The notes beneath the pieces were generated by a model that saw only the letters and a program-made list of their open reading frames with translations, had not been told where the DNA came from and did no database searches. Positions 1 to 64,000 of a DNA stretch of 64,000 bases are shown piece by piece; within the stretch, counting starts at the first letter, position 1, and the number at the start of each line of letters is the position of its first letter. The DNA lies in NCBI GenBank assembly GCA_026936105.1, contig JAIXKI010000002.1, positions 1-64,000 of the forward strand. Direction: 5' to 3'. The position numbers were made by a program, and so were the translations under genes. The stretch comes from Chitinophagales bacterium. Lineage in GTDB: Bacteria; Bacteroidota; Bacteroidia; Chitinophagales; Chitinophagaceae.

Positions 1-20
1 AAAGTTATCGTTTTTTCAAC

Positions 21-587
21 TTAACAAGTGGTCTGATTTTGTAGAGGTATTATACTAATATCTCCAACCGACATTACATTGATATTATCAAGAACCAGGT
101 TCCCTGCATCCTGTGAAGTACCTCCTGCCAGAAATCCATAGGCACAATTCTGTATCTGAAAATTCTTAATTACCAGAAATCGTCTGTTCTGGCAATTAAA
201 GCCAATGCCGAAGGACCTGTTAATACCAATAAAAGTAGGCATATCCACACTGTTGAAAGCTGACGGGAATGTACTGTCATTTACCAGGATCGGAGGTTGG
301 TCGCCGGGTGTTGTTTTGTATCCAAGAAATACTATGGGGCTGTTGGTTGTTCCGTTTTTTGAAAAAACGACATTTTCAGTGTATAACCCGGCTTTTACAT
401 AAACAGTATCTCCGGGACTTGCAATTGTTGAAGCATAGGTAAGCGTTTTCCATGGCTGAGCCAGGCTGCCACTATTTGAATCATTTCCGTTTGTATCTAC
501 ATAATAGACATTTCCAAAAGAATAATTTATAGAAACCAGAGTAAACAACATGACAACTTGTGTTTCTTTGAACAACTGAAGTAACAT
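21..587 (-). pseudogene. Truncated right-handed parallel beta-helix protein
   Basis: The 188-residue reading frame begins with a hydrophobic signal-like segment (about residues 10-26). It continues with the opening typical of secreted beta-helix proteins: YYVDTNGNDSNSGS, then PWKTLTYA and PGDTVYVKAGLY. Family members are usually well over 350 residues, but this frame stops at 21-23 just as the helix coils begin (residues about 135-175). The other two frames beyond the break also carry stops nearby, with a helix-like stretch (YNTSTKSDHLL) in a shifted frame. I read it as frameshifted or truncated; a natural short protein is the alternative. It lies downstream of the larger beta-helix gene at 825-2828 on the same strand. 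Confidence 0.5.
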
Positions 588-824
588 TTTTGAATAACCT
601 TTTATTTTTACGAAAACTGTTTAAGTACTAATAGAGTTATCAAGAAAACAAACAGAGCAGAGTATGACCTCTAATACTCTTAAATTACAATAAAGAAATT
701 TTAAAATATGACTGTACTAAAATTTCCATACCTACCCCATCATAACACCATTTCATAAAAGAATCAGCTAAGCTCTTTACCATACCGGAAAACCACCATT
801 TTCATCCATGGATGATCCGGCGCT

Positions 825-2828
825 TTAATTCACTTTTATAAGACAAACCCATTCATAAGGATCAAGTATCAATGTCCCTTTAAATATTCTGCCACCTGGA
901 TCCGAATATTGTTCATGTCCAAGGTTAATAGTTTTTTTGTTTCTTCTGTCATTATAAAAGATCCTGATATATTTAGAATAATGCTTATTATCAATAGAGA
1001 GGAACTGGCTATTTATTTCATACTGATATTTATTCTGCCATTCAGAAATGGAATATTTTTGCCTTAGGGTGCTTTCAATTACTTCCTCAAATAAGTTATT
1101 ATTGATTGTATCAGCAATAACCGGATAGTAGAAAAAGTTACTATCAATTTCCCCAAAACGTTTAATATCATTTTCCTGAGTACGATAGCTACTGAGTAAT
1201 GGTGTATTGAATGATGAAATAAAAATATTTCTGTTAATTACATTACTGTGCATCGTACCCCCTCTCCAAATAATATCCTGATGCATGGCAAATGGTATTC
1301 CACATTCAAAAGCAAGATTGTTTATAACATTAATCTCGCGGGCATCATGCAGGAATATACCTATTTCAGCGCAATGCCCAACAATATTATCCCGGATCTC
1401 AGTACCGCTGGAACAATCATCCATATAAATACCAATGGCTGACCTAAAGTCTGACTGGTTTGTCCCTGCTCCGTTTCCAATTCCATTCATTACAATATTT
1501 CCGATTATTTTTCTGTCCCGGAATGTAACTAATGGCCTTTTGCCGGCAACTGTATAAATTCCTCCCCCATCATCTTTGACCATTGTAAAATTCCGAACGA
1601 CATTATTTTTTATCAGAACATTATTACCTGAAAAATGAATCCCGATATAGCCAATGCTGTCAATTACATTATTTTCAACAACATTATTATTTCCACCTAT
1701 ACTGACACCTTCTGTTTTGCTGTTTCCGCTCGGCCCGGTTCCATCGATCAGACCACACCTTTTAATTATGTTTCCTTTGATTTCTGTATTGTAGCAATCT
1801 TTCATCAGAAAAATTCCGGTATTGTAAACATCCTGAATAGTATTATTGACTACCCTAAGGTCTGACACTTCCAATCCCGAAATGCCATTTAATCCTGCAT
1901 GTGAGATAGTACAATTCTCAATTATGAAATTTCTTGACTTTGTGAGATTGATGGCATCTTTATTTGCGCCAACAAAATGTAGTCCACTGATATTTACATA
2001 CGACTGGTTATCAGCATGCAGAAGAATATCATGTAGGCTTATCTGAATTTGATAGCGTGCAGGGCTTTCATCTTTAAAATACACAAATATTTTATTTGCC
2101 GCTGCATTAAAATACCATTCACCAAAACGATCAAGAGTACCTATATGATTTTGAATAAAATAACCAAATCCTTTCCATGGAACATAGCTGCTTTTAGTTT
2201 CATACCATATAACCGAATCTAAATGCTTTGTAATTACATTACGGTCAATGAGCCATCTTTTTGGTTTTATCACAAGTTCAGCACCTGTCCAATTCGGTTC
2301 ACCTTTTAATTCACGATCAATTATAGCGAGGTTGCTATCTGCACTTTCCAGCCGAAGATACCCGTCTTCTGTTTCATCCGGATTTGGGTACCTGCCCATT
2401 GAAAAGAACTTGCCGTTAATTGAAAACAAGTTAACAAAGTCAGGTAATTCAGGGGTTCTACATCCCCAGATATCACCCCTGAATCTAACCCATTGAGTTA
2501 ACCTGACTCTCCCATCAATTACAGGAGCAGCTTTAACCGTAGGACCATAAGTTGAAATAACTATATGTTTTTGTTTACTACCTGACTTAGAAATATTAAT
2601 TGTTCCTTTAAAAATATCGCCCCGGAGAAGCAGTATTGAATCACCCGGCTCCAGTAAGGCCATTATTGAGTTGAGTTTTTCTAAACTTCTCCAGGGTGTG
2701 GCAGAATGTTGTGCCTGAATTATTGTTCGGCTGTCATCTCCTTTAGAAGCAGAAAAATAATATGTCTTTGCATTCAGATCACTTTGGCAAAAATGAAAAA
2801 CCAACAAAAGGCATAACAATCCTTTCAT
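825..2828 (-). CDS. Secreted right-handed parallel beta-helix repeat protein
   Basis: This 667-residue protein has an N-terminal signal peptide (about residues 1-20) and then an opening motif YYFSASKGDD with PWRSLEKLN and PGDSILLLRG. A long run of NxI/IxxN coils (about residues 270-530), such as ENCTISHAG, VVNNTIQDV and IKGNIIKRC, forms a right-handed beta-helix. Such folds occur in polysaccharide lyases and several glycoside hydrolase families. Residues 90-250 form a mixed domain with GRYPNPDE. I cannot assign a CAZy family. It lies downstream of the SusC/SusD/lipoprotein genes on the same strand after a 332-bp gap, so a role in glycan depolymerisation is inferred from context only. Confidence 0.75.
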   Translation of the reverse strand: MKGLLCLLLVFHFCQSDLNAKTYYFSASKGDDSRTIIQAQHSATPWRSLEKLNSIMALLEPGDSILLLRGDIFKGTINISKSGSKQKHIVISTYGPTVKAAPVIDGRVRLTQWVRFRGDIWGCRTPELPDFVNLFSINGKFFSMGRYPNPDETEDGYLRLESADSNLAIIDRELKGEPNWTGAELVIKPKRWLIDRNVITKHLDSVIWYETKSSYVPWKGFGYFIQNHIGTLDRFGEWYFNAAANKIFVYFKDESPARYQIQISLHDILLHADNQSYVNISGLHFVGANKDAINLTKSRNFIIENCTISHAGLNGISGLEVSDLRVVNNTIQDVYNTGIFLMKDCYNTEIKGNIIKRCGLIDGTGPSGNSKTEGVSIGGNNNVVENNVIDSIGYIGIHFSGNNVLIKNNVVRNFTMVKDDGGGIYTVAGKRPLVTFRDRKIIGNIVMNGIGNGAGTNQSDFRSAIGIYMDDCSSGTEIRDNIVGHCAEIGIFLHDAREINVINNLAFECGIPFAMHQDIIWRGGTMHSNVINRNIFISSFNTPLLSSYRTQENDIKRFGEIDSNFFYYPVIADTINNNLFEEVIESTLRQKYSISEWQNKYQYEINSQFLSIDNKHYSKYIRIFYNDRRNKKTINLGHEQYSDPGGRIFKGTLILDPYEWVCLIKVN

Positions 2829-3160
2829 ATTATAAACTCATTAATCTTCAATTTCTATAGTATTATCATTATTCCTTTTTTTATGACCCTTTCATTATGA
2901 AAAGGATCATGAAGAGTCACATTATCTTAATCTCACAGTCTTATATCATCGCATTGTTATTGTATCGAAATTATATAATGCCAATACACTAAAGTTAAAA
3001 TCAATTCCAGATCAGGATTTTTATTTAAAGATCAAAGGAGCTATTTCTTTGAGCCCAATATCCGAAGGTTTAATATCTCCTGAGTTTCAAAACTATTATA
3101 TTTAAAGAATTAATTTTCATAAATCGGATTAGAAATAATACAAATAAAATACTAACCTCG
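2829..3160. other. Intergenic stretch with an imperfect inverted repeat
   Basis: This 332-bp gap separates the beta-helix gene from the lipoprotein gene. It holds an imperfect inverted repeat at 2883-2910 (arms ATGACCC-TTTCAT and ATGAAAAGGATCAT, one wobble and one bulge) about 55 bp upstream of the 2828 start codon. No T-run follows it on either strand in a position that would make a standard terminator. I see no operator of the LacI type described at 9293 and elsewhere, and no convincing small gene. Confidence 0.4.
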
Positions 3161-3883
3161 TTAATAAGTATAATAATTCTCAGTAATCAAGATTTCCTGG
3201 GTGTTTATTCCATTTTTTTTACCAACTATGACAATTGTATAAGCTCTTTCAGCTAAAAACCTTATAGTAGGTTCCTGATAAACCAATGTATCAACTCCCG
3301 GATTTATTGCTGTAATGGTTATAACCTGTGTCGTAGAATCCCTTATAACAGGAGCGCTTACTGTTTTACTACCAATTGTACTAAAGACTTTTTGCATAGG
3401 CATAAGAGGTGTTTCAAAATATATATCATATTTTGAATTGGGGTCAGGGTTCATATTAGCTATTCTAAATCTTGTTTTATTATCACCCGGTGAACTCACA
3501 TCGTCTTCAACAAATACAGATTCCGGATTTGCCTGAGTGCCGGTATAAAAGAGTGTGTACGCTTTCTTATCTTCCATTGATATAGGGACAGAATATATCA
3601 GTGTACCGTTTTCATCTTTGAATTTCGCAACTCTTTGCCCGGAAAACAATACCTGGTAATATGTTTGCTCTGCATAGTATAAATCGCCTCCATATAATCT
3701 TACCGTTGTATCTAATGAAAACGCAACTGGAATATCATCAGCGTCCCAGGCACATACTACATTCAGATTAGAGGCTTGAAACTTTTCATAAGTAATCCCC
3801 GGTTTTTTACAGCTGATCAAAATAAATACTAACAGAGAAATGGAATTTATTTTATTTCTAACTGATGAGTTTAAAAAAGACAT
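3161..3883 (-). CDS. Lipoprotein of the SusCD locus, function unknown
   Basis: This 240-residue protein has a lipobox ending in LISC (Cys about residue 25), so it is likely a lipoprotein. The middle and end resemble the repeated Ig-like sandwich seen in DUF4397-type proteins (RFRIANMNPDPNSKYDIYFE, then AYTIVIVG near the C-terminus), but the similarity is loose. It directly follows susD (75-bp gap), the usual place for an accessory surface glycan-binding lipoprotein in Bacteroidota glycan-uptake loci. The glycan-binding role is inferred from position only. Confidence 0.65.
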   Translation of the reverse strand: MSFLNSSVRNKINSISLLVFILISCKKPGITYEKFQASNLNVVCAWDADDIPVAFSLDTTVRLYGGDLYYAEQTYYQVLFSGQRVAKFKDENGTLIYSVPISMEDKKAYTLFYTGTQANPESVFVEDDVSSPGDNKTRFRIANMNPDPNSKYDIYFETPLMPMQKVFSTIGSKTVSAPVIRDSTTQVITITAINPGVDTLVYQEPTIRFLAERAYTIVIVGKKNGINTQEILITENYYTY

Positions 3884-3957
3884 AAACTTTTGATTTTTGA
3901 ATTTATAATATTTAACCCAGAATCATGAGCAGATATATAATAAATTGGATTCTATCT

Positions 3958-5475
3958 TTACCAGCCTTTATTTTGATACCAACCATTTGCATCCACATCA
4001 CGTAATGGTACAGGCCATAATAACCATTTTTCATCAACGCCAGCCCCGTTTGAATTGCGCCATGCCGACTGAAGTTTGTTAGCATCTATTTTTTCTTTCC
4101 AATTACCCCAACGCTGCAAGTCAAAATAACGCATCCCTTCTCCAAGCAATTCCAAAGCTCTTTCTTCCATAATCGCATCTCTAAACTGGTCTTTTGTTAA
4201 TCCGCTCAGCGGTGCTAATCCTGCTCTTGAACGTATCTCATTTATCTGCGTGTAAGCTTCCGGTGGGGGTGCTGATGCAGCTTCATTAGCAGCTTCGGCA
4301 TACAACAATTTTATTTCTCCTAATCTCAATATATTCCAATTATATAAATAATTATCCCAGTAAAACCGATGACTATCATCACCTTCCGGCCATTTTGGAT
4401 AAACTGTCAATATATTCCTGTTTGAATCTGATTGAGGTACTCTAACCCAGGAGTTGTCAAGAACCATATAATCAGAAATATTCCAGGATTTCCTTTTATC
4501 AACAGGATTAATTCTTCTCAGCCACTCAATATTAATTTTATCTACCCAGTTTTTTCCCCCTCCTATAGGACCGGGTGATCCGTAAGCTTCAGGACCGGTG
4601 GCATAAGGAAAATTACAAGGGGAATTGGTGGAGTATTGTATATCAAGAATTACTTCATTACATGGAATATCCATTGCGGACTTTTTAAATATATCAGTAT
4701 AATCGCTTTCTAATGAATAGGTGCCTGATTCTATCACTTCTTTTGCTTTATCTCTCGCCAAAGCCCACATGCTAGGGTCTCCTCCAACTTTTGTCCCTGT
4801 CTCAGAATCCCTGTGAAAACCTGCCCTTGTTATATAAACCTGAGCCAGCAAAGCTTTTACAGAACCATTCTTAAACTTTCCATCATTTACTGCATCAGGA
4901 AGTTTATCTTCAGCAAATTTCAGATCACTAATAATCTGCTCGTACACATCTTCAACTGAGCTACGGGGATTATTTATCGTACCTGATGTGGTAGGTGTAA
5001 GAACTAAAGGTAAATCACCAAACCACCGTACTAAATAAAAGTAGAACAATGCTCGTAATGCTTTAGCTTCGGCTATCTTAGGAGTAACCCATGTTTCACT
5101 ATTATTTTTTTCAAGGCTGGAAATAAGATTATTGCATGAATTTATACCTGTAAACATAGTTCTCCACATTGCTTCAGAAAAAGCCTTAGCATAACTGGTA
5201 TTCCTATAATTGCTCGTGAATCCATCATGCACTAAATCATTTAATTCACAAGTGTATATCGCTCCATACCCTTGGAACGTATTATTTCTTGAGCCAGAAA
5301 ATTCAGTTCCAGCCAAACTTTGATAGGCCCCATTCAAAGCCACATCTGCATCATTAGCAGATGCAGGAAAATTACCAGGAGTTAGAAAATCAAAAGGCTT
5401 CTCTTCCAAAAATTTTTTACAGCTGATAGTGCTCATTACTGTCAATGCTATCAGGCTAATCAATATTTTTTTCAT
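3958..5475 (-). CDS. susD: SusD/RagB-family nutrient-binding lipoprotein
   Basis: The 505-residue lipoprotein has a lipobox STISC followed by KKFLEEKP, the usual start of mature SusD proteins. ALNGAYQSL, the helical LRALFYFYLVRWFGDLPLVL segment and the C-terminal EERALELLGEGMRYFDLQRWG are hallmark SusD/RagB sequences. SusD proteins are surface lids on the SusC channel that capture oligosaccharides or peptides. The gene starts 38 bp after susC ends, so the two are one operon. Length and motifs are complete and I see no sign of damage. The substrate cannot be read from the sequence. Confidence 0.93.
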   Translation of the reverse strand: MKKILISLIALTVMSTISCKKFLEEKPFDFLTPGNFPASANDADVALNGAYQSLAGTEFSGSRNNTFQGYGAIYTCELNDLVHDGFTSNYRNTSYAKAFSEAMWRTMFTGINSCNNLISSLEKNNSETWVTPKIAEAKALRALFYFYLVRWFGDLPLVLTPTTSGTINNPRSSVEDVYEQIISDLKFAEDKLPDAVNDGKFKNGSVKALLAQVYITRAGFHRDSETGTKVGGDPSMWALARDKAKEVIESGTYSLESDYTDIFKKSAMDIPCNEVILDIQYSTNSPCNFPYATGPEAYGSPGPIGGGKNWVDKINIEWLRRINPVDKRKSWNISDYMVLDNSWVRVPQSDSNRNILTVYPKWPEGDDSHRFYWDNYLYNWNILRLGEIKLLYAEAANEAASAPPPEAYTQINEIRSRAGLAPLSGLTKDQFRDAIMEERALELLGEGMRYFDLQRWGNWKEKIDANKLQSAWRNSNGAGVDEKWLLWPVPLRDVDANGWYQNKGW

Positions 5476-5513
5476 ATAATTATTTTAAAATATTTTATCA
5501 AAAAACTACACAA

Positions 5514-8500
5514 TTAAAAAGAAACATTTATTCCGAATGTGAACATTCTGCTTCTTGGATAAGCACCATAATCCATACCAGGAGTTATGATTGAATTTTT
5601 AAAATTCACTTCAGGATCATATCCGGTATATCGGGTAAAGGTCAACAGGTTTTGAGCACTGGCATATACCCGAAGTCTGTTAAATGGGAGTCTTTTCCCT
5701 TTTATCGTAGAAATATTGTATCCTAATTGAACATTTTTTAACCGGAAATAGGAACCATCTTCAATTGAATAAGAAGTAGTGTAATCATATTCGGTATCAT
5801 AACTGCTGTTCCAAAGTTGTGCATTTATCTGTGGATTAAGTTGTGTCCAATGATTATACATGGAGACAGGACCACCCTGGAGGCCCCCAGGACGTTCATA
5901 AATGTTTTTAATGGTATTAAATATTTTATTCCCATAAGAAAAAGTGAATAAAAAACTAAGCTCAAATTGTCCGTAACGGAATTCATTATTAAATCCTCCA
6001 AAAAAGTCAGGATTCCCATTACCAAGAATTGCCCTGTCATCACTGTCAACTACACCATCCCCATTTACATCTTTATACTTCCTGGCTCCTGATCTGATAG
6101 GAGTCATATCGTGAGGCAGAACTTCGGTATAAAGTTCCTCATCTGTGTTAATATAACCGTCAAATACCCATCCATAAAAATTACCTAAAGGTTCGCCCAC
6201 TTTCACAATCCAACCACCATATCTTTTGTACCCCTGTATTTGAAACGATTCCTGGTTATCACTTAACGCCAGCACTTTTCCTCTATTAAAAGCAATATTG
6301 AAGTTGCTGTTCCATGTAAATTTTTTTGACTTAACATTAATGGTATTAAGGTTTATCTCCATGCCTTTTACCTGAATGTCACCCACATTTCTATAAACTT
6401 CAGAATACCCTGAATAATAGGAAATAGGTGCGGCCAGTAAAAGATCTTTTGATTTCTTTTTATAAGCATCTACTGTCAATAGAAGCCTATCATCAAATAA
6501 TCCAAGATCAAGACCTATATTAGTCTGAATATTCGTTTCCCATTTCAAATCACCTACCCCAAAACTTATTGGTGCTAGCCCAAGAGGATAACTTGTTTGA
6601 TTCATCACAGGAGGTCTTGAAAAGTTTGAATATCGGGTCAGAGAAGAATAAGAGGGAACACTTTCATTTCCAACCATCCCCCAGCTTACCCTTAGCTTCA
6701 AAGAAGATATTTGCTTTATATTATTCATAAAGTTTTCTTCCTTGATTTTCCAGGCTGCCTGAGTTGAGGGAAAATAACCCCATCGGTGATTGGGAAATTT
6801 AGAGCTGCCATCTGCTCTCATTATCACTGTAAGTAAGTATTTACTTAAATAGTTATATCTTAATATGCCTAAATAGCTGGCTAATGAATATTTCGATTTT
6901 CCCGAGCTTGGATAGTCTGCAATTGTCCCGAAACCTAAATTATCATATCCTAAAACATCAATGGGGAACTGGTGTGATCCAAAGCCGTAGCTTTTGCTGG
7001 TACCGCTTTCAAGAGTAAAACCTGTCGTAAAATCAACGGTATGCTTATCAGCAAAAGTTTTATTATAGTTTAAAGTATTCTCACTCAGCCAACTAAAATC
7101 TTTTCCTATACTAATAGAACCTTCGCCATTTTGTAATTGGCCGTTTCCTGAAGTGGAAGGATAATAAGTACTATATTGGTCAGAAATACTATGAACACCA
7201 CCCGCTAAACGTAAAACAAGATTCTTCGTCAAGTTAAAATTAAATGCAGTATTAATACTTCCATTAAATACTTCATAAAATCGCTTATCCACGGTCAATG
7301 CTTCTACCGGGTCTGTTCCATAAATACCACCACGACGTAAATTTCGATCTAGGAATTCCGATAATCTTGTTACTCCATAACCTAAAAATGGTGAAGCTTT
7401 GATTACCGAATACATTACCTGGCTGCTTCCGCTCAAATTTGGTCCGGTTTTATCTCTTTGAGTTAAATAAATAACTGTTTCATTTGATACTATTTTATTT
7501 AACCTTGAATTAATATTCAAATCAACGGTATAGCGATGAAAATCGTTATTTATAGCTACGCCTTGTTGTTTGTCATAACCAAAGGATGCAACTACCTTTA
7601 CACTTTCAGTGCCCCCGGAAAGAGAAAGGTTATGAGATTGATTCACCCCGGTTCTGAAAGTAGATTTATACCAATCAACAGAGCTGGAATCTTTAAAAGT
7701 CCGCCAATTCTTAAAAATACTCGTATCACCGAAGGTGCCATCCATCTGCAACTGATGTTGCAATTCTGCATACTGCGCTACATTCAACAACTTAATAGGT
7801 CTTGCAATCTTAGAAGTACTAACATAGGCATTATATTCAATTGTAAACCTTCCTGCCTTTCCGGATTTTGTTGTAATAATGATAACTCCATTAGCGCCTC
7901 TAGATCCATATGCAGCAGCTGAAGCATCTTTCAGAATATCAATCGTTTCAATATCGTTAGGATTAATGTTGAAATTGGAGCCTCCTAATTGTGGAAATCC
8001 ATTAATAACATAAAGTGGTTCATTACTTGCAGATATTGAAGATCCTGCCCTTATGGTGATACTAACGGGCGCTCCCGGATCGCCTTCTGACGATGTTACC
8101 AAAACACCAGCAGCCCGTCCTTGTAAAGCTGTATTTAATGATAACTCAGTGCTTTTAACAACATCGCTGGCTTTAACACTGGAAATAGCGCTCGTAAGAT
8201 TTTTCCTTTGAACCTTACCATATCCCACAATCACTACCTCATCATTGATTTTACCTGAGAGGTTCAAAATTAGCTTTCCCAGATTCCGTTTATTTACTAC
8301 AACCTCAATTGATGAATATCCTACAAAAGAAATAAGCAGAGTGGCATTCAATTCTGTATTAATTGTAAAATATCCATTAACATCTGTTTTTGTTCCGATG
8401 TCAGTTCCCTTTACAATAATTGAAGCTCCGGAGAGTGGCTCCCCCAAGTAATTTACCACCTGTCCTTTTATTTCAATAAATGAACTAGTTTCACGGGTCG

Positions 8501-8942
8501 TTATAGTTTCCGTAGTTACTTTTATTTCATTTTCATTATCAGTACTATTGCCAGCAAAAAAGTCAGAAGTTAGATTCTGTTCTGTAAAATATTCGTCAGG
8601 TACTGACAGAAATATTTTATCCTCCAGGTCTATTGAAAATATTCCATCACTTTTCAGAAAAGATTGACTGCAGAAATTAGCATACCATATTTGCTTACCA
8701 GGCTCTGAAAATAAATTTCTAAAAGAGGCATGTTTCTCAGTAAGATTGACATTTGATGAACGCTCTTCAGCGTTTACTTTGAAATTAGCTCCGAATATCA
8801 GAATCGTACAGAGCTGAAATGTCAACAAGATTTTTTTAAACGATCTACTTGTTGCCGAATAGGAAATTAAACCTGTTAAACTTTGCTTTTTGTTTTTTTG
8901 TTCCTGCAAAAAAGCAGTAGAACAATTTGCATAAATTTGCAT
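5514..8942 (-). CDS. susC: SusC/RagA-family TonB-linked outer-membrane transporter
   Basis: The protein has 1142 residues. Order: an N-terminal extension and signal segment (about 1-58), a degenerate STN-like domain (about 68-130), a carboxypeptidase-regulatory beta-sandwich (IKGQVVNYLGEPLSGASIIVKG, about 152-228), a DEVVIVGYGKVQRKN linker, the plug (LQGRAAGVLV...YVINGFP...IDILKDASAAAYGSRGANGVIIITTK), then a 22-strand-type barrel ending in F at the last residue. It would import glycan fragments using TonB energy, with SusD as its lid. The start codon sits in a tandem 10-bp repeat (ATTTGCATAA twice). The leader reaches about 350 bp back to a LacI-type operator at 9293. Confidence 0.93.
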   Translation of the reverse strand: MQIYANCSTAFLQEQKNKKQSLTGLISYSATSRSFKKILLTFQLCTILIFGANFKVNAEERSSNVNLTEKHASFRNLFSEPGKQIWYANFCSQSFLKSDGIFSIDLEDKIFLSVPDEYFTEQNLTSDFFAGNSTDNENEIKVTTETITTRETSSFIEIKGQVVNYLGEPLSGASIIVKGTDIGTKTDVNGYFTINTELNATLLISFVGYSSIEVVVNKRNLGKLILNLSGKINDEVVIVGYGKVQRKNLTSAISSVKASDVVKSTELSLNTALQGRAAGVLVTSSEGDPGAPVSITIRAGSSISASNEPLYVINGFPQLGGSNFNINPNDIETIDILKDASAAAYGSRGANGVIIITTKSGKAGRFTIEYNAYVSTSKIARPIKLLNVAQYAELQHQLQMDGTFGDTSIFKNWRTFKDSSSVDWYKSTFRTGVNQSHNLSLSGGTESVKVVASFGYDKQQGVAINNDFHRYTVDLNINSRLNKIVSNETVIYLTQRDKTGPNLSGSSQVMYSVIKASPFLGYGVTRLSEFLDRNLRRGGIYGTDPVEALTVDKRFYEVFNGSINTAFNFNLTKNLVLRLAGGVHSISDQYSTYYPSTSGNGQLQNGEGSISIGKDFSWLSENTLNYNKTFADKHTVDFTTGFTLESGTSKSYGFGSHQFPIDVLGYDNLGFGTIADYPSSGKSKYSLASYLGILRYNYLSKYLLTVIMRADGSSKFPNHRWGYFPSTQAAWKIKEENFMNNIKQISSLKLRVSWGMVGNESVPSYSSLTRYSNFSRPPVMNQTSYPLGLAPISFGVGDLKWETNIQTNIGLDLGLFDDRLLLTVDAYKKKSKDLLLAAPISYYSGYSEVYRNVGDIQVKGMEINLNTINVKSKKFTWNSNFNIAFNRGKVLALSDNQESFQIQGYKRYGGWIVKVGEPLGNFYGWVFDGYINTDEELYTEVLPHDMTPIRSGARKYKDVNGDGVVDSDDRAILGNGNPDFFGGFNNEFRYGQFELSFLFTFSYGNKIFNTIKNIYERPGGLQGGPVSMYNHWTQLNPQINAQLWNSSYDTEYDYTTSYSIEDGSYFRLKNVQLGYNISTIKGKRLPFNRLRVYASAQNLLTFTRYTGYDPEVNFKNSIITPGMDYGAYPRSRMFTFGINVSF

Positions 8943-9011
8943 AAATTAGCGTTGTTTTGGGTTTTACAATAAATAATCTAACCGGTTGTTATGGATAACT
9001 CAAACTACTCG

Positions 9012-9043
9012 CCGGGTTCCGTCTTCATCGGAATCCGGTTTTT
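9012..9043 (+). terminator. Hairpin plus T-run in the susC leader, antisense-oriented
   Basis: A 10-bp stem (9012-9021 CCGGGTTCCG with 9029-9038 CGGAATCCGG, one G-T wobble) has a 7-nt loop and is followed by TTTTTGTTT on the plus strand. It would work as an intrinsic terminator for plus-strand transcripts, yet no plus-strand gene ends here. On the minus strand the same hairpin lies in the susC 5' leader, about 70 nt before the start codon. An antisense RNA over the susC start is one explanation; such RNAs are known for Bacteroides glycan loci. Confidence 0.55.
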
Positions 9044-9292
9044 GTTTCTCCTTTTTAATCTATTTCTATTTTATAAAGTCATATTCTACTTAAACTCTTG
9101 AATTACATTTTCCGAATGGAAAAATTTCACTGCCACAGCCAAGTAATATGTTACAACTCTCATTATCGCCGCTTTATTGTTATCCTCAAAATCAACGTCT
9201 AATTCTCAAATAAGTCATAAAAAACAAATACTAAAAATCTCATTGCTTATAAGTAAAGGGGCTAAACATCCTCTATGTTTTCAATAATTTTA

Positions 9293-9306
9293 CGTGTACG
9301 TTAACG
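9293..9306 (-). promoter_or_regulatory. LacI-type operator in front of the susCD operon
   Basis: The site reads CGTGTACGTTAACG and shares the 9-base core CGTGTACGT with five other sites in the window. The inner TACGTTAACGTA is a perfect 12-bp palindrome. It lies about 350 bp upstream of susC. On the minus strand a near -7 box (TTAATTTG) sits just upstream, compatible with repressor control of susC. Confidence 0.7.
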
Positions 9307-9607
9307 TAAGCAAATTAACAATTTTACTTAAATAAAAAAAATTATTTTATCCCTCTTCCGCCTATCCCTCTTCGGCCAAATTCCTCCCATAATAAAGTAG
9401 AAGTGCGAAAACTTATTGTCAGACCTTTTAAAATAAACACCTCCAACAGGTTGCCGAATGGAATGATTTAGAATAATTTGTAGAATGATTGCAATACCCG
9501 GTATAATGCAGAAAAACTCTTTTGAACCCCTGATACTTCTCCGTTTATGCCGGTTACATTGTAATAAAAACTACGCCCTAAAAACTATTATCAGGAATGA
9601 TTAATTT

Positions 9608-9621
9608 CGTGTACGTACCCA
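9608..9621 (+). promoter_or_regulatory. LacI-type operator overlapping the amidase promoter
   Basis: The site CGTGTACGTACCCA overlaps a -7-like box TAATTTCG (9602-9609; the Bacteroidota consensus is TAnnTTTG). The inferred transcription start falls near 9615, giving a leader of about 65 nt to the ATG at 9681. The surrounding 18 bases are identical, in opposite orientation, to the operator at 26245. Confidence 0.72.
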
Positions 9622-9680
9622 AATATTATGCAAAACCTGTTGCTAATTTGAAATCTGCGAAGAAACAACTCTTTTTCAAT

Positions 9681-11303
9681 ATGAAATCCCAAATACGTAA
9701 GTACAGGAGAATTTTATACTTCTTTTTATTGTCAGTTATACTTGTATCCGTTAATTTTTTTATTCATCTAAATATAGGAAGTAAACCAGTTATTAAGTCT
9801 CAAAAGCCTGATTTGTTTTTGCCTCCTTCAAACCAACTTCCGCTAAAAACACATTTCATCTATAAATCTGCAACTGAACTGGCTGACCTGATTAAGAGCA
9901 GAAAAGCGACTTCCCTAGAAATTGTGAAAGAATTCATTTCATACATCAGGAATAATAATTATAAATACAATGCGATAGTATGGTTAAGAGACAATGAAGC
10001 GCTTGCTGAAGCAAAAAAAGCTGATGAAGCTGTCGCCAAAGGTGGAGATTTACCACCGCTTCTTGGTGTACCAATAACAGTAAAAGAAGAGTTCTGGTTG
10101 AAAGGTTCTCCGGTTACATTAAATTTAAAAATGAATGAAAAATTTATTGCACCGGACGATGGCCCCATTGTAAAACAATTAAAAAAGGCAGGAGCAATTA
10201 TCATCGGAAAAACCAACCTCCCCACCCTGCTAATGGATTACCAGGTTCAAGGTGAAGTTTACCCAGTAGGCAGTAATCCTTATGATACTACAAAAACACC
10301 AGGCGGAAGTACGGGAGGCGGAGCGTCAGCACTTGCAGCAGGGTTTACAAGTCTTGAATTCGGAAGTGATTTGGGTGGAAGTATTCGTGTGCCTGCCTCC
10401 TTTTGTGGATTATATGGCTTAAAAACAACCTTTGGCACTATAAACGTAACAGAAGGCGATGGAACAGAGGCCGTATCAACACATAAAAGATTTGCGTTAA
10501 ATACTGCTGGCCCTTTGGCAAGGACTCCCGAAGATCTTGAAGTAGCATGGAATGTTTTAAAAGAGACCAGACCCGACAATAGATTCCAAGAACCTGTTTT
10601 TTGGAAACAGCCATCCGGTAGAAATATTTCCGAATATAAAATTGCCTGGATAGATGATTGGAAAACCTCATCCGGAACGATCAAAGTTGGAAGAGATGTA
10701 AAAGTAAAAATGAGTCGCCTTATTGATTCAGTTAAAAAATATGGTGCAGGCATTAAAAAATATGCTCCGGACACCTATGAAGAAATGATGAATTCTTACC
10801 TTACCTGTCTTGCCTTAATTGCAGGTGAAGGCAAATCACCGGAAATCAGACAAATGATAAATAAAGACATGCATATTTGGGATGATGACTCCGGTATTTT
10901 AAATCCCTTCTACACTACAATGACGAACCAGAATGATTCATCCTGGATACAATGGCAGCAACAAAACAATAAGCTAAAAAGAAAGTGGGATTCATTTTTT
11001 TCCCACTTTGATTTTTTTATCTGCCCGATTACCTATGGGGCAGCATTTAATAAATGCCCCAAAGGATCTGCAATCAAAATAAAAGGTGTAACAGTATCTT
11101 ATTTCAGATATTTTCCATACGCCACTATACTTAATCCAATTGAATGTCCTGCTATAACTATCCCTTTAGGTTTGAACGATGAAGGATTACCCATCGCAAT
11201 ACAGGTTATAGGTCCTAAATTTTCTGAACCTGAGTTATTGCATTTCGCAAAATTATTAAAGCCGTTGGTACCAGGCTTCTTAAAACCTGACCTTTTACAT
11301 TAA
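9681..11303 (+). CDS. Membrane-anchored amidase-signature hydrolase
   Basis: From ATG 9681 the protein is 540 residues: a basic N-terminus, one membrane segment (about residues 8-30), then the amidase-signature fold. The Ser-cisSer-Lys triad is intact: Lys in VPITVKEEF, the cis-Ser in PGGSTGGGAS, the nucleophile in GSDLGGSIRVPA. Such enzymes cut carboxylic amides; with amino sugars nearby an N-acyl or peptidyl amide is a reasonable guess, not a demonstrated one. An in-frame ATG exists at 9597, but that start would place a repressor operator and -7 box inside the coding sequence, so 9681 is preferred. It is divergent from susC. Confidence 0.85.
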   Translation: MKSQIRKYRRILYFFLLSVILVSVNFFIHLNIGSKPVIKSQKPDLFLPPSNQLPLKTHFIYKSATELADLIKSRKATSLEIVKEFISYIRNNNYKYNAIVWLRDNEALAEAKKADEAVAKGGDLPPLLGVPITVKEEFWLKGSPVTLNLKMNEKFIAPDDGPIVKQLKKAGAIIIGKTNLPTLLMDYQVQGEVYPVGSNPYDTTKTPGGSTGGGASALAAGFTSLEFGSDLGGSIRVPASFCGLYGLKTTFGTINVTEGDGTEAVSTHKRFALNTAGPLARTPEDLEVAWNVLKETRPDNRFQEPVFWKQPSGRNISEYKIAWIDDWKTSSGTIKVGRDVKVKMSRLIDSVKKYGAGIKKYAPDTYEEMMNSYLTCLALIAGEGKSPEIRQMINKDMHIWDDDSGILNPFYTTMTNQNDSSWIQWQQQNNKLKRKWDSFFSHFDFFICPITYGAAFNKCPKGSAIKIKGVTVSYFRYFPYATILNPIECPAITIPLGLNDEGLPIAIQVIGPKFSEPELLHFAKLLKPLVPGFLKPDLLH

Positions 11304-11430
11304 TTGTAAAATTAAATTTATTATCTACAGGAAGAAGATCAGGTAATTAGCTTGAGAATATCTTACTTCGTATTTAAAATATGGTACGATCCTGAATTTT
11401 TTAAAAACCCAATTGGATTCAATACAGAAT

Positions 11431-11449
11431 TGAGCTTTTAAGAAGCTCA
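11431..11449. terminator. Weak hairpin between convergent genes
   Basis: A 7-bp stem (TGAGCTT/AAGCTCA) with a 5-nt loop lies between the convergent amidase and Nramp-like genes. A second AT-rich dyad (TTTATAAA...TTTATAAA, about 11461-11480) is close by. Neither has a strong T-run, so function as a bidirectional terminator is tentative. Confidence 0.3.
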
Positions 11450-11488
11450 GTGAAAACAGTTTTATAAAGCTTTTTATAAATGATACCG

Positions 11489-12721
11489 CTAAAAGAATAG
11501 TTCTCTAGCATTGAAAATTGCCAGAAATATTATCAGAGCCAGCCCTACAGTTCCCATAATTTTCTGAATCAGGTTATTTTTTAGTGGTCCCATTACTTTT
11601 TCATCATTGGCAATTGTGAAAAGAGCAATGCCAACAATTGGTACTATAAAAATGGTAACACTTTGGGCTAATACAATCAGGTTCAGCGGAAGTTTTCCAA
11701 AAATAATTGCAATACTTGCACCAATAATCATAACCAGTGCAATCAATCCTTTAATTACTTTATTATTCAGTTGGTATCCGTAACCCAATGAATCACCCAG
11801 CAAAGTACCCCCAATTGCAGCATTTCCAACAAGTGAAGAAAACGAAGCTCCAAAAAGTCCGGCAAGAAATAATACTGTTGATAATTCTCCAAATAATGGT
11901 TCTAAAGCTTTAGCCATATCCAATGCACTGTTTACCGGCAGGTTTCTTGAATGCAGAACACTACCGGCACAGATCATAACAATAATTACCAACAAGCCAA
12001 GAATTACAATACCTGTAACACTCTCATTTGGCTTAACGGTTGCTCCCTGGCTGTGTTTTCTTCTCTCCTGCATAAGATAGCATTGATAAAAGGCTGCAAT
12101 GAGAGAAAAACAGGAAGCAATGAATGCAATAACTAGCCCTGCTGATCCCGCAGGAATAGAAGGTTTCAAGCCATCAGTAATAGTAGAAAGATCGGGATTA
12201 ATTTTAATTAATGTTAGTAAAAATGCAATCAGCATTAAAGCAACAAGGACAAACATCAATTTTTCAAGAATTTTGTATAGGTCTTTGAAAAAGAGAAGAC
12301 CCAGTCCCAGTATATTAAACAGAACGATCCAAAATTTCACATTGATATTTGTAGGTTCTGACAATGCAATCCCCACGCCTATTGAATTTCCGGACTGAAA
12401 AGAGGTAGCTACAAAAAATATTCCTATTCCCACAATTATGGAAACCGGCTTACCCCACTTGTGTCGAATTGTTTGTAATAATGATTTACTGGTTGCCAAA
12501 CCAATTCTGCCAGCCATAGAAGTAAAGAGTATCAGAAAATAAATGGCCACTACTACAAGCCATATCATAGCATATCCGTAGTTAGCCCCTAATTTTGACG
12601 TAATAGTCATTTTACTTGGGCCAAAAATTATAGCTGCTGTGATAATACCTGGCCCTAACGACTTTATCCATCGTTTCAGACCTGGATATTTCTCTATTCT
12701 TTTTTTAATCCTCTGATACAT
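11489..12721 (-). CDS. Nramp-family transporter lacking the metal-binding residues
   Basis: The 410-residue protein has about 11 membrane segments. The first, SLGPGIITAAIIFGPSKMT, matches Nramp TM1, but the metal motif DPGN is GPSK (residues 34-37). In TM6 the motif MPH is replaced by AFY (about 210-212). Both key metal-coordinating positions (Asp and Asn of TM1) and the TM6 Met are therefore gone, and a Lys has appeared. Nramp proteins normally move Mn2+ or Fe2+ with protons; this one probably carries something else. It is the last gene of the large minus-strand operon, next to a sugar isomerase, so an organic substrate is possible. Confidence 0.8.
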   Translation of the reverse strand: MYQRIKKRIEKYPGLKRWIKSLGPGIITAAIIFGPSKMTITSKLGANYGYAMIWLVVVAIYFLILFTSMAGRIGLATSKSLLQTIRHKWGKPVSIIVGIGIFFVATSFQSGNSIGVGIALSEPTNINVKFWIVLFNILGLGLLFFKDLYKILEKLMFVLVALMLIAFLLTLIKINPDLSTITDGLKPSIPAGSAGLVIAFIASCFSLIAAFYQCYLMQERRKHSQGATVKPNESVTGIVILGLLVIIVMICAGSVLHSRNLPVNSALDMAKALEPLFGELSTVLFLAGLFGASFSSLVGNAAIGGTLLGDSLGYGYQLNNKVIKGLIALVMIIGASIAIIFGKLPLNLIVLAQSVTIFIVPIVGIALFTIANDEKVMGPLKNNLIQKIMGTVGLALIIFLAIFNARELFF

Positions 12722-12866
12722 TTTTTGTTTTCCTAATTTTTGAGTGACTGATTAAATACCGGCTTTTTGTTTTTATAAAAATTCTTTTACGTTCATTCAG
12801 TAAGAATATTGCAGGTGATCATAAATAACAGATATTTGTATTGTATCCTTACCTTCAGTACATCTG

Positions 12867-13676
12867 TCAGAAGTGCTTTTTTATAACTGATACATATTCC
12901 GGAAATGCTATCTCGGGTTCTTCAATATCCGGATACCAGAATTTTTCCCATTCAAATCCATAATATCCGCTATACCCATCCTTATAGAGAAGATCAATAG
13001 CTTCAAATATGGGGCATTCGCCCCGGCCTAATAATACAGGTATCAGTTTACCATTAACAAATTTTCCGTCCTTTAGATGGGTATGCCTGATATACTGTTT
13101 CAGCTCAGGGTAAACTTTAGCCGGTGATACCCTGGTAACAGACCACATATTGCAAACATCCCACAACAAACCTGTGTGGGGATTAAAAGCAGGTTCCATG
13201 ATTTTCCTGATTACTGACGTTTCTAAAGCATCTCCGTGTGTTTCTATCAAGACAACGACATTGCTTCCTTTTGCATAATTACCCAATTGCAATAATCTTT
13301 CACTTATCAGGTTAATAACAATGTCTCTGCTTTGATCTTCGGGTAGTTTGTTAGGGAATACACGAACATACGGGCAATTAAGTTCGTGTGCAAGATCAAT
13401 AAATCTCTTTGCTTCATCCAGGTCCTTTTGCCAGATGCCAATATCCTGCTGGTGAAGCGATACAGAAGATCCTAACCCCTGAATTTTTACTTGCCTGTCC
13501 TCGGCCTTTCTCCTGCTTAATTGAATACTTTCATTATTGCTGAACTCCGGGCACTTTGGCAAATCCATCTGTCCAAGAATTCCCCTTATTTCAATTGCTG
13601 CGAATCCATTGTCGTGAGCAAAATCAAGAATTTTTGTAAATGACCATTTAGGGCAACCCAGGGTGGAGAAAGACAA
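12867..13676 (-). CDS. TIM-barrel sugar isomerase/epimerase, signal peptide cut off
   Basis: This 269-residue xylose-isomerase-like TIM barrel starts at LSFSTLGCPKWSF and shows the usual metal-site segments: VLIETHGD, LLWDVCNMW, YIRHTHLKD, and GYYGFEWEKFWYP near the end. These enzymes isomerise or epimerise sugars and keto-sugars. The only start available in the open frame is TTG 13676, with no Shine-Dalgarno. The same frame continues upstream as a Tat lipoprotein signal back to ATG 13781, but a TGA at 13764-13766 replaces the first Arg of the twin-arginine motif. The product is therefore either an unexported cytoplasmic enzyme or dead. It lies 146 bp before the Nramp-like gene. Confidence 0.75.
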   Translation of the reverse strand: MSFSTLGCPKWSFTKILDFAHDNGFAAIEIRGILGQMDLPKCPEFSNNESIQLSRRKAEDRQVKIQGLGSSVSLHQQDIGIWQKDLDEAKRFIDLAHELNCPYVRVFPNKLPEDQSRDIVINLISERLLQLGNYAKGSNVVVLIETHGDALETSVIRKIMEPAFNPHTGLLWDVCNMWSVTRVSPAKVYPELKQYIRHTHLKDGKFVNGKLIPVLLGRGECPIFEAIDLLYKDGYSGYYGFEWEKFWYPDIEEPEIAFPEYVSVIKKHF

Positions 13677-13781
13677 AAGCGGTTTCTTATTCTGACAACC
13701 TAAGGTGGTTCCATTTATAGCAATCGCTCCTAATAATCCCGAACTGGTTTTAATAAAATCTCTTCACGAAAATGACTTCAT
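13677..13781 (-). pseudogene. Tat lipoprotein signal interrupted by a TGA codon
   Basis: Read in frame with the sugar isomerase from ATG 13781, the translation is MKSFS-stop-RDFIKTSSGLLGAIA, followed by a hydrophobic stretch and a lipobox TLGC, then NKKPL joining the enzyme. SRRDFIK would be a standard Tat motif. The stop (TGA) is one transition from CGA Arg. Everything after the stop is still in frame and intact, so the mutation looks recent. Confidence 0.7.
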
Positions 13782-13891
13782 AAACAATCTTTTAACTGAT
13801 TAAAAGTAAATGTATTTGAAACTTTTCAATAATTTATACTTTTACACAAACCGGCATGAAATTGCTCCTATGCCCGGTTAACCAATTCAAT

Positions 13892-15268
13892 TTACTTTTT
13901 ATTAATTCTCATAAAATGTTTTACAGGTTTATTCAGCTTATATATTGATTGAAACAATGCAGCATGCTTTTGCTCCATATCTTTTTCGTTCACCTTGTCA
14001 GACAGGTATTCGGCAAATACTTTTTTGAAAAAATTGTAGTTTTCAGAAGTTTTATTTTCATTAAGTATGCTGTCAAATTTTGCTTTTACCAAATCCATGT
14101 CTGCAACCTTCACAGTTGCTCCTTCAAAATGCTGATATTCCACATATTTCAATAACCGCAATTGCCTCTCAGTTTTCCAGTATTCATAAAATTGATCAAG
14201 TACTTTCTGCGATTGTTTTGATTGAGGAGTAACCGTATTCAGCGATAGGTTTATTCCTTTACTTAAATCTTTGTTGGAATAGGTTCCAATAAAAGAAGAA
14301 TCGATAAGCAAATTATAATTCCCTCTTTTTAATCCTTTTATTTGCAGTACTTCCTTGTTTAACTCTGATGTAAATGGGTGAAGGGAATCAGGGTTTAATC
14401 CATCAGGTGAGGGATAGGGTAATGACCGGGAAAGATATTCAAAAGAAACATCGTTAGTTCCTGCCTGCAGGTTACTAATGATACAGTTCTCAGCCAATAA
14501 CGTACTGTTCTTTTTAACATCGACTTTTACATAAGACACCTTTTTCTCTATATCCTGATTATTTAAAAAAGTATGTGCCATAACAAAAAATCCCAATTTG
14601 CTTACGTGCACTCTGTCGTTCCCGATTATCGATTTGGTTGGATCCTTCTTCTGAATAATCCTGTTATCCTCATTCATTACAGTCCAGCAATCTACCAGTG
14701 GCAGCTGGTATTTTCCTGACAATTGCTTCAGGAACTCAACACATTTTTTTAAAGCATCATTTACCCCGTAAGCATTTTCCGAGGGTAATTGCCCCGTCTG
14801 ATCATAAATGGTAGGCGTTTGCAGGATAACTTTAACCTTTGCCTGCATCAATAACCGAACAATACTATCCGCATTGCGGCACCAGCTTTCTATTCTCTCT
14901 TGCTTCTTTTCCTGTATGCCGGCTTCGTTCTGCCTGTCTTTCATATAAAGTGATGGCCTAAGGTCGTTTTCTTCAAGCATCAATACGGCCCAGGTTGGTT
15001 TAACAACTAAAATATCAGAATGAATCCGTGCTAAAATATTATCCGTCCAATCACCCGATATACCGCAGTTAAGAAATGTAATATTTCTTTCCGGATACCT
15101 GGTAGCATAAAACAGATTTATATAATGATAGTTTCCCCCATTCATAGCAATACTGCTTCCAATAAAACAAATTCTGTCGTTGTCCTGAAATGATGGTATT
15201 TGACCATACACATCTGTTGCAAGCATTAAAGAAATAGAAAGAATAAGGGCAAAATATTTCTTAAACAT
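13892..15268 (-). CDS. Secreted SGNH/GDSL-type hydrolase
   Basis: The 458-residue protein has a signal peptide (about 1-22) and then an SGNH-hydrolase domain. Block I is FIGSSI (Ser nucleophile, GSS rather than GDS), block II Gly lies in NCGISGD, block III Asn is in EENDLRP, and block V is NDRVHVSKLG with the catalytic Asp-x-x-His. The C-terminal 200 residues are a beta-rich and then helical region. SGNH enzymes cleave esters, often acetyl or acyl groups on glycans. It is part of the large minus-strand operon; the 110-bp gap before the isomerase remnant contains no operator. Substrate unknown. Confidence 0.8.
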   Translation of the reverse strand: MFKKYFALILSISLMLATDVYGQIPSFQDNDRICFIGSSIAMNGGNYHYINLFYATRYPERNITFLNCGISGDWTDNILARIHSDILVVKPTWAVLMLEENDLRPSLYMKDRQNEAGIQEKKQERIESWCRNADSIVRLLMQAKVKVILQTPTIYDQTGQLPSENAYGVNDALKKCVEFLKQLSGKYQLPLVDCWTVMNEDNRIIQKKDPTKSIIGNDRVHVSKLGFFVMAHTFLNNQDIEKKVSYVKVDVKKNSTLLAENCIISNLQAGTNDVSFEYLSRSLPYPSPDGLNPDSLHPFTSELNKEVLQIKGLKRGNYNLLIDSSFIGTYSNKDLSKGINLSLNTVTPQSKQSQKVLDQFYEYWKTERQLRLLKYVEYQHFEGATVKVADMDLVKAKFDSILNENKTSENYNFFKKVFAEYLSDKVNEKDMEQKHAALFQSIYKLNKPVKHFMRINKK

Positions 15269-15390
15269 GAAGTAATGTTTTTAATGTATAATTTATTCTC
15301 TTAAATGAATCATATTTTTCATTTCATATATCAGACAGCTTTAGTATTGAAGCAACTCCATCGAACCTTACAAGGAACAGGATCACAATC

Positions 15391-16449
15391 CTATCCGGTA
15401 TCCAATAAAACTTTTTCGCCTGACTTTGCACTCCGGTAAATGGCTGTAACAATTTCAACTGATTTTTTCCCTTCCACAGCATCTACCAACGGATCAGAGT
15501 TCTCTTCAACTGCATTGATGAAATCTATCATTTGCATTTTGTGGCCATAATGACTGATTGATGCAGGATCTGCAACCCCACCGGAAGAATTATTCGATAT
15601 ACATTGCTTGTTCCGGAATACCTCATCGTGTGGTAATTCATTCTGAAACTGCCATTTTAAAACACTGTTCTCCTCGAGTATAGCGGAACCTGAAGTACCA
15701 ATAATTTCAAGACGTTTAAAAAATCCGGGGAACGCAGCGGTAGTACATTCTATAACACCCAATGCTCCGTTTGCAAATGTCATAATTGCTGTAACGGTAT
15801 CCTCCACCTGGATTTCCTTATGGTACCTGTTCGCCGAAATTGCCTGTACCGATTTTATTGGCCCCATAACCCATTGTAACAAATCAACTGAATGTATCCC
15901 CTGGTTCATTAAGGCACCTCCTCCATCATATTGCCAGGTCCCTCTCCATTCACCAGATTGATAATATTCTTTTGTACGATGCCATTTTACATAAACGCTC
16001 CCCAACACGAGTTCTCCAAATCTTTGTTCTTCTACGGATCGCTTCAATTGCCTGTTTACTTCATAAAACCTGGAAGGGAATATGACAGCTACCTTTACAT
16101 TCGCCGCTTTCGCCGCTTCAATAATCAGATCACAGCGCCCGGTGGTAATTTCCAATGGTTTTTCTATCATGCAGTGTTTGCCGGCAGCAATGCATTTGAG
16201 CGCTATCTCAAGATGTGTTCCCGACGGTGTACATACAGATACAATATCAATATCAGGGTTTTCTAACATATCGTCCAACGTAGGGTAAGCTTTACCTCCA
16301 TATATCTTTGAAAAAAGTTCAGCTTTGCCTATGTTATGATTATATACACCAATAATACCGGCACAACCGATCTCTGAAATCGCTTTTGCATGAAAATGGG
16401 AAATAACACCCGTACCGACGATACCAAATCCAAAAGATTTCATTTTCAC
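15391..16449 (-). CDS. Gfo/Idh/MocA-family NAD(P)-dependent oxidoreductase
   Basis: This 352-residue cytoplasmic enzyme starts with the Rossmann motif FGIVGTGVISHFHAKAI. It carries the family EKP motif (MIEKPLEITT, about residue 95) and the active-site segment NQGIHSVDLLQWVMGP. Gfo/Idh enzymes oxidise or reduce hydroxyls of sugars and inositols. The neighbouring SSS symporter and SGNH hydrolase fit import and oxidation of a carbohydrate. The frame is complete and no signal peptide is present, in contrast to two other Gfo/Idh members of the window. Confidence 0.88.
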   Translation of the reverse strand: MKMKSFGFGIVGTGVISHFHAKAISEIGCAGIIGVYNHNIGKAELFSKIYGGKAYPTLDDMLENPDIDIVSVCTPSGTHLEIALKCIAAGKHCMIEKPLEITTGRCDLIIEAAKAANVKVAVIFPSRFYEVNRQLKRSVEEQRFGELVLGSVYVKWHRTKEYYQSGEWRGTWQYDGGGALMNQGIHSVDLLQWVMGPIKSVQAISANRYHKEIQVEDTVTAIMTFANGALGVIECTTAAFPGFFKRLEIIGTSGSAILEENSVLKWQFQNELPHDEVFRNKQCISNNSSGGVADPASISHYGHKMQMIDFINAVEENSDPLVDAVEGKKSVEIVTAIYRSAKSGEKVLLDTG

Positions 16450-16520
16450 AACTTTGAGTTATTGAAAATTTATCACAGAAAAAAAATTCATTTCAAACAA
16501 TCGAATACATCAGCTATCTC

Positions 16521-18011
16521 CTATTTAGATTCTACTGCAATTTTGCTGCTGCTTCGGAGAGCCACTAACATTTTTTCCACATGTTCAGGTGTACTCGTTT
16601 TATTAAACAACCCAAAGCAAATAAAAATAACAGCAGATACTATTGTAGGTAATCCAATTTCAAGTGCCAGGCTGTTTAGTTCAATGTTCTTTGTAATAAC
16701 AAAAGTCAACACGCCTCCAACTATTGAACCGATAGCCGCTTTTGGCCCACAACTTTTAAATGCCGGTAAAAGCCCAAACAATAAGGGCATTGAAGTAGGC
16801 CCAAGCAATGCTCCAAACCAGGAAATAATTAATCCCAGGACCCCGCCAAAATGGTTGTAGTTAAGTGCTACAACCATTGTTGCTAAAGTGAATAAGCATG
16901 TAACAATCCTGGCAGTACGAAGCGGAGACTTTACATTTTGAAATTTAGGAGATATAACAGGCAAAATATCCCTCGTGATCACAGCGGCAATCGTATTCAC
17001 ATCTGAAGATGTCATGCCCATAGTCGCTGCAAATAATGAAGCAATCACCAGGCCTATCATCCCCTGTGGCAATATTTTCAACATAAGCCACCCATATGAT
17101 TCATCAGGCTTTTCCAGTCCCGGTAAAATAAGTGGCGCTGCCCACATTGGAAAAAATAATATTAAAGGCCATATTAAATATAGTATCCCTGATAAACGGG
17201 CAGCTCTGGATGCTTCCTTTTCATTAGGAGAAGAAATATATCTTGTTGCCAGGCTCCAGCTTCCACCATTATAACTCAAAAAATATAGGAAGAAAATAAG
17301 AACTACAAAAGGAAGAGTATATGGATCATTGAACCATTGACTATGACTGGGCGGCAATTGCTTCCAGATACCCATGATTGAATCTGCACCACCCAGATGA
17401 TTCACAACAAGTACAAACATCACAATGCCTCCTAAAATCTGGACAATAAACTGAATAAAGTCTGTTATTATGACTCCCCATAAACCGCCAAAGGTGACAT
17501 AAATTAATGTAACCACACCCGAAACAAGGATACCGGTCATCATAGAAATTCCTGCTACAACATGGAGGAGTATTCCAATAGCAGCCCACTTGGCTCCAAC
17601 ATCGAAAATCTTTAATAATACTCCCGACCAGGCAATAACTTGTTGTGTCAACAGGTTATACCGTATTTTAAGATATTCAAGAGGAGATTGCACCTGGAAA
17701 TTCCTTCTAAGCCGTACCCAATAAGCCGGGAAAATTCCTGCACTAACAATGATAGCGATACCAACAGGCAAAGCCCACCAGACAAATATGGTAAAACCAT
17801 GTGTATATGCAACAGCAGCATAAGCTACAAAAACTGCTCCGCTGTGGCCTGAAACATGATGAGAGATACCTGCCAGCCACCAGGGGATTTTTCCTCCGGC
17901 AACAAAATAATCTTCGGCATTTTTACTTTTGTAATAAGACATAACACCAATAACAATCATTGATAAAAAAAAGACAATGATCAGAATATAGTCTAATGAG
18001 TTTAATGTCAT
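16521..18011 (-). CDS. Sodium:solute symporter (SSS family)
   Basis: The 496-residue integral membrane protein has about 13 segments, starting SLDYILIIVFFLSMIVIGVMSY, then the SSS hallmark EDYFVAGGKIPWWLAGISHHVSGHSG. GMTSSDVNTIAAVITRDI contributes Na2-site residues. It would import a sugar, sugar acid or similar solute with Na+. It lies between ThuA-like and Gfo/Idh genes in the minus-strand operon, so it is the likely inner-membrane entry for a product of the periplasmic enzymes encoded here. The exact substrate cannot be read from the sequence. Confidence 0.9.
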   Translation of the reverse strand: MTLNSLDYILIIVFFLSMIVIGVMSYYKSKNAEDYFVAGGKIPWWLAGISHHVSGHSGAVFVAYAAVAYTHGFTIFVWWALPVGIAIIVSAGIFPAYWVRLRRNFQVQSPLEYLKIRYNLLTQQVIAWSGVLLKIFDVGAKWAAIGILLHVVAGISMMTGILVSGVVTLIYVTFGGLWGVIITDFIQFIVQILGGIVMFVLVVNHLGGADSIMGIWKQLPPSHSQWFNDPYTLPFVVLIFFLYFLSYNGGSWSLATRYISSPNEKEASRAARLSGILYLIWPLILFFPMWAAPLILPGLEKPDESYGWLMLKILPQGMIGLVIASLFAATMGMTSSDVNTIAAVITRDILPVISPKFQNVKSPLRTARIVTCLFTLATMVVALNYNHFGGVLGLIISWFGALLGPTSMPLLFGLLPAFKSCGPKAAIGSIVGGVLTFVITKNIELNSLALEIGLPTIVSAVIFICFGLFNKTSTPEHVEKMLVALRSSSKIAVESK

Positions 18012-18078
18012 CCCTTTGATTTTTACTTGTTATTTCTTTTAACTTTAATTCTTTTATTCTTATTCCACCTGATCATGA

Positions 18079-18903
18079 TTAATATGATTCTTCTAAAGCC
18101 CACCCGATACTTCCCAGAAGCAAATTGATAAAGTTTGGTGATTGGAAATCTGCCGGATGTCCCAATGATGTATAAAACACTTTGCTTAGTCCTGCCCGGC
18201 GAGTCCAGGCAACAGGTTCAGTTATAGTATCTGCCTTTCCTCTAAGTATTATAGTAATGTTGCTGTCAAGCAATGGAGCAACTTTATAAATGTTTCCTTT
18301 ACTATGCCAATATGATGATTGAAGTTTTTGCACAACAGGGTGATTCATGGCATTTACATCAAGCGATACATCCGTACCGGGATCAATCGGGCCATAACCC
18401 CTGTTTTCACAACCTAATACTGTTGCAACAAATTCCGGCCAGTCCTCAAAGCCTTCCGAAATTTTATCCCAAACAGTAAAAGCATGATTAGCTGTTCTTA
18501 TTCCTATAATCGGGCGACCGGAATTAATATAGCTTTTAATAATTTCCATTTGCTTATGCGGCAGGGCTATACGGCGTGCAAAAATGATCAATAAGTCGGC
18601 TTTTTCAACTGCATCAAAATCCGGGTAAGTATAAGCTCCGTGTGTTCCTTGCCCTAAAAGCACTGTTACCTTATATCCTAACCGTTCTTTTAATAGTCGT
18701 CCAAATTCAGGAATGGTTTTATGTGCCTCATAGTTCAAAGAATCTTCTGTTATCAGAAAAACAATATGTGCTGATTTTTTTGCTTGAGATGCTCCCATAA
18801 TTTGATTATTCTTTTCATTCCCTGTTAATGCTGTATCGAATGAAACAATTATTAAATACAGGGCTAAATACCCCATCAGTTGAATATGTTGTTTTAAATT
18901 CAT
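18079..18903 (-). CDS. Secreted ThuA-like protein
   Basis: This 274-residue protein has an N-terminal signal segment (about 8-28). The remainder resembles the class-I glutamine-amidotransferase-like fold of ThuA domains: HIVFLITEDSLNYEAHKTIPEF at the start, DLLIIFARR after the second strand, and GRPIIGIRTANHAF in place of the usual nucleophile elbow. The cysteine nucleophile of true amidotransferases is absent, as in other ThuA proteins. ThuA was linked to trehalose catabolism in rhizobia; related proteins accompany oxidative sugar pathways. Function here is not determined. Confidence 0.7.
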   Translation of the reverse strand: MNLKQHIQLMGYLALYLIIVSFDTALTGNEKNNQIMGASQAKKSAHIVFLITEDSLNYEAHKTIPEFGRLLKERLGYKVTVLLGQGTHGAYTYPDFDAVEKADLLIIFARRIALPHKQMEIIKSYINSGRPIIGIRTANHAFTVWDKISEGFEDWPEFVATVLGCENRGYGPIDPGTDVSLDVNAMNHPVVQKLQSSYWHSKGNIYKVAPLLDSNITIILRGKADTITEPVAWTRRAGLSKVFYTSLGHPADFQSPNFINLLLGSIGWALEESY

Positions 18904-18944
18904 CGTTCGTTGTCTATTTGAAACAGGATCAAAAGTCAGTCATC

Positions 18945-19958
18945 TCAATTATTTTTAAACCAGTTTTTGTCAATATACAGACTCCAAACCTCACTATTCA
19001 ATATATAATCATCACCTGCTGCCCCACCGGCTATCCATAACTTGTCCTTGAATACAAAAGCAGAATGTTCATGACGTTTGGACCAATGTATCTCTGTTTT
19101 TAATTCCTTCCAGTCAATTCCATTTTGTGAATACCACACATCATCAAAATTTTTATGTTCTCCGGACCAACCGCCTATCACCCAAATACGATCCCGATAT
19201 ACTACGGAGGAAAACCACATACGTGGAAGCCACTGTGCCGAGGATGTTACCTGTTTCCAGTTTATGCCATCTTCTGAACACCAAACATCATTGTGTGCAG
19301 TAGCATTCGGGAAACGTTGTCCGCCACCCATTATCCATATTTTATTATCAAATACGATTGCCTGAGCATGTGCCCTTTTTGACCAGGGAGCGTTCATCAA
19401 TTCTAATTTCCATTCTTTTCCATCACCGGACGACCATATATCATTAAAAAGTGTACTATCATTATTCCGATAAAAATCTGAAGTACCTCCAAGAATCCAT
19501 ATTCTATTTTTAAAAACAACAAAACCGGGAGACAGTCGGGGACTCCAGCCGGCAGATTCAGTTACCAATTCCCAATTAATTCCATCGGCAGAAGACCAAA
19601 CTTTATTGCTACACTCAGTTCCGGGGACTTTACGTCCGCCCATGATCCACATTTTATTTTTGAATGTTAGTGATACAGACAAATCACTCTGGACCCAGGG
19701 TGCTGTTTTTGTTGTATTGATCCAATTCTTTCCATCGGGTGAGTTCCATACATCCAAAATATTTGGTGTTGTTGGAGTATCCCAACCCCCTAAAATCCAT
19801 AACAGATTTTTAAAAACAAATTCACCCTGTGAATCTCGTGGTTTCCATGCGGCAGAATCGGTTTCTTTAATCCAGTTAATAATTTTTTCCTGGCAGAATG
19901 CCGTCGAACTCATTTGAAATATTATTATAGAAGAAATTATCAACAGTCTTTTTTTCAT
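18945..19958 (-). CDS. Secreted Kelch-repeat beta-propeller protein
   Basis: The 337-residue protein has a signal peptide (about 1-22) followed by about six near-identical blades. Each carries FKxxxWIxGG (for example NLLWILGGW, NKMWIMGGR, NRIWILGGT, NKIWIMGGG, DRIWVIGGW, DKLWIAGGA) and a DVWxSxDGxxW turn. Kelch propellers bind ligands or act as lyases/epimerases in some sialic acid systems, but no catalytic signature is visible. It is probably periplasmic, encoded between amidohydrolase and ThuA-like genes. A binding or mutarotase-like role is possible but unproven. Confidence 0.8.
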   Translation of the reverse strand: MKKRLLIISSIIIFQMSSTAFCQEKIINWIKETDSAAWKPRDSQGEFVFKNLLWILGGWDTPTTPNILDVWNSPDGKNWINTTKTAPWVQSDLSVSLTFKNKMWIMGGRKVPGTECSNKVWSSADGINWELVTESAGWSPRLSPGFVVFKNRIWILGGTSDFYRNNDSTLFNDIWSSGDGKEWKLELMNAPWSKRAHAQAIVFDNKIWIMGGGQRFPNATAHNDVWCSEDGINWKQVTSSAQWLPRMWFSSVVYRDRIWVIGGWSGEHKNFDDVWYSQNGIDWKELKTEIHWSKRHEHSAFVFKDKLWIAGGAAGDDYILNSEVWSLYIDKNWFKNN

Positions 19959-19999
19959 TTTACTTAACGCTTTTGTTCCTTCTAATATCCGTTTATCAA

Positions 20000-20827
20000 T
20001 TATAGATTAAAGAATCTTTTTGCATTGCCAAATTTTAAAAGATTTTTTGCTGCTTCATCTGCTTCTTCAGCTCTTAATGACTCAATTCGTAAAAGTCCGG
20101 TTACATTATCCAAAATTGGGGAATGTGACCCATAAGCAAATTTTTCTTTACCATATAATGCAATCATTTTACCCAAATCTGTCATTGCCCTCCCGGATGT
20201 GTCCATTAAAAAATTGGTTTTCTTTAAAAGCTGTAGCCCGCTTTCATCAAACCGGATATTAGCTATAGCACTTTCATTTTCTCCATCGGGTATTTGCAAG
20301 CTGTTAACTGCATTTAATATTAAATATTTAGCATCGGGCACTTCTTTTATGATAGGCAGTACATCTTTTAAAGACCATTCCGTTTCTATATCCATCCATG
20401 AGCTGACCCTGCTATCTACAATTCTTAGAGATAGAGCCACTGGCAAATTGAGATCTCTTACACGCTTTACCAGTTCAATGCAATTTGAGTTTTTTAGGTC
20501 ATAACGATGATATAATGGATGAAGCCGCACTCCTTTCATTCCCATTTTCTCAATGCATATTTTCAGATCATCTTTCCAACCTGAATATATTGGATTAATG
20601 ACGGCAAAAGGGATAATCCTATTTCCATAGCTACTATTCGATTTCAGGTCTTCGAATAATTCTTCATTGGCTGATTGTGGGTTTTTATAAAAAACTCCAT
20701 TCAAATTACTCATCACGGAAATATCAATTCCTAATGCTTGCATTAATTGAAACCTCTTTTCACAGCTATTATTTTTAAGCTGCCTGAAAGGCCAATGTCC
20801 TGTATAAGCATTTACATCAATCAACAT
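20000..20827 (-). CDS. Amidohydrolase-like TIM barrel without canonical metal ligands
   Basis: The 275-residue protein aligns by pattern with amidohydrolase-2 family TIM barrels (GMKGVRLHPLYHRYDL; LLKFGNAKRFFNL at the end). The first metal motif HxH is replaced by NAYTGHW, and the usual final Asp segment reads YGSHSPI. A canonical metal centre is therefore unlikely, though one paralogous subfamily naturally has DVN-x-GHWPFR at the N-terminus. It has no signal peptide. It overlaps the preceding Tat-signal amidohydrolase by 11 bp, so the two are translationally coupled and may act as a pair. Confidence 0.72.
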   Translation of the reverse strand: MLIDVNAYTGHWPFRQLKNNSCEKRFQLMQALGIDISVMSNLNGVFYKNPQSANEELFEDLKSNSSYGNRIIPFAVINPIYSGWKDDLKICIEKMGMKGVRLHPLYHRYDLKNSNCIELVKRVRDLNLPVALSLRIVDSRVSSWMDIETEWSLKDVLPIIKEVPDAKYLILNAVNSLQIPDGENESAIANIRFDESGLQLLKKTNFLMDTSGRAMTDLGKMIALYGKEKFAYGSHSPILDNVTGLLRIESLRAEEADEAAKNLLKFGNAKRFFNL

Positions 20828-21755
20828 TATTTCCTGATTTTTTTAAAATCGCATTATAATTGTCAAAAAATATTTTTTTTCTTTGTGATTCTGAAAGATT
20901 ATCAGACAGCACATGTCCAACTCCCTGGTAAAAACTATTATCACAACCAAATAGCAATCGGTCTTCGCCAATATATTTCAATGCAAAATCAATCATGCCC
21001 GCTTCATTATTACTGCCCGATACATCTACGAATATATTTGGTGAATGAGCCAAAGACTTACATGCATACTCCCAATCAATACCACCACCGATATGTGCAA
21101 ATTGAAACATAGCCTCAGGATATCTCGAAGCTATTTCTACAAAATCTTCCGGCAATGAAATATTGGGAGGTTCATCCATATTTAATAACACCCGGGATTT
21201 TCCAATAGCAGAATGCATTAGTATGATCATCTTCAGATCAATGAACTTTTCTATGATTGGATAATATAATGGGTCGTTAATTTTTACCTGGTTATAAAGT
21301 TCTCCTGCGCCAACCATACCTGCATCTACACAACGTTTTATCTCTTCCAGTGATTCCTTTTTATAAGATGGGTTCAATACCATCGTGCCGATAAAACGAT
21401 CAGGGTGATCTTTCATACATTTTATGACTAAATCATTGCATTGCCTGAACTCTTCCGGTGTACCCTTGCTAAAAGCCTCCATATTTCGTGAAATCACCAG
21501 TTTTTCAATTCCTAATCTTTCAGCAAAGTCAAATTGTGTTGCAGGGCTGTCCGCTGAAAAATAAACATGGGCATGTGTATCAATCTTACGATACTTCATT
21601 ACTTCCTCCATCAAACCCATTTTCTTTTTATCAGGAGAAAATTTTTCTGAGTGCTCTTTTGATATAGAGTGAACAAGGTCAGACCCCAATAATAACCCGG
21701 TGGCTGAAGCAACTGTATTGCTAACAAAACTGCGTCTGTCCATTCTTTTATACAT
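20817..21755 (-). CDS. Tat-exported amidohydrolase-2 family enzyme
   Basis: The 312-residue protein opens with a Tat signal: MDRRSFVSNT followed by a hydrophobic stretch (about 5-30). The metal-dependent hydrolase motifs are present: DTHAH, MHSAIG, FAHIGGG and FGCDNS. Members hydrolyse lactones, amides or decarboxylate aromatic and sugar acids; a sugar lactonase role is possible because an L-fucose-type oxidative pathway lies in the same regulon, but no specific match is visible. It is followed by, and overlaps, the metal-ligand-poor paralog. Confidence 0.85.
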   Translation of the reverse strand: MYKRMDRRSFVSNTVASATGLLLGSDLVHSISKEHSEKFSPDKKKMGLMEEVMKYRKIDTHAHVYFSADSPATQFDFAERLGIEKLVISRNMEAFSKGTPEEFRQCNDLVIKCMKDHPDRFIGTMVLNPSYKKESLEEIKRCVDAGMVGAGELYNQVKINDPLYYPIIEKFIDLKMIILMHSAIGKSRVLLNMDEPPNISLPEDFVEIASRYPEAMFQFAHIGGGIDWEYACKSLAHSPNIFVDVSGSNNEAGMIDFALKYIGEDRLLFGCDNSFYQGVGHVLSDNLSESQRKKIFFDNYNAILKKSGNNVD

Positions 21756-21784
21756 CGAGAATTCTTTTTAAAAAAACAGAATCG

Positions 21785-23248
21785 CTATTTATACTCAGCT
21801 AATTTTACGCCAGCCAGGCGTGCCACCCGTTGCGCTTCATTTAAAATCACCGTTTCAATATTAGAAGCCCAGGTGCTGGGTAAGCCAAACAGCATTTGCG
21901 TAAATAATCCTCCTTCATAAGCAATAGATTCCGCATTGGTAGGATTATAAAAAGCATATCCAGAAGATTTATCATTTGATTCTCTAATAATTTCCGTAGT
22001 AGGTATATAAGCCATAATGTCATTTGAATATCCCATCACAAACGTATTAGCTCCAAATAATTTTTTTATTTCAATAGCATAATATGTTACCACTTCGCCA
22101 CCTAAAGTCACGACGGGCTGATTTCCTATCTTCCAGACTTGTACCGGGTATGGATATGATTTTATTACCGGTAATCCACTATTTATCTGCTTCAGAAGAT
22201 TTACTGCAGAACGGCTTATATAGGCTGCAGTCGTATCTTCTGTCATCAATTCCAACTCTTTTTTTGAGGGTGGGGCATTTAATGGCAACTCTATTTCTGA
22301 ATAAGAAAACCCCAGGTTAGGCGTTTGCTTTTCCATTGAAGTGCTCAACACATTTTCTACTGCATAAGCTAATTCTTTACCATATTGCTTTGCAAGCGGT
22401 ATGGTCCTTCTTGGTAAGGGATTCTGGTCTGCCCCTGCACCCTGAAAAAATAATGCAGTAACTCCAGGATACATTTTTTCCAATTCCCACTGGGCAAACC
22501 CTGCATAGTCACCAGACCATTGATATCCCCTCAAAACAGTATTGTGGCATGCATAACCAAATGCAATGGCAATAAGAGAATCCGCTTTATTTACAATCTT
22601 TAATACCGGAACTGCATAATCATTCGGTCCTTCGAGCTCGGATTGTAACAATAAATATTTTTCATTGTTATTGCGCCGGTTAACCTGAAACCTTGCAAAT
22701 CCATTACCCGAAAACACTTCTGCCGGCTGCAATGAATTTATTGCTGCTCCAACGAGAGCAACAATTTGCCTGGAAAGGTTTTCAGTGTACGATTTTATTT
22801 TTTGTTTTTCTGCACCATTTATGTCATACGCATTGCTAAGGGAATTGGTAAGAACAGGTCCCGAATGTGTGTGAGAGCAATTCAAAATCACCTGAGCTTT
22901 GTCCAGTTTATATTTTAGTTTTAATTGCCCGCGAATCCAATCAGACATTTCCTTTGGAATCATACACAAGTCGAGTGTAACCAATACACACCGCTTTCCC
23001 CCAGCATCTTCAAGAGCAAGCGCCTTTGCCCACAGATCCTGCAATGTACCTTCAGCAGGATGATCACGGAATACATAGCCTGCCAGCCACATTGGTTCTT
23101 TCGGTGTGATAGTAACACGTGCAACACCAGCCTTCCAACTCCCGGCGTCATTTTTGTCCGCAGCATTTGCCGGCAATAGCACTATCAGGAAACAAATACT
23201 CCATAAATAAAAAGAGAATCTTTTCATTGTATATCTTTTAGAATTCAT
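21785..23248 (-). CDS. Secreted neutral-ceramidase-like hydrolase (copy 1)
   Basis: The protein has 487 residues with a signal peptide (about 8-30). The core begins WKAGVARVTITPKEPMWLAGY and includes the zinc-type motif NCSHTHSGP (about 125-135), FGYACHNTVLRG, and QGAGADQNPLPR where bacterial ceramidases have the GDVSPN nucleophile loop. The C-terminal Ig-like domain of true neutral ceramidases is absent; those are about 650 residues or longer. It is therefore a family relative and its amide substrate is unknown. Copy 2 lies at 23421-24809, 172 bp away, with similar sequence throughout, so the two are tandem duplicates that have diverged. Confidence 0.8.
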   Translation of the reverse strand: MNSKRYTMKRFSFYLWSICFLIVLLPANAADKNDAGSWKAGVARVTITPKEPMWLAGYVFRDHPAEGTLQDLWAKALALEDAGGKRCVLVTLDLCMIPKEMSDWIRGQLKLKYKLDKAQVILNCSHTHSGPVLTNSLSNAYDINGAEKQKIKSYTENLSRQIVALVGAAINSLQPAEVFSGNGFARFQVNRRNNNEKYLLLQSELEGPNDYAVPVLKIVNKADSLIAIAFGYACHNTVLRGYQWSGDYAGFAQWELEKMYPGVTALFFQGAGADQNPLPRRTIPLAKQYGKELAYAVENVLSTSMEKQTPNLGFSYSEIELPLNAPPSKKELELMTEDTTAAYISRSAVNLLKQINSGLPVIKSYPYPVQVWKIGNQPVVTLGGEVVTYYAIEIKKLFGANTFVMGYSNDIMAYIPTTEIIRESNDKSSGYAFYNPTNAESIAYEGGLFTQMLFGLPSTWASNIETVILNEAQRVARLAGVKLAEYK

Positions 23249-23420
23249 TGAAAATATCCTTTCCCAAAAAACATCACCAGTTTATTCTGATTTAGTAGCT
23301 CAAATCTTGCCCGTACTTGAAACAAATGCATTTTTCAGAAAGCCGCTGATGTGCTGAGAAATATTATAGTACATTTTCATTCTATTGGCTTCAACCTATA
23401 TAAAAATGATCGCCAGCAAA

Positions 23421-24809
23421 CTATCCACCTGGTATTGCAAATACTTTTGGTGCAAAATCCACTTTTACCTGCTTTGCCAGTTTCAATACTTCCTGAATAA
23501 TCATTTCCTCGGTATTCAATGCCCACTTTGCTCCTCTGAATGGAGAGCTTGAACCTTCATATCCGCCTTCATTCAATATCAATGGCGTACTGATATAAGC
23601 CATTACATAATTTGAATAACCAAACACAAATGCATCCTGTCCAAATATTTGTTTCAACTTCAATGCATATTCTACAACAGGCTCTCCTCCCAGCGTTATA
23701 ACAGGTAAATCACCAATTTTCCAAACCTGAACAGGATAAGGATATGTGGCAATCAATGATTCTCCTCTGTTTAGTTTATCAAGCTCAGCTTGTGCTTTAT
23801 TCCGGGTACTATCAGAATTAGATATTGTATCGGCTATTATTTTTATTAGTTTTTCCTTAGCAGGAGGAATATTATCAGATTCCAGATTTATTTCTGAATA
23901 AGATGTAGTAAGGAACGGTGGTAAACTTTTCATTGGTTCTGATAAAACCCTTTCAACAGCTGCGGCCAAAGTTTTCCCATGCTGTTTTGCGGCCCCTACC
24001 GAACTGCGTGGATGGCCTACCTGGTTTCCTCCAGTTCCCTGAAAAAAAATTGCAGTTGCACCAGGATAAAGGTTCTCCAATTCCATCTGTGCAAATGCAG
24101 GATAATCTCCCGAAATATTATAGTCCCTTAAAACAGAAGCATGACAGGCATAACCAAAAAGAATGGCAAGTAATTCCCCAGAACTTTTCTCAACTTTAAT
24201 AACAGGAACCGCATAATCATTAGGGCCATTAAATTTGGATTGAAGATGTAACTTATACTCTATGTTTGTCCGGCGATTCACCTGAAACCTTGTTACCCCG
24301 TTTCCGGCATAAAGTTTTACCGGTTGTAATGAATTTAATGCTTTTCCGGTTGCTTCAATCACCTGATTTTCCAATTTCAAAATATACTTTTCAACCTTTT
24401 CCTTTTCTTTTTCATCTTTTATAAATCTGAAATTTGGTGCAGGCCCAGTATGTGTATGTGAACTGTTTATTACAATTTGATCATTGCTGAGATTATAAGC
24501 CGCTTTTAATCTTTTTAGCAATGTGTCGTAAATTTGTTTTGTTACTCCGGATGTCTCAATAGCTATAAATACAGCCCTACGCTGGTTTCTATCTTCTAAT
24601 GCCAGCACCTTCGCCCAAATATCGGTTGTTATGCCTTCTGAGGGTTTGTCGCGAAATGCAAATCCACCCATCCAAATTGGTTCTGTTGGTGTAATATTTG
24701 CGCTTGCCACACCAGCTTTCCACCCTGCCTGGCCTTTATTCTCCATTGCTTGGCCTGAAGACAGCAAGGGGTAAATAAAAAAATTTATTGCAATAATTAA
24801 ATATTTCAT
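23421..24809 (-). CDS. Secreted neutral-ceramidase-like hydrolase (copy 2)
   Basis: This 462-residue tandem paralog of the gene at 21785-23248 has a signal peptide (about 1-18). It shows WKAGVASANITPTEPIWMGGF, NSSHTHTGP, FGYACHASVLRD, and FQGTGGNQVGHPR at the loop that carries the nucleophile in ceramidases. The two copies differ at that loop (ADQNP versus GNQVG), so they may cut different substrates. The start codon overlaps the stop of the DegT aminotransferase gene by 4 bp (ATGA), so the two are coupled. Amide cleavage outside the cytoplasm is likely; the substrate is unproven. Confidence 0.8.
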   Translation of the reverse strand: MKYLIIAINFFIYPLLSSGQAMENKGQAGWKAGVASANITPTEPIWMGGFAFRDKPSEGITTDIWAKVLALEDRNQRRAVFIAIETSGVTKQIYDTLLKRLKAAYNLSNDQIVINSSHTHTGPAPNFRFIKDEKEKEKVEKYILKLENQVIEATGKALNSLQPVKLYAGNGVTRFQVNRRTNIEYKLHLQSKFNGPNDYAVPVIKVEKSSGELLAILFGYACHASVLRDYNISGDYPAFAQMELENLYPGATAIFFQGTGGNQVGHPRSSVGAAKQHGKTLAAAVERVLSEPMKSLPPFLTTSYSEINLESDNIPPAKEKLIKIIADTISNSDSTRNKAQAELDKLNRGESLIATYPYPVQVWKIGDLPVITLGGEPVVEYALKLKQIFGQDAFVFGYSNYVMAYISTPLILNEGGYEGSSSPFRGAKWALNTEEMIIQEVLKLAKQVKVDFAPKVFAIPGG

Positions 24810-26188
24810 TTAGTTTCTGCTTTTTTTAGTTTTTCTGCATTGGCATAAGTTTTTTCAACGGCAGAGTAAAACATATCCATTTCTTTTTTCCCGGTCAGGA
24901 ATAAGCGTTGGTTAAACCATACCGCCTCTTCATTACATAAAATATCATTCTGAGGACATTGGTTTTGCTCCAGGTATTTTGAATAATTCAACCTTTTTTT
25001 TGAATATATTTTTACAAAATTTTTTGTTCGAAATGCGTCTTTAAGAAATGGCATTAAATTTAATTGTGTATAGCCACTATAGCAAGGAATGCCTTCAGCA
25101 TCCAAAGCATTCATAAATCCATCTCTTGACAAACCTTTAAACTCATCTTTTTTATATCGTAAAATAAAAAGATGATATACTCCTCTGGTGACTCCGGGAT
25201 AAGCCTCCATTGGTAAAATGCCGGGTATCTTTTTCAATTTAGCTTTCAGATATTCCGCATTTTCAGTTCTCGTTTTAGTCTGACTATCCAGGCGTGACAA
25301 TTGAACTAAACCAATTGCAGCCTGGTATTCTGTAAGCCTCAATTTATTTCCATACATGATCGAACCTGAATTAACGCTACCAATGGCAGTACCATAAGGG
25401 AAACCAAGGTTATGATAGGAATGACAACGGTCAACAAATTTTTCGTCATTGCTTACAATTGCCCCGCCTTCGCCAATAGGTAAATTCTTTGAGTTTTGAA
25501 AGCTGAATCCTCCTGCATGACCAATAGTGCCCAGCTTTTGATGATTATATTCAGCCAAATGTGCCTGGCATGCATCTTCAATAACAATCAGATTATGCTT
25601 ACGGGCAATCTCCATGATTTTATTCATATCTGCGGCAAGTCCACCCAAATGAACAGGCATAATAGCCCTGGTACGAGAAGTAATTTTTGCTTCAATTTTT
25701 GCAGCATCAATCTGGAAGGTTTCCGGATCTGTATCAACAAATACAGGCATTGCTCCAGTAGCTAAAACTGACTGCGGTGTTGCAATAAAAGTATAGGGTG
25801 GAATAATCACTTCATCTCCTGCCCCGATACCAAGTTGAATCAAAGAAGTAATTAATGAATTAGTACCATTAACCACGGTCAGGCAACGTTTAGCGCCAAT
25901 AGCTGCAGCCCATTTCTTTTCAAACTCATCCACTAATTTTTTTCGCGACCAGACACCGCTCCGGATCGAATCAAGTACTAATTTGTCATCTGTTTCAGGA
26001 TTCCAATAAGGCCATTCAGGCCAATCAATATTTGCTGCAGCGCTTCCTCCCAGAATAGCTGGTATTGCTGACTTTTTGATTTCACTGCCAAACACAGCAG
26101 GCGCAAGCCCTGTTGCCAGAATAGCTCCTGCACCGGCCATTGAATTACGTCTTATAAATTCACGGCGGGAATAATTTTTTTCAGCCAT
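24806..26188 (-). CDS. DegT/DnrJ-type PLP aminotransferase with Tat signal
   Basis: The 460-residue protein has a clear Tat signal: YSRREFIRRNSM followed by a hydrophobic alanine-rich region (about 6-33). After it comes the sugar aminotransferase fold: PPYTFIATPQSVL, EDACQAHLAEY, and FSFQNSKNLPIGEGG with the PLP lysine at about 234. DegT enzymes usually transaminate keto-sugar nucleotides in the cytoplasm, so a Tat-exported one is unexpected; the enzyme would fold with PLP first and be exported. It is the first gene after operator 26245 and heads the 15-kb operon. It could also act as a dehydratase, since DegT relatives do both. Confidence 0.85.
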   Translation of the reverse strand: MAEKNYSRREFIRRNSMAGAGAILATGLAPAVFGSEIKKSAIPAILGGSAAANIDWPEWPYWNPETDDKLVLDSIRSGVWSRKKLVDEFEKKWAAAIGAKRCLTVVNGTNSLITSLIQLGIGAGDEVIIPPYTFIATPQSVLATGAMPVFVDTDPETFQIDAAKIEAKITSRTRAIMPVHLGGLAADMNKIMEIARKHNLIVIEDACQAHLAEYNHQKLGTIGHAGGFSFQNSKNLPIGEGGAIVSNDEKFVDRCHSYHNLGFPYGTAIGSVNSGSIMYGNKLRLTEYQAAIGLVQLSRLDSQTKTRTENAEYLKAKLKKIPGILPMEAYPGVTRGVYHLFILRYKKDEFKGLSRDGFMNALDAEGIPCYSGYTQLNLMPFLKDAFRTKNFVKIYSKKRLNYSKYLEQNQCPQNDILCNEEAVWFNQRLFLTGKKEMDMFYSAVEKTYANAEKLKKAETK

Positions 26189-26553
26189 TTCTTAAATATT
26201 TAGAATTTTAAAATTCCGAATAATCACCCGAATATACATTTTTTTGGGTACGTACACGAAAAATTTATTTTACACTCCTGCTCAGCGTCACAAAGTTTCC
26301 GAAACAAACCTGGGCCTATTGAATCCCGTATCAAATAAATTTTTCACTTACCTCATTCAATTTAGTGACGATGTGGATAAGTACCTCTCCAAAATGCTGA
26401 ATTATAAGACTATCCTTCCGTCATGCAACCCCGATGGTGGTCTCAGAAAGAGACGTCCTTTCATTCTCCCTAAAAAACCAATTTGTTCTTGCCATTAGCA
26501 TACGTCAAGATATATGTAAGGTGTAAGCCCGGATATATTTTGAAAAAGCAATC
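26189..26553. other. Control region upstream of the DegT operon
   Basis: This 365-bp stretch holds operator 26245-26258, a 14-bp AT-rich palindrome GAATTTTAAAATTC (26203-26216) in the leader, and otherwise no recognisable gene. A plus-strand frame of about 84 codons begins inside the operator and has no recognisable features; I reject it. No clear terminator for the kinase gene was seen. Confidence 0.5.
26245..26258 (-). promoter_or_regulatory. LacI-type operator before the 15-kb DegT-to-Nramp operon
   Basis: On the plus strand the site is TGGGTACGTACACG; on the minus strand it is CGTGTACGTACCCA, 57 bp upstream of the DegT start. With its flanks it is an 18-base exact match (inverted) of the site at 9608. 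It is the only operator before the run of genes from 26188 down to 11489, so these probably form one transcript. Confidence 0.72.
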
Positions 26554-28038
26554 TTACAGCCGCAATTTAGCATGAGCCTCGTACATAGGGCCAATACTTT
26601 CCCTGAATTCTTTAAAAAAATGATAATACCGGTCATAAATTTCAACAGAAGATTTATCCGGCACGATATACTTTTCAAGTCTGATCATATTTTTTGCAGC
26701 TTCATTAAAATCTTTATATATACCACCCGCCGTTAATGCAATCATTGCATTACCAACCAGGGCCGGTTCTTTCCCTGTTGAAATAGTAAAGGGAACTCCC
26801 AGTACATTGGCAAATAGTTGTGGCCATTGCCAAATATTAACACCACCACCGCCCATCTTTATTTCTTTTACCTCCAGTTTATTTATTGTGAGCGCCTCGT
26901 ATATATAACGCATCGAACAGGCAACTCCTTCCAGTACCGATCTCACAAAGTCAAGCCTGGTGTGATTTCGCCTGATACCAAAGAACACGCCTGAGGCATA
27001 AGGTCCCGTTTTTGATTCTCTTTCGCCCGTCAAATAAGGCAAGCAAATTAAAGGCAGCTCATTGTGACTGGTTTGAAAAGAAAAATCCTCCAAATTAAAA
27101 TCAAAAAGATTGTTTCGCATCCATTCCAATGTCAATGCAGCATTATTAAGAGCACCTCCATTTAAAAAAAGGGTTTTATTAAATGCATAAGCCTGGATAC
27201 GCTTATTTTCATTTTTATCAAAAACTGGCTGCAGACCGGGTACCCTTATCATTGCAGAAGTGCCAAGATTTACTATCCCAACATCAGGCTTAAGGTCGCT
27301 TAGCCCCACGCTTAAAGCCGCCCCGTCATACACTCCTAAAATTGCTTTACAGTTTTCATTTAGCCCAAGCGCATCGCAAATCTCCTTTTTCAAAGGACTT
27401 GTAAATGCTGTGCCATCAGCTACTCCTGGAAACTGTTTGGGCGAAAGTCTAAGACTTGAAAGTATATCTCCATCCCATTGAAAATTTTTCAGGTTAAAAA
27501 GCTGAGTGGCCGATGCAGTACTGATGTCTGTCATCCATGCACCGGTAAGCCATTCAAACAAAAAAGATTTGCTGTCATGAAAATACTTTACCTTTTTATA
27601 AAGTTTCTTTTTCTCTTTTGAGAAATAAAAAAGCCTGGGAAGTAAATACTGGCTGATGAGCGGGCAACCCGTTTTTTGATATAAATTGTCATCAGCATAA
27701 ACTGATAAAAATTCGGGAAAAGTATACTGAGACCTGGTATCAGTTAAAAGAGTAAGCCCTGTCAAAGGCTTTCTTTGTTCATCCATCATCATCAAGCCAA
27801 AATGATAAGTAGAAGAAATGACAAACCGTACTTCGTCCGTTTTTTCATTTTTTAAAACCTGGCGGCTTAAGCTGATCACCAGGTTTTTTATTTCTTCAGG
27901 ATCATGCTCTGCTTTCCCCGGCTCTCCTGAAATAGTTTTTATTGCAGAAGAGGACAGCGAAATTATTTCACCCCGCTCATTGACTAACCCCACCTTAAGG
28001 TTAGTGGTACCCATATCAATCGCTAAAGTCAACGCCAT
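26554..28038 (-). CDS. FGGY-family carbohydrate kinase
   Basis: The 494-residue protein starts with the ATP-phosphate motif LAIDMGTTNLKVGLV and has the catalytic Asp in ILGVYDGAAL, the second phosphate loop VNLGTSAMIR, and the adenosine motif KMGGGGVNIWQW. FGGY kinases phosphorylate gluconate, xylulose, fuculose, glycerol and related compounds; the sequence looks closest to gluconokinase-type members but the substrate is not fixed. It overlaps the 2-hydroxyacid dehydrogenase gene by 10 bp and so is coupled to it. It likely phosphorylates an intermediate of the amino-sugar or aldonate branch. Confidence 0.87.
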   Translation of the reverse strand: MALTLAIDMGTTNLKVGLVNERGEIISLSSSAIKTISGEPGKAEHDPEEIKNLVISLSRQVLKNEKTDEVRFVISSTYHFGLMMMDEQRKPLTGLTLLTDTRSQYTFPEFLSVYADDNLYQKTGCPLISQYLLPRLFYFSKEKKKLYKKVKYFHDSKSFLFEWLTGAWMTDISTASATQLFNLKNFQWDGDILSSLRLSPKQFPGVADGTAFTSPLKKEICDALGLNENCKAILGVYDGAALSVGLSDLKPDVGIVNLGTSAMIRVPGLQPVFDKNENKRIQAYAFNKTLFLNGGALNNAALTLEWMRNNLFDFNLEDFSFQTSHNELPLICLPYLTGERESKTGPYASGVFFGIRRNHTRLDFVRSVLEGVACSMRYIYEALTINKLEVKEIKMGGGGVNIWQWPQLFANVLGVPFTISTGKEPALVGNAMIALTAGGIYKDFNEAAKNMIRLEKYIVPDKSSVEIYDRYYHFFKEFRESIGPMYEAHAKLRL

Positions 28039-29045
28039 TTTCTACAAGATTTTTTTAAAACCTCCGGATTGGCAAGTTCACCTGCTTCGCCGCCAAGTTG
28101 AAATATTGAAATCATATCATCTACGCATGTTTGGCCCATACCGTGCAAAGATTCCCATGAGTATCCGCCCAGATGCGGCGTAATAATCACATTGCTTAAC
28201 CGGGCTAGCCGATGATTTCCATCTATAGGTTCGCCTTCAATCACATCAGTAGCATAAGCACCAATTGATTTACTTTCAAGCGCATTGAATAAAGCATCTT
28301 CCTCCAACAGTTCACCTCTGCAGGTATTCACCAATACTGTATTTTTTTTCATTGCAGAAAATTCTTCTGCCCCAAGCATTCTTTTTGTTTCAGGCGTAAG
28401 CGGGCAGTGAAGCAAGATCGCATCAGAATTAATAATGAGCTCTCCTAAGCTTACTTCCGTGACCTCATATTGCCTGAACTTCTTTTTCCCGATATATGGA
28501 TCAACCGCTATAACATTTGCTTTAAATCCTTTTGACAAAATTTCTGCGCTTCGTGATCCGATATTTCCCAAACCGATTATTCCAATTGTTTTTCCATATA
28601 ATTCCATCCCGATCATGCTAAATCTCTCTGCCCACCGGCTATCTTTCACAGCTAAATAACCATGGGGTACCATTCTTGAAGCTGCCAACAGCAAAGAAAT
28701 TGCATATTCAGCTACAGCTTCCCTCTCCACCACGCCCTTTACCCTGGATACCATTATACCAAATTCTGTTGCCGCATCAAGATCTACATTGTCACAGCCA
28801 ATTCCATGACGCGCCAGGAGAATCAGCTTATTGCATTGTTCCAGTGTTTGACGTGTGAATCTTGGAGTTACGCTGGCAATAATACCGTTTGAACTTCTGA
28901 TCTTTTCAGCTAAAGAATAAGCTTCAATGTCGGCGGGTACGGTAATATGTTGTACATCGGCAAAACTCTTTAATACAGATAAATGTTCTTTAAAATGTCT
29001 TCCAAAAGTGCTGGAGTTAACAATAGAAATCAGTGGTCTGGACAT
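28029..29045 (-). CDS. D-2-hydroxyacid dehydrogenase (phosphoglycerate-dehydrogenase-like)
   Basis: The 338-residue protein has the NAD-binding motif GIIGLGNIGSRSAEIL (about 150) and all three catalytic residues: Arg in VNTCRGELL, Glu in DVIEGEPI, His in ITPHLGGYSWES. Enzymes of this family reduce 2-keto acids to D-2-hydroxy acids and the reverse. It is about 110 bp downstream of the lipoprotein Gfo/Idh gene and overlaps the FGGY kinase. The pair is consistent with a sugar-acid branch (dehydrogenase then kinase), but no specific substrate can be claimed. Confidence 0.88.
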   Translation of the reverse strand: MSRPLISIVNSSTFGRHFKEHLSVLKSFADVQHITVPADIEAYSLAEKIRSSNGIIASVTPRFTRQTLEQCNKLILLARHGIGCDNVDLDAATEFGIMVSRVKGVVEREAVAEYAISLLLAASRMVPHGYLAVKDSRWAERFSMIGMELYGKTIGIIGLGNIGSRSAEILSKGFKANVIAVDPYIGKKKFRQYEVTEVSLGELIINSDAILLHCPLTPETKRMLGAEEFSAMKKNTVLVNTCRGELLEEDALFNALESKSIGAYATDVIEGEPIDGNHRLARLSNVIITPHLGGYSWESLHGMGQTCVDDMISIFQLGGEAGELANPEVLKKSCRKWR

Positions 29046-29155
29046 CGTCTTTATTAATAATTATGAATAAATAAATAATTATTTCTTCTTCTTAGTAACG
29101 ATACTCTATATGTATTTTCAAGCACTTCCTAAAAAAGTTCAGCAATACTATATTT

Positions 29156-30586
29156 TTACTTCTTTAAAGCAGTACGCAATGCCTCCGTCGTGGTATAATA
29201 TTTAGCTTTCATAAAAGAAACCTCCCATTCCGGTATTTTACCTTGTTGTAAATACATCAAAAATGATTTTGTCACCTCCTCAAATTGTTGTTCATGATCC
29301 ATACTAAATTTTTCCGGTATGATTACCTGCCATCCTGTTTTATCTTTTCTGAAACCAACTCCGGGGTACTTCTCCTGTAATTTTTGAAATTCTGTTGCCA
29401 ACAACTTTTCATATTCTGCATTGTTATTTTCGCCTGCCGGTTCAATATATAAAACAGGTTTAAATCGTTGTTCTTTATCCTGCCGGATAATCAAATTTGC
29501 CCGGGTGCCCCTCATCCTTGAAAAATAAGTATCTGCAGATCCTTCTGGAGCCTGATATTTCCACTCAGCCGAAACTTTGGTATGAATTCCCCTGATCGTA
29601 TAATTTATTTCACCGTTGGAAAAAACGTTCAAAACTTTATTCTTTATGTCTTTTGCAAGAAAAGCCGGAAACGAGTCTCTCTTTGTGACGGCACGGAATT
29701 CTGCGAGCGTCAATAATGTAGGCCATCTTTTAGCCGCTTCTATTTTGATATCGTTTTCATAATTTAAAACCTGTTCGGGAAAACATTCCCATTGTACAAG
29801 ATCAACAAGATGAGTTGTTACATCAACGATCCCTTCTCCTTCCTGATCTGTATCAAAATACCATTCCGGCCGGACAAGGGGTGCGCCAGAAACTTTTTTA
29901 TAAAAGTAATGTGTGCTTTGTTTGGTTATAGCCGGGTTTTCAGCAGTTCCTTTTTCAAGCACACCAAACACGGCCTCTGATTTTGATAATTCTCTTTCGA
30001 GAATATTTGTTATTTCAAATCTTGCCGTCATGATATCATATAACAGAACATTTGATTTGCGGGCACTTTCAAATGAACTTTTTAATAATTCAAAGCCGTC
30101 TGTGGTAATGGCCATCGGCTTATCTGAAAGAACATGAAAACCTGCATCCACTGAATTTTTAATATATTCTGTTTTATTTTTATTATTACCCGCAAGTATT
30201 ACCAGACTCCCCGGTTTCTGTGATAAAAACATCTTAAAATAATCAGCCCCTTTGTTCACATTCAATTTCCATGAAGTAGGATGATCAGTTCTTGTATTGT
30301 AGCGTTCGATCAGATGAAGGTATGATTCAAGATCGCTACCATCAGGTGCAAATACATTTACTGTAGAATCTATTCCCGCATACATCGTCTTTTGAACCAG
30401 GGCAGCATGAAAATGTCCCGGATCCAATATTATCAATTGTACCTTATTCATTTCAATTCCTTTTTGAGTGTTAGAATCCTTACATCCGTAAACAGTAATA
30501 ATGAAAGAAAAAATAGCAAGAAATTTCACGTAATAAAAAGAAACAGGTCTCAACGTGAAATTGAAATATTTTGAAAACCGTACCAT
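29156..30586 (-). CDS. Lipoprotein Gfo/Idh oxidoreductase (oxidoreductase C-domain type)
   Basis: The protein has 476 residues. A hydrophobic segment ends in the lipobox TVYGC (about Cys 35), so it is probably anchored outside the cytoplasm. The Rossmann segment is atypical (VQLIILDPGHFHAALVQ). The family motif VLSDKPMAIT and VDVTTHLVDLVQWE follow, then a long C-terminal domain as in proteins named putative oxidoreductase C-terminal domain. Since it would act outside the cytoplasm, it probably carries its NAD(P) tightly bound, as in known periplasmic Gfo/Idh oxidoreductases. Such enzymes accompany 3-keto-glycoside formation in Bacteroidota. Function here is inferred. Confidence 0.8.
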   Translation of the reverse strand: MVRFSKYFNFTLRPVSFYYVKFLAIFSFIITVYGCKDSNTQKGIEMNKVQLIILDPGHFHAALVQKTMYAGIDSTVNVFAPDGSDLESYLHLIERYNTRTDHPTSWKLNVNKGADYFKMFLSQKPGSLVILAGNNKNKTEYIKNSVDAGFHVLSDKPMAITTDGFELLKSSFESARKSNVLLYDIMTARFEITNILERELSKSEAVFGVLEKGTAENPAITKQSTHYFYKKVSGAPLVRPEWYFDTDQEGEGIVDVTTHLVDLVQWECFPEQVLNYENDIKIEAAKRWPTLLTLAEFRAVTKRDSFPAFLAKDIKNKVLNVFSNGEINYTIRGIHTKVSAEWKYQAPEGSADTYFSRMRGTRANLIIRQDKEQRFKPVLYIEPAGENNNAEYEKLLATEFQKLQEKYPGVGFRKDKTGWQVIIPEKFSMDHEQQFEEVTKSFLMYLQQGKIPEWEVSFMKAKYYTTTEALRTALKK

Positions 30587-30727
30587 ATAATTATTCTCCT
30601 AAGAAATCCATTTATTTGTTTGATCAGTCATTTTAATCAATACCATTTTTTAAATGCCCCTGATGATCTCACTACTCCTAAAAAATATAACCTTATCTGA
30701 TTCATCAACACTGTTGAATTTAAGGGT

Positions 30728-31093
30728 TTATACTTCTTCCTTAGGTGTAAAATAAATACACGTGCCTTCGGGGTGTATAGGCCCTTTTAACAGCGTGCAC
30801 CCGCCACATTCCATACCCTCTTTTGCCGGAATATACAAGGCACATATTCTGCACATTTTACTCTTTACCGGGCTTTTATCAACATAATGAAGCTTTATAC
30901 GGGCATCTTTCTCCTCAGCACTTAATCCCGAAAGGTCATCACAACTCTTAAACGTGGCTGTATGATCATCTTTCGGCTTATTGTTTGTACCGGAGTTATT
31001 ACAGCTACCTGCCAGTATGGCTATACCTGTTACGAAAGGAATACCGGCAATCGCTTTTTTTAAAAAAAGTCTTCTTGAATAATCAGCATTCAT
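30728..31093 (-). CDS. Tat-exported HiPIP (high-potential iron-sulfur protein)
   Basis: The 121-residue protein has a Tat motif (YSRRLFLKK), a hydrophobic stretch, and a lipobox ILAGSC at about 31, then a short linker. The C-terminal half carries the HiPIP cysteine pattern C81-x2-C84-x14-C99-x12-C112 (CRIC, CGGC, GTC); C96 is an extra cysteine. HiPIPs hold one [4Fe-4S] cluster and carry single electrons in the periplasm. It sits between the lipoprotein Gfo/Idh and NagA genes and could re-oxidise the periplasmic sugar oxidoreductases. Confidence 0.85.
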   Translation of the reverse strand: MNADYSRRLFLKKAIAGIPFVTGIAILAGSCNNSGTNNKPKDDHTATFKSCDDLSGLSAEEKDARIKLHYVDKSPVKSKMCRICALYIPAKEGMECGGCTLLKGPIHPEGTCIYFTPKEEV

Positions 31094-31133
31094 TGTTTAT
31101 AAATTTAATTTACATGATATGTACAACTTAACA

Positions 31134-32273
31134 TCAGGGGCTGAAAAACTTTAGACTGCCATTTTTTACTACTCCTCTTATGACTATTTTACTATCCATT
31201 ACCTGAAATAAAACCCAGTCCTGATCATATTCTGTATTTTTCCCAAGTAGCGTAATCACATTTTCAGAAGCCATGCTCCAGGCATCATTTAATGTTACTA
31301 TCTTTTTATCCAGTAAGACCTGTACACATTGCAATAAATCTTTTGCGGCACCTGCCAGGAATTCTGGTGATTTTTTCATGCTCACTTTTCCTTTTCCATC
31401 TACCACCACTTCTCCTCCTATATGCGTTGTATATTCTCCTGCCGGCATCCCGGCAAACATGGTAGCATCACTTATAAGAATTGCTTTTTCTTTTTTTAAC
31501 TTAATGACTGATTTTAAGAATGCGTCCGGCAGGTGAATGCCATCCGCAATAATAGTTATATACAATTCGTCCTGAGCTAGTAATTCCCAAATTATATTAT
31601 TATGTCTTGGTAACATAGCCGGAATAGCATTTCCTAAATGTGTACACAGTTTTGCCCCGGCTTTCACTGCATTGGCAACGCTCTCAGATCCTGCCAGGGA
31701 ATGGCCTATTGAAACGAATACACCCTGATCATAACATTTTTTAATAAACTCCTGCGAATTTTCATATTCGGGTGCGATAGTTATTATTTTAATTCTGCCA
31801 CCCGCAGCACGTTGAAAATCGCAAAACAAATCCCAATCCGGAGGACTGATATATTTAGCTTCATGAGCGCCTCTTGCACCGTCTTCAGGAGAAATAAAAG
31901 GTCCTTCAAGATGAATTCCCTTAACACATCCTGAAACCAGTGGACTTAACAGGCAAGCTTCATCTATAATGCTTAAGTATTTCTTTATTTCTGCCGGGTT
32001 GTTAGTAATTATTGTTGGGAAAAAAGAAGTAACACCTTTGGACAGTAAATAAGAAACCGTACTAATCAGGCTTTCTGCAGTGAGATCGGGTGAATTAAAG
32101 TCAACACCATTAATACCGTTAATCTGCAAATCAATCATTCCCGGTGCCGTAAAGAAATTGGTCTCTCTGATTTCCTGATCACTTTTACTTTTCTTTACAA
32201 GATCACCATGAACAGTAACAAGTTCTGCTTCTCCGCTGATACAATTTAAACAATGGAAGGTATAGCTTTCCAT
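31134..32273 (-). CDS. nagA: N-acetylglucosamine-6-phosphate deacetylase
   Basis: From ATG 32273 the protein is 379 residues. It shows the NagA signatures PGMIDLQINGINGVDFN, KGIHLEGPFISPEDGARGAH (Glu metal ligand), SIGHSLAG, LCTHLGNAIP, ADGIHLPDAF and ILISDATMFAGMPAG (catalytic Asp). NagA removes acetate from GlcNAc-6-phosphate. An earlier ATG (32321) would add 16 residues, but 32273 fits the family N-terminus and follows a purine-rich AAAGGGGA. The neighbours GH20, NagB and the NagX remnant support a GlcNAc route. Confidence 0.9.
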   Translation of the reverse strand: MESYTFHCLNCISGEAELVTVHGDLVKKSKSDQEIRETNFFTAPGMIDLQINGINGVDFNSPDLTAESLISTVSYLLSKGVTSFFPTIITNNPAEIKKYLSIIDEACLLSPLVSGCVKGIHLEGPFISPEDGARGAHEAKYISPPDWDLFCDFQRAAGGRIKIITIAPEYENSQEFIKKCYDQGVFVSIGHSLAGSESVANAVKAGAKLCTHLGNAIPAMLPRHNNIIWELLAQDELYITIIADGIHLPDAFLKSVIKLKKEKAILISDATMFAGMPAGEYTTHIGGEVVVDGKGKVSMKKSPEFLAGAAKDLLQCVQVLLDKKIVTLNDAWSMASENVITLLGKNTEYDQDWVLFQVMDSKIVIRGVVKNGSLKFFSP

Positions 32274-32357
32274 TTCCCCTTTCCCTTCTAACGCAATATT
32301 TGAATAATATCCGGCCATCACGTTCCCAATTTAGTCTTGACTTTAAAATGCCTGCAG

Positions 32358-34481
32358 TTATTTATAAACTTCTTTTAATTCCTTAACCAGCTTTTTAACT
32401 TCTTCATTATTGCTGCCGGCAATTTTATCGAGTTCCAGTATAACTGAATTTTCCGGTTTTTGAGGGTTTTCCAAATCTTCAATTCCATTCTTTAACCCTC
32501 CTAAAATATTCATTTGTAAGGTTTGTTTTCCGGGAGTGTTTATTGCGCTCAAAAGCTTCAGCAATTCAGATACCTCACTCACCTTATTTCTCCTGGCAAT
32601 AACAGAAGCAAATTCTTTTGCAAAAAGATAACCATTACTCTGACCGGAGAAGAATGCACTGTCATTAAGTAACGACTTAAAAAAGGGAATTGAAGACCCT
32701 GCGTTTGATGTAAGAATCGCCAGCCTGATCCATTTATCATTCCCGTTATTTAAAAGAACCTTTTTGAAGCCGGGATAAAGATTTTCATTTCCAAAATTTC
32801 CTGCACTTAAAACGGCCTGCAACATTACGGCTTTTGAAGAATCATTTATTCTTTCTAAAATCAACTGCTGGCATGCCTTTACGTTTTCTCCAAGCTGAAT
32901 ACCTGCTTCTCTAATGCCCGGATTCTTATCAGATATTGCTTTTTGAATTATAGGTGCCGTGATAGCGTTTAATCCATCCAAAAGGTAAAGAGCATGTAAC
33001 CTCGCCCTGCCATTACTGCCCGTTTCAAATAAATTCATAAGTAATGGCACTGCAGACTTATCATGAAGTAGTAAAAGTTTCTTATGAGCTTCCATTGCCC
33101 AGAACTGGTTAGGATGGGATAGCAACTGTACCCAATCTGAGATTTTCATATTGTTGTTTATTGCTGCTTTTTCATTGTCTGTGCTCTTATTTTTGGGTAC
33201 GATACGGTATATTCGGCCTTTGTCTTTACCGTTATCATAATTCATATCCTTTTTTAATTCTTCAGAAATTGCAAACGGCGTCTCAATATGCTGCCGGTAC
33301 ATATCGGTAAGATATAATGCACCATCAGGTCCATAAATAATATTTGTTGGGCGGAACCACATATCGGTGGATGTCAGAAATTCTTTATTCTCTTCTTTTT
33401 TACTCCTGGAGGCAATAAACAGAACACTGGAGTCAGGTTCTTTCATAATGTCCCTGTGAACCAAATTGCAAGCAACTTCAGTTACAAAATAATTTCCATA
33501 GTACTCAGAAGGGAACAAATCTCCGCCATAAAATATTCCACCAGAAGCGCCCGTGAACATTTCCCGTTCATATTCCACCCTATCCAGTCCTTTTGCTTTA
33601 AAGTCAGCATTACGGTTCCTGGTTCTTACTATTCTCCAATAAGGGCTCTTTGACACCTGGAAAACTTTTTGACCATGATCTGTAATATCGGATACTGCAT
33701 CAGTGGGCGGAATGTATGGGTTACGATGCAAATATTTCCAGGGAATAACGGCCTGACGTAGATGATGAGAGTTTTCTGTCAAAAAACGATGATTCCAATC
33801 ATCAAAGGACTGTCCAAATTGTGCGCTGCCTGCTACAGCTTCAAATGTATTTTTGTCCAACCGGAATCGAAAATCCCCTCCACTTAATGAAAGCCATGTA
33901 GCAGAGTCAGAATTTTTCTCATCAGGGCGCACTTTACTATCTTGTCCGTAATTAGCAGCATACACCCAGTTATCAACACCAAACCGGAGGCTTGTTATTT
34001 GAGCTTCTGAATTACCTTTAAAAAATCCGCTGAACAAAACTTGTTTAATATCTGCTTTAAAATCATCGGTTGTATCTTTTAAAAAAAGAATATTAGGAGC
34101 AGCTGTCACAATTAATCCTCCGTTCCATGGCAATATACTTGTTGCCTCAGAAAGTTTGTCTGCAAATACAATAGATGTATCAATTTTATTATCATGATTT
34201 TTATCAAGCAATACAACTATTCGTCCAGCTTCTTTCCCGGGTTCAGGGGGATATGGGTAATCGGGCATTTCAACAACATATGCAATCCCATTTTCATCAA
34301 ACGCCATGCTTACCGGGTCTTTTACAAAAGGCTCGGCAGCGAATACCTGTATTTCAAAATTATCATCTATTGTAAATGTTTTAAGCGCCTGTTCCGGGGA
34401 CAAACTATCAGGGTATTTCTCATGATTACAGGATAACAGTGTAATTATCGTAAGGGGTATAATAATCAATAAAGGTTTCAT
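32358..34481 (-). CDS. Propeller dehydrogenase-like lipoprotein with HEAT repeats
   Basis: From ATG 34481 the protein is 707 residues with lipobox TLLSC. The N-terminal two-thirds (about 25-440) is a beta-propeller like PQQ-type sugar dehydrogenases (VSMAFDENGIAYVVEMPDYP, GGLIVTAAPNILFLKD, LRFGVDNWVYAANYGQD, IIYGPDGALYLTDMYRQ). The C-terminal third is HEAT-like (about 470-690). The cytochrome c domain seen in many planctomycete relatives is missing. It may oxidise a sugar outside the cytoplasm; the Tat HiPIP gene nearby could accept the electrons. The start at 34481 is chosen because the lipoprotein signal begins there; an upstream ATG at 34550 adds a charged tail. Confidence 0.78.
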   Translation of the reverse strand: MKPLLIIIPLTIITLLSCNHEKYPDSLSPEQALKTFTIDDNFEIQVFAAEPFVKDPVSMAFDENGIAYVVEMPDYPYPPEPGKEAGRIVVLLDKNHDNKIDTSIVFADKLSEATSILPWNGGLIVTAAPNILFLKDTTDDFKADIKQVLFSGFFKGNSEAQITSLRFGVDNWVYAANYGQDSKVRPDEKNSDSATWLSLSGGDFRFRLDKNTFEAVAGSAQFGQSFDDWNHRFLTENSHHLRQAVIPWKYLHRNPYIPPTDAVSDITDHGQKVFQVSKSPYWRIVRTRNRNADFKAKGLDRVEYEREMFTGASGGIFYGGDLFPSEYYGNYFVTEVACNLVHRDIMKEPDSSVLFIASRSKKEENKEFLTSTDMWFRPTNIIYGPDGALYLTDMYRQHIETPFAISEELKKDMNYDNGKDKGRIYRIVPKNKSTDNEKAAINNNMKISDWVQLLSHPNQFWAMEAHKKLLLLHDKSAVPLLMNLFETGSNGRARLHALYLLDGLNAITAPIIQKAISDKNPGIREAGIQLGENVKACQQLILERINDSSKAVMLQAVLSAGNFGNENLYPGFKKVLLNNGNDKWIRLAILTSNAGSSIPFFKSLLNDSAFFSGQSNGYLFAKEFASVIARRNKVSEVSELLKLLSAINTPGKQTLQMNILGGLKNGIEDLENPQKPENSVILELDKIAGSNNEEVKKLVKELKEVYK

Positions 34482-34670
34482 AACTTTTATATTTAAGATT
34501 TGTTTTCCAATAATTTTCCCTGAATGTTCCATGTCGTTTCTATCCGGCAATGATTGACCGTTTAGCCAAAAACATTTGTTCTATTCCTTTCTGGAGTTAT
34601 TTGCCGGGAAGTATCAAAAAAATTTTTAATTTTTATTTAAGTAGCCGCTTGGGTATCATTAATCAATATT

Positions 34671-35495
34671 CTAAAATTCTGGTTCTGAATTAATGATCCA
34701 TTCAGTAGTTTTCAATACAGGTATCGGAAACCGCGGGTCCAATCCTTTATTATCATAATAAATTTTCTTTGCGTGAATGGGTGTTTTCAGCACATAGGGT
34801 TTACACTTTGAAATTACTGTCATCGCTTTTTTTGCACCATTAAACAAAGCTTTATAGGTTTCTTCCAGGGGATAAAGTACAGCACATTCTTCAGCAATTC
34901 CTTCTTTAACGGTAACTGTTACTACATCTTTCCCTAAAAACCGGGTTGCCTCACGGCAAGTGGCATCATCACCACTGACCATAATCACAGGTACGCCAAA
35001 AAAACCACACTTGGCTGCATCCTGGGCTATCTCCCCGGATTCAACTCCGTTATACCAATACCTTGCATGATTCTCCGGGTTCTGCGTATGATTCAATACT
35101 CCGTTTTCAGTCCCTTCCATTGCATGAAATCCAATAAGGGCTACGCCACTGAAAGAAGAATCCAGTCCCAATAATCCATAAGGGCGTGGGTGGCCCGTAA
35201 GATATTTCGCCCCGGGAGTCATTAAGTGCGGAATAATAATTTGTAACCCATGTGCATCAAAAACAAATACCTCTTTTGCTCCCGCCTCTTTAAATCCCTT
35301 TACCACTGCTTCCAGATCTTTCATATAATATTCACATGCTTCTCTATTTAAAGCATCATCTTTATTGTCAATCTGTGACCATTTATACACTCCACTGGCT
35401 CCTTCAAGATCAGTTATAATATATATTTTTTGAGACTTGCCTGTAAATGAAATCAGGAAAATAATACAGGCAGAGATGAGAAAATTTTTCCTCAT
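34671..35495 (-). CDS. Secreted M55-family D-aminopeptidase-like protein
   Basis: From ATG 35495 the protein is 274 residues with a signal peptide (about 1-20). The DppA-type motifs are intact: DLEGASGVYKW, FDAHG, LIGFHAMEGT, NHTQNP and VSGDDATC, so the zinc-binding fold should be active. M55 proteins cleave D-amino-acid peptides or act as amide hydrolases in other settings. The gene sits directly after GH20 (85-bp gap) and before the propeller/HEAT gene, and a D-amino acid amide or sugar amide could be its substrate. The upstream ATG (35552) is less likely because the signal peptide would then start at residue 20. Confidence 0.83.
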   Translation of the reverse strand: MRKNFLISACIIFLISFTGKSQKIYIITDLEGASGVYKWSQIDNKDDALNREACEYYMKDLEAVVKGFKEAGAKEVFVFDAHGLQIIIPHLMTPGAKYLTGHPRPYGLLGLDSSFSGVALIGFHAMEGTENGVLNHTQNPENHARYWYNGVESGEIAQDAAKCGFFGVPVIMVSGDDATCREATRFLGKDVVTVTVKEGIAEECAVLYPLEETYKALFNGAKKAMTVISKCKPYVLKTPIHAKKIYYDNKGLDPRFPIPVLKTTEWIINSEPEF

Positions 35496-35579
35496 ACTTG
35501 CTGAACCAATTCTTCTGCTGCAGGAGTGTGAAAATTGTGACATACTTATCAAATTTATTGTTTTAGTAATACAGTCAGA

Positions 35580-37487
35580 TTAATTTGCTCTTTTCTTCAA
35601 TTCATCAATAGTAATACTTATCATTCGCCCGATCGGTTTATGATGCCTGTAGCTGATAACTCTGAATAAAGATGCTTCTTTAGGTACATCTATGTTCCCA
35701 TTATACTTTTGATAATGATTGTCAGGATAAGAATTGTCAAAGCTATAATACAAATCTAACCCTTCAATCTGCCTGGTTAAGTGAAGCTGTAAATCATGAT
35801 CAGCTTTTTCAGTAACAGAGATAATTGGGTCATAAATACTTGGTGCAAATTTTTTGTCAGCATAATTGAACCGTATAAAATGATTTTCTATCCGTCTGAT
35901 AAATTCAGGCCAATTTTTCCCGTTTGCCGGCGTCCACGCCATTTCTGAAATTGCAAAAGCTCTAGGCCAAACCATGTACTGTAAATGCCGGTAATTATAT
36001 ACTTGTTCTGTCCATAAATTAGCCTGTACACCCTTTACATATTGTGGATCTACACCTTCAGCAATCGGCTCTGCAGCATAACAGTCTTTTAAATATTTGG
36101 TGGAATGAACAGGAGGTTCTACAGCGGGATCACCTTGCATATAATTTAAATACGCATAAGAGTTAGGAGCAAAGACAACATTCAATTTCCGTTTTGAAGC
36201 AGCAACACCTCCTTTTGTACCTTGCCAACTCATGACAATTGTATTGGGATCAAGTTTGCCTTCCAAAATCTCGTCCCATCCGATTACTTTTTTTCCTTTT
36301 GCTTCAATAATTTTTTCTACTCTTCTAGTAAAATAGTTTTGAACAAGATCAATACTGGGTATGTTTTCCCTTTTCATTAATTTTTTTATATCCTCACTCT
36401 TTTCCCAAAAATTCTTCGCATTCTCATCGCCGCCTATATGTATATATTCAAATGGAAAAAGTGCTGCAACTTCTGTAAAAACCTTGTCTAAAAAATCGTA
36501 CACCTCTTCTTTACCTGCGCACAGTGAATTGTCGAATAACGCATAAAATGGACCGTCTTTAGGCCAAACCATCGTGGAATCACCGGAACATGGCCTGTAA
36601 TTGCCCGGAAAAGATGCAAGGTTAGGATAAGCAGCAATAGCAGCAAGGCTATGGCCGGGGACATCAATTTCAGGAATAACGTTTATAAATTTCTTTGCGG
36701 CATAGTTAACCACTTCTTTTATTTGATCCTGTGTATAAAAGCCACCATACGTATTTGGTTCATCGGGTGCAGGATGCTGAAAGAATGTATAAGTACCCAC
36801 CCTGTTTGGCCTCCATGCGCCTATCTCAGTTAATTTTGGAAAGCTTTTTATCTCTATTCTCCATCCATCATCGTCTGTTAAATGCCAGTGAAAAACATTA
36901 AACTTATATTTGGCCATATCATCAATAAACTGTTTCACTTCATTTACTGTAAAAAAATGTCTTGCTACATCCAGCATCAGTCCGCGCCATGCAAATCGGG
37001 GATAGTCTGTTATGCGGACAGAAGGGATCTTCCAAGCCAGTTTTGTAATGACAGAGTTGCTTTCAATATCCGGCGTAAACAATTGAAGCAAAGTCTGCGT
37101 GGCATAAAACAATCCGGCAGGAGTTGCAGCTGTCATATCCGCCCCTTTAGAAGAAATCATTAGATTGTACCCTTCTTTGCCTATTAAAGTATCAGAGCCG
37201 CGATATAGTTTTAGGTGTATATTTCCATCAGAAAAAGCAGTTACTTTTTTAAAAAACAATGTGAACCCGGTTGCTTTCTTCAAATCAGCTGCTAACATTG
37301 AGGCCACATTTTCAATCCCGGTATCGTTTTCTTCCATTTCAATCACTGTAGTCCTTGTTAAATTAAAATGACCGCTCCCCCTTTCCATAGAAACCGGCTG
37401 TGGTATAAGAAATAATGAGTCCTGCGGAAAAACTATTTTTGATAGAGAAAATAGTATTATTAAAAGCAGGAAAATTTGTCTAATCAT
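35580..37487 (-). CDS. GH20 beta-N-acetylhexosaminidase
   Basis: This 635-residue protein has a signal peptide (about 1-21), a GH20b-type alpha/beta domain (about 30-150), then the TIM barrel with SVRITDYPRFAWRGLMLDVARHF and VFHWHLTDDDGWRIEI. The catalytic pair is D354-E355 in YIHIGGDENAKNFW. GH20 enzymes use the substrate acetamido group and release GlcNAc or GalNAc from non-reducing ends. It lies directly after the NagX remnant, with NagA further down, so GlcNAc is the likely product. Confidence 0.93.
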   Translation of the reverse strand: MIRQIFLLLIILFSLSKIVFPQDSLFLIPQPVSMERGSGHFNLTRTTVIEMEENDTGIENVASMLAADLKKATGFTLFFKKVTAFSDGNIHLKLYRGSDTLIGKEGYNLMISSKGADMTAATPAGLFYATQTLLQLFTPDIESNSVITKLAWKIPSVRITDYPRFAWRGLMLDVARHFFTVNEVKQFIDDMAKYKFNVFHWHLTDDDGWRIEIKSFPKLTEIGAWRPNRVGTYTFFQHPAPDEPNTYGGFYTQDQIKEVVNYAAKKFINVIPEIDVPGHSLAAIAAYPNLASFPGNYRPCSGDSTMVWPKDGPFYALFDNSLCAGKEEVYDFLDKVFTEVAALFPFEYIHIGGDENAKNFWEKSEDIKKLMKRENIPSIDLVQNYFTRRVEKIIEAKGKKVIGWDEILEGKLDPNTIVMSWQGTKGGVAASKRKLNVVFAPNSYAYLNYMQGDPAVEPPVHSTKYLKDCYAAEPIAEGVDPQYVKGVQANLWTEQVYNYRHLQYMVWPRAFAISEMAWTPANGKNWPEFIRRIENHFIRFNYADKKFAPSIYDPIISVTEKADHDLQLHLTRQIEGLDLYYSFDNSYPDNHYQKYNGNIDVPKEASLFRVISYRHHKPIGRMISITIDELKKRAN

Positions 37488-37517
37488 AACTGGATATTTT
37501 ATTCCGGTTATTATATT

Positions 37518-37985
37518 TTAAAAAATCCATTGTGCTCTTCTGTATGAATATAAGTAGATAATACAAGCCAGTACATAAGAAGCACCGATTTTCCCCAATA
37601 CAACCGGCAAACGTATTACGCTAACTGGTAAAAGCTGCTGCCTGTTGTTAAAAATAATTCCCGGAATAATTAAAATTACACCCCGTTTAAAGGCCTTTAC
37701 CATTAATTGTTTACGGGTGAGCTCTTTCACCAGACTTCTCCCGGTAGCATATGTAATAGCAGCCCCGGTCATAAACATAAAAAGAGGGAAGATCAGATCC
37801 CAGAAAGTAAAACCATTCCAGATTTTATGAGTACCCTGTGAATGAATAAATAGCCAGAATGCCGAAGTTATATTACTGGAATAGCCTTCAATAATATAGC
37901 CGAACCCGATAATCCAAAACATAACAAAGCTCCGCAGGGCAACCAAAGAATACAACCGTCGGGATATGTTTACCTCTTGTGTCAT
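37518..37985 (-). pseudogene. nagX: Truncated NagX/DUF5009-type acyltransferase
   Basis: The 155-residue frame matches the first third of NagX (COG4299/DUF5009-like, about 370-400 residues): LYSL-ALRSF-MFWIIG, WNGFTFWDLIFPLFMFMTGAA, KAFKRGVILIIPGIIFNN, LGKIGASYVLACIIYLY, then it stops. Only 30 bp separate the stop from the GH20 start, so the remaining two-thirds are deleted. The signature LDALRGFDMFW has become LVALRSFVMFW, with both aspartates replaced by Val. It is the first reading frame after operator 38075. NagX normally belongs to GlcNAc utilisation; this copy is very probably non-functional. Confidence 0.75.
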
Positions 37986-38074
37986 TATTCCAGGAGTTTT
38001 AAAAATGATCCTTACACTAAAGTGGCAACAGCATCAGCTTTCCTTTTCAAATATAGGCTTATTTTTTTAAAAAT

Positions 38075-38088
38075 CGTTAACGTACACG
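38075..38088 (-). promoter_or_regulatory. LacI-type operator before the NagX-remnant/GH20/NagA operon
   Basis: The site is CGTTAACGTACACG on the plus strand (CGTGTACGTTAACG on the minus), identical to the 45276 site and to the 9293 site. It lies 90 bp upstream of the NagX remnant start, between the end of the TonB receptor gene and the next gene. The following genes, down to 26554, have no other operator, so they probably form one operon. Confidence 0.72.
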
Positions 38089-38141
38089 TATTTTTAAAAC
38101 AAACTCCGGCACTGTTTGCCCGCCACCCTGAGTTGTATCTG

Positions 38142-40526
38142 TTATTTTTCGCCGGACCGGAAGGAAATAGTAACTCCGTAGGTTTTCGGATCACCTAAAT
38201 GCACAGCTCCAAAATCATATGCATAAGAAATATATTTCTTGTTTTCCATGTTCCTTCCCCAAATCACAACTTCCAATTTTTTATATGAAATGCCAAATTT
38301 TATGTTTATTAAATTATAATTATCCTGTGAAATGCTATTAACCAGATCAAAATACTGCTTCCCAAGGTTAGCCCACTCGCCACGAACAATCAACCGCAAA
38401 TCATTATTCTTACTCAGGTTAAAACTATATTGCAATGCCAGCATAGATGTAGTTGCCGGTGTAAAAATTTGTTTTTTCCCATCCAGATTCACAGATGTAC
38501 CATATTGTGAGAGTTTTAAATTTTTGTAGATGGCATGGGTATAGCCAAAATTATAATCCAGCTGAAACCCTTTAACTCCGATAGCAGATATCTCCAACTC
38601 AACTCCTTTACTGTTCAGTAACCCGGCATTTCGTGTTACAGTTATTGCATCCGGGAGAATTAGTGTCGGAACCTGAACGTCGGTAACTTTTGTATAAAAA
38701 AAAGTAGTATTAATATAAACCCGGCTATTGAAAAGGTTATTTTTTATTCCCACTTCAAAATTACTGCTATGCTCAGGCTTGAATGAATATAAAGGTGGCT
38801 GTGAAGGATCTGTAGATAATTGTGTAAATCCGCCCGTTCTGAAACCACGGCTATAAACTGCAAATACATTACTGTTACTGTTTAAATTATATGCCAGCCC
38901 CACCTTAGGTGAGAAGGCATTAAAATTCGCAGTTGCACTTGTATCCGGCCTTGTCTCAAATAATGGAAGTGGATCGGAATCTTTCTGATATTCTCCTAAT
39001 ACATTATACTTCCTGTTTTCAAAGTCATAACGTAACCCTGCTATAATATTGAACCTATCTGCTAAACTATAGGTGGCTTGTCCAAAAAAAGCTATTCCAT
39101 AATTTTTCCCTTTTGAAGTATTAATGGTCGAAAATTCCGTATCCGGAGCGCCTAATAATGCCGCATCTTTTCCAAAATGAACAGCCTGTCTTGTTGGATT
39201 AATTTGCCGAAAAAGATAGGCTCCTGTTACCCATTTTAAAGAAGAAGTTGTTATGCCTGGTGATGAAAACCTGATTTCCTGAGTGATGACCTTCACTTTA
39301 TTCCATCCGCCACCATAATCATTGATGACAGTAATTCCGTCAATAGGCGAAAAGTCGCCATCTAGCGGTTTGTCATAATACCGAAGATTAGACTGGTAAG
39401 AAGCCTGTGATGTGAAATTTAACTTTTTCCCTTTATAACTGATGGAAAAAGAGCTGTTAACAGTATTATCAATCATTTTTGCCACGGCATCCTGATTCAG
39501 CATATAAGGATGTTTCAGCGCTTCTTCCGTACCATTAACTAACGGGAATGCACCATTATTCCGATTTGCCCTATGCTTAAAATTCAGGGTAAATGACCAA
39601 TTGGAATTAGCAATAAATTTTAAATAATAATTACCCGTAAAACTACGCTGCTTGTCATAGCCGGAATTAGTAAACTCATTTTTATAAAAACCATCCCTCC
39701 TGTTATACATCCAGGCCATTCCAAGGAGTAATTTATTTTTAATTAAGGGGGTCCGGATACCTGCGCAATATCGCTCCTGATCATAATTCCCGATATTAAT
39801 TTCAGCAAATGCGCTTTTTGTAAAATTTTCAGGCTGTTTCGTAATAACATTAATAACCCCACCCATTGCATTGCGCCCATACAGGGTTCCTTGAGGGCCT
39901 CTCAATATTTCAATACGCTCCACATCAAAAAGCTGAGGCAGATATGTGTCCAGTCCGAACTGATTTATTCCATCCACATAAGTAGCTACTGCAGGATCAT
40001 AAGAAGTGGTTGTGATACCGCGAATTGAAGTAACATTTCGCCCATCACCTGAATTGGATAAGAAAAGATTAGGCGCTATTGCAGTCAGTTCATTTATATT
40101 CCATAGACGGTATTGCTTTACCTGGCGGGATGATAATGATGTAATACTAAAAGGAACATGCCTCAGAAACTCTTCGGTCTTTTGAGCAGTGACCAGAACT
40201 GCATCCAGCTGTTTTGTAACTTCAACTAATGATATACTGAAGGGAGCACTGTCCAGTTCAGAAATTATAATATCCAATTCTGCAGTTGCAAAACCAACCG
40301 CTGAAATCTGTAAAGTGTACCGACCTTCCCGGATATTATGAAACGAAAAAAAACCCTTTTCATCTGAAACTGTGCCTTTATTTGTATTCAAAATATAAAT
40401 AGATGCATTGGCAACGGGGAATCCCCTGGAATTTTTAATAGCCCCGGTGAAATCAGTCAATAACTGTCCTTGCGCTGAAAGAAAATTCAGCATTGTGCAA
40501 AATAAAACCACAACGATAGCTCTCAT
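38142..40526 (-). CDS. TonB-dependent outer-membrane receptor
   Basis: From ATG 40526 the protein is 794 residues: signal peptide (about 1-20), a carboxypeptidase-like domain (FTGAIKNSRGFPVANASIYIL, about 24-110), plug (LDAVLVTAQK, RNVTSIRGITTTSYDPAV, IEILRGPQGTLYGRNAMGGVINVITKQP) and a beta-barrel ending GVTISF. The earlier ATG (40559) is less likely, because AAAGGAGAG lies at about 11 bases before 40526. It has no SusD partner and is of the type that imports small oligosaccharides or siderophore-like ligands. It lies just after the LacI gene and would be regulated with it. Confidence 0.9.
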   Translation of the reverse strand: MRAIVVVLFCTMLNFLSAQGQLLTDFTGAIKNSRGFPVANASIYILNTNKGTVSDEKGFFSFHNIREGRYTLQISAVGFATAELDIIISELDSAPFSISLVEVTKQLDAVLVTAQKTEEFLRHVPFSITSLSSRQVKQYRLWNINELTAIAPNLFLSNSGDGRNVTSIRGITTTSYDPAVATYVDGINQFGLDTYLPQLFDVERIEILRGPQGTLYGRNAMGGVINVITKQPENFTKSAFAEINIGNYDQERYCAGIRTPLIKNKLLLGMAWMYNRRDGFYKNEFTNSGYDKQRSFTGNYYLKFIANSNWSFTLNFKHRANRNNGAFPLVNGTEEALKHPYMLNQDAVAKMIDNTVNSSFSISYKGKKLNFTSQASYQSNLRYYDKPLDGDFSPIDGITVINDYGGGWNKVKVITQEIRFSSPGITTSSLKWVTGAYLFRQINPTRQAVHFGKDAALLGAPDTEFSTINTSKGKNYGIAFFGQATYSLADRFNIIAGLRYDFENRKYNVLGEYQKDSDPLPLFETRPDTSATANFNAFSPKVGLAYNLNSNSNVFAVYSRGFRTGGFTQLSTDPSQPPLYSFKPEHSSNFEVGIKNNLFNSRVYINTTFFYTKVTDVQVPTLILPDAITVTRNAGLLNSKGVELEISAIGVKGFQLDYNFGYTHAIYKNLKLSQYGTSVNLDGKKQIFTPATTSMLALQYSFNLSKNNDLRLIVRGEWANLGKQYFDLVNSISQDNYNLINIKFGISYKKLEVVIWGRNMENKKYISYAYDFGAVHLGDPKTYGVTISFRSGEK

Positions 40527-40686
40527 CTTGAAATACTCTCCTTTAGCAAGGATTGGCATTTATAAAAAATGATACAATATGACGTTAACATCAGACACTT
40601 TCAAAAAGGACATTTATTCATTTATTTCCCCGAAAAATCTATCATCCAAATCGAAGCCTGGCTATAGCATCAATAAAATACATATA

Positions 40687-41751
40687 TCAATTTCTGTAAA
40701 ATGAATAATTGGTTTTCATTATCACATCAATCGGCATGTACATATACTCTTCAACCGGCAGCTTTAATATGACATGCCTGTACAGTGCCATAATTCCCTT
40801 ATATGCCTGTTCACCGGGTTTTTGACAAATAAGAAAATTTATAACCCCCTCAGCCAGGTATTTAATATTTTCATCCAGAAAATCATATCCGACAAGAATT
40901 ACATTTTTATGATTTTCCTTTACATAACGGGCAACGTAGGAAACCCGGGAATTAGTTACAAAAATCAACCTGATGTTTTTCTTCTTTAAAAAGATGGTAT
41001 CAAGCTGTTTTTTAATCTCTTCATATTTGATTTTTGTTATATCAATCTTACTGATTTCATTCTTCAGGTTATTTTCTTTAAAAAATCCCCGGAACCCGTC
41101 TTCCTTTCGTAACAAGTGGTGATCTGTTTCAATTTGTTTTGAAATATTAACGATTAGAATGCCCTCATCATTTCTTATCAGATAACTTATCAGATTTGCT
41201 GATGAATATCCGCTTCTGTAAAGATCAGGGCCTATATACGATAGGTTTGACTGGTTAGGAATGTCTGAATCAATAAAAACATATGGTATATTTAATTCCT
41301 TACACCGGTTAGTAAAATCTATTGTTTCGTCAATGAAAGATGGAGCTATCAATACACCTTCCGGTTTGGCTCTCAAAACCTTTTTTGCAGCTTTTACAAA
41401 AGATTCCTTTTCATTCAGGTCATAAAAATATTTTTCAATTTTTACATTATACTGTCTTATTTCATCTTCTGCCCTTTTTATACCAAGTAATGGTGCCTCC
41501 CAGAAACTTGTTTCAGAAGATATTTCAGGAATCAAAGTTGCAAAAGTGGTAACCTTGTTGTGTGTGGCCAGACGCCGGCCCAATAGGTTGGGCTGATAAT
41601 CCATTTCCTTAATAATCCGCTGAATCTTTTTCTTGGTTTCAGGTGACACACCATTTCTGTCGTGAATTACCCTGTCCACCGTTCCGATTGAAACCTTTGC
41701 CCGGCGTGCAATTTCTTTTACACCGGAGAGTATCGTTTTCTTTTTTGCCAT
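40687..41751 (-). CDS. LacI-family transcriptional regulator
   Basis: The 354-residue protein has an N-terminal helix-turn-helix (about residues 8-55: VKEIARRAKVSIGTVDRV, then NGVSPETKKKIQRI and the hinge helix PNLLGRRLA) and a periplasmic-binding-protein-like ligand domain. It is the only LacI-type gene in this window and lies among the six operator-like sites, so it is the obvious candidate to bind them. Its gene follows the M20D gene by 57 bp without its own operator, so it is probably transcribed from the operator site at 45276. The effector is not identifiable. Confidence 0.9.
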   Translation of the reverse strand: MAKKKTILSGVKEIARRAKVSIGTVDRVIHDRNGVSPETKKKIQRIIKEMDYQPNLLGRRLATHNKVTTFATLIPEISSETSFWEAPLLGIKRAEDEIRQYNVKIEKYFYDLNEKESFVKAAKKVLRAKPEGVLIAPSFIDETIDFTNRCKELNIPYVFIDSDIPNQSNLSYIGPDLYRSGYSSANLISYLIRNDEGILIVNISKQIETDHHLLRKEDGFRGFFKENNLKNEISKIDITKIKYEEIKKQLDTIFLKKKNIRLIFVTNSRVSYVARYVKENHKNVILVGYDFLDENIKYLAEGVINFLICQKPGEQAYKGIMALYRHVILKLPVEEYMYMPIDVIMKTNYSFYRN

Positions 41752-41807
41752 TACTAATACATTAAGATGCCCAAATTTAATTATTCCGGGAATCCGGGAA
41801 CCGAAAA

Positions 41808-43004
41808 TTAATTACCTAATTTTTTCAAAGCCAAATAAGCCATGAGCCCTGTACTTATTTCAAAAACCGATTCATCAATATCAAGGTAAGGGCTGTGTAA
41901 AGAAAAACCCGGCTTACCATCATTTTTACCGGTACCCAGTAGATAAAAAAAGCCATCAATCTGATGAGTATAATAGGCAAAATCTTCTGCGGCCATCCAT
42001 GCGCCTTCAGTAACAATATTTTCTTCTCCCAGATAATTTGTGGCATAAATCCTTAATTCACCGGTAAGTTTCTCTTCGTTGTGCAGGTAGGGATAACCTT
42101 TAATAATTTTAAACTCACAACTTCCTCCCATGCTTTCGGCAACACCTGTAGCCATTTTCACCATCTCTTTATGTGCCATTTCCCGCCATTCTTCATCCAT
42201 TGCACGAAAAGTGCCTTCCATGTAAACTTCCTCGGGAATAATATTTATGAATCCATCTGCTTTTACTTTTCCAAAAGACAACACTGTCGGTTTTCCGGGA
42301 TGAGCTTTCCTGCTTACTATTTGCTGAAGAGCAATAATTATATGAGATGCAATTACAACAGGATCGACGGTGAGATGTGGCTGAGCTCCATGACCGCCCC
42401 TTCCTTTTATTTTTACGTATAATTCATCCATAGAGGCCATAAACTTACCGGGGCAAACTGCAATTTTTCCTTTTTGCAAAGAGGGCATTATGTGTTGCCC
42501 TATTATTACAGAAGGAGAAGGATTCAGGAGTACCCCTTCTTTTATCATCAGGCTGGCTCCTCCCGGAATTCTCTCTTCTCCCGGTTGAAAAATTAATTTT
42601 ACTGTTCCCGAGAAGGATGCCTTTAATGACTGCAAAATATAAGCCGTTCCTAATAATGAGGCTGTATGGACATCATGCCCGCATGCATGCATGATCCCTT
42701 TGTTTAGAGATATATATGATGTAGTATTTTTTTCATAGATCGGCAAGGCATCCATATCAGCACGCAAAGCCACAACTTTCTCAGATGGCAGATCTCCTTT
42801 GATAATTGCTACTACCCCTGTTTCTGTCATTGGTTGCCAGGAAACATGTAATTCCTCCAATTGTTTTTTTACAAATGCAGCGGTATTATATTCTTCAAAT
42901 GAAAGTTCCGGGTACATATGAAGATACCTTCTGTTCTTTATAGCAGTTTCACAATATTTGTTAGCCAACTTTTCTATTGACCCCTTTAACATAAAAGCAT
43001 CCAT
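41808..43004 (-). CDS. M20D-family metal-dependent amidohydrolase
   Basis: The 398-residue protein has the M20D signature ALRADMDALPI, MHACGHDVHTASLLGTA, LIFQPGEERIPGGA and EGAWMAAEDFAYYTHQI, so the two-metal site looks intact. These cytoplasmic enzymes hydrolyse N-acyl amino acids, hippurate-like amides or related N-acyl compounds. There is no signal peptide. Within this regulon, deacylation of an N-acyl sugar acid or N-acyl amino acid from a glycoconjugate is a reasonable guess. It lies 28 bp after the DHDPS-like gene, so the two are one operon. Confidence 0.87.
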   Translation of the reverse strand: MDAFMLKGSIEKLANKYCETAIKNRRYLHMYPELSFEEYNTAAFVKKQLEELHVSWQPMTETGVVAIIKGDLPSEKVVALRADMDALPIYEKNTTSYISLNKGIMHACGHDVHTASLLGTAYILQSLKASFSGTVKLIFQPGEERIPGGASLMIKEGVLLNPSPSVIIGQHIMPSLQKGKIAVCPGKFMASMDELYVKIKGRGGHGAQPHLTVDPVVIASHIIIALQQIVSRKAHPGKPTVLSFGKVKADGFINIIPEEVYMEGTFRAMDEEWREMAHKEMVKMATGVAESMGGSCEFKIIKGYPYLHNEEKLTGELRIYATNYLGEENIVTEGAWMAAEDFAYYTHQIDGFFYLLGTGKNDGKPGFSLHSPYLDIDESVFEISTGLMAYLALKKLGN

Positions 43005-43032
43005 TTATAGCCCTTATCCGCCAGGCAAGTGT

Positions 43033-44103
43033 TTAATTGGAAGGCAAAGATTCTTTTAAAAAATTTTTTACAAAAATATCATCCATATTATGCGGATACA
43101 TCTTGCAGATACGATCAATTTCCTGCAACTGGCCAATTGAAAGGGTTTCATTTGGATTAAGGCACCAAATACCATTCATGAGGCCCTGCCTTCTTAATAT
43201 TTCATGAATACCGGCAATACAACCCTTAAATACATTTTTTGCATCGAAAATGACAGCATTCATGTCTGTTATTTCAATGTTTCTTTTTAATAACTCCTGA
43301 ACTCCTTCATAATTACCGGCAATACATTGCTTAACATCCTTTAGTAAAGCCACAGCCCTGGATGTCCATATAGCCCAATGGCCAAGCAAGCCGCCAACAA
43401 ATCGTTTTTCTATTTTCTTTCCATCAATGAAGAATTCATACGGTGTAAGAAGATCTACCACAATATTATCATCATTTCCTGTGTATAAAGCTATTTCATT
43501 TCTTCTTGATGAGGCGCACACAGCTCTCACAACATCTAATGTCTGATAGCGGTTAAATGCTGCTATCTTAATGGCTTTTACCTCAGGAATTTCAACAAAC
43601 TCTTCCCAGAATTTATAGGGCAAGATCCGACCACCTGCTGCAGGTTGTAAATAAAATCCAAATAAAGGAATGACTTTAGCAACTTCTTTAGCCCTTATTA
43701 TCAATTCTTCTATTGTCAGTTGTTGTAATCCTCCATTACTGAGTAATCCGTAATGATAGCCGTATTTCACTGCAAGTCCTGCTTCTTTTACCGCCTGGCT
43801 GGTATGACCACAAATACCTGCTATCTTAAGAAATGGTTTATCCTGCAGCTTGTTTTTAACTTCTTCTGATGCGATTTGTAAAACCGGTTCCAATAAATTA
43901 AATAACGGTTCTCTAATTTCAAACTGCGTGGTATGCACCCCGACCGCTATACCTCCTGCACCGCTTTCCATATAATACCTGGTAAGTAGCCGCTGACGAT
44001 TTTCATCTAATCTTCTTTCCCTGGTCAATACAAGAGGGTGTGCAGGAATTACTGTTCCTTTCTGCAACAACTGTTCAACTGATGCATCAATAACTTTCAT
44101 CAT
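43033..44103 (-). CDS. DHDPS/NanA-family lyase (class I aldolase type)
   Basis: The 356-residue protein belongs to the dihydrodipicolinate-synthase superfamily: GAGGIAVGVHTTQF, LFGFYLQPAAGGRILPY and the Schiff-base segment VKAIKIAAFNRYQTL with a lysine where DHDPS has KEA. Such enzymes cleave or form 2-keto-3-deoxy sugar acids and related compounds. The family length is about 300; the C-terminal 50 residues are extra. It starts 4 bp after the epimerase-like gene and precedes M20D. An aldol step on a sugar-acid intermediate is inferred from the family only. Confidence 0.82.
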   Translation of the reverse strand: MMKVIDASVEQLLQKGTVIPAHPLVLTRERRLDENRQRLLTRYYMESGAGGIAVGVHTTQFEIREPLFNLLEPVLQIASEEVKNKLQDKPFLKIAGICGHTSQAVKEAGLAVKYGYHYGLLSNGGLQQLTIEELIIRAKEVAKVIPLFGFYLQPAAGGRILPYKFWEEFVEIPEVKAIKIAAFNRYQTLDVVRAVCASSRRNEIALYTGNDDNIVVDLLTPYEFFIDGKKIEKRFVGGLLGHWAIWTSRAVALLKDVKQCIAGNYEGVQELLKRNIEITDMNAVIFDAKNVFKGCIAGIHEILRRQGLMNGIWCLNPNETLSIGQLQEIDRICKMYPHNMDDIFVKNFLKESLPSN

Positions 44104-44106
44104 TTC

Positions 44107-45126
44107 TTAATATTTACCATCTCTCTCCTGAAAATGAGTTTCTTTATGCAGCACTTTACCATCATTGATTATCCATTCAGCAATGATTTGTAACATTGCT
44201 TTTACAGAAAATCGTGGATAACCAAAAAGACGAAAGGATTCTGCTGCATTACCCAATAAAGCAGTATGCTCCTCCTGGTTAATAAATTCCGGTTTTTTAT
44301 TAAATATTTTCCCAAACTCTTCTGCAATCCATCTTACCGATAATATCTCAGGTCCCGTAACATTTAAAATTTTTGCAGGGACAATACAATGATGCAGGCA
44401 ACGTAGCGCTATTTCGTTTGCATCCTTTTGCCAGATAACATTAACACAGCCGGTGCGTAAATCAACAGGTGTTCCTGCTTTTACAGATGTTGCAATATCA
44501 ACTAAAACACCATAAGTGACATCGTTTGCGTAATTCAGGCGGAAGATTAAAACAGGCGTATTATATTTTTTTGCATTAAACTGAAATAATCTTTCCCTCC
44601 CCAGGCAGGATTGAGCATATTCGCCAACAGGGGCAGCAGGAAATTCTTCTGTAGCCCCTCCCATCACAACAGGGACCAACGGATAGACATTACCTGTCGA
44701 AAACACAACAATCCGGGAGTATTTGTATTTTTCTGCAACCCTGCCAGGCAAATACGAGTTCATTGCCCAGGTCAGTGGTTCATTACCTGCAGTTCCGAAC
44801 TTCATCCCCGCCATATAAATAATATTCTCTGCCTGAGGAAGGCTTTCTAACTGCTCATCATCCAGCAAATCAGCTACAATAGTTTTTATTCCATAGCGTT
44901 CCAGTTCTTGCTGTAATCCCTCATCAGAAAACCGGGCAACTGCGGTAACAGTTTTATTTATTCCTGCCTTTTTAATTGCATCAACTGCAAGTTTTGATAA
45001 TGCAGGCCCCATTTTACCTCCTGCTCCAAGAATCAGTATATCTCCTTTCAACCGACTTATATCATCAACCAAATCACTGGAAGGCATTAAAAGTGCTTTA
45101 TATTTTTGTTGCAATAAAATATTCAT
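44107..45126 (-). CDS. NAD-dependent epimerase/dehydratase-like protein
   Basis: The 339-residue extended-SDR protein has the Rossmann motif ILILGAGGKMGPAL and VVFSTGNVYPLV. The usual YxxxK reads EYAQSCLGRER, so the active-site lysine is absent in this subgroup. It lacks a signal peptide. It is the first gene after operator 45276 and is followed by the DHDPS-like lyase and M20D genes, so it probably works on the same pathway intermediate. Its leader contains a terminator-like hairpin (45158-45183) that could modulate the operon. Confidence 0.8.
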   Translation of the reverse strand: MNILLQQKYKALLMPSSDLVDDISRLKGDILILGAGGKMGPALSKLAVDAIKKAGINKTVTAVARFSDEGLQQELERYGIKTIVADLLDDEQLESLPQAENIIYMAGMKFGTAGNEPLTWAMNSYLPGRVAEKYKYSRIVVFSTGNVYPLVPVVMGGATEEFPAAPVGEYAQSCLGRERLFQFNAKKYNTPVLIFRLNYANDVTYGVLVDIATSVKAGTPVDLRTGCVNVIWQKDANEIALRCLHHCIVPAKILNVTGPEILSVRWIAEEFGKIFNKKPEFINQEEHTALLGNAAESFRLFGYPRFSVKAMLQIIAEWIINDGKVLHKETHFQERDGKY

Positions 45127-45157
45127 TTTATAAATTGGTACAGTTGCATTTTAAAAT

Positions 45158-45183
45158 AATCCGTCCCTTTCCAGGGACGGATT
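45158..45183 (-). terminator. Leader hairpin with T-rich tail before the epimerase operon
   Basis: Perfect 11-bp stem: AATCCGTCCCT (45158-45168), loop TTCC, then AGGGACGGATT (45173-45183). Read on the minus strand it is followed by ATTTTAAAA, which resembles an intrinsic terminator. It lies in the leader between the operator (45276) and the start codon (45126), so transcription must pass through it. It may act as an attenuator. Confidence 0.5.
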
Positions 45184-45275
45184 CGATTGTAATTGCTATA
45201 TGATGCTCTCAAACTGCTTTAATTTTTAAAACCCCTCCCTGTAGAACATTTACTTCAATTAAGAATTTATTTTTC

Positions 45276-45289
45276 GTTAACGTACACGA
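45276..45289 (-). promoter_or_regulatory. LacI-type operator for the epimerase/M20D/LacI/TonB operon
   Basis: The site is CGTTAACGTACACG on the plus strand (CGTGTACGTTAACG on the minus). On the minus strand it overlaps a -7-like box TACATTCG (45288-45295), so a bound repressor would cover the promoter. The flank ACGAATGTA matches that of the site at 48856. It would control the operon that contains the regulator gene itself. Confidence 0.75.
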
Positions 45290-45436
45290 ATGTATGAAAA
45301 GATCCGGACTTTTAAATTATTTTTTTTGTTTTTTTCAGGAAGAATGAAAACATGATATTCTTGTCATTTAAGGTTTTATCGGAACTCACATCAATTATGT
45401 ACAAGTAAACGTCCTAAAATCATGGCTTTCACTCCC

Positions 45437-46210
45437 CTAATCAGCCCTGTTCAGCTTCCCGGCACTACCTGAATCAATGTACAAAACAGCATGGGAATGA
45501 GTCCTCAGAATTGTGGAAGGGGTTTGCTCACTGATTGTCGCATGAATAGTATTGAATACTGCTTCTGATTTTCTTTCTCCAGGTACAACACAATATATAA
45601 ACCCTGCACGTATCAAAGAAGGAATTGTCAATGTAATAGCTTTTCCGGGAACTTCATCAATATTTTTAAAACAACCGTCATTGACTTGTTGCTGGCGGCA
45701 CCGTTCATCCAATCTGACTATCTTAACATCATGCGGATCTCCAAAATCAGCAACCGGAGGGTCATTAAAAGCCAGATGTCCGTTTTCCCCAATACCCATG
45801 CAAGCAATATCCAATGGGTTTTCTTTCAACAACAAGCCATACCTTTTGCATTCATCATCCGGGTCAACAGCATTTCCGTTAATATAGTTGACAGAAGCAA
45901 ATGGAATATGATCAAAAAGTTTTGATTTTAAAAAGTTTCCAAAGCGCCGTTCATCTTTCTCCGGCAATCCTAAATACTCGTCCATATGGAAGGCATTAAT
46001 TCTATCCCACTCCAGTTCTCTTTTCCTTGTTAAATGAAATAAAAACTCATTTTGTGATGGCGCTGCTGCAAACAGCATATTTACATGACGCTTTTGTTTC
46101 AGCAATTCTTTTATTCTTAATATCACCTCTTCAGCTGCGCTTTTACCCAGCAACTCTCCTGTCTCATATATCTTCACTTTTAAATTTTCTGCATTCAGTG
46201 TTTTGACCAT
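45437..46210 (-). CDS. nagB: Glucosamine-6-phosphate deaminase (NagB type)
   Basis: The 257-residue protein has AFHMDEYLGLP and the catalytic motif GIGENGHLAFNDPP (E. coli NagB has GVGNDGHIAFNEP-like residues; the Asp/Glu positions are swapped in this sub-branch, as in other Bacteroidota-type proteins). NagB converts glucosamine-6-phosphate to fructose-6-phosphate and ammonia, completing the GlcNAc route with NagA. It is the third gene of the minus-strand operon from 48856; a 200-bp gap separates it from the Gfo/Idh gene. Confidence 0.87.
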   Translation of the reverse strand: MVKTLNAENLKVKIYETGELLGKSAAEEVILRIKELLKQKRHVNMLFAAAPSQNEFLFHLTRKRELEWDRINAFHMDEYLGLPEKDERRFGNFLKSKLFDHIPFASVNYINGNAVDPDDECKRYGLLLKENPLDIACMGIGENGHLAFNDPPVADFGDPHDVKIVRLDERCRQQQVNDGCFKNIDEVPGKAITLTIPSLIRAGFIYCVVPGERKSEAVFNTIHATISEQTPSTILRTHSHAVLYIDSGSAGKLNRAD

Positions 46211-46411
46211 AAAAAGTAAATATTTTAAATTCTCAGTAAAATCAGGGGTAACTCCTACTAACGGGAGATCAATAAATATTGAAGAAAAAAATTGTCCGCT
46301 TTATAAACACTTAATCAAAAACTCAAAGATTTAATGCCCAACTAATGGAAAAGCTTCTTTGCTCAAAAATGAAAAATCAGCCTGATGGTTATTGGATTTT
46401 CAATGAACCCT

Positions 46412-47440
46412 CTATGCAAGATCATTTACAACAGAACGCAAATTCACTGCTTTACCATTTTTCTTTTTACTTCGATCAGCCGCATCCATAAATGCAAAAA
46501 TTTCCAGAGTCTCCTCTTCCCTTACCGGCGGAATTCCTGTTTCGAAAAAGTTCACAATAGCCATTACCAAAGCTTTATAACCTTCGGATGGGCCTAAGAC
46601 AATATTCCCTTTTTCTCCGAAAGCAATGCCACCATATTGATGTTCCCCTGACCTTGTTCCTCTGAAGGCACCGATCCTACCATCCTTCCAAATACCTACG
46701 ACATACTCTGTATCATTGGTTTGATACCGGCTTACTTTTACGCAACCGGTACCCATCACAGTAAATAATAATTCTACTCCATGTATTGCATACCAGTAGA
46801 GATCCGGATGAGTTTTTTCCAATATGGCAGGACTAAAAGTATCTGCTCCTAATACTTTCCCCACTTTCCCGGCAACTACCTCCTGTGCTGCACTCAGGTA
46901 TCGTATTGAAGATGATGTAAAAACAGGCACCTTATTTTCATGTGCAAATCTAAAAATTGCTACTGCATCTTTGTAAGAAGCTGCGAAAGGCTTATCAACA
47001 AAAACAGGTTTACCTGCCTTTATAACCTGAATTGCCTGCTCCAGATGTAACCTTCCATCATTTGTATTAAGTAACACCACATCTACTTTTGTCAAAAGTT
47101 CATCTACTGAGTTTACAATTTCAACTCCATACTTTTTAACTTTTTCTGTACAACCCGGAATTTGGTTAACCGAGGACTTAATATCCATGCTGCCCCTGGG
47201 ACATGCAGCTATTACTTTATAACCTAAAAAATCTGCATTCTCTTCAGGATCATTGAGCAGTCTTGTAAAGGTGGAACTATGTGATGTATCTAAGCCAATA
47301 ATGCCAACCCTTTTCCCTGTTATGAATGTCTTCTTTTCTCTTCTTGAGAAGGAAACCAAAGATGGCAGTAGGCTTATGCCCATACCGGCCATTGCTGCTT
47401 TTTTCATAAACTCTAACCTGGAATACTTGCTCTTTTCCAT
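46412..47440 (-). CDS. Gfo/Idh oxidoreductase with degenerate Tat signal
   Basis: The 342-residue protein starts MEKSKYSRLEFMKKAAMAG and then a hydrophobic stretch. It looks like a Tat signal, but the second Arg of the twin-arginine pair is Leu (codon TTA), so export is doubtful. The NAD fold begins GKRVGIIGLDTSHSSTF; the family motif is FVDKPFAAS, and the active-site region reads WYAIHGVELLFTVMG. It starts 4 bp after the propeller gene, with nagB next. It belongs to the operon controlled at 48856. Confidence 0.82.
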   Translation of the reverse strand: MEKSKYSRLEFMKKAAMAGMGISLLPSLVSFSRREKKTFITGKRVGIIGLDTSHSSTFTRLLNDPEENADFLGYKVIAACPRGSMDIKSSVNQIPGCTEKVKKYGVEIVNSVDELLTKVDVVLLNTNDGRLHLEQAIQVIKAGKPVFVDKPFAASYKDAVAIFRFAHENKVPVFTSSSIRYLSAAQEVVAGKVGKVLGADTFSPAILEKTHPDLYWYAIHGVELLFTVMGTGCVKVSRYQTNDTEYVVGIWKDGRIGAFRGTRSGEHQYGGIAFGEKGNIVLGPSEGYKALVMAIVNFFETGIPPVREEETLEIFAFMDAADRSKKKNGKAVNLRSVVNDLA

Positions 47441-47443
47441 TGC

Positions 47444-48763
47444 TTATTCTGGTTTAAATAAAGGATCAGGTATTCTGATTAAGTCTCTCCGGATCGTATT
47501 ATTTTCCATAATTCTCCCCATAAAATAAATATAACCATTCTTACCAACAGCTATAGAATTCACATAGAGCGGACTTTCTCCATTCTCAAGTTTGATGGCC
47601 CCATGATCTTTATATTCATTTCTTGTAATGTTAAAGGTGACAAGATGCAGGTCTTCCAGGCCCTTGGCTTCCCCCTTTGCAGTATTAGCTTTACCAGCAA
47701 CCCTTCTTCCGTTCTTATATATGGGCGCCCCGGTTAAGTAATAAATAGTTTCTCTTTCATTGTCAAGGTAAAAACCAAGATATCCATAACTGAATTGATC
47801 GAACATTCCGCTTCGTTTTGAAGGGCGTGATGTCAATCGTTCAACTAGTTCAATACTCTTTTTTTCCGGATCAAATTTAAATAAGTAGCCCGAGTTGCCA
47901 TGTATTCCATAAAAGCATTTACTGTTATTATGCCATGCAACCTGCCTCCAGTTATAGCCCATATGCCCCGGCGAAGCAGGATCATATTGCCCAAAATAAT
48001 CTTTTCTCAAATTATCTTCCGTTAATAATATCAATTCAGTGCCGCCCGGTGTGCACTTATATATATCGCCTTCTGAAGTAGAGAACCAGGCATCACCGTT
48101 TTCAGGGTTTATAGGAATACAGCGGCATAAGGTCCTGAAAGTTTGTCCCTGGCCATTTTCACCCTCTAACGAAATCAAGCCAAAATCTTTCATTTCATTT
48201 TTCTTTAAATCAAATCTGAAAAAATATCCCGACGGCCAGGTAATTCCATATATGATCATTCTTTCAGTATCCATGCTCATAGTTAAAACACCTTCCTTAT
48301 GTGGCACTTTTGCCAGATCTTCAACACCACCGGTTTCCATATCATAAACGAGCAAATGCCCGCCGGGATAAGGCAAATATCCAACCGGAGGTATTCCCAT
48401 TTTATCCATTCCTTCAATATTTGTATAATACCCAATATGTGTTGAAAAATATAATTTTTTGCCGTATTCCGTAAAAGGTACATGACTTTTACCCTGTGGT
48501 ATGGACTTGGTATTTTTTTCTCCGCACATTTCAGTAAGATCCCCGCAATACTTAATTTTTTCAGTTTCCGGGTCAAAGCAATACATTTTTCCTCCCTCAT
48601 CAACATCTACCGAACACAATATATAATATATCCTTCCGTCAGAAGCGACCGTAATCCCATTATATGTGTCATGAGATAACGGGAAACCAGAATCAAACGA
48701 TTTTGCTCTTATAATTTCAGGAGACTGGTGTTTTCGGGTTTCTTTAATTTCCGGGACTGCCAT
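47444..48763 (-). CDS. Beta-propeller protein of unknown function
   Basis: The 439-residue protein contains repeated propeller-like blades: NGITVASDGRIYYILC, KLYFSTHIGYY, GHLLVYDMETGG, PENGDAWFSTSEGDIYKCTPGG, GYLFKFDPEKKSIELV, NSIAVGKNGYIYFMGR. No signal peptide is visible. It may be a sensor-like or lyase-like propeller (SMP-30/oligogalacturonate-lyase folds look alike), but no catalytic signature is seen. It is the first gene leftward from the divergent operator at 48856, cotranscribed with Gfo/Idh and nagB. I do not assign a function. Confidence 0.75.
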   Translation of the reverse strand: MAVPEIKETRKHQSPEIIRAKSFDSGFPLSHDTYNGITVASDGRIYYILCSVDVDEGGKMYCFDPETEKIKYCGDLTEMCGEKNTKSIPQGKSHVPFTEYGKKLYFSTHIGYYTNIEGMDKMGIPPVGYLPYPGGHLLVYDMETGGVEDLAKVPHKEGVLTMSMDTERMIIYGITWPSGYFFRFDLKKNEMKDFGLISLEGENGQGQTFRTLCRCIPINPENGDAWFSTSEGDIYKCTPGGTELILLTEDNLRKDYFGQYDPASPGHMGYNWRQVAWHNNSKCFYGIHGNSGYLFKFDPEKKSIELVERLTSRPSKRSGMFDQFSYGYLGFYLDNERETIYYLTGAPIYKNGRRVAGKANTAKGEAKGLEDLHLVTFNITRNEYKDHGAIKLENGESPLYVNSIAVGKNGYIYFMGRIMENNTIRRDLIRIPDPLFKPE

Positions 48764-48855
48764 AATTATACTAACATTAGTCTGGTGAAATAAAAATTTA
48801 ACCTCTTAAAGTATTTTTCTCACCCCTTAATACATTAAAAGTAATTTTCTAAATT

Positions 48856-48869
48856 TGTGTACGTACACG
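48856..48869. promoter_or_regulatory. LacI-type operator in a divergent promoter
   Basis: The near-perfect palindrome TGTGTACGTACACG lies between two divergent operons. On the plus strand it overlaps a perfect -7 box TAAATTTG (48850-48857), and on the minus strand a box TACATTCG (48868-48875). The predicted starts, near 48863 and 48862, both fall inside it. One bound dimer could silence the FucP/LutABC operon and the propeller/Gfo-Idh/nagB operon together. Confidence 0.8.
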
Positions 48870-49046
48870 AATGTACTATCTTTTCACCGATAATAAAATA
48901 AAATGTTTTGGGGATCCCTGAGTTTTTCGATTGACAAAATATTTGAAGATGATCTTCATGTCCCATATTGCCAATACGCCAACCGGTATTTTGTAAAGTA
49001 AAATTCAAATCCTGAAAAAACAGTAACCATTTTCAATTGCTTTTTT

Positions 49047-50339
49047 ATGCCTTTAGTCTCCCCCACTTCAAAAAGAAATCCGGCTGTCACCTTAAATATT
49101 CAAACTAATATTTTTCCTCTCATTCTGGTCACGAGCCTTTTTTTCTTCTGGGGCTTCATACACAACCTTGACCCGATACTGATACCGCATTTAAGAAAAG
49201 CATTCCAATTAAACGATCTTCAATCTTCGTTGATAGACTCTGCGGTTTTCATCGCCTATTTTCTGATGGCTTTACCTGCCGGGTATTTTATCCGTAACTA
49301 TGGTTATAAAACCGGGATAGTTAGCGGGTTATTTTTATTTTGTATAGGCAGCTTTCTTTTTTTGCCTGCTGCTGATACACATCAATATATTTTCTTCCTT
49401 GGCGCTTTGTTTATTATCGCAAGCGGACTGACCTTTTTAGAAACCGCCGCCAATCCATATACTACATTAATTGGTCCCCCGGAAACTGCTACGCAAAGGC
49501 TCAATTTTGCTCAATCATTTAACGGCCTGGCTGTATTGATTGCCCCAATGATCGGGGGAGCATTTATATTATCAGGGAAAGAGTTAAGCACTGAAGATTA
49601 TAAGGCTTTATCTCCCGAAGCGCTGAAGGTTTATCTCAGCTCAGAAGCAGAAAGCGTAAAAGTACCTTACCTGGTTATTGGCATGACGGTACTATTAGTT
49701 GCAATTTTATTTTTAGCAGCGAAACTTCCGGACATAAAAGAAGAAAAAGAAAAACACTCTTTTAAGCCCTTACAGGCATTCAGGTATTCTCATCTCTCCT
49801 GGGCAGTAATCGCACAATTCTTTTATGTGGGCGCACAGGTTTGTGTAGGAAGCTTTTTCATAAAAATGGCAAGAACAAGTGCCGGTATGGATGAGAAAAC
49901 AGCTGCAAATTTCCTGGGATTAGGCTATGGCCTTGCATTTATGCTGGGACGGTTTATCGGCACTTTTTTAATGAAATATATTAAAGCAGAACGGCTGCTT
50001 GCTATCTATGCGTTTCTAAATATACTTCTTTGCATCATTGCTATTGCTGCAAAAGGAATGATAGTAGTATATGCATTGATCTTAATATCTTTTTTCATGT
50101 CTATTATGTTTCCAACCATTTTTTCTTTAGGTATCAAAGATCTTGGAAAGTTTACAAAGCCGGGCTCTAGCCTGATAGTCATGTCAATTGTCGGCGGAGC
50201 ATTATTACCGCCCTTGTTAGGATTAATTTCTGATTACACCGGGAATATTCAACACGGCTATGTTGTGCCCTTGCTTTGTTTTGGTTTTGTATTATTTTTT
50301 GCATTAAAAGGGCATAAAGTAAAACCCGTTTATCAATAA
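49047..50339 (+). CDS. fucP: FucP-type L-fucose:H+ symporter (MFS)
   Basis: The 430-residue MFS protein has about 12 membrane segments. It shows FFFWGFIHNLDPILIPHLRK with D42 and FLETAANPYTTLIG with E132; these correspond to the proton-coupling/sugar-binding residues D46 and E135 of E. coli FucP. It would import L-fucose or a closely related deoxysugar. It starts the plus-strand operon with SDR and LutABC genes. The leader from the operator at 48856 is about 180 nt. Confidence 0.88.
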   Translation: MPLVSPTSKRNPAVTLNIQTNIFPLILVTSLFFFWGFIHNLDPILIPHLRKAFQLNDLQSSLIDSAVFIAYFLMALPAGYFIRNYGYKTGIVSGLFLFCIGSFLFLPAADTHQYIFFLGALFIIASGLTFLETAANPYTTLIGPPETATQRLNFAQSFNGLAVLIAPMIGGAFILSGKELSTEDYKALSPEALKVYLSSEAESVKVPYLVIGMTVLLVAILFLAAKLPDIKEEKEKHSFKPLQAFRYSHLSWAVIAQFFYVGAQVCVGSFFIKMARTSAGMDEKTAANFLGLGYGLAFMLGRFIGTFLMKYIKAERLLAIYAFLNILLCIIAIAAKGMIVVYALILISFFMSIMFPTIFSLGIKDLGKFTKPGSSLIVMSIVGGALLPPLLGLISDYTGNIQHGYVVPLLCFGFVLFFALKGHKVKPVYQ

Positions 50340-50405
50340 CATAACCAGTAATGAATAATTCTTCATCTCTATTTTCCGGATCACATAAATTTTAATTTTT
50401 TACTC

Positions 50406-51179
50406 ATGCCAAATTTATTCTCCCTTAAAAATAAAAAAGCAGTTATTACCGGAGGTGGCAGTGGCATTGGTAAAGCAATATCTCTGTTGTTTGCACAACA
50501 AGGTGCCTCTGTGATTATCCTTGATACCAATTCTGAAAACGCCGAAGAAACTGTTAGTCAAATTAAAAATGAAGGTGGTTTGGCAATTGCTCATCTTTGC
50601 AATGTCGCAAATCAGTCAGAAGTTATAAAAATATTTGAGGGGATCGGAAATTTCAATATCCTGATTAATAATGCAGGTATTGCGCATATTGGAAAAGCAA
50701 CAACTACTACTGAAATTGATTTTGACCGTATTCTCAATATTAATGTGAAGGGCGTTTATAATTGCCTTCATGCTGCCATTCCTCACTTAATAGAATCCGG
50801 TGGTGGAGTCATTATTAATATGGCATCTATTGCCGCATGGGTTGGTTTAGCCGATCGGTTTGCTTATTCAGCAGCTAAAGGCGCCGTTGCCGCAATGACG
50901 TTATCGGTGGCAAAAGATTATATCCATGAAGGAATCCGTTGTAATTCAATTTCACCTGCCAGGATACACACTCCTTTTGTTGATGGGTTTATTAAAAACA
51001 CTTACCCTGGGAGGGAACCCGAAATTTTTGAAACACTTTCAAAAACCCAACCCATTGGCAGAATGGGTAAACCCGAAGAAGTAGCCACACTTGCATTATT
51101 CCTCGCCAGCAATGAGGCTTCTTTTATTACCGGGTGTGATTATTTAATAGATGGTGGATTTGTAAAATTAAATACATAA
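50406..51179 (+). CDS. SDR dehydrogenase (2-keto-3-deoxy-L-fuconate dehydrogenase type)
   Basis: The 257-residue short-chain dehydrogenase has TGGGSGIG at the N-terminus, NNAGIAH and catalytic Ser/Tyr/Lys in NMASIAAWVG...FAYSAAKGAVAA, with C-terminal TGCDYLIDGG. In oxidative deoxysugar pathways such an SDR converts 2-keto-3-deoxy-L-fuconate (or rhamnonate) to the 2,4-diketo acid. The assignment depends on neighbours (FucP, FAH-like hydrolase, LutABC) and is not unique to the sequence. It starts 66 bp after fucP. Confidence 0.75.
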   Translation: MPNLFSLKNKKAVITGGGSGIGKAISLLFAQQGASVIILDTNSENAEETVSQIKNEGGLAIAHLCNVANQSEVIKIFEGIGNFNILINNAGIAHIGKATTTTEIDFDRILNINVKGVYNCLHAAIPHLIESGGGVIINMASIAAWVGLADRFAYSAAKGAVAAMTLSVAKDYIHEGIRCNSISPARIHTPFVDGFIKNTYPGREPEIFETLSKTQPIGRMGKPEEVATLALFLASNEASFITGCDYLIDGGFVKLNT

Positions 51180-51310
51180 ACTATGTACCTGAAAACATTA
51201 TGAATTAAAACACCGATGAAAGAATTTATTACTCTAAACAGGATAAATAGCGACAGGGTTTAGCTAACTTTTAAACTATAATTTTTTCAAAATATATTCT
51301 TGAAAAGATT

Positions 51311-52054
51311 ATGGAGGTTACTTTATTTATACCTTGTTATATTGATCAGCTTTATCCCAATGTGGCAGTTGCTACCCTGGAGCTTCTGCAAAAATTGGGT
51401 TGCTCCGTCAGCTATCCACTGCAACAAACCTGCTGCGGGCAGCCATTAGCAAACAGCGGTTTTTATAGCCTGAGCAATAAATGCAACGAGAATTTTATAA
51501 ATAATTTTTCAGATGCAGGTTATATCGTTTGCCCTTCCGGCAGTTGCACATTGCATGTGAAAGAGCATTTGCAAAGCAAAACCCGTCAATCCAAAGCCGA
51601 AAAAATCAAATCACATATCTATGAACTTAGCGAATTTATTACTGACGTACTCAAACCGAAAAACTTAACGGCTTCTTTTCCATACAAAGTTGGTTTTCTT
51701 ACGAGCTGCCACGGGCAGCGGGGATTGCATTTATCATCTATGAGTGAGATCAATGAACCTTCGTTTTCAAAACCATTACAACTTTTAAATGAAGTCGCCG
51801 GAATTGACCTCTTTATGCCGCAGCGAGTTGATGATTGCTGTGGCTTTGGAGGTACTTTCTGTGTGTATGAAGAAGCAGCAAGTGTAAAAATGGGGAAAGA
51901 CCGGATCAGGGATTTTGAAACAAACAATGTGGACTACATCACCGGGTATGATGTAAGCTGCCTGATGCATTTAGAAGGAATTTTAAAAAGAAATAAAAGC
52001 CGTGTGAAAACCATTCATATTGCAGAAATATTAAACAGCGGAACAAATGGGTAA
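51311..52054 (+). CDS. lutA: L-lactate oxidation iron-sulfur subunit LutA
   Basis: The 247-residue protein has the two CCG domains of the LutA/GlpC family: QQTCCGQPLANSG and DDCCGFGGTFCVYE, plus VCPSGSCTLHVKEH. These ligate an iron-sulfur cluster. LutABC oxidises L-lactate to pyruvate, the likely role being to recover carbon from the L-lactate formed when a 2,4-diketo-3-deoxy acid is split. The end overlaps lutB by 8 bp. A 131-bp gap precedes it with no operator seen. Confidence 0.9.
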   Translation: MEVTLFIPCYIDQLYPNVAVATLELLQKLGCSVSYPLQQTCCGQPLANSGFYSLSNKCNENFINNFSDAGYIVCPSGSCTLHVKEHLQSKTRQSKAEKIKSHIYELSEFITDVLKPKNLTASFPYKVGFLTSCHGQRGLHLSSMSEINEPSFSKPLQLLNEVAGIDLFMPQRVDDCCGFGGTFCVYEEAASVKMGKDRIRDFETNNVDYITGYDVSCLMHLEGILKRNKSRVKTIHIAEILNSGTNG

Positions 52055-53450
52055 ACCGGTTCATTCCATATTATCAAAAAATTTTATTGCAGATAACGAC
52101 CGTACCGACTGGCATGATGAAACCTTGTGGATGGTCAGAAAAAAAAGAGACTACGCCAGCAGCCAGATTCCAGAATGGGAAACGCTCCGGCAATGGGCAT
52201 CGCAAATCAAAGCACACACTCTTTCCAATCTCGATCATTACTTAACAGTATTTGAAAAAAATGCGAATGCCAATGGCATACAGGTTCATTGGGCGGCAAA
52301 TGCAGCGGAACATAATGAAATCATTTACGGAATAATAAAACAAACCGGCATCAGCAGCATGGTGAAAAGTAAAAGCATGCTGACAGAAGAATGCCATTTG
52401 AATGAATATCTTCAGGACAAAGGATTGCAGGTTACTGATACGGATTTAGGGGAATGGATTATCCAGCTTCGCAAAGAGCATCCCAGCCATATTGTGTTAC
52501 CTGCCATTCATTTAAAAAAGAAAGATGTCAGCGATACATTTCACCAGCACATTCAAACAGAAAAAAATAATAACGATCCAAAATATTTAACCACAGCAGC
52601 AAGGCATCACTTAAGAAATATTTTTATAAAAAGTAAATTAGCCATCACGGGTGTAAATTTTGCCATTGCAGAAACAGGTGGCATTGTTATCTGCACCAAC
52701 GAAGGAAATGCCGATATGGGAGTACACGGGGCAGCAGTACATATTGCCTGCATGGGAATTGAAAAAATAATTCCTGAGACTTTACATCTTTCTATCTTTC
52801 TCCGGCTGCTGGCAAGAAGTGCAACCGGTCAGGCCATTACAACTTACTCCAGCCATTTTACCAGTCCACGAAAGGGACAACAGATGCATATCGTAATCGT
52901 TGATAATGGCCGCACCCGCTTGTTAGGAAATAATAATTTTCGAAATTCACTGAAATGTATTCGCTGTGCTGCCTGCTTTAATACTTGCCCCGTTTATAGA
53001 AAAACTGGAGGGCATTCTTATCACAGCATTGTTGCCGGGCCGATCGGTTCCATCTTGAATCCTAACACGGATATCAAAGCAAATGCAGATCTTCCATTTG
53101 CCTGCACTCTTTGCGGAAGCTGTTCTAATGTTTGCCCTGTAAAAATTGATATTCATAATCAGCTTTGGATATGGCGGCAACAAATCTCCAAAGAAGGTTA
53201 CGCCGGGAAAACAAAATCACTCAGCATGAAAGTGATGGCTTATATATTATCTCATCCAAACGTTTACAGGTTTTCGGGAAATGTTTTCAGAATGACGTTG
53301 AAATATTTTCCTTTTATCGTAAAAAACAAACTGAACCCCTGGTATCGCCAGAGAGAAATGCCGGAAGCTCCAAAAAAAAGTTTCAGGCAATGGTATATAC
53401 AAAAACAGAAAAGTGAATTCAAGAAGCAACATATTAAAAAAGATAGCTGA
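52047..53450 (+). CDS. lutB: L-lactate oxidation iron-sulfur protein LutB
   Basis: The 467-residue protein has the LUD-type N-terminal domain (GVNFAIAETGGIVICTNEGN) and two [4Fe-4S] motifs: CIRCAACFNTCPVYRKTGGH and CTLCGSCSNVCPVKI. It is the largest part of the LutABC complex, acting in the cytoplasm. It overlaps lutA (8 bp) and lutC (38 bp), suggesting tight coupling. Motifs are complete. Confidence 0.92.
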   Translation: MGKPVHSILSKNFIADNDRTDWHDETLWMVRKKRDYASSQIPEWETLRQWASQIKAHTLSNLDHYLTVFEKNANANGIQVHWAANAAEHNEIIYGIIKQTGISSMVKSKSMLTEECHLNEYLQDKGLQVTDTDLGEWIIQLRKEHPSHIVLPAIHLKKKDVSDTFHQHIQTEKNNNDPKYLTTAARHHLRNIFIKSKLAITGVNFAIAETGGIVICTNEGNADMGVHGAAVHIACMGIEKIIPETLHLSIFLRLLARSATGQAITTYSSHFTSPRKGQQMHIVIVDNGRTRLLGNNNFRNSLKCIRCAACFNTCPVYRKTGGHSYHSIVAGPIGSILNPNTDIKANADLPFACTLCGSCSNVCPVKIDIHNQLWIWRQQISKEGYAGKTKSLSMKVMAYILSHPNVYRFSGNVFRMTLKYFPFIVKNKLNPWYRQREMPEAPKKSFRQWYIQKQKSEFKKQHIKKDS

Positions 53451-53997
53451 AAATAAACCGGCATCAGAAAGCTTACCGGTTCTCCGTTTTGATGATACGA
53501 TTCACTATGCGGATAAACAGGCCCAATTCATTAAGGCGCTCCAAAATGTTGTCGCTGAAGTACTGGAATTTTATGGGTATGCAGCAATCAACACGTTGTA
53601 TAAAAATTTGCAAGCTGCCGGGAAAAAAATTGTAAATACAATTCCCGAAATTGATGATGTAAATAATCAATTGCCTTCTTTGTCCGCCGAAAATTTAGCA
53701 GGTGTTGAGATTGCTTTCATTAAAGGTTTGGTGGCAGTAGCAGAAAATGGAGCAGTATGGGTGACAGAGGAACAGATGCAAAACCGGTTATTACCTTTTA
53801 TCTGTGAACACCTGTACCTTGTCATTGAGCGGGAAAATATTGTTGATACAATGCACCAGGCATATCAAAAAATTGATACAGCAGCTTCAGGTTTTGGAGT
53901 TTTTATAGCAGGCCCGTCAAAAACAGCTGATATCGAACAAAGCCTTGTAATTGGTGCACACGGCCCGAAGAAAACTACTATCATCATTATTAATTAG
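53413..53997 (+). CDS. lutC: L-lactate oxidation protein LutC
   Basis: The 194-residue protein has the LUD fold with GLVAVAENGAVWVTEEQ and GFGVFIAGPSKTADIEQSLVIG AHGPKK near the end. It begins with GTG at 53413 (read as Met in NSRSNILKKIAEN), which fits the family N-terminus; the 38-bp overlap with lutB is in another frame. It completes LutABC. The next gene starts 21 bp later. Confidence 0.88.
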   Translation: MNSRSNILKKIAENKPASESLPVLRFDDTIHYADKQAQFIKALQNVVAEVLEFYGYAAINTLYKNLQAAGKKIVNTIPEIDDVNNQLPSLSAENLAGVEIAFIKGLVAVAENGAVWVTEEQMQNRLLPFICEHLYLVIERENIVDTMHQAYQKIDTAASGFGVFIAGPSKTADIEQSLVIGAHGPKKTTIIIIN

Positions 53998-54018
53998 TTT
54001 ACAAAAAAATGAATCACT

Positions 54019-54804
54019 ATGGATCTGCAATTAAAAGACAAGCTTATCATTGTGACCGGCGGCGCCAAAGGTATCGGATTGGGAATATGTAAAGTGCTTG
54101 CAATTGAAAACGCAATTCCAATTATCGTGGGCAGAAATGAAAGAGACAATATAAATGCCGTAGAGGAAATTGCAGGGTTTGGAGGCAAAGCATATTTTTA
54201 TACAACTGATCTTTCAGAACCCGAAGGTTGCAAAAAAACCAGTGCATATATACGCAGTCAATTTGATTTAATACATGGATTGGTAAATAATGCCGGGATC
54301 AATGACGGAGTAGGGCTTGCCGGCGGCAGTTATGAAAAATTTGTAGCATCGCTCCACAAAAACCTGATTCATTATTACCTGATGGCACATTATTTACTTC
54401 CATCGCTTATAAAAACAAAAGGAGCGATTGTGAATATCGGATCCAAAACAGCGGAGACAGGTCAGGGAAATACTTCAGCCTATGCTGCTGCAAACGGAGG
54501 AAGAAATGCGCTTACGAGGGAATGGGCTGTGGAATTGTTGCCACATGGCATCCGGGTCAATGCCATTATCGTGGCTGAATGTTTTACCCCTTTATATGAA
54601 AAATGGATCAGTACATTTGAGCATCCTGCTCAAAAACTAAATGCCATAACTCAAAATATTCCTTTCGGAAAAAGAATGACCACTGCAGAAGAAATTGCGA
54701 ACACAGCTGCCTTTCTATTATCAGAAAAAAGCAGTCATACTACCGGGCAGCTCATTCATGTAGATGGAGGGTATGTGCATTTAGACCGGGCGATAGAAAA
54801 ATAA
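54019..54804 (+). CDS. SDR of the L-fucose dehydrogenase type, catalytic Lys replaced
   Basis: The 261-residue SDR has TGGAKGIGLG and NNAGINDGVGLAGGSYEKFVASL, followed by NIGSKTAETGQGNTSAYAAAN and NALTREWAVELLPHGIRVNA. These segments resemble L-fucose dehydrogenases. The YxxxK motif reads YAAAN (codon AAC), so the catalytic lysine is missing. It may still act if the subgroup compensates, or have lost activity. It lies between lutC and another SDR in the fucose-type operon; the role of oxidising the free deoxysugar is inferred. Confidence 0.75.
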   Translation: MDLQLKDKLIIVTGGAKGIGLGICKVLAIENAIPIIVGRNERDNINAVEEIAGFGGKAYFYTTDLSEPEGCKKTSAYIRSQFDLIHGLVNNAGINDGVGLAGGSYEKFVASLHKNLIHYYLMAHYLLPSLIKTKGAIVNIGSKTAETGQGNTSAYAAANGGRNALTREWAVELLPHGIRVNAIIVAECFTPLYEKWISTFEHPAQKLNAITQNIPFGKRMTTAEEIANTAAFLLSEKSSHTTGQLIHVDGGYVHLDRAIEK

Positions 54805-54830
54805 ATTAATTCACTTTAAACAACTTAACA

Positions 54831-55652
54831 ATGGCAACTGAAAATCTTTTTAGCTTAAACGGGAAAGTAATTATTGTAACCGGGGGAGCCGGTGTATTAG
54901 GCACTGCCTTTACGGATGCCATAGCAGAAGCAGGCGGCACGGTGATCGTATCCGATCTGAACGAAAAACAATGTACAGAGAGGGCAAATGAAATCATTGC
55001 CCATGGCGGCAGCGCCATGGGATTAGCTGCAAATGTGCTTGATGAAAAAGAATTGATTGCCGCCCGTGAAAAAATACTGAATCGTTTTGGACATATTGAT
55101 GGCCTGGTTAATGCCGCAGGTGGTAATGTGCCGGAAGCTGTGGTAGAACATGACCAGGATATTTTTTCCATGAACATTGAAGGAATGAAAAAAGCATTGG
55201 TATTAAATTTATGGGGAACCATTATCCCTTCGCAGGTGTTTGGATCTGCCATTGCCCAAACCGGCAAAGGAAGTATTATAAATATTTCTTCGGTAAGTTC
55301 TAAAAATGCGCTTACAAAAGTTTTAGGGTACAGCATGGGTAAAGCCGCCATTGATATTTATACAAAATGGTTTGCCGTAGAAACGGCCAATCGTCACGGC
55401 AGCGCTATCAGAGTAAATGCTATCACACCGGGTTTTTTTCTTACGAAGCAAAACAAAACCCTTCTCACCAATGAAGACGGCACGTACAAAGACAGGGCCA
55501 ACGCAATTTTACAACATACTCCGTTTAAAAAATTCGGCGTTCCCAATGATTTGAAAGGAGCTTTGATTTATTTACTAAGCGACGCATCATCTTTCGTAAC
55601 CGGTATCGAGCTTGTTGTGGACGGTGGGTTTACAAAATTCAGCGGGGTGTAA
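54831..55652 (+). CDS. SDR of the fructuronate reductase/mannonate oxidoreductase type
   Basis: The 273-residue SDR has TGGAGVLGTAF, NAAGGNVPEAVVE, and NISSVSSKNALTKVLGYSMGKAAI with an intact YxxxK. SAIRVNAITPGFFLTKQN matches UxuB/YjmF-like SDRs, which reduce fructuronate to mannonate. It closes the plus-strand operon. Its job in this locus is not evident; it could reduce a keto-uronate or act on an analogous deoxysugar acid. Confidence 0.78.
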   Translation: MATENLFSLNGKVIIVTGGAGVLGTAFTDAIAEAGGTVIVSDLNEKQCTERANEIIAHGGSAMGLAANVLDEKELIAAREKILNRFGHIDGLVNAAGGNVPEAVVEHDQDIFSMNIEGMKKALVLNLWGTIIPSQVFGSAIAQTGKGSIINISSVSSKNALTKVLGYSMGKAAIDIYTKWFAVETANRHGSAIRVNAITPGFFLTKQNKTLLTNEDGTYKDRANAILQHTPFKKFGVPNDLKGALIYLLSDASSFVTGIELVVDGGFTKFSGV

Positions 55653-55893
55653 TTTTAGTTTCTGCTCTTCCGGGTTGTACCTTGCTATAAAGTTGAATTA
55701 AATTTTCAGGATTCAAAATTCCAAAGCAGGAACCCATTCCTTCACCTGCTAATTTTTTTCCCGTACATTTTTTTATTGATAATAAGATCAAATTTCGCCT
55801 TGAATACCGGTACTACTTTGGTTTACAGAAACGAGGATTCATGCATAACGCAAACTATTAACTACAGAGCTTTAAGTTTACTATTCTTTTAAT

Positions 55894-56754
55894 TTAAGAA
55901 ATCAGAATCTTACTTCCCTGCTCAACCCCATTGATCAGCGTGCCGATCTCATCAATGCTGATACGGATCTCATCACCCGGATGCAAAGTAAAATCATTGG
56001 GAGGAACAATTCCGGTCCCCGTCATGATCAGGCTCCCGTGAGGAAAAGAACATTCACGGTAAACAAAAGAAACCAGCTCTTCGTGTGTTCTTTTCATCTG
56101 GTCCATTCCGATCTTTCCTTCAAACACTTTTTTATCATCACGAAAAATATCAAGATGAATAGAGCCATGAATACCCTGATCATTCTCGTTGACATAAATA
56201 CAGGGGCCCAGTGCAACGCAACCGTCATAGGTTTTTGCCTGCGGCAGGTACAACGGGTTTTCTCCTTCAATACTGCGGCTGCTCATGTCATTGCCGATAG
56301 TATAACCAATGATCTTCCCTGAGGAAGTGACCAGCAGGGTCAGTTCCGGCTCCGGCACATTCCAGGTTGAGTCTTTCCGGATCCTTACCTTGCCGCCATG
56401 GCCCACCACCCGGTGCGGCGTGCATTTAAAAAAAACTTCAGGACGTTCGGCTTCATATACCCTTGCATAAAAATCACCGCCGCCGGCCTGTTTGGATTCT
56501 TCCTGCCTCCCGATCTTACTCCGTAAATAGGTGACGCCGCATGCCCACAGTTCCTGGCTGCCGATCGGTGCTGCCAATCCCGTACTGATAGCCTGTTCAC
56601 CATTATCCATCGGAACGGAGCTTTGAATGCTCTTTTGTAATTTACCAGAAAGATCATCATCATTGATAAAAGTATCCCAATCATGATCTTTTACCGGGTA
56701 ATACTTACCGTCCGATTCAACGATGATGCCGGACAATGTTTTATAAATTTTCAT
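55894..56754 (-). CDS. FAH-family hydrolase (2,4-diketo-3-deoxy acid hydrolase-like)
   Basis: From ATG 56754 the protein is 286 residues. It has the fumarylacetoacetate-hydrolase metal site: [12 protein letters not shown] and [22 protein letters not shown], then GPCIYV and [20 protein letters not shown]. Such enzymes split 2,4-diketo-3-deoxy-L-fuconate or -rhamnonate to pyruvate plus L-lactate in the oxidative deoxysugar pathway, which fits FucP and LutABC beside it. The other possible start is a TTG at 56772. It converges on the SDR operon with a 241-bp gap; no operator is seen upstream. Confidence 0.82.
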
Positions 56755-56999
56755 TCTGCCTGATTTTTTCAATTAAATCCAAACTTAAAATTGAGCTTGT
56801 TTTCTACCGGATGAAGTTAGAAGATTATTTTCAGAATATTTCCCGGGCTTTTCTCAGATACATTTCATGAATCAATAAAACTACCGCTCTTCCTGGACAT
56901 AGTACACCCGAAAAATTTCAAATAGACCCGTCAGACAGGAGGCTATGAACCGGATTTAAAAACTATTTATGCCTTTCCTGGTATGCAAACAGATGTTTT

Positions 57000-58349
57000 T
57001 TAATTTCCAAACAGAAGCAGGAAGGCCGTGCCCTCTCCTTCCACACTTTGCACATGGATATTTCCTTTGTGCAGCAGCATGATCTGCTTGCATAAACTCA
57101 AGCCGATACCGCTACCGTTTTTCCGGGTGCTGAAAAAGGGTATGAATATTTTATCCATCAGGTCAGCAGGTATTCCATAACCGTTGTCGGCTACTTTGAT
57201 GATCGTTTTATGATTGCCGGAAGTATAAGCAGATAAAGTAATTCTTGGTTCCGGTTTTTCTTTTACAGCTTCGATTGCATTCAGCACCAGGTTGATTAAT
57301 ACCTGCTCCAGCAGGTCGGTATCCACTTCCAGCGAAATATCCGTGTCTTTTAAAATTGTCTCCAGCTCAATATGCTTCTGCTCCAGGGTAGGCTGCATCA
57401 GTTGCGTCAGGTTTTCAAAAATATCCCTGACATACACTCTCTTCAGGTTCAGCCTGGTGATCTTATTCAGGTTACGGTATGTCTCGGCAAATTTCAATAA
57501 GCCATCACTTCTTCTTTTAATAGTTTCAATTCCCAGTTCAAGGTCATCTACAGAACCGGATTCATTACTCAGCATCGCAGCAGATTGCTGCAGGCGATGT
57601 TTCAATGTTTCTGCCAACGACGAAATCGGAGCTACCGAATTCATGATCTCATGGGTCAGCACACTCAGCAATTTTTGCCATGCTTTTGATTCGGTTTCAT
57701 CCAGCGCTTCACTTACATTCTGAAAGGCGATCAGCTTGAACTTATTACCTTCCGTTTGAAAAGCCGTAGCAGACAATAATATCCGGAATGAATTTCTTTC
57801 CTGGTGGGCCGTAGCCACCTTACTTTCCCCGGGCCTTAACGTAATGACTTCATCATACAATTCCGGATCTCTCTTACTCAAAGAGTAAATGGTTTTAAGA
57901 TAGGGCAGCTGCAGCATCCTTTTCAATGATTCATTCATCCAGATCACTTCACCGGTTGACTCCATATAAGAAAGAATGCCGGTATCTACTAATTCAAGGA
58001 TCTTTTGTACATATTGGTATTGCGTTTCTTTTTCTTTACTCATCACTTTGAGTGTAGAATTGATCTCATTAAAACCTTTTCGCAGCGGTTGTACTTCAGC
58101 AGGTGCATGCTTCACATCAAAATGACGGGAGAAATCCCTGTAATGAATTGAATCTACAAACTGATCCAGTTCTTCTTTTATTTTACGCTGAAAACGAAAC
58201 ATCTCAACAACCAGGTAAACAACCACCGGAAGAATGATCAGCAGATAAATGTATTGGCCTTTTACCAACAGCAATGCAGCAGCAAAAAGTGTTGCAAACA
58301 TGAGCAACACCCTGATCAGTATCCTCCATTCAAAATTTCTAAATGTCAT
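57000..58349 (-). CDS. NtrY-like membrane sensor histidine kinase
   Basis: The 449-residue protein has two membrane segments (about 10-50), a HAMP-like region, a PAS-like domain (about 110-220: LELVDTGILSYMESTGEVIWMNE), the HisKA H-box LTHEIMNSVAPISSLAETL, and ATPase boxes LEQVLINLVLNAIEAV, DNGYGIPADL, FFSTRKNGSGIGLSL. It overlaps the response-regulator gene by 11 bp. The pair would be a signalling unit divergent from the efflux operon. Confidence 0.9.
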   Translation of the reverse strand: MTFRNFEWRILIRVLLMFATLFAAALLLVKGQYIYLLIILPVVVYLVVEMFRFQRKIKEELDQFVDSIHYRDFSRHFDVKHAPAEVQPLRKGFNEINSTLKVMSKEKETQYQYVQKILELVDTGILSYMESTGEVIWMNESLKRMLQLPYLKTIYSLSKRDPELYDEVITLRPGESKVATAHQERNSFRILLSATAFQTEGNKFKLIAFQNVSEALDETESKAWQKLLSVLTHEIMNSVAPISSLAETLKHRLQQSAAMLSNESGSVDDLELGIETIKRRSDGLLKFAETYRNLNKITRLNLKRVYVRDIFENLTQLMQPTLEQKHIELETILKDTDISLEVDTDLLEQVLINLVLNAIEAVKEKPEPRITLSAYTSGNHKTIIKVADNGYGIPADLMDKIFIPFFSTRKNGSGIGLSLCKQIMLLHKGNIHVQSVEGEGTAFLLLFGN

Positions 58350-59697
58350 ATTTGCTTAATCTCCTGTACAAAGCAGTTCGTGTCAGTCCCAGCTCTTTGG
58401 CTGCCCTGGTGATATTACCATTGTGTTTTTCGATCACTTTGAGTATGGTGCTCTTTTCAATAGCGCTCAGTTTGAATCCGGCAGATTCTGTATCCAATGA
58501 GGATTGAGATTCAATAGGAGAAAAGATCAGGTCACTGTCTTTTAATATATCATTATCAGACATGATCACCGCCCGTTCTACAGTGTATTGCAACTCCCGC
58601 ACATTGCCGGGAAAATGATAGCTCATCAGTTTCTCCAATGCTTTCGGTCCAAACTCTTTTAAGGGCTTCATGTATTTGCCACTATATATCCTGCTGAAAT
58701 GTTTTGCCAGTAAAATTATATCGTTCCCCCTTTTTCTCAACGGGGGCATGACAATCTCCACCGTGTTGATCCGGTAGATCAGGTCTTTTCTAAATCGGCT
58801 TTCATTGGCCAATTCCTGTAACGGAAGGTTGGTGGCGCAGATCAGCCGGATATCAATAGGAACGGGTTCATTACTCCCTAATCTAATCACCTGCCGGTTT
58901 TGCAATACACTCAGCAGCTTTGCCTGCAGGTGCAGGGGAATATTCCCGATCTCATCTAAAAACAATGTTCCGCCATTGGCCGATTCAAACCGTCCGACAC
59001 GGTCTTCTCTTGCATCGGTGAACGCTCCTTTCTTATGCCCGAACAGTTCACTCTCAAACAAAGTTTCAGTCAATGCACCCACATCCACTTTCACAAACGG
59101 TTTATGGGCACGCAATGACTGCTGATGAATGGCTTTTGCGATCAGGTCTTTACCCGTTCCGTTTTCTCCAAGAATTAAAATGTTCGCATCCGTAGGTGCG
59201 ATCTTTTCAATTTTCAAAAATATTTCCTGCATCGCTTCCGATTCACCGATCAGTTCTTTTCCAATGACAGAACCTGCCTGAAGAGAAGGCCGGACAGCCG
59301 TCTTATCACTTTTTCTCCTCAATGTTTCCCTGATGATGGCAAGCAATTTTTCATTGTGCCAGGGCTTTACTACAAAATCAGCAGCGCCTTCTTTCAGGGA
59401 TCGTACGGCAAGATCAATATCACCATAGGCTGTGATCATGACCACCGAAGCATCTGACTTCATTTTTTTGATCTCGTTCAGCCAGAAAATACCTTCATTG
59501 CCCGTATTGACCGGGCTGGTAAAATTCATATCCAGCAATACCAGGTCAAACTTGTCTTTTGATAAATGCCAGCGAAGATTCTCGGGGTTTTTCTCCGTCA
59601 TCACTTCTTTTGCTTCGGTCTTCAATAAAAGACGTACAGCAGTGAGTACATCCGGATCATCATCCACCACCAATATGGAAGCATTTTTCAGCAGCAT
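58339..59697 (-). CDS. NtrC-family sigma-54-dependent response regulator
   Basis: The 452-residue protein has a receiver domain (VVDDDPDVL, phospho-acceptor in LVLLDMNFTS), a AAA+ domain (GENGTGKDLIAKAIH; GHKKGAFTDARED; DEIG), and a Fis-type C-terminal HTH (GNITRAAKELGLTRTALYRRLSKY). The sigma-54-contact loop is GAFTDA rather than GAFTGA; this variation occurs in Bacteroidota. It is divergent from the ABC efflux operon and is the likely activator of it. Confidence 0.92.
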   Translation of the reverse strand: MLLKNASILVVDDDPDVLTAVRLLLKTEAKEVMTEKNPENLRWHLSKDKFDLVLLDMNFTSPVNTGNEGIFWLNEIKKMKSDASVVMITAYGDIDLAVRSLKEGAADFVVKPWHNEKLLAIIRETLRRKSDKTAVRPSLQAGSVIGKELIGESEAMQEIFLKIEKIAPTDANILILGENGTGKDLIAKAIHQQSLRAHKPFVKVDVGALTETLFESELFGHKKGAFTDAREDRVGRFESANGGTLFLDEIGNIPLHLQAKLLSVLQNRQVIRLGSNEPVPIDIRLICATNLPLQELANESRFRKDLIYRINTVEIVMPPLRKRGNDIILLAKHFSRIYSGKYMKPLKEFGPKALEKLMSYHFPGNVRELQYTVERAVIMSDNDILKDSDLIFSPIESQSSLDTESAGFKLSAIEKSTILKVIEKHNGNITRAAKELGLTRTALYRRLSKYDI

Positions 59698-59804
59698 ATT
59701 CTTTTATCATTTGATTTTCTTCCTGTATGGCTGCAATTATACCATAATTACAAAGTTGTGGCAACTAATTTTTTATAAAAACAACAATTAGAAAAGTGTA
59801 TCAA

Positions 59805-59827
59805 AACCGAACACTATTCGTTCGGTT
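59805..59827. promoter_or_regulatory. Inverted repeat, possible regulator-binding site
   Basis: Arms AACCGAAC (59805-59812) and GTTCGGTT (59820-59827) are perfect complements separated by 7 bp. Its place between the NtrC-type regulator gene and the efflux operon it probably controls suggests an upstream activating site. Confidence 0.4.
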
Positions 59828-59932
59828 ACGGTCATTGCAATAAAGTTATTTTATGCAAAGGGCTGTTAATCAGTGAGCAGGACTTTGGCATATTCTTCTA
59901 ATGAAAGTACCGATATCTTGTGTAAATAAAAA

Positions 59933-59968
59933 AAACGACCCGTAACCTTAGCCATGTTCGGGTCGTTT
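59933..59968 (-). terminator. Hairpin before the efflux operon, minus-strand T-run
   Basis: A perfect 10-bp stem AAACGACCCG (59933-59942) and CGGGTCGTTT (59959-59968) has a 16-nt loop. On the minus strand it is followed by a T-rich run (TTTTT plus TATTT), a standard intrinsic terminator for minus-strand RNA. No minus-strand gene ends here; on the plus strand it lies in the leader of the efflux operon, 32 bp before the start codon. Confidence 0.5.
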
Positions 59969-60000
59969 AATTAAAGGGCAAAAAATTAAACATCAACACT

Positions 60001-61254
60001 GTGGACAGAGTAATTGCAAAAAAGAAATGGAACAGAAAAAGAATATTGACCATTGCCGGTATTGCTGCAATAGTTCTGCTGGCTGCCGCCAGTTATTATT
60101 TTACTTCCGGTAAAAGCAAGCTGAACGTGGACCTGGATCGCATCACCATTAGTGAAGTAAAGAAAGGCCCGTTCCAGGAATTCATTCCCGTGAATGGCGT
60201 GGTGATGCCGCTGACCACTATTTATCTCGATGCCCTGGAAGGCGGCCGTGTGGAAGAAAAATATGTGGAAGACGGCGCTATCATGAAAAAAGGAGACCCG
60301 ATTTTACGGCTAAGCAATACTGATCTTGAGTTGAACTTGTTATCGCAACAGTCAAATGTATATAATACACTCACGCAAATGCAGATTGCCCGCAATGCCG
60401 CTCAGCAAAATACTGTGTCGAAGCTAAACCAGATGACTGATGTGGAAAGCGCTTTGAAAGAAGCAGAAAGGATCTACAACCTGGATAAAAGTTTATACCA
60501 GCAAAAAGCAATAGGCCTGCAGGAATTCAAAAAAGCGGAAAACGATTATAATTATTACCTGCAAAAGAAAGAACTGACTCAGCAACTGCTGAAACAGGAT
60601 TCCCTTACCAATAATCAACAACTGGAGCAGGCAAAACAATCCTACCAGGGATCGCAGGATGCATTAACTCTTTTCAGAAAAAAAGTAGGTGACCTGATTG
60701 TAAGAGCGCCGATTGACGGACAGCTCACGTCACTGGATGCAGAGATCGGCCAATCGAAAAACAAAGGAGAACGATTGGGCCAAATAGATGTGCTGGATGG
60801 TTTCAAAGTAAGAGTGGATATTGATGAGCATTATATCTCCCGCATTTATACCGGGCTGATGGGTGAGTTCACTTTTGCTGATAAAGATTATAAGCTGAAG
60901 ATCATAAAAGTTTATACGCAGGTAACCAACGGCCGTTTCCAGGTGGATATGGCTTTTGTGGGTGATGTGCCGAAAGGGATCCGCCGCGGACAAACCTTAC
61001 AGATCCGGCTGGCATTAAGCGATGAAACCGAAGCATTGCTTTTGGCTAAAGGCGGTTTCTATCAGCAAACCGGTGGCAATTGGGTTTTCAAAGTAAGTGA
61101 TAATGGAAATACCGCTTATAAAGTGGATATACAACTGGGCAGGCAAAACCCGGATTATTATGAAGTACTGAGTGGTTTAAAACCCGGCGACAAAGTGGTC
61201 ACTTCAAGTTATGAGAATTATGGAAACATGCAGGAACTGGTATTAAAAAAATAA
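60001..61254 (+). CDS. RND/ABC efflux periplasmic adaptor (HlyD/MacA type)
   Basis: The 417-residue protein has one N-terminal membrane segment (about 14-32), an FQEFIPVNGVVMPLTTIYLDALEGGRVEEKYVEDGAI lipoyl half, a long helical hairpin (about 115-230) and the second lipoyl half VRAPIDGQLTSL, then beta-barrel and membrane-proximal domains. It would bridge inner-membrane ABC permease and outer membrane. It begins with GTG 60001. It is first in the plus-strand operon, followed by a small secreted protein, the ATPase and permease. Confidence 0.9.
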   Translation: MDRVIAKKKWNRKRILTIAGIAAIVLLAAASYYFTSGKSKLNVDLDRITISEVKKGPFQEFIPVNGVVMPLTTIYLDALEGGRVEEKYVEDGAIMKKGDPILRLSNTDLELNLLSQQSNVYNTLTQMQIARNAAQQNTVSKLNQMTDVESALKEAERIYNLDKSLYQQKAIGLQEFKKAENDYNYYLQKKELTQQLLKQDSLTNNQQLEQAKQSYQGSQDALTLFRKKVGDLIVRAPIDGQLTSLDAEIGQSKNKGERLGQIDVLDGFKVRVDIDEHYISRIYTGLMGEFTFADKDYKLKIIKVYTQVTNGRFQVDMAFVGDVPKGIRRGQTLQIRLALSDETEALLLAKGGFYQQTGGNWVFKVSDNGNTAYKVDIQLGRQNPDYYEVLSGLKPGDKVVTSSYENYGNMQELVLKK

Positions 61255-61257
61255 AAA

Positions 61258-61502
61258 TATTCAATCTTTAAACCTGTGAGGCCTAAAAATATAGCCATGA
61301 AACAAAAAATATTTTACCTGCTCATTGTGATCTGCTCCCTGAGTGTAATCACTTCAGCAAAACAATACGCCGTCAAATGTGGGAATAAGACCGGTTGCAT
61401 CATAAAAAAATCCGCCGTTCAATTGCCGGAAATAAAAGAAAATAATAATGGGATGGCCTTTGAGTTTTCGCCATTTCATCATTTGGTATTCAATCTTTAA
61501 AC
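61258..61502. repeat. 16-bp direct repeat flanking the small secreted ORF
   Basis: TATTCAATCTTTAAAC occurs exactly at 61258-61273 and at 61487-61502. The copies bound the small ORF, suggesting a local duplication or a small insertion between adaptor and ATPase genes. Confidence 0.6.
61297..61500 (+). CDS. Small secreted protein in the efflux operon
   Basis: From ATG 61297 the protein is 67 residues: a signal peptide MKQKIFYLLIVICSLSVITSA, then a short mature part with two Cys (VKCGNKTGC) and a hydrophobic C-terminus. A GTG at 61276 would add seven residues, but the ATG is preferred. The segment is flanked by a 16-bp direct repeat (61258-61273 and 61487-61502), and the second copy encodes the final residues and stop. 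I do not recognise the protein. Confidence 0.55.
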   Translation: MKQKIFYLLIVICSLSVITSAKQYAVKCGNKTGCIIKKSAVQLPEIKENNNGMAFEFSPFHHLVFNL

Positions 61503-61535
61503 TTCATATCAAACATTCACCTTAAATAAAACATA

Positions 61536-62213
61536 ATGATAAAGATCAAAGACCTCGAAAAAATCTACAGAACGGAAGAAGTGGAAACCATCGCTTTAAA
61601 CAAACTTTCAATGGAAGTGAAAGACGGCGAATTTGTTGCGGTAATGGGCCCCTCCGGTTGCGGAAAATCTACTTTGCTTAATATTCTCGGCCTGTTGGAT
61701 GATCCTGATGCCGGCAGTTTCATCTTCAATGGTATAGAAGTGGCAAAGTTCAATGAAAGAAAAAGAGCCGATCTCCGGAAACACAATATCGGTTTTGTAT
61801 TCCAGAGTTTCAATCTGATTGATGAACTCACCGTTTTTGAAAATGTAGAGTTACCTCTTATTTATACCGGCGTCAAATCATCAGAAAGGAAGAAGCGGGT
61901 GGATGAAGTTTTGGATAAAGTGCAGATCATGCATCGCCGCAATCATTATCCTCAACAATTATCCGGCGGTCAGCAACAACGTGTGGCTGTTGCCAGAGCA
62001 GTAGTGAACAAGCCTAAGCTGATCCTTGCAGATGAGCCCACCGGAAATCTGGATTCGCATAACGGTAATGAGGTAATGGAAATGCTCACCGATCTGAACG
62101 AACAGGGAACCACAATAGTAATGGTGACCCACTCCGAGCATGATGCCCGGTATAGCCATCGTATCATACGGATGCTGGACGGACAAACGGTATTAGAAAA
62201 CATTATGGTATAA
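61536..62213 (+). CDS. ABC transporter ATPase (MacB/LolD type)
   Basis: The 225-residue ATPase has Walker A GPSGCGKSTLLN (about 38), the Q-loop FVFQSFNLIDEL, signature LSGGQQQRVAVARA, Walker B LILADEPTGNLDS and switch VTHSEHDARYS. It belongs to the MacB/LolD/FtsE-type family that works with FtsX-like permeases. It is followed by a permease gene 53 bp later. With the adaptor it forms a tripartite efflux or lipoprotein-type export system. Confidence 0.93.
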   Translation: MIKIKDLEKIYRTEEVETIALNKLSMEVKDGEFVAVMGPSGCGKSTLLNILGLLDDPDAGSFIFNGIEVAKFNERKRADLRKHNIGFVFQSFNLIDELTVFENVELPLIYTGVKSSERKKRVDEVLDKVQIMHRRNHYPQQLSGGQQQRVAVARAVVNKPKLILADEPTGNLDSHNGNEVMEMLTDLNEQGTTIVMVTHSEHDARYSHRIIRMLDGQTVLENIMV

Positions 62214-62266
62214 TAAAACAAATCTCCAAGGTTGTAAGCCGGGGATTTCATTGAAAAAGTATAGCC

Positions 62267-64000
62267 ATGTTTAAAAATTATATTAAAACCACGTTCCGCA
62301 ATCTCTGGAAAAACAAAACATATAGTTTCCTGAATATTTTCGGCCTGGCCATTGGTATTGCCTGCACTGCCCTGATCTTTTTATGGGTGGAAGATGAACT
62401 GACCTACAACCACTACTTTACCAACCGTGACAATTTGTATATAGTAAAAGATCAGCAAACTTATGACGGTACTACCTTTACATTTGATGCCACACCAGGG
62501 CCGATGGCCGGCGCAATAAAAGCTGAAATCCCCGGGATAAAAAATACGGCACGAAGCTCCTGGTCCGATCAATTACTTTTTTCTGTGGGAGATAAAAGCA
62601 TCTACGACTACGGCTGCTATGTGGATTCACCTTTTTTCATCATGTTTCAACTGAAGTTTATTAAGGGTAATGCCAAAACTGCATTTGATCAATTATACTC
62701 GCTGGTGGTAACAGAAACCATGGCCAATAAATTTTTTGGCACAACTGACGTGCTGGGCAAATCTCTTAAAGTAAGCAACAAACAGGATTATATCATTACC
62801 GGCGTAGTGAAAGATCTTCCTGAAAACGTTTCTTTACGTTTCAACTGGCTGGCTCCATTCCAGATTTTAGAAAATCAGAATGAATGGATGAAAGACTGGG
62901 GATCTAACGGCATCATCACTTATGTGGAAGCCGAACCCAATGCCAATATTGCAAACATCAATAAACAACTATACGGTTATATTCAAACAAAAAGCCCGGA
63001 AACGACAGCAAAGATGTCCATCTATCCGATGAACCGATGGAGGCTCTGGAACAGTTTTGATACCAATGGCCATGAAAAGGAAGGAAGACTAAAATACGTA
63101 AACCTGTTTAGCCTGATCGCCTGGATCATTTTGATCATTGCCTGTATCAACTTTATGAACCTTTCTACTGCCCGAAGCGAGCAACGGGCAAGAGAAGTGG
63201 GTGTCCGGAAAGTGCTGGGTGCGGTGAAAGGAAAACTGATCCTGCAATTTATCGGGGAAGCAATTTTTATGACATTGCTGGCAGCCTTATTTTCTTTATT
63301 CATCATCCTGCTTGCATTACCGTCATTCAACACGCTTGTGGAAAAACAATTAGCATTAAATATCTTCTATCCTTCCCATATAGGCGGCTTGTTGCTGATA
63401 ACATTGTTATGCGGTTTAATTGCAGGCAGCTATCCCGCTTTTTATTTGTCCTCCTTCAATCCCGCCTCTGTCTTAAAAAGTTTGAAATTAAAATCCGACA
63501 GCACCGGGCTGATCCGGAAAGGATTGGTGGTCTCTCAGTTCGCCGTTTCTATTATTCTTATCATCAGTACCATTATTATTTATCAGCAAATACAGTACGC
63601 CAAAGACAGGGATCTTGGCTACAATAAACAAAAGCTGGTTTACACCGGCCTGAATAGTAACATGAAACGGAACTTCAGTGTTATCCAAAATGATTTAATG
63701 CAAACAGGTGTGGTGGAAAATACCGGGTTGAGTAATAGTACTGTATTACAACTTGGCAGTAATACGGGCGACTTTGAATGGCCGGGTAAAGATCCCGCTA
63801 AGCAGGTATTGATCACCCTGGAAGGTGTGAGCCCGGGATACATTCCTACTATGGGCATGCAGCTCAGCAGCGGAAGAAATTTTTACAGCGACATCAGATC
63901 CGACAGCAATAATATCATCATTAATGAATCCCTGGCAAAAATTATCGGGAAAAAAGATGCGGTAGGCAGCATTATTACCCGCAATAACGGAAGTGAAAAA
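62267..64000 (+). CDS. FtsX/MacB-like ABC permease, runs off the window
   Basis: From ATG 62267 the frame is open to the right edge, 578 codons. The start is MFKNYIKTTFRNLWKNKTYSF, the usual beginning of Bacteroidota FtsX-like permeases. A membrane segment (about 18-43) and a periplasmic MacB-core domain (about 50-260) follow. Next come FtsX transmembrane segments around SLIAWIILIIACINFMNLSTARS, and the second half begins KGLVVSQFAVSIILIIS. The C-terminus is missing at the window boundary. It partners with the ATPase upstream. Confidence 0.9.
   Translation, partial: MFKNYIKTTFRNLWKNKTYSFLNIFGLAIGIACTALIFLWVEDELTYNHYFTNRDNLYIVKDQQTYDGTTFTFDATPGPMAGAIKAEIPGIKNTARSSWSDQLLFSVGDKSIYDYGCYVDSPFFIMFQLKFIKGNAKTAFDQLYSLVVTETMANKFFGTTDVLGKSLKVSNKQDYIITGVVKDLPENVSLRFNWLAPFQILENQNEWMKDWGSNGIITYVEAEPNANIANINKQLYGYIQTKSPETTAKMSIYPMNRWRLWNSFDTNGHEKEGRLKYVNLFSLIAWIILIIACINFMNLSTARSEQRAREVGVRKVLGAVKGKLILQFIGEAIFMTLLAALFSLFIILLALPSFNTLVEKQLALNIFYPSHIGGLLLITLLCGLIAGSYPAFYLSSFNPASVLKSLKLKSDSTGLIRKGLVVSQFAVSIILIISTIIIYQQIQYAKDRDLGYNKQKLVYTGLNSNMKRNFSVIQNDLMQTGVVENTGLSNSTVLQLGSNTGDFEWPGKDPAKQVLITLEGVSPGYIPTMGMQLSSGRNFYSDIRSDSNNIIINESLAKIIGKKDAVGSIITRNNGSEK

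Follow-up and report, generated by a model that had tools for sequence, protein, structure and literature searches.

The 64,000-nucleotide stretch of contig JAIXKI010000002.1 analyzed here (the window) carries what is likely a recent nonsense mutation in the twin-arginine (Tat)-type signal of a xylose-isomerase-like TIM-barrel protein, an accessory and normally exported product of a UTBCD1-like member of the Bacteroidota. It is probably a young nonsense allele that would abolish export and most expression, and it looks like a loss mutation of the ordinary kind, not a new mechanism. Observed directly are the stop codon, its absence from the aligned relatives, the open frame beyond it, an intact tatC gene and the failure to find a second copy. 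Loss of both product and export ranks as the most likely reading and an assembly error as less likely, with relocation of the enzyme or readthrough of the stop least likely.

Architecture of the interrupted gene

The genome of the window is designated G000, and that of the closest relative found for the locus G002. On the minus strand, the gene opens at ATG 13781-13779, runs for five codons (MKSFS) and meets TGA at 13766-13764. The residues directly after this TGA, RDFIKTSSGLLGAIAINGTTLGCQNKKPLL, lead into a 269-codon frame that stays open until the stop codon ending at 12867, the gene's own terminal TGA. The first-pass annotation had placed a nonsense codon exactly at the first Arg of the Tat motif and had described the remainder of the gene as intact; both points are borne out by MKSFS-TGA-RDFIKTSSG as read from ATG 13781 and by the stop-free 269-codon frame at 12867-13676. 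The features of the locus are as follows.

13677..13781, minus strand: remnant of an interrupted twin-arginine-type signal peptide (ancestral codons 1-35), intact in G002; aligned homologues carry twin-Arg-type leaders.
13764..13766, minus strand: TGA nonsense codon at the site of the first Arg of the pair; Arg in 71/71 homologues, AGA in G002.
13761..13763, minus strand: AGA, second Arg of the pair, kept; Arg in G002 and, in the 70 other homologues, Arg in 54, Lys in 15 and Ser in 1.
13695..13697, minus strand: Cys of a weak lipobox, TTLGC; TTFGC in G002.
12867..13676, minus strand: xylose-isomerase-like TIM barrel (PF01261), intact frame from TTG; dN/dS 0.13 against G002, model mean pLDDT 91.3.
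13674..13676, minus strand: TTG (Leu36), first in-frame ATG/GTG/TTG past the TGA; not supported as an evolved start.
13892..15268, minus strand: GDSL-like hydrolase gene, upstream, intact frame.
11489..12721, minus strand: Nramp-like transporter gene, downstream, intact frame.

An intact lipobox had also been claimed for the leader. The Cys is present, and the box itself is weak: judged against the general lipobox pattern, TTLGC fits a loose form only, and just one of the 71 homologues has a Cys in the same alignment column (L030 and L034 have one close to that position).

The gene lies in a one-strand cluster (11489-30586) that also encodes a sodium-solute symporter, Gfo/Idh/MocA-type dehydrogenases, ThuA-like, Kelch and amidohydrolase-like proteins, two neutral-ceramidase-like proteins, an aminotransferase, an FGGY kinase and a 2-hydroxyacid dehydrogenase. 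Near the start codon (13751-13811, minus strand), fold prediction gives a change at the stop site, with -9.1 kcal/mol in the window and -7.2 in G002; neither value is exceptional against shuffled sequences, and the ATG is paired in both.

A PF01261 barrel protein

The downstream protein scores 84.2 bits against PF01261 (AP_endonuc_2), for which the cut-off is 31.1, and matches no NCBIfam model at E <= 0.001. A structure model built from 24 aligned sequences and begun past the stop reached a mean pLDDT of 91.3; its first 24 residues fall below 50, and strand 1 spans residues 29-33. The predicted fold matches solved superfamily members such as 3tva and 8z1i, and the window copy retains the invariant Glu/His/Asp columns of the barrel, which we take to have a metal-binding role. 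By gathering score, predicted fold and conserved core residues, the window protein is thus assigned to the PF01261 barrels, with a putative sugar isomerase/epimerase activity. A protein search of G000 at E <= 0.001 returned the gene itself as its one match, and redundancy through a paralogue was rejected on this ground.

Conservation of the arginine pair

The collection includes four genomes of the genus, two of which, G000 and G002, have the gene; one of the two genomes without it is 82% complete. G002 appears to be Sphingobacteriales bacterium UTBCD1 (contig MWTC01000021.1), which the cited part of PMC5460018 describes as a metagenome-assembled genome from anammox granules. At the locus, the window and G002 share 97% DNA identity, and the codons in question read TCG TGA AGA in the window and TCA AGA AGA (Ser-Arg-Arg, open) in G002. 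In the wider family, homologues at E <= 1e-30 were found in 70 of 394 genomes, the window's own included. They occupy 73 places, one of which is the window's; 70 of the 72 others, together with L041, make up the alignment of 71 homologues, the remaining two being fragments that lack the N-terminal part. The distant matches L005-L008 and L040, which is the same record as L002, were left out of the counts.

The residue at the stop position is Arg in every aligned homologue, encoded by CGC (28), AGA (13), CGT (12), AGG (7), CGA (6) or CGG (5), and a stop is present in the window alone. The second position of the pair is Arg or Lys in 70 of the 71, and the Phe two places on from the pair is invariant. 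The leader motif R-[RK]-x-F-[LIV] is found in 70/71 homologues; a pattern search for the motif missed three of the 72 rows, namely the window, L085 (which does have RR) and L090 (R-S). L090 (G139:C183), which reads MMQAISRSTFLQQS, is the sole homologue with an altered pair, Ser replacing the second Arg/Lys. The first-pass annotation had named a stop shared by relatives as the observation that would count against its reading; what the relatives carry is Arg throughout, with AGA in G002. Because the residue is Arg in 71/71 homologues and the G002 gene is intact, the stop is, as far as the alignment reaches, derived and seen in the window's genome only, and it is not a conserved recoding site.

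The proposal that the stop lies one transition from CGA is possible, but the alignment does not show it: G002 has AGA, and the Ser codon before it also differs, at its third base. In the G002 gene there are 150 single-base routes to a stop codon, two of them within the Arg pair, so that a stop would fall in the pair by chance about once in 75 cases, a figure judged post hoc; no special cause need be invoked.

Other in-frame stops and the reliability of the assembly

A comparison of 217 G002 genes with a 444 kb part of the window's contig flagged 11 for stops: the isomerase-like gene, a 151-residue gene, one split match, c24_31666 (with its stop within a non-matching upstream stretch) and seven genes with stops in the first 39 or last few residues. 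One of these seven was looked at, and the group is read as overlong mechanical ORF calls. The window comparison gave three further apparent stops, which on inspection were put down to mechanically called ORFs that extend too far upstream. In the reverse comparison, 8 of 219 G000 genes were flagged, seven with stops among residues 1-31 or the final 7 (two of these inspected) and G0_415699 with stops at 19 and 76.

The 151-residue gene (G000:C9:410807-411259, L155; minus strand), 397 kb away, contains a second recent in-frame TGA where G002 has TGG (Trp24), with five base differences overall. G066 matches this protein over its whole length at 59% identity and without a stop. In the same gene, the stop codon TAA of G002 is CAA in G000. 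Given this second TGA, a nonsense event is not unique in G000. A recent nonsense change in about one gene in a hundred is unremarkable, and that both stops are TGA is partly expected, because AGA, CGA and TGG each lie one step from it.

These data also bear on whether the organism in fact has a sense codon at the stop site, the TGA being an assembly or consensus error or the product of a strain mixture. The assembly is a draft of 37 contigs, G002 and all other aligned homologues have Arg here, the site differs from G002 in two adjacent bases, and the second TGA likewise interrupts an otherwise near-identical gene. Against this, broken frames are few, with 11 of 217 genes flagged and two genuine-looking internal stops, and of the two base differences at the site one is silent. 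We regard an error of this kind as unlikely, though it is the foremost of the competing explanations.

Decoding of UGA

Reassignment of UGA was rejected, as TGA ends 70 of the 219 compared G000 frames. A recoded UGA or an alternative code would be expected to show UGA conserved in relatives or unused as a stop, and the homologues carry Arg at this position in 71/71 cases. Programmed or tolerated readthrough would yield some full-length protein with another residue, such as Trp, in place of the first Arg. Several features are compatible with it: the stop is a UGA with A as the next base, the preceding codons are one silent base from those of G002, the leader beyond is still in frame, and elsewhere in G000 a further UGA is found at a Trp codon. 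Yet UGA terminates the isomerase-like gene itself as well as those 70 frames, the in-frame stop occurs in none of the aligned homologues, and no Rfam family reached threshold over 11000-16000. A signal with the invariant first Arg substituted would, moreover, probably export poorly. Readthrough is accordingly rated as improbable. More doubtful still is the idea that the lineage decodes some UGA, through a suppressor tRNA or weak termination, so that an in-frame UGA would throttle export rather than abolish it and the Trp-codon UGA 397 kb away would be another instance; we mention this as a speculation to which we attach very little weight.

Tat export in the genome

Export by the Tat system appears to be retained in G000. 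TatC scores above its curated cut-off with no internal stops and is intact in all four genus genomes. A Tat-signal model gave four G000 matches, of which the three that were read keep the motif (MNYKRRDFLK, MDRRELLK and APRRDFLK); the fourth is a 37-residue frame at a contig end. Two Tat-type proteins of G002 have no counterpart with a Tat-model match in G000: one is unmatched, and the other has partial matches of 42-46% inside larger frames. Both are read as proteins that lack a G000 orthologue rather than as cases of a broken signal. The possibility that G000 has lost Tat in general was rejected on the intact TatC and the motif kept in 3/3 of the Tat-model matches read. In the isomerase-like gene, a functional Tat signal would need a start codon followed in the same open frame by R-R or R-K; TGA takes the place of the first Arg.

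Age of the stop and state of the gene

The dS of the gene between the window and G002 is 0.075, whereas other window gene pairs reach 0.49; the full range is 0.017 to 0.49, two partial or weak matches having been left out. The gene belongs to a block (11489-18903) with dS of 0.02-0.08. Together with 23421-35552, this block makes up the low-dS part of the window (about 0.02-0.11, with one short gene at 0.26), and the blocks 3161-8942, 18945-23248 and 35580-37487 have dS of 0.28-0.49. Near-identical and strongly diverged gene blocks thus make up a mosaic between the window and G002, which suggests recombination between the two lineages. Over the wider 444 kb, aligned pieces of the window's contig and G002 average 86% identity. 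The two copies of the gene separated recently, probably by way of recombination. As a dS of 0.075 means that the copies parted recently, the stop is young; by this comparison it is dated to after, or near, the separation of the window and G002 copies.

The open part of the gene has a dN/dS of 0.13 against G002 (6 non-synonymous and 12 synonymous changes), with one further non-synonymous change in the last codon, outside the dN/dS alignment. This is close to the pooled value of about 0.14 for 48 window ORFs, and the stop may be too young for a change in selection to register. Of 58 near-invariant columns past codon 35, four have a residue in the window other than the majority one, and at all four the G002 codons are identical to those of the window. 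The leader differs from G002 at 7/105 bases and the remainder at 19/807; signal peptides usually evolve faster. No decay is apparent in the TIM barrel beyond the stop, for which the time may have been too short. As expected of a pseudogene, the gene carries a frame-breaking change that is absent from its relatives. As a counterpoint, a gene still in use would likewise give a dN/dS of 0.13 over the downstream frame.

TTG 13676 as a possible cytoplasmic start

Another suggestion was that the enzyme had moved to the cytoplasm and is now made from TTG 13676, or else from another internal start. In the 71 homologues, codon 36 is CTT (22), TTA (18), TTG (13), CTG (12, including G002), CTA (3), CTC (2) or ATG (1). 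Since 13 of the 71 homologues have TTG at this position, TTG there is no innovation; it is, on the alignment, an ordinary Leu codon of the family, and nothing supports an evolved start. The codon has C at both -3 and -6. In Flavobacterium johnsoniae, a member of the Bacteroidetes, A at these positions stimulates initiation, according to the cited part of PMC6847099. The context of the TTG is nevertheless weak evidence, because ATG 13781, with T at both positions, also lacks those A's. The TTG lies one residue inside predicted strand 1, and a product started there would lose that residue in the model.

Some observations lean toward relocation. Except for that one residue the barrel is complete from TTG, and loss of signal peptides among orthologues has precedent, mostly through N-terminal removal in the data cited from PMC5952966. 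In L079 (G104:C1), ATG stands at the TTG's codon behind an intact R-K signal and is a possible internal start. These are set against a TTG that is synonymous with other Leu codons of the family, a start other than AUG with C at -3 and -6, and an upstream signal that is present in all 71 aligned homologues. Relocation is hence quite unlikely, and TTG as a selected start was found unsupported on the same grounds; low expression from TTG is possible.

Consequences and significance

Under the preferred reading, a recent nonsense mutation, ribosomes starting at ATG 13781 would halt after five codons and, without a good restart site, little or no enzyme would be made and none exported. The gene would then be either a segregating null allele or a newly formed pseudogene, in both cases too young for decay. 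Termination at UGA is leaky in other bacteria, which makes some full-length product possible. The earlier proposal of lost export or the start of gene decay fits a position at which all 71 relatives keep Arg and a frame that is otherwise intact.

The locus captures an export signal that has been broken at an invariant position while no other decay can yet be seen. Should reads bear out the stop and strains prove to differ, G000 and G002 would provide a natural comparison between an exported enzyme and one that is either absent or not exported; for the present, the stop counts among the background nonsense changes that bacterial genomes are expected to carry. Mechanical ORF calling from TTG 13676 would misrepresent the gene as an intact cytoplasmic enzyme. 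A search of open-licence papers found nothing in print on this locus, nor, judged by titles and the opening lines of abstracts, on twin-arginine premature-stop pseudogenes matching the case.

Comparison with known systems

Young bacterial pseudogenes and nonsense alleles, as generally known, resemble the window gene in having a single in-frame stop, an otherwise intact frame and an intact close relative. It differs from them in being so far without decay beyond the stop, and its loss of function is putative. Among the Tat-exported xylose-isomerase-like TIM-barrel proteins (PF01261) of the same bacterial family, the domain, the leader motif and the predicted fold are alike, whereas the stop at the first Arg belongs to the window copy only. 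The signal-peptide losses described for Enterobacterales in the cited part of PMC5952966 are comparable in that orthologues differ in exportability. N-terminal removal predominates among those losses (145), substitutions being fewer (25), and Tat groups were removed from that study; in the window, by contrast, the leader DNA remains and is cut off by a stop.
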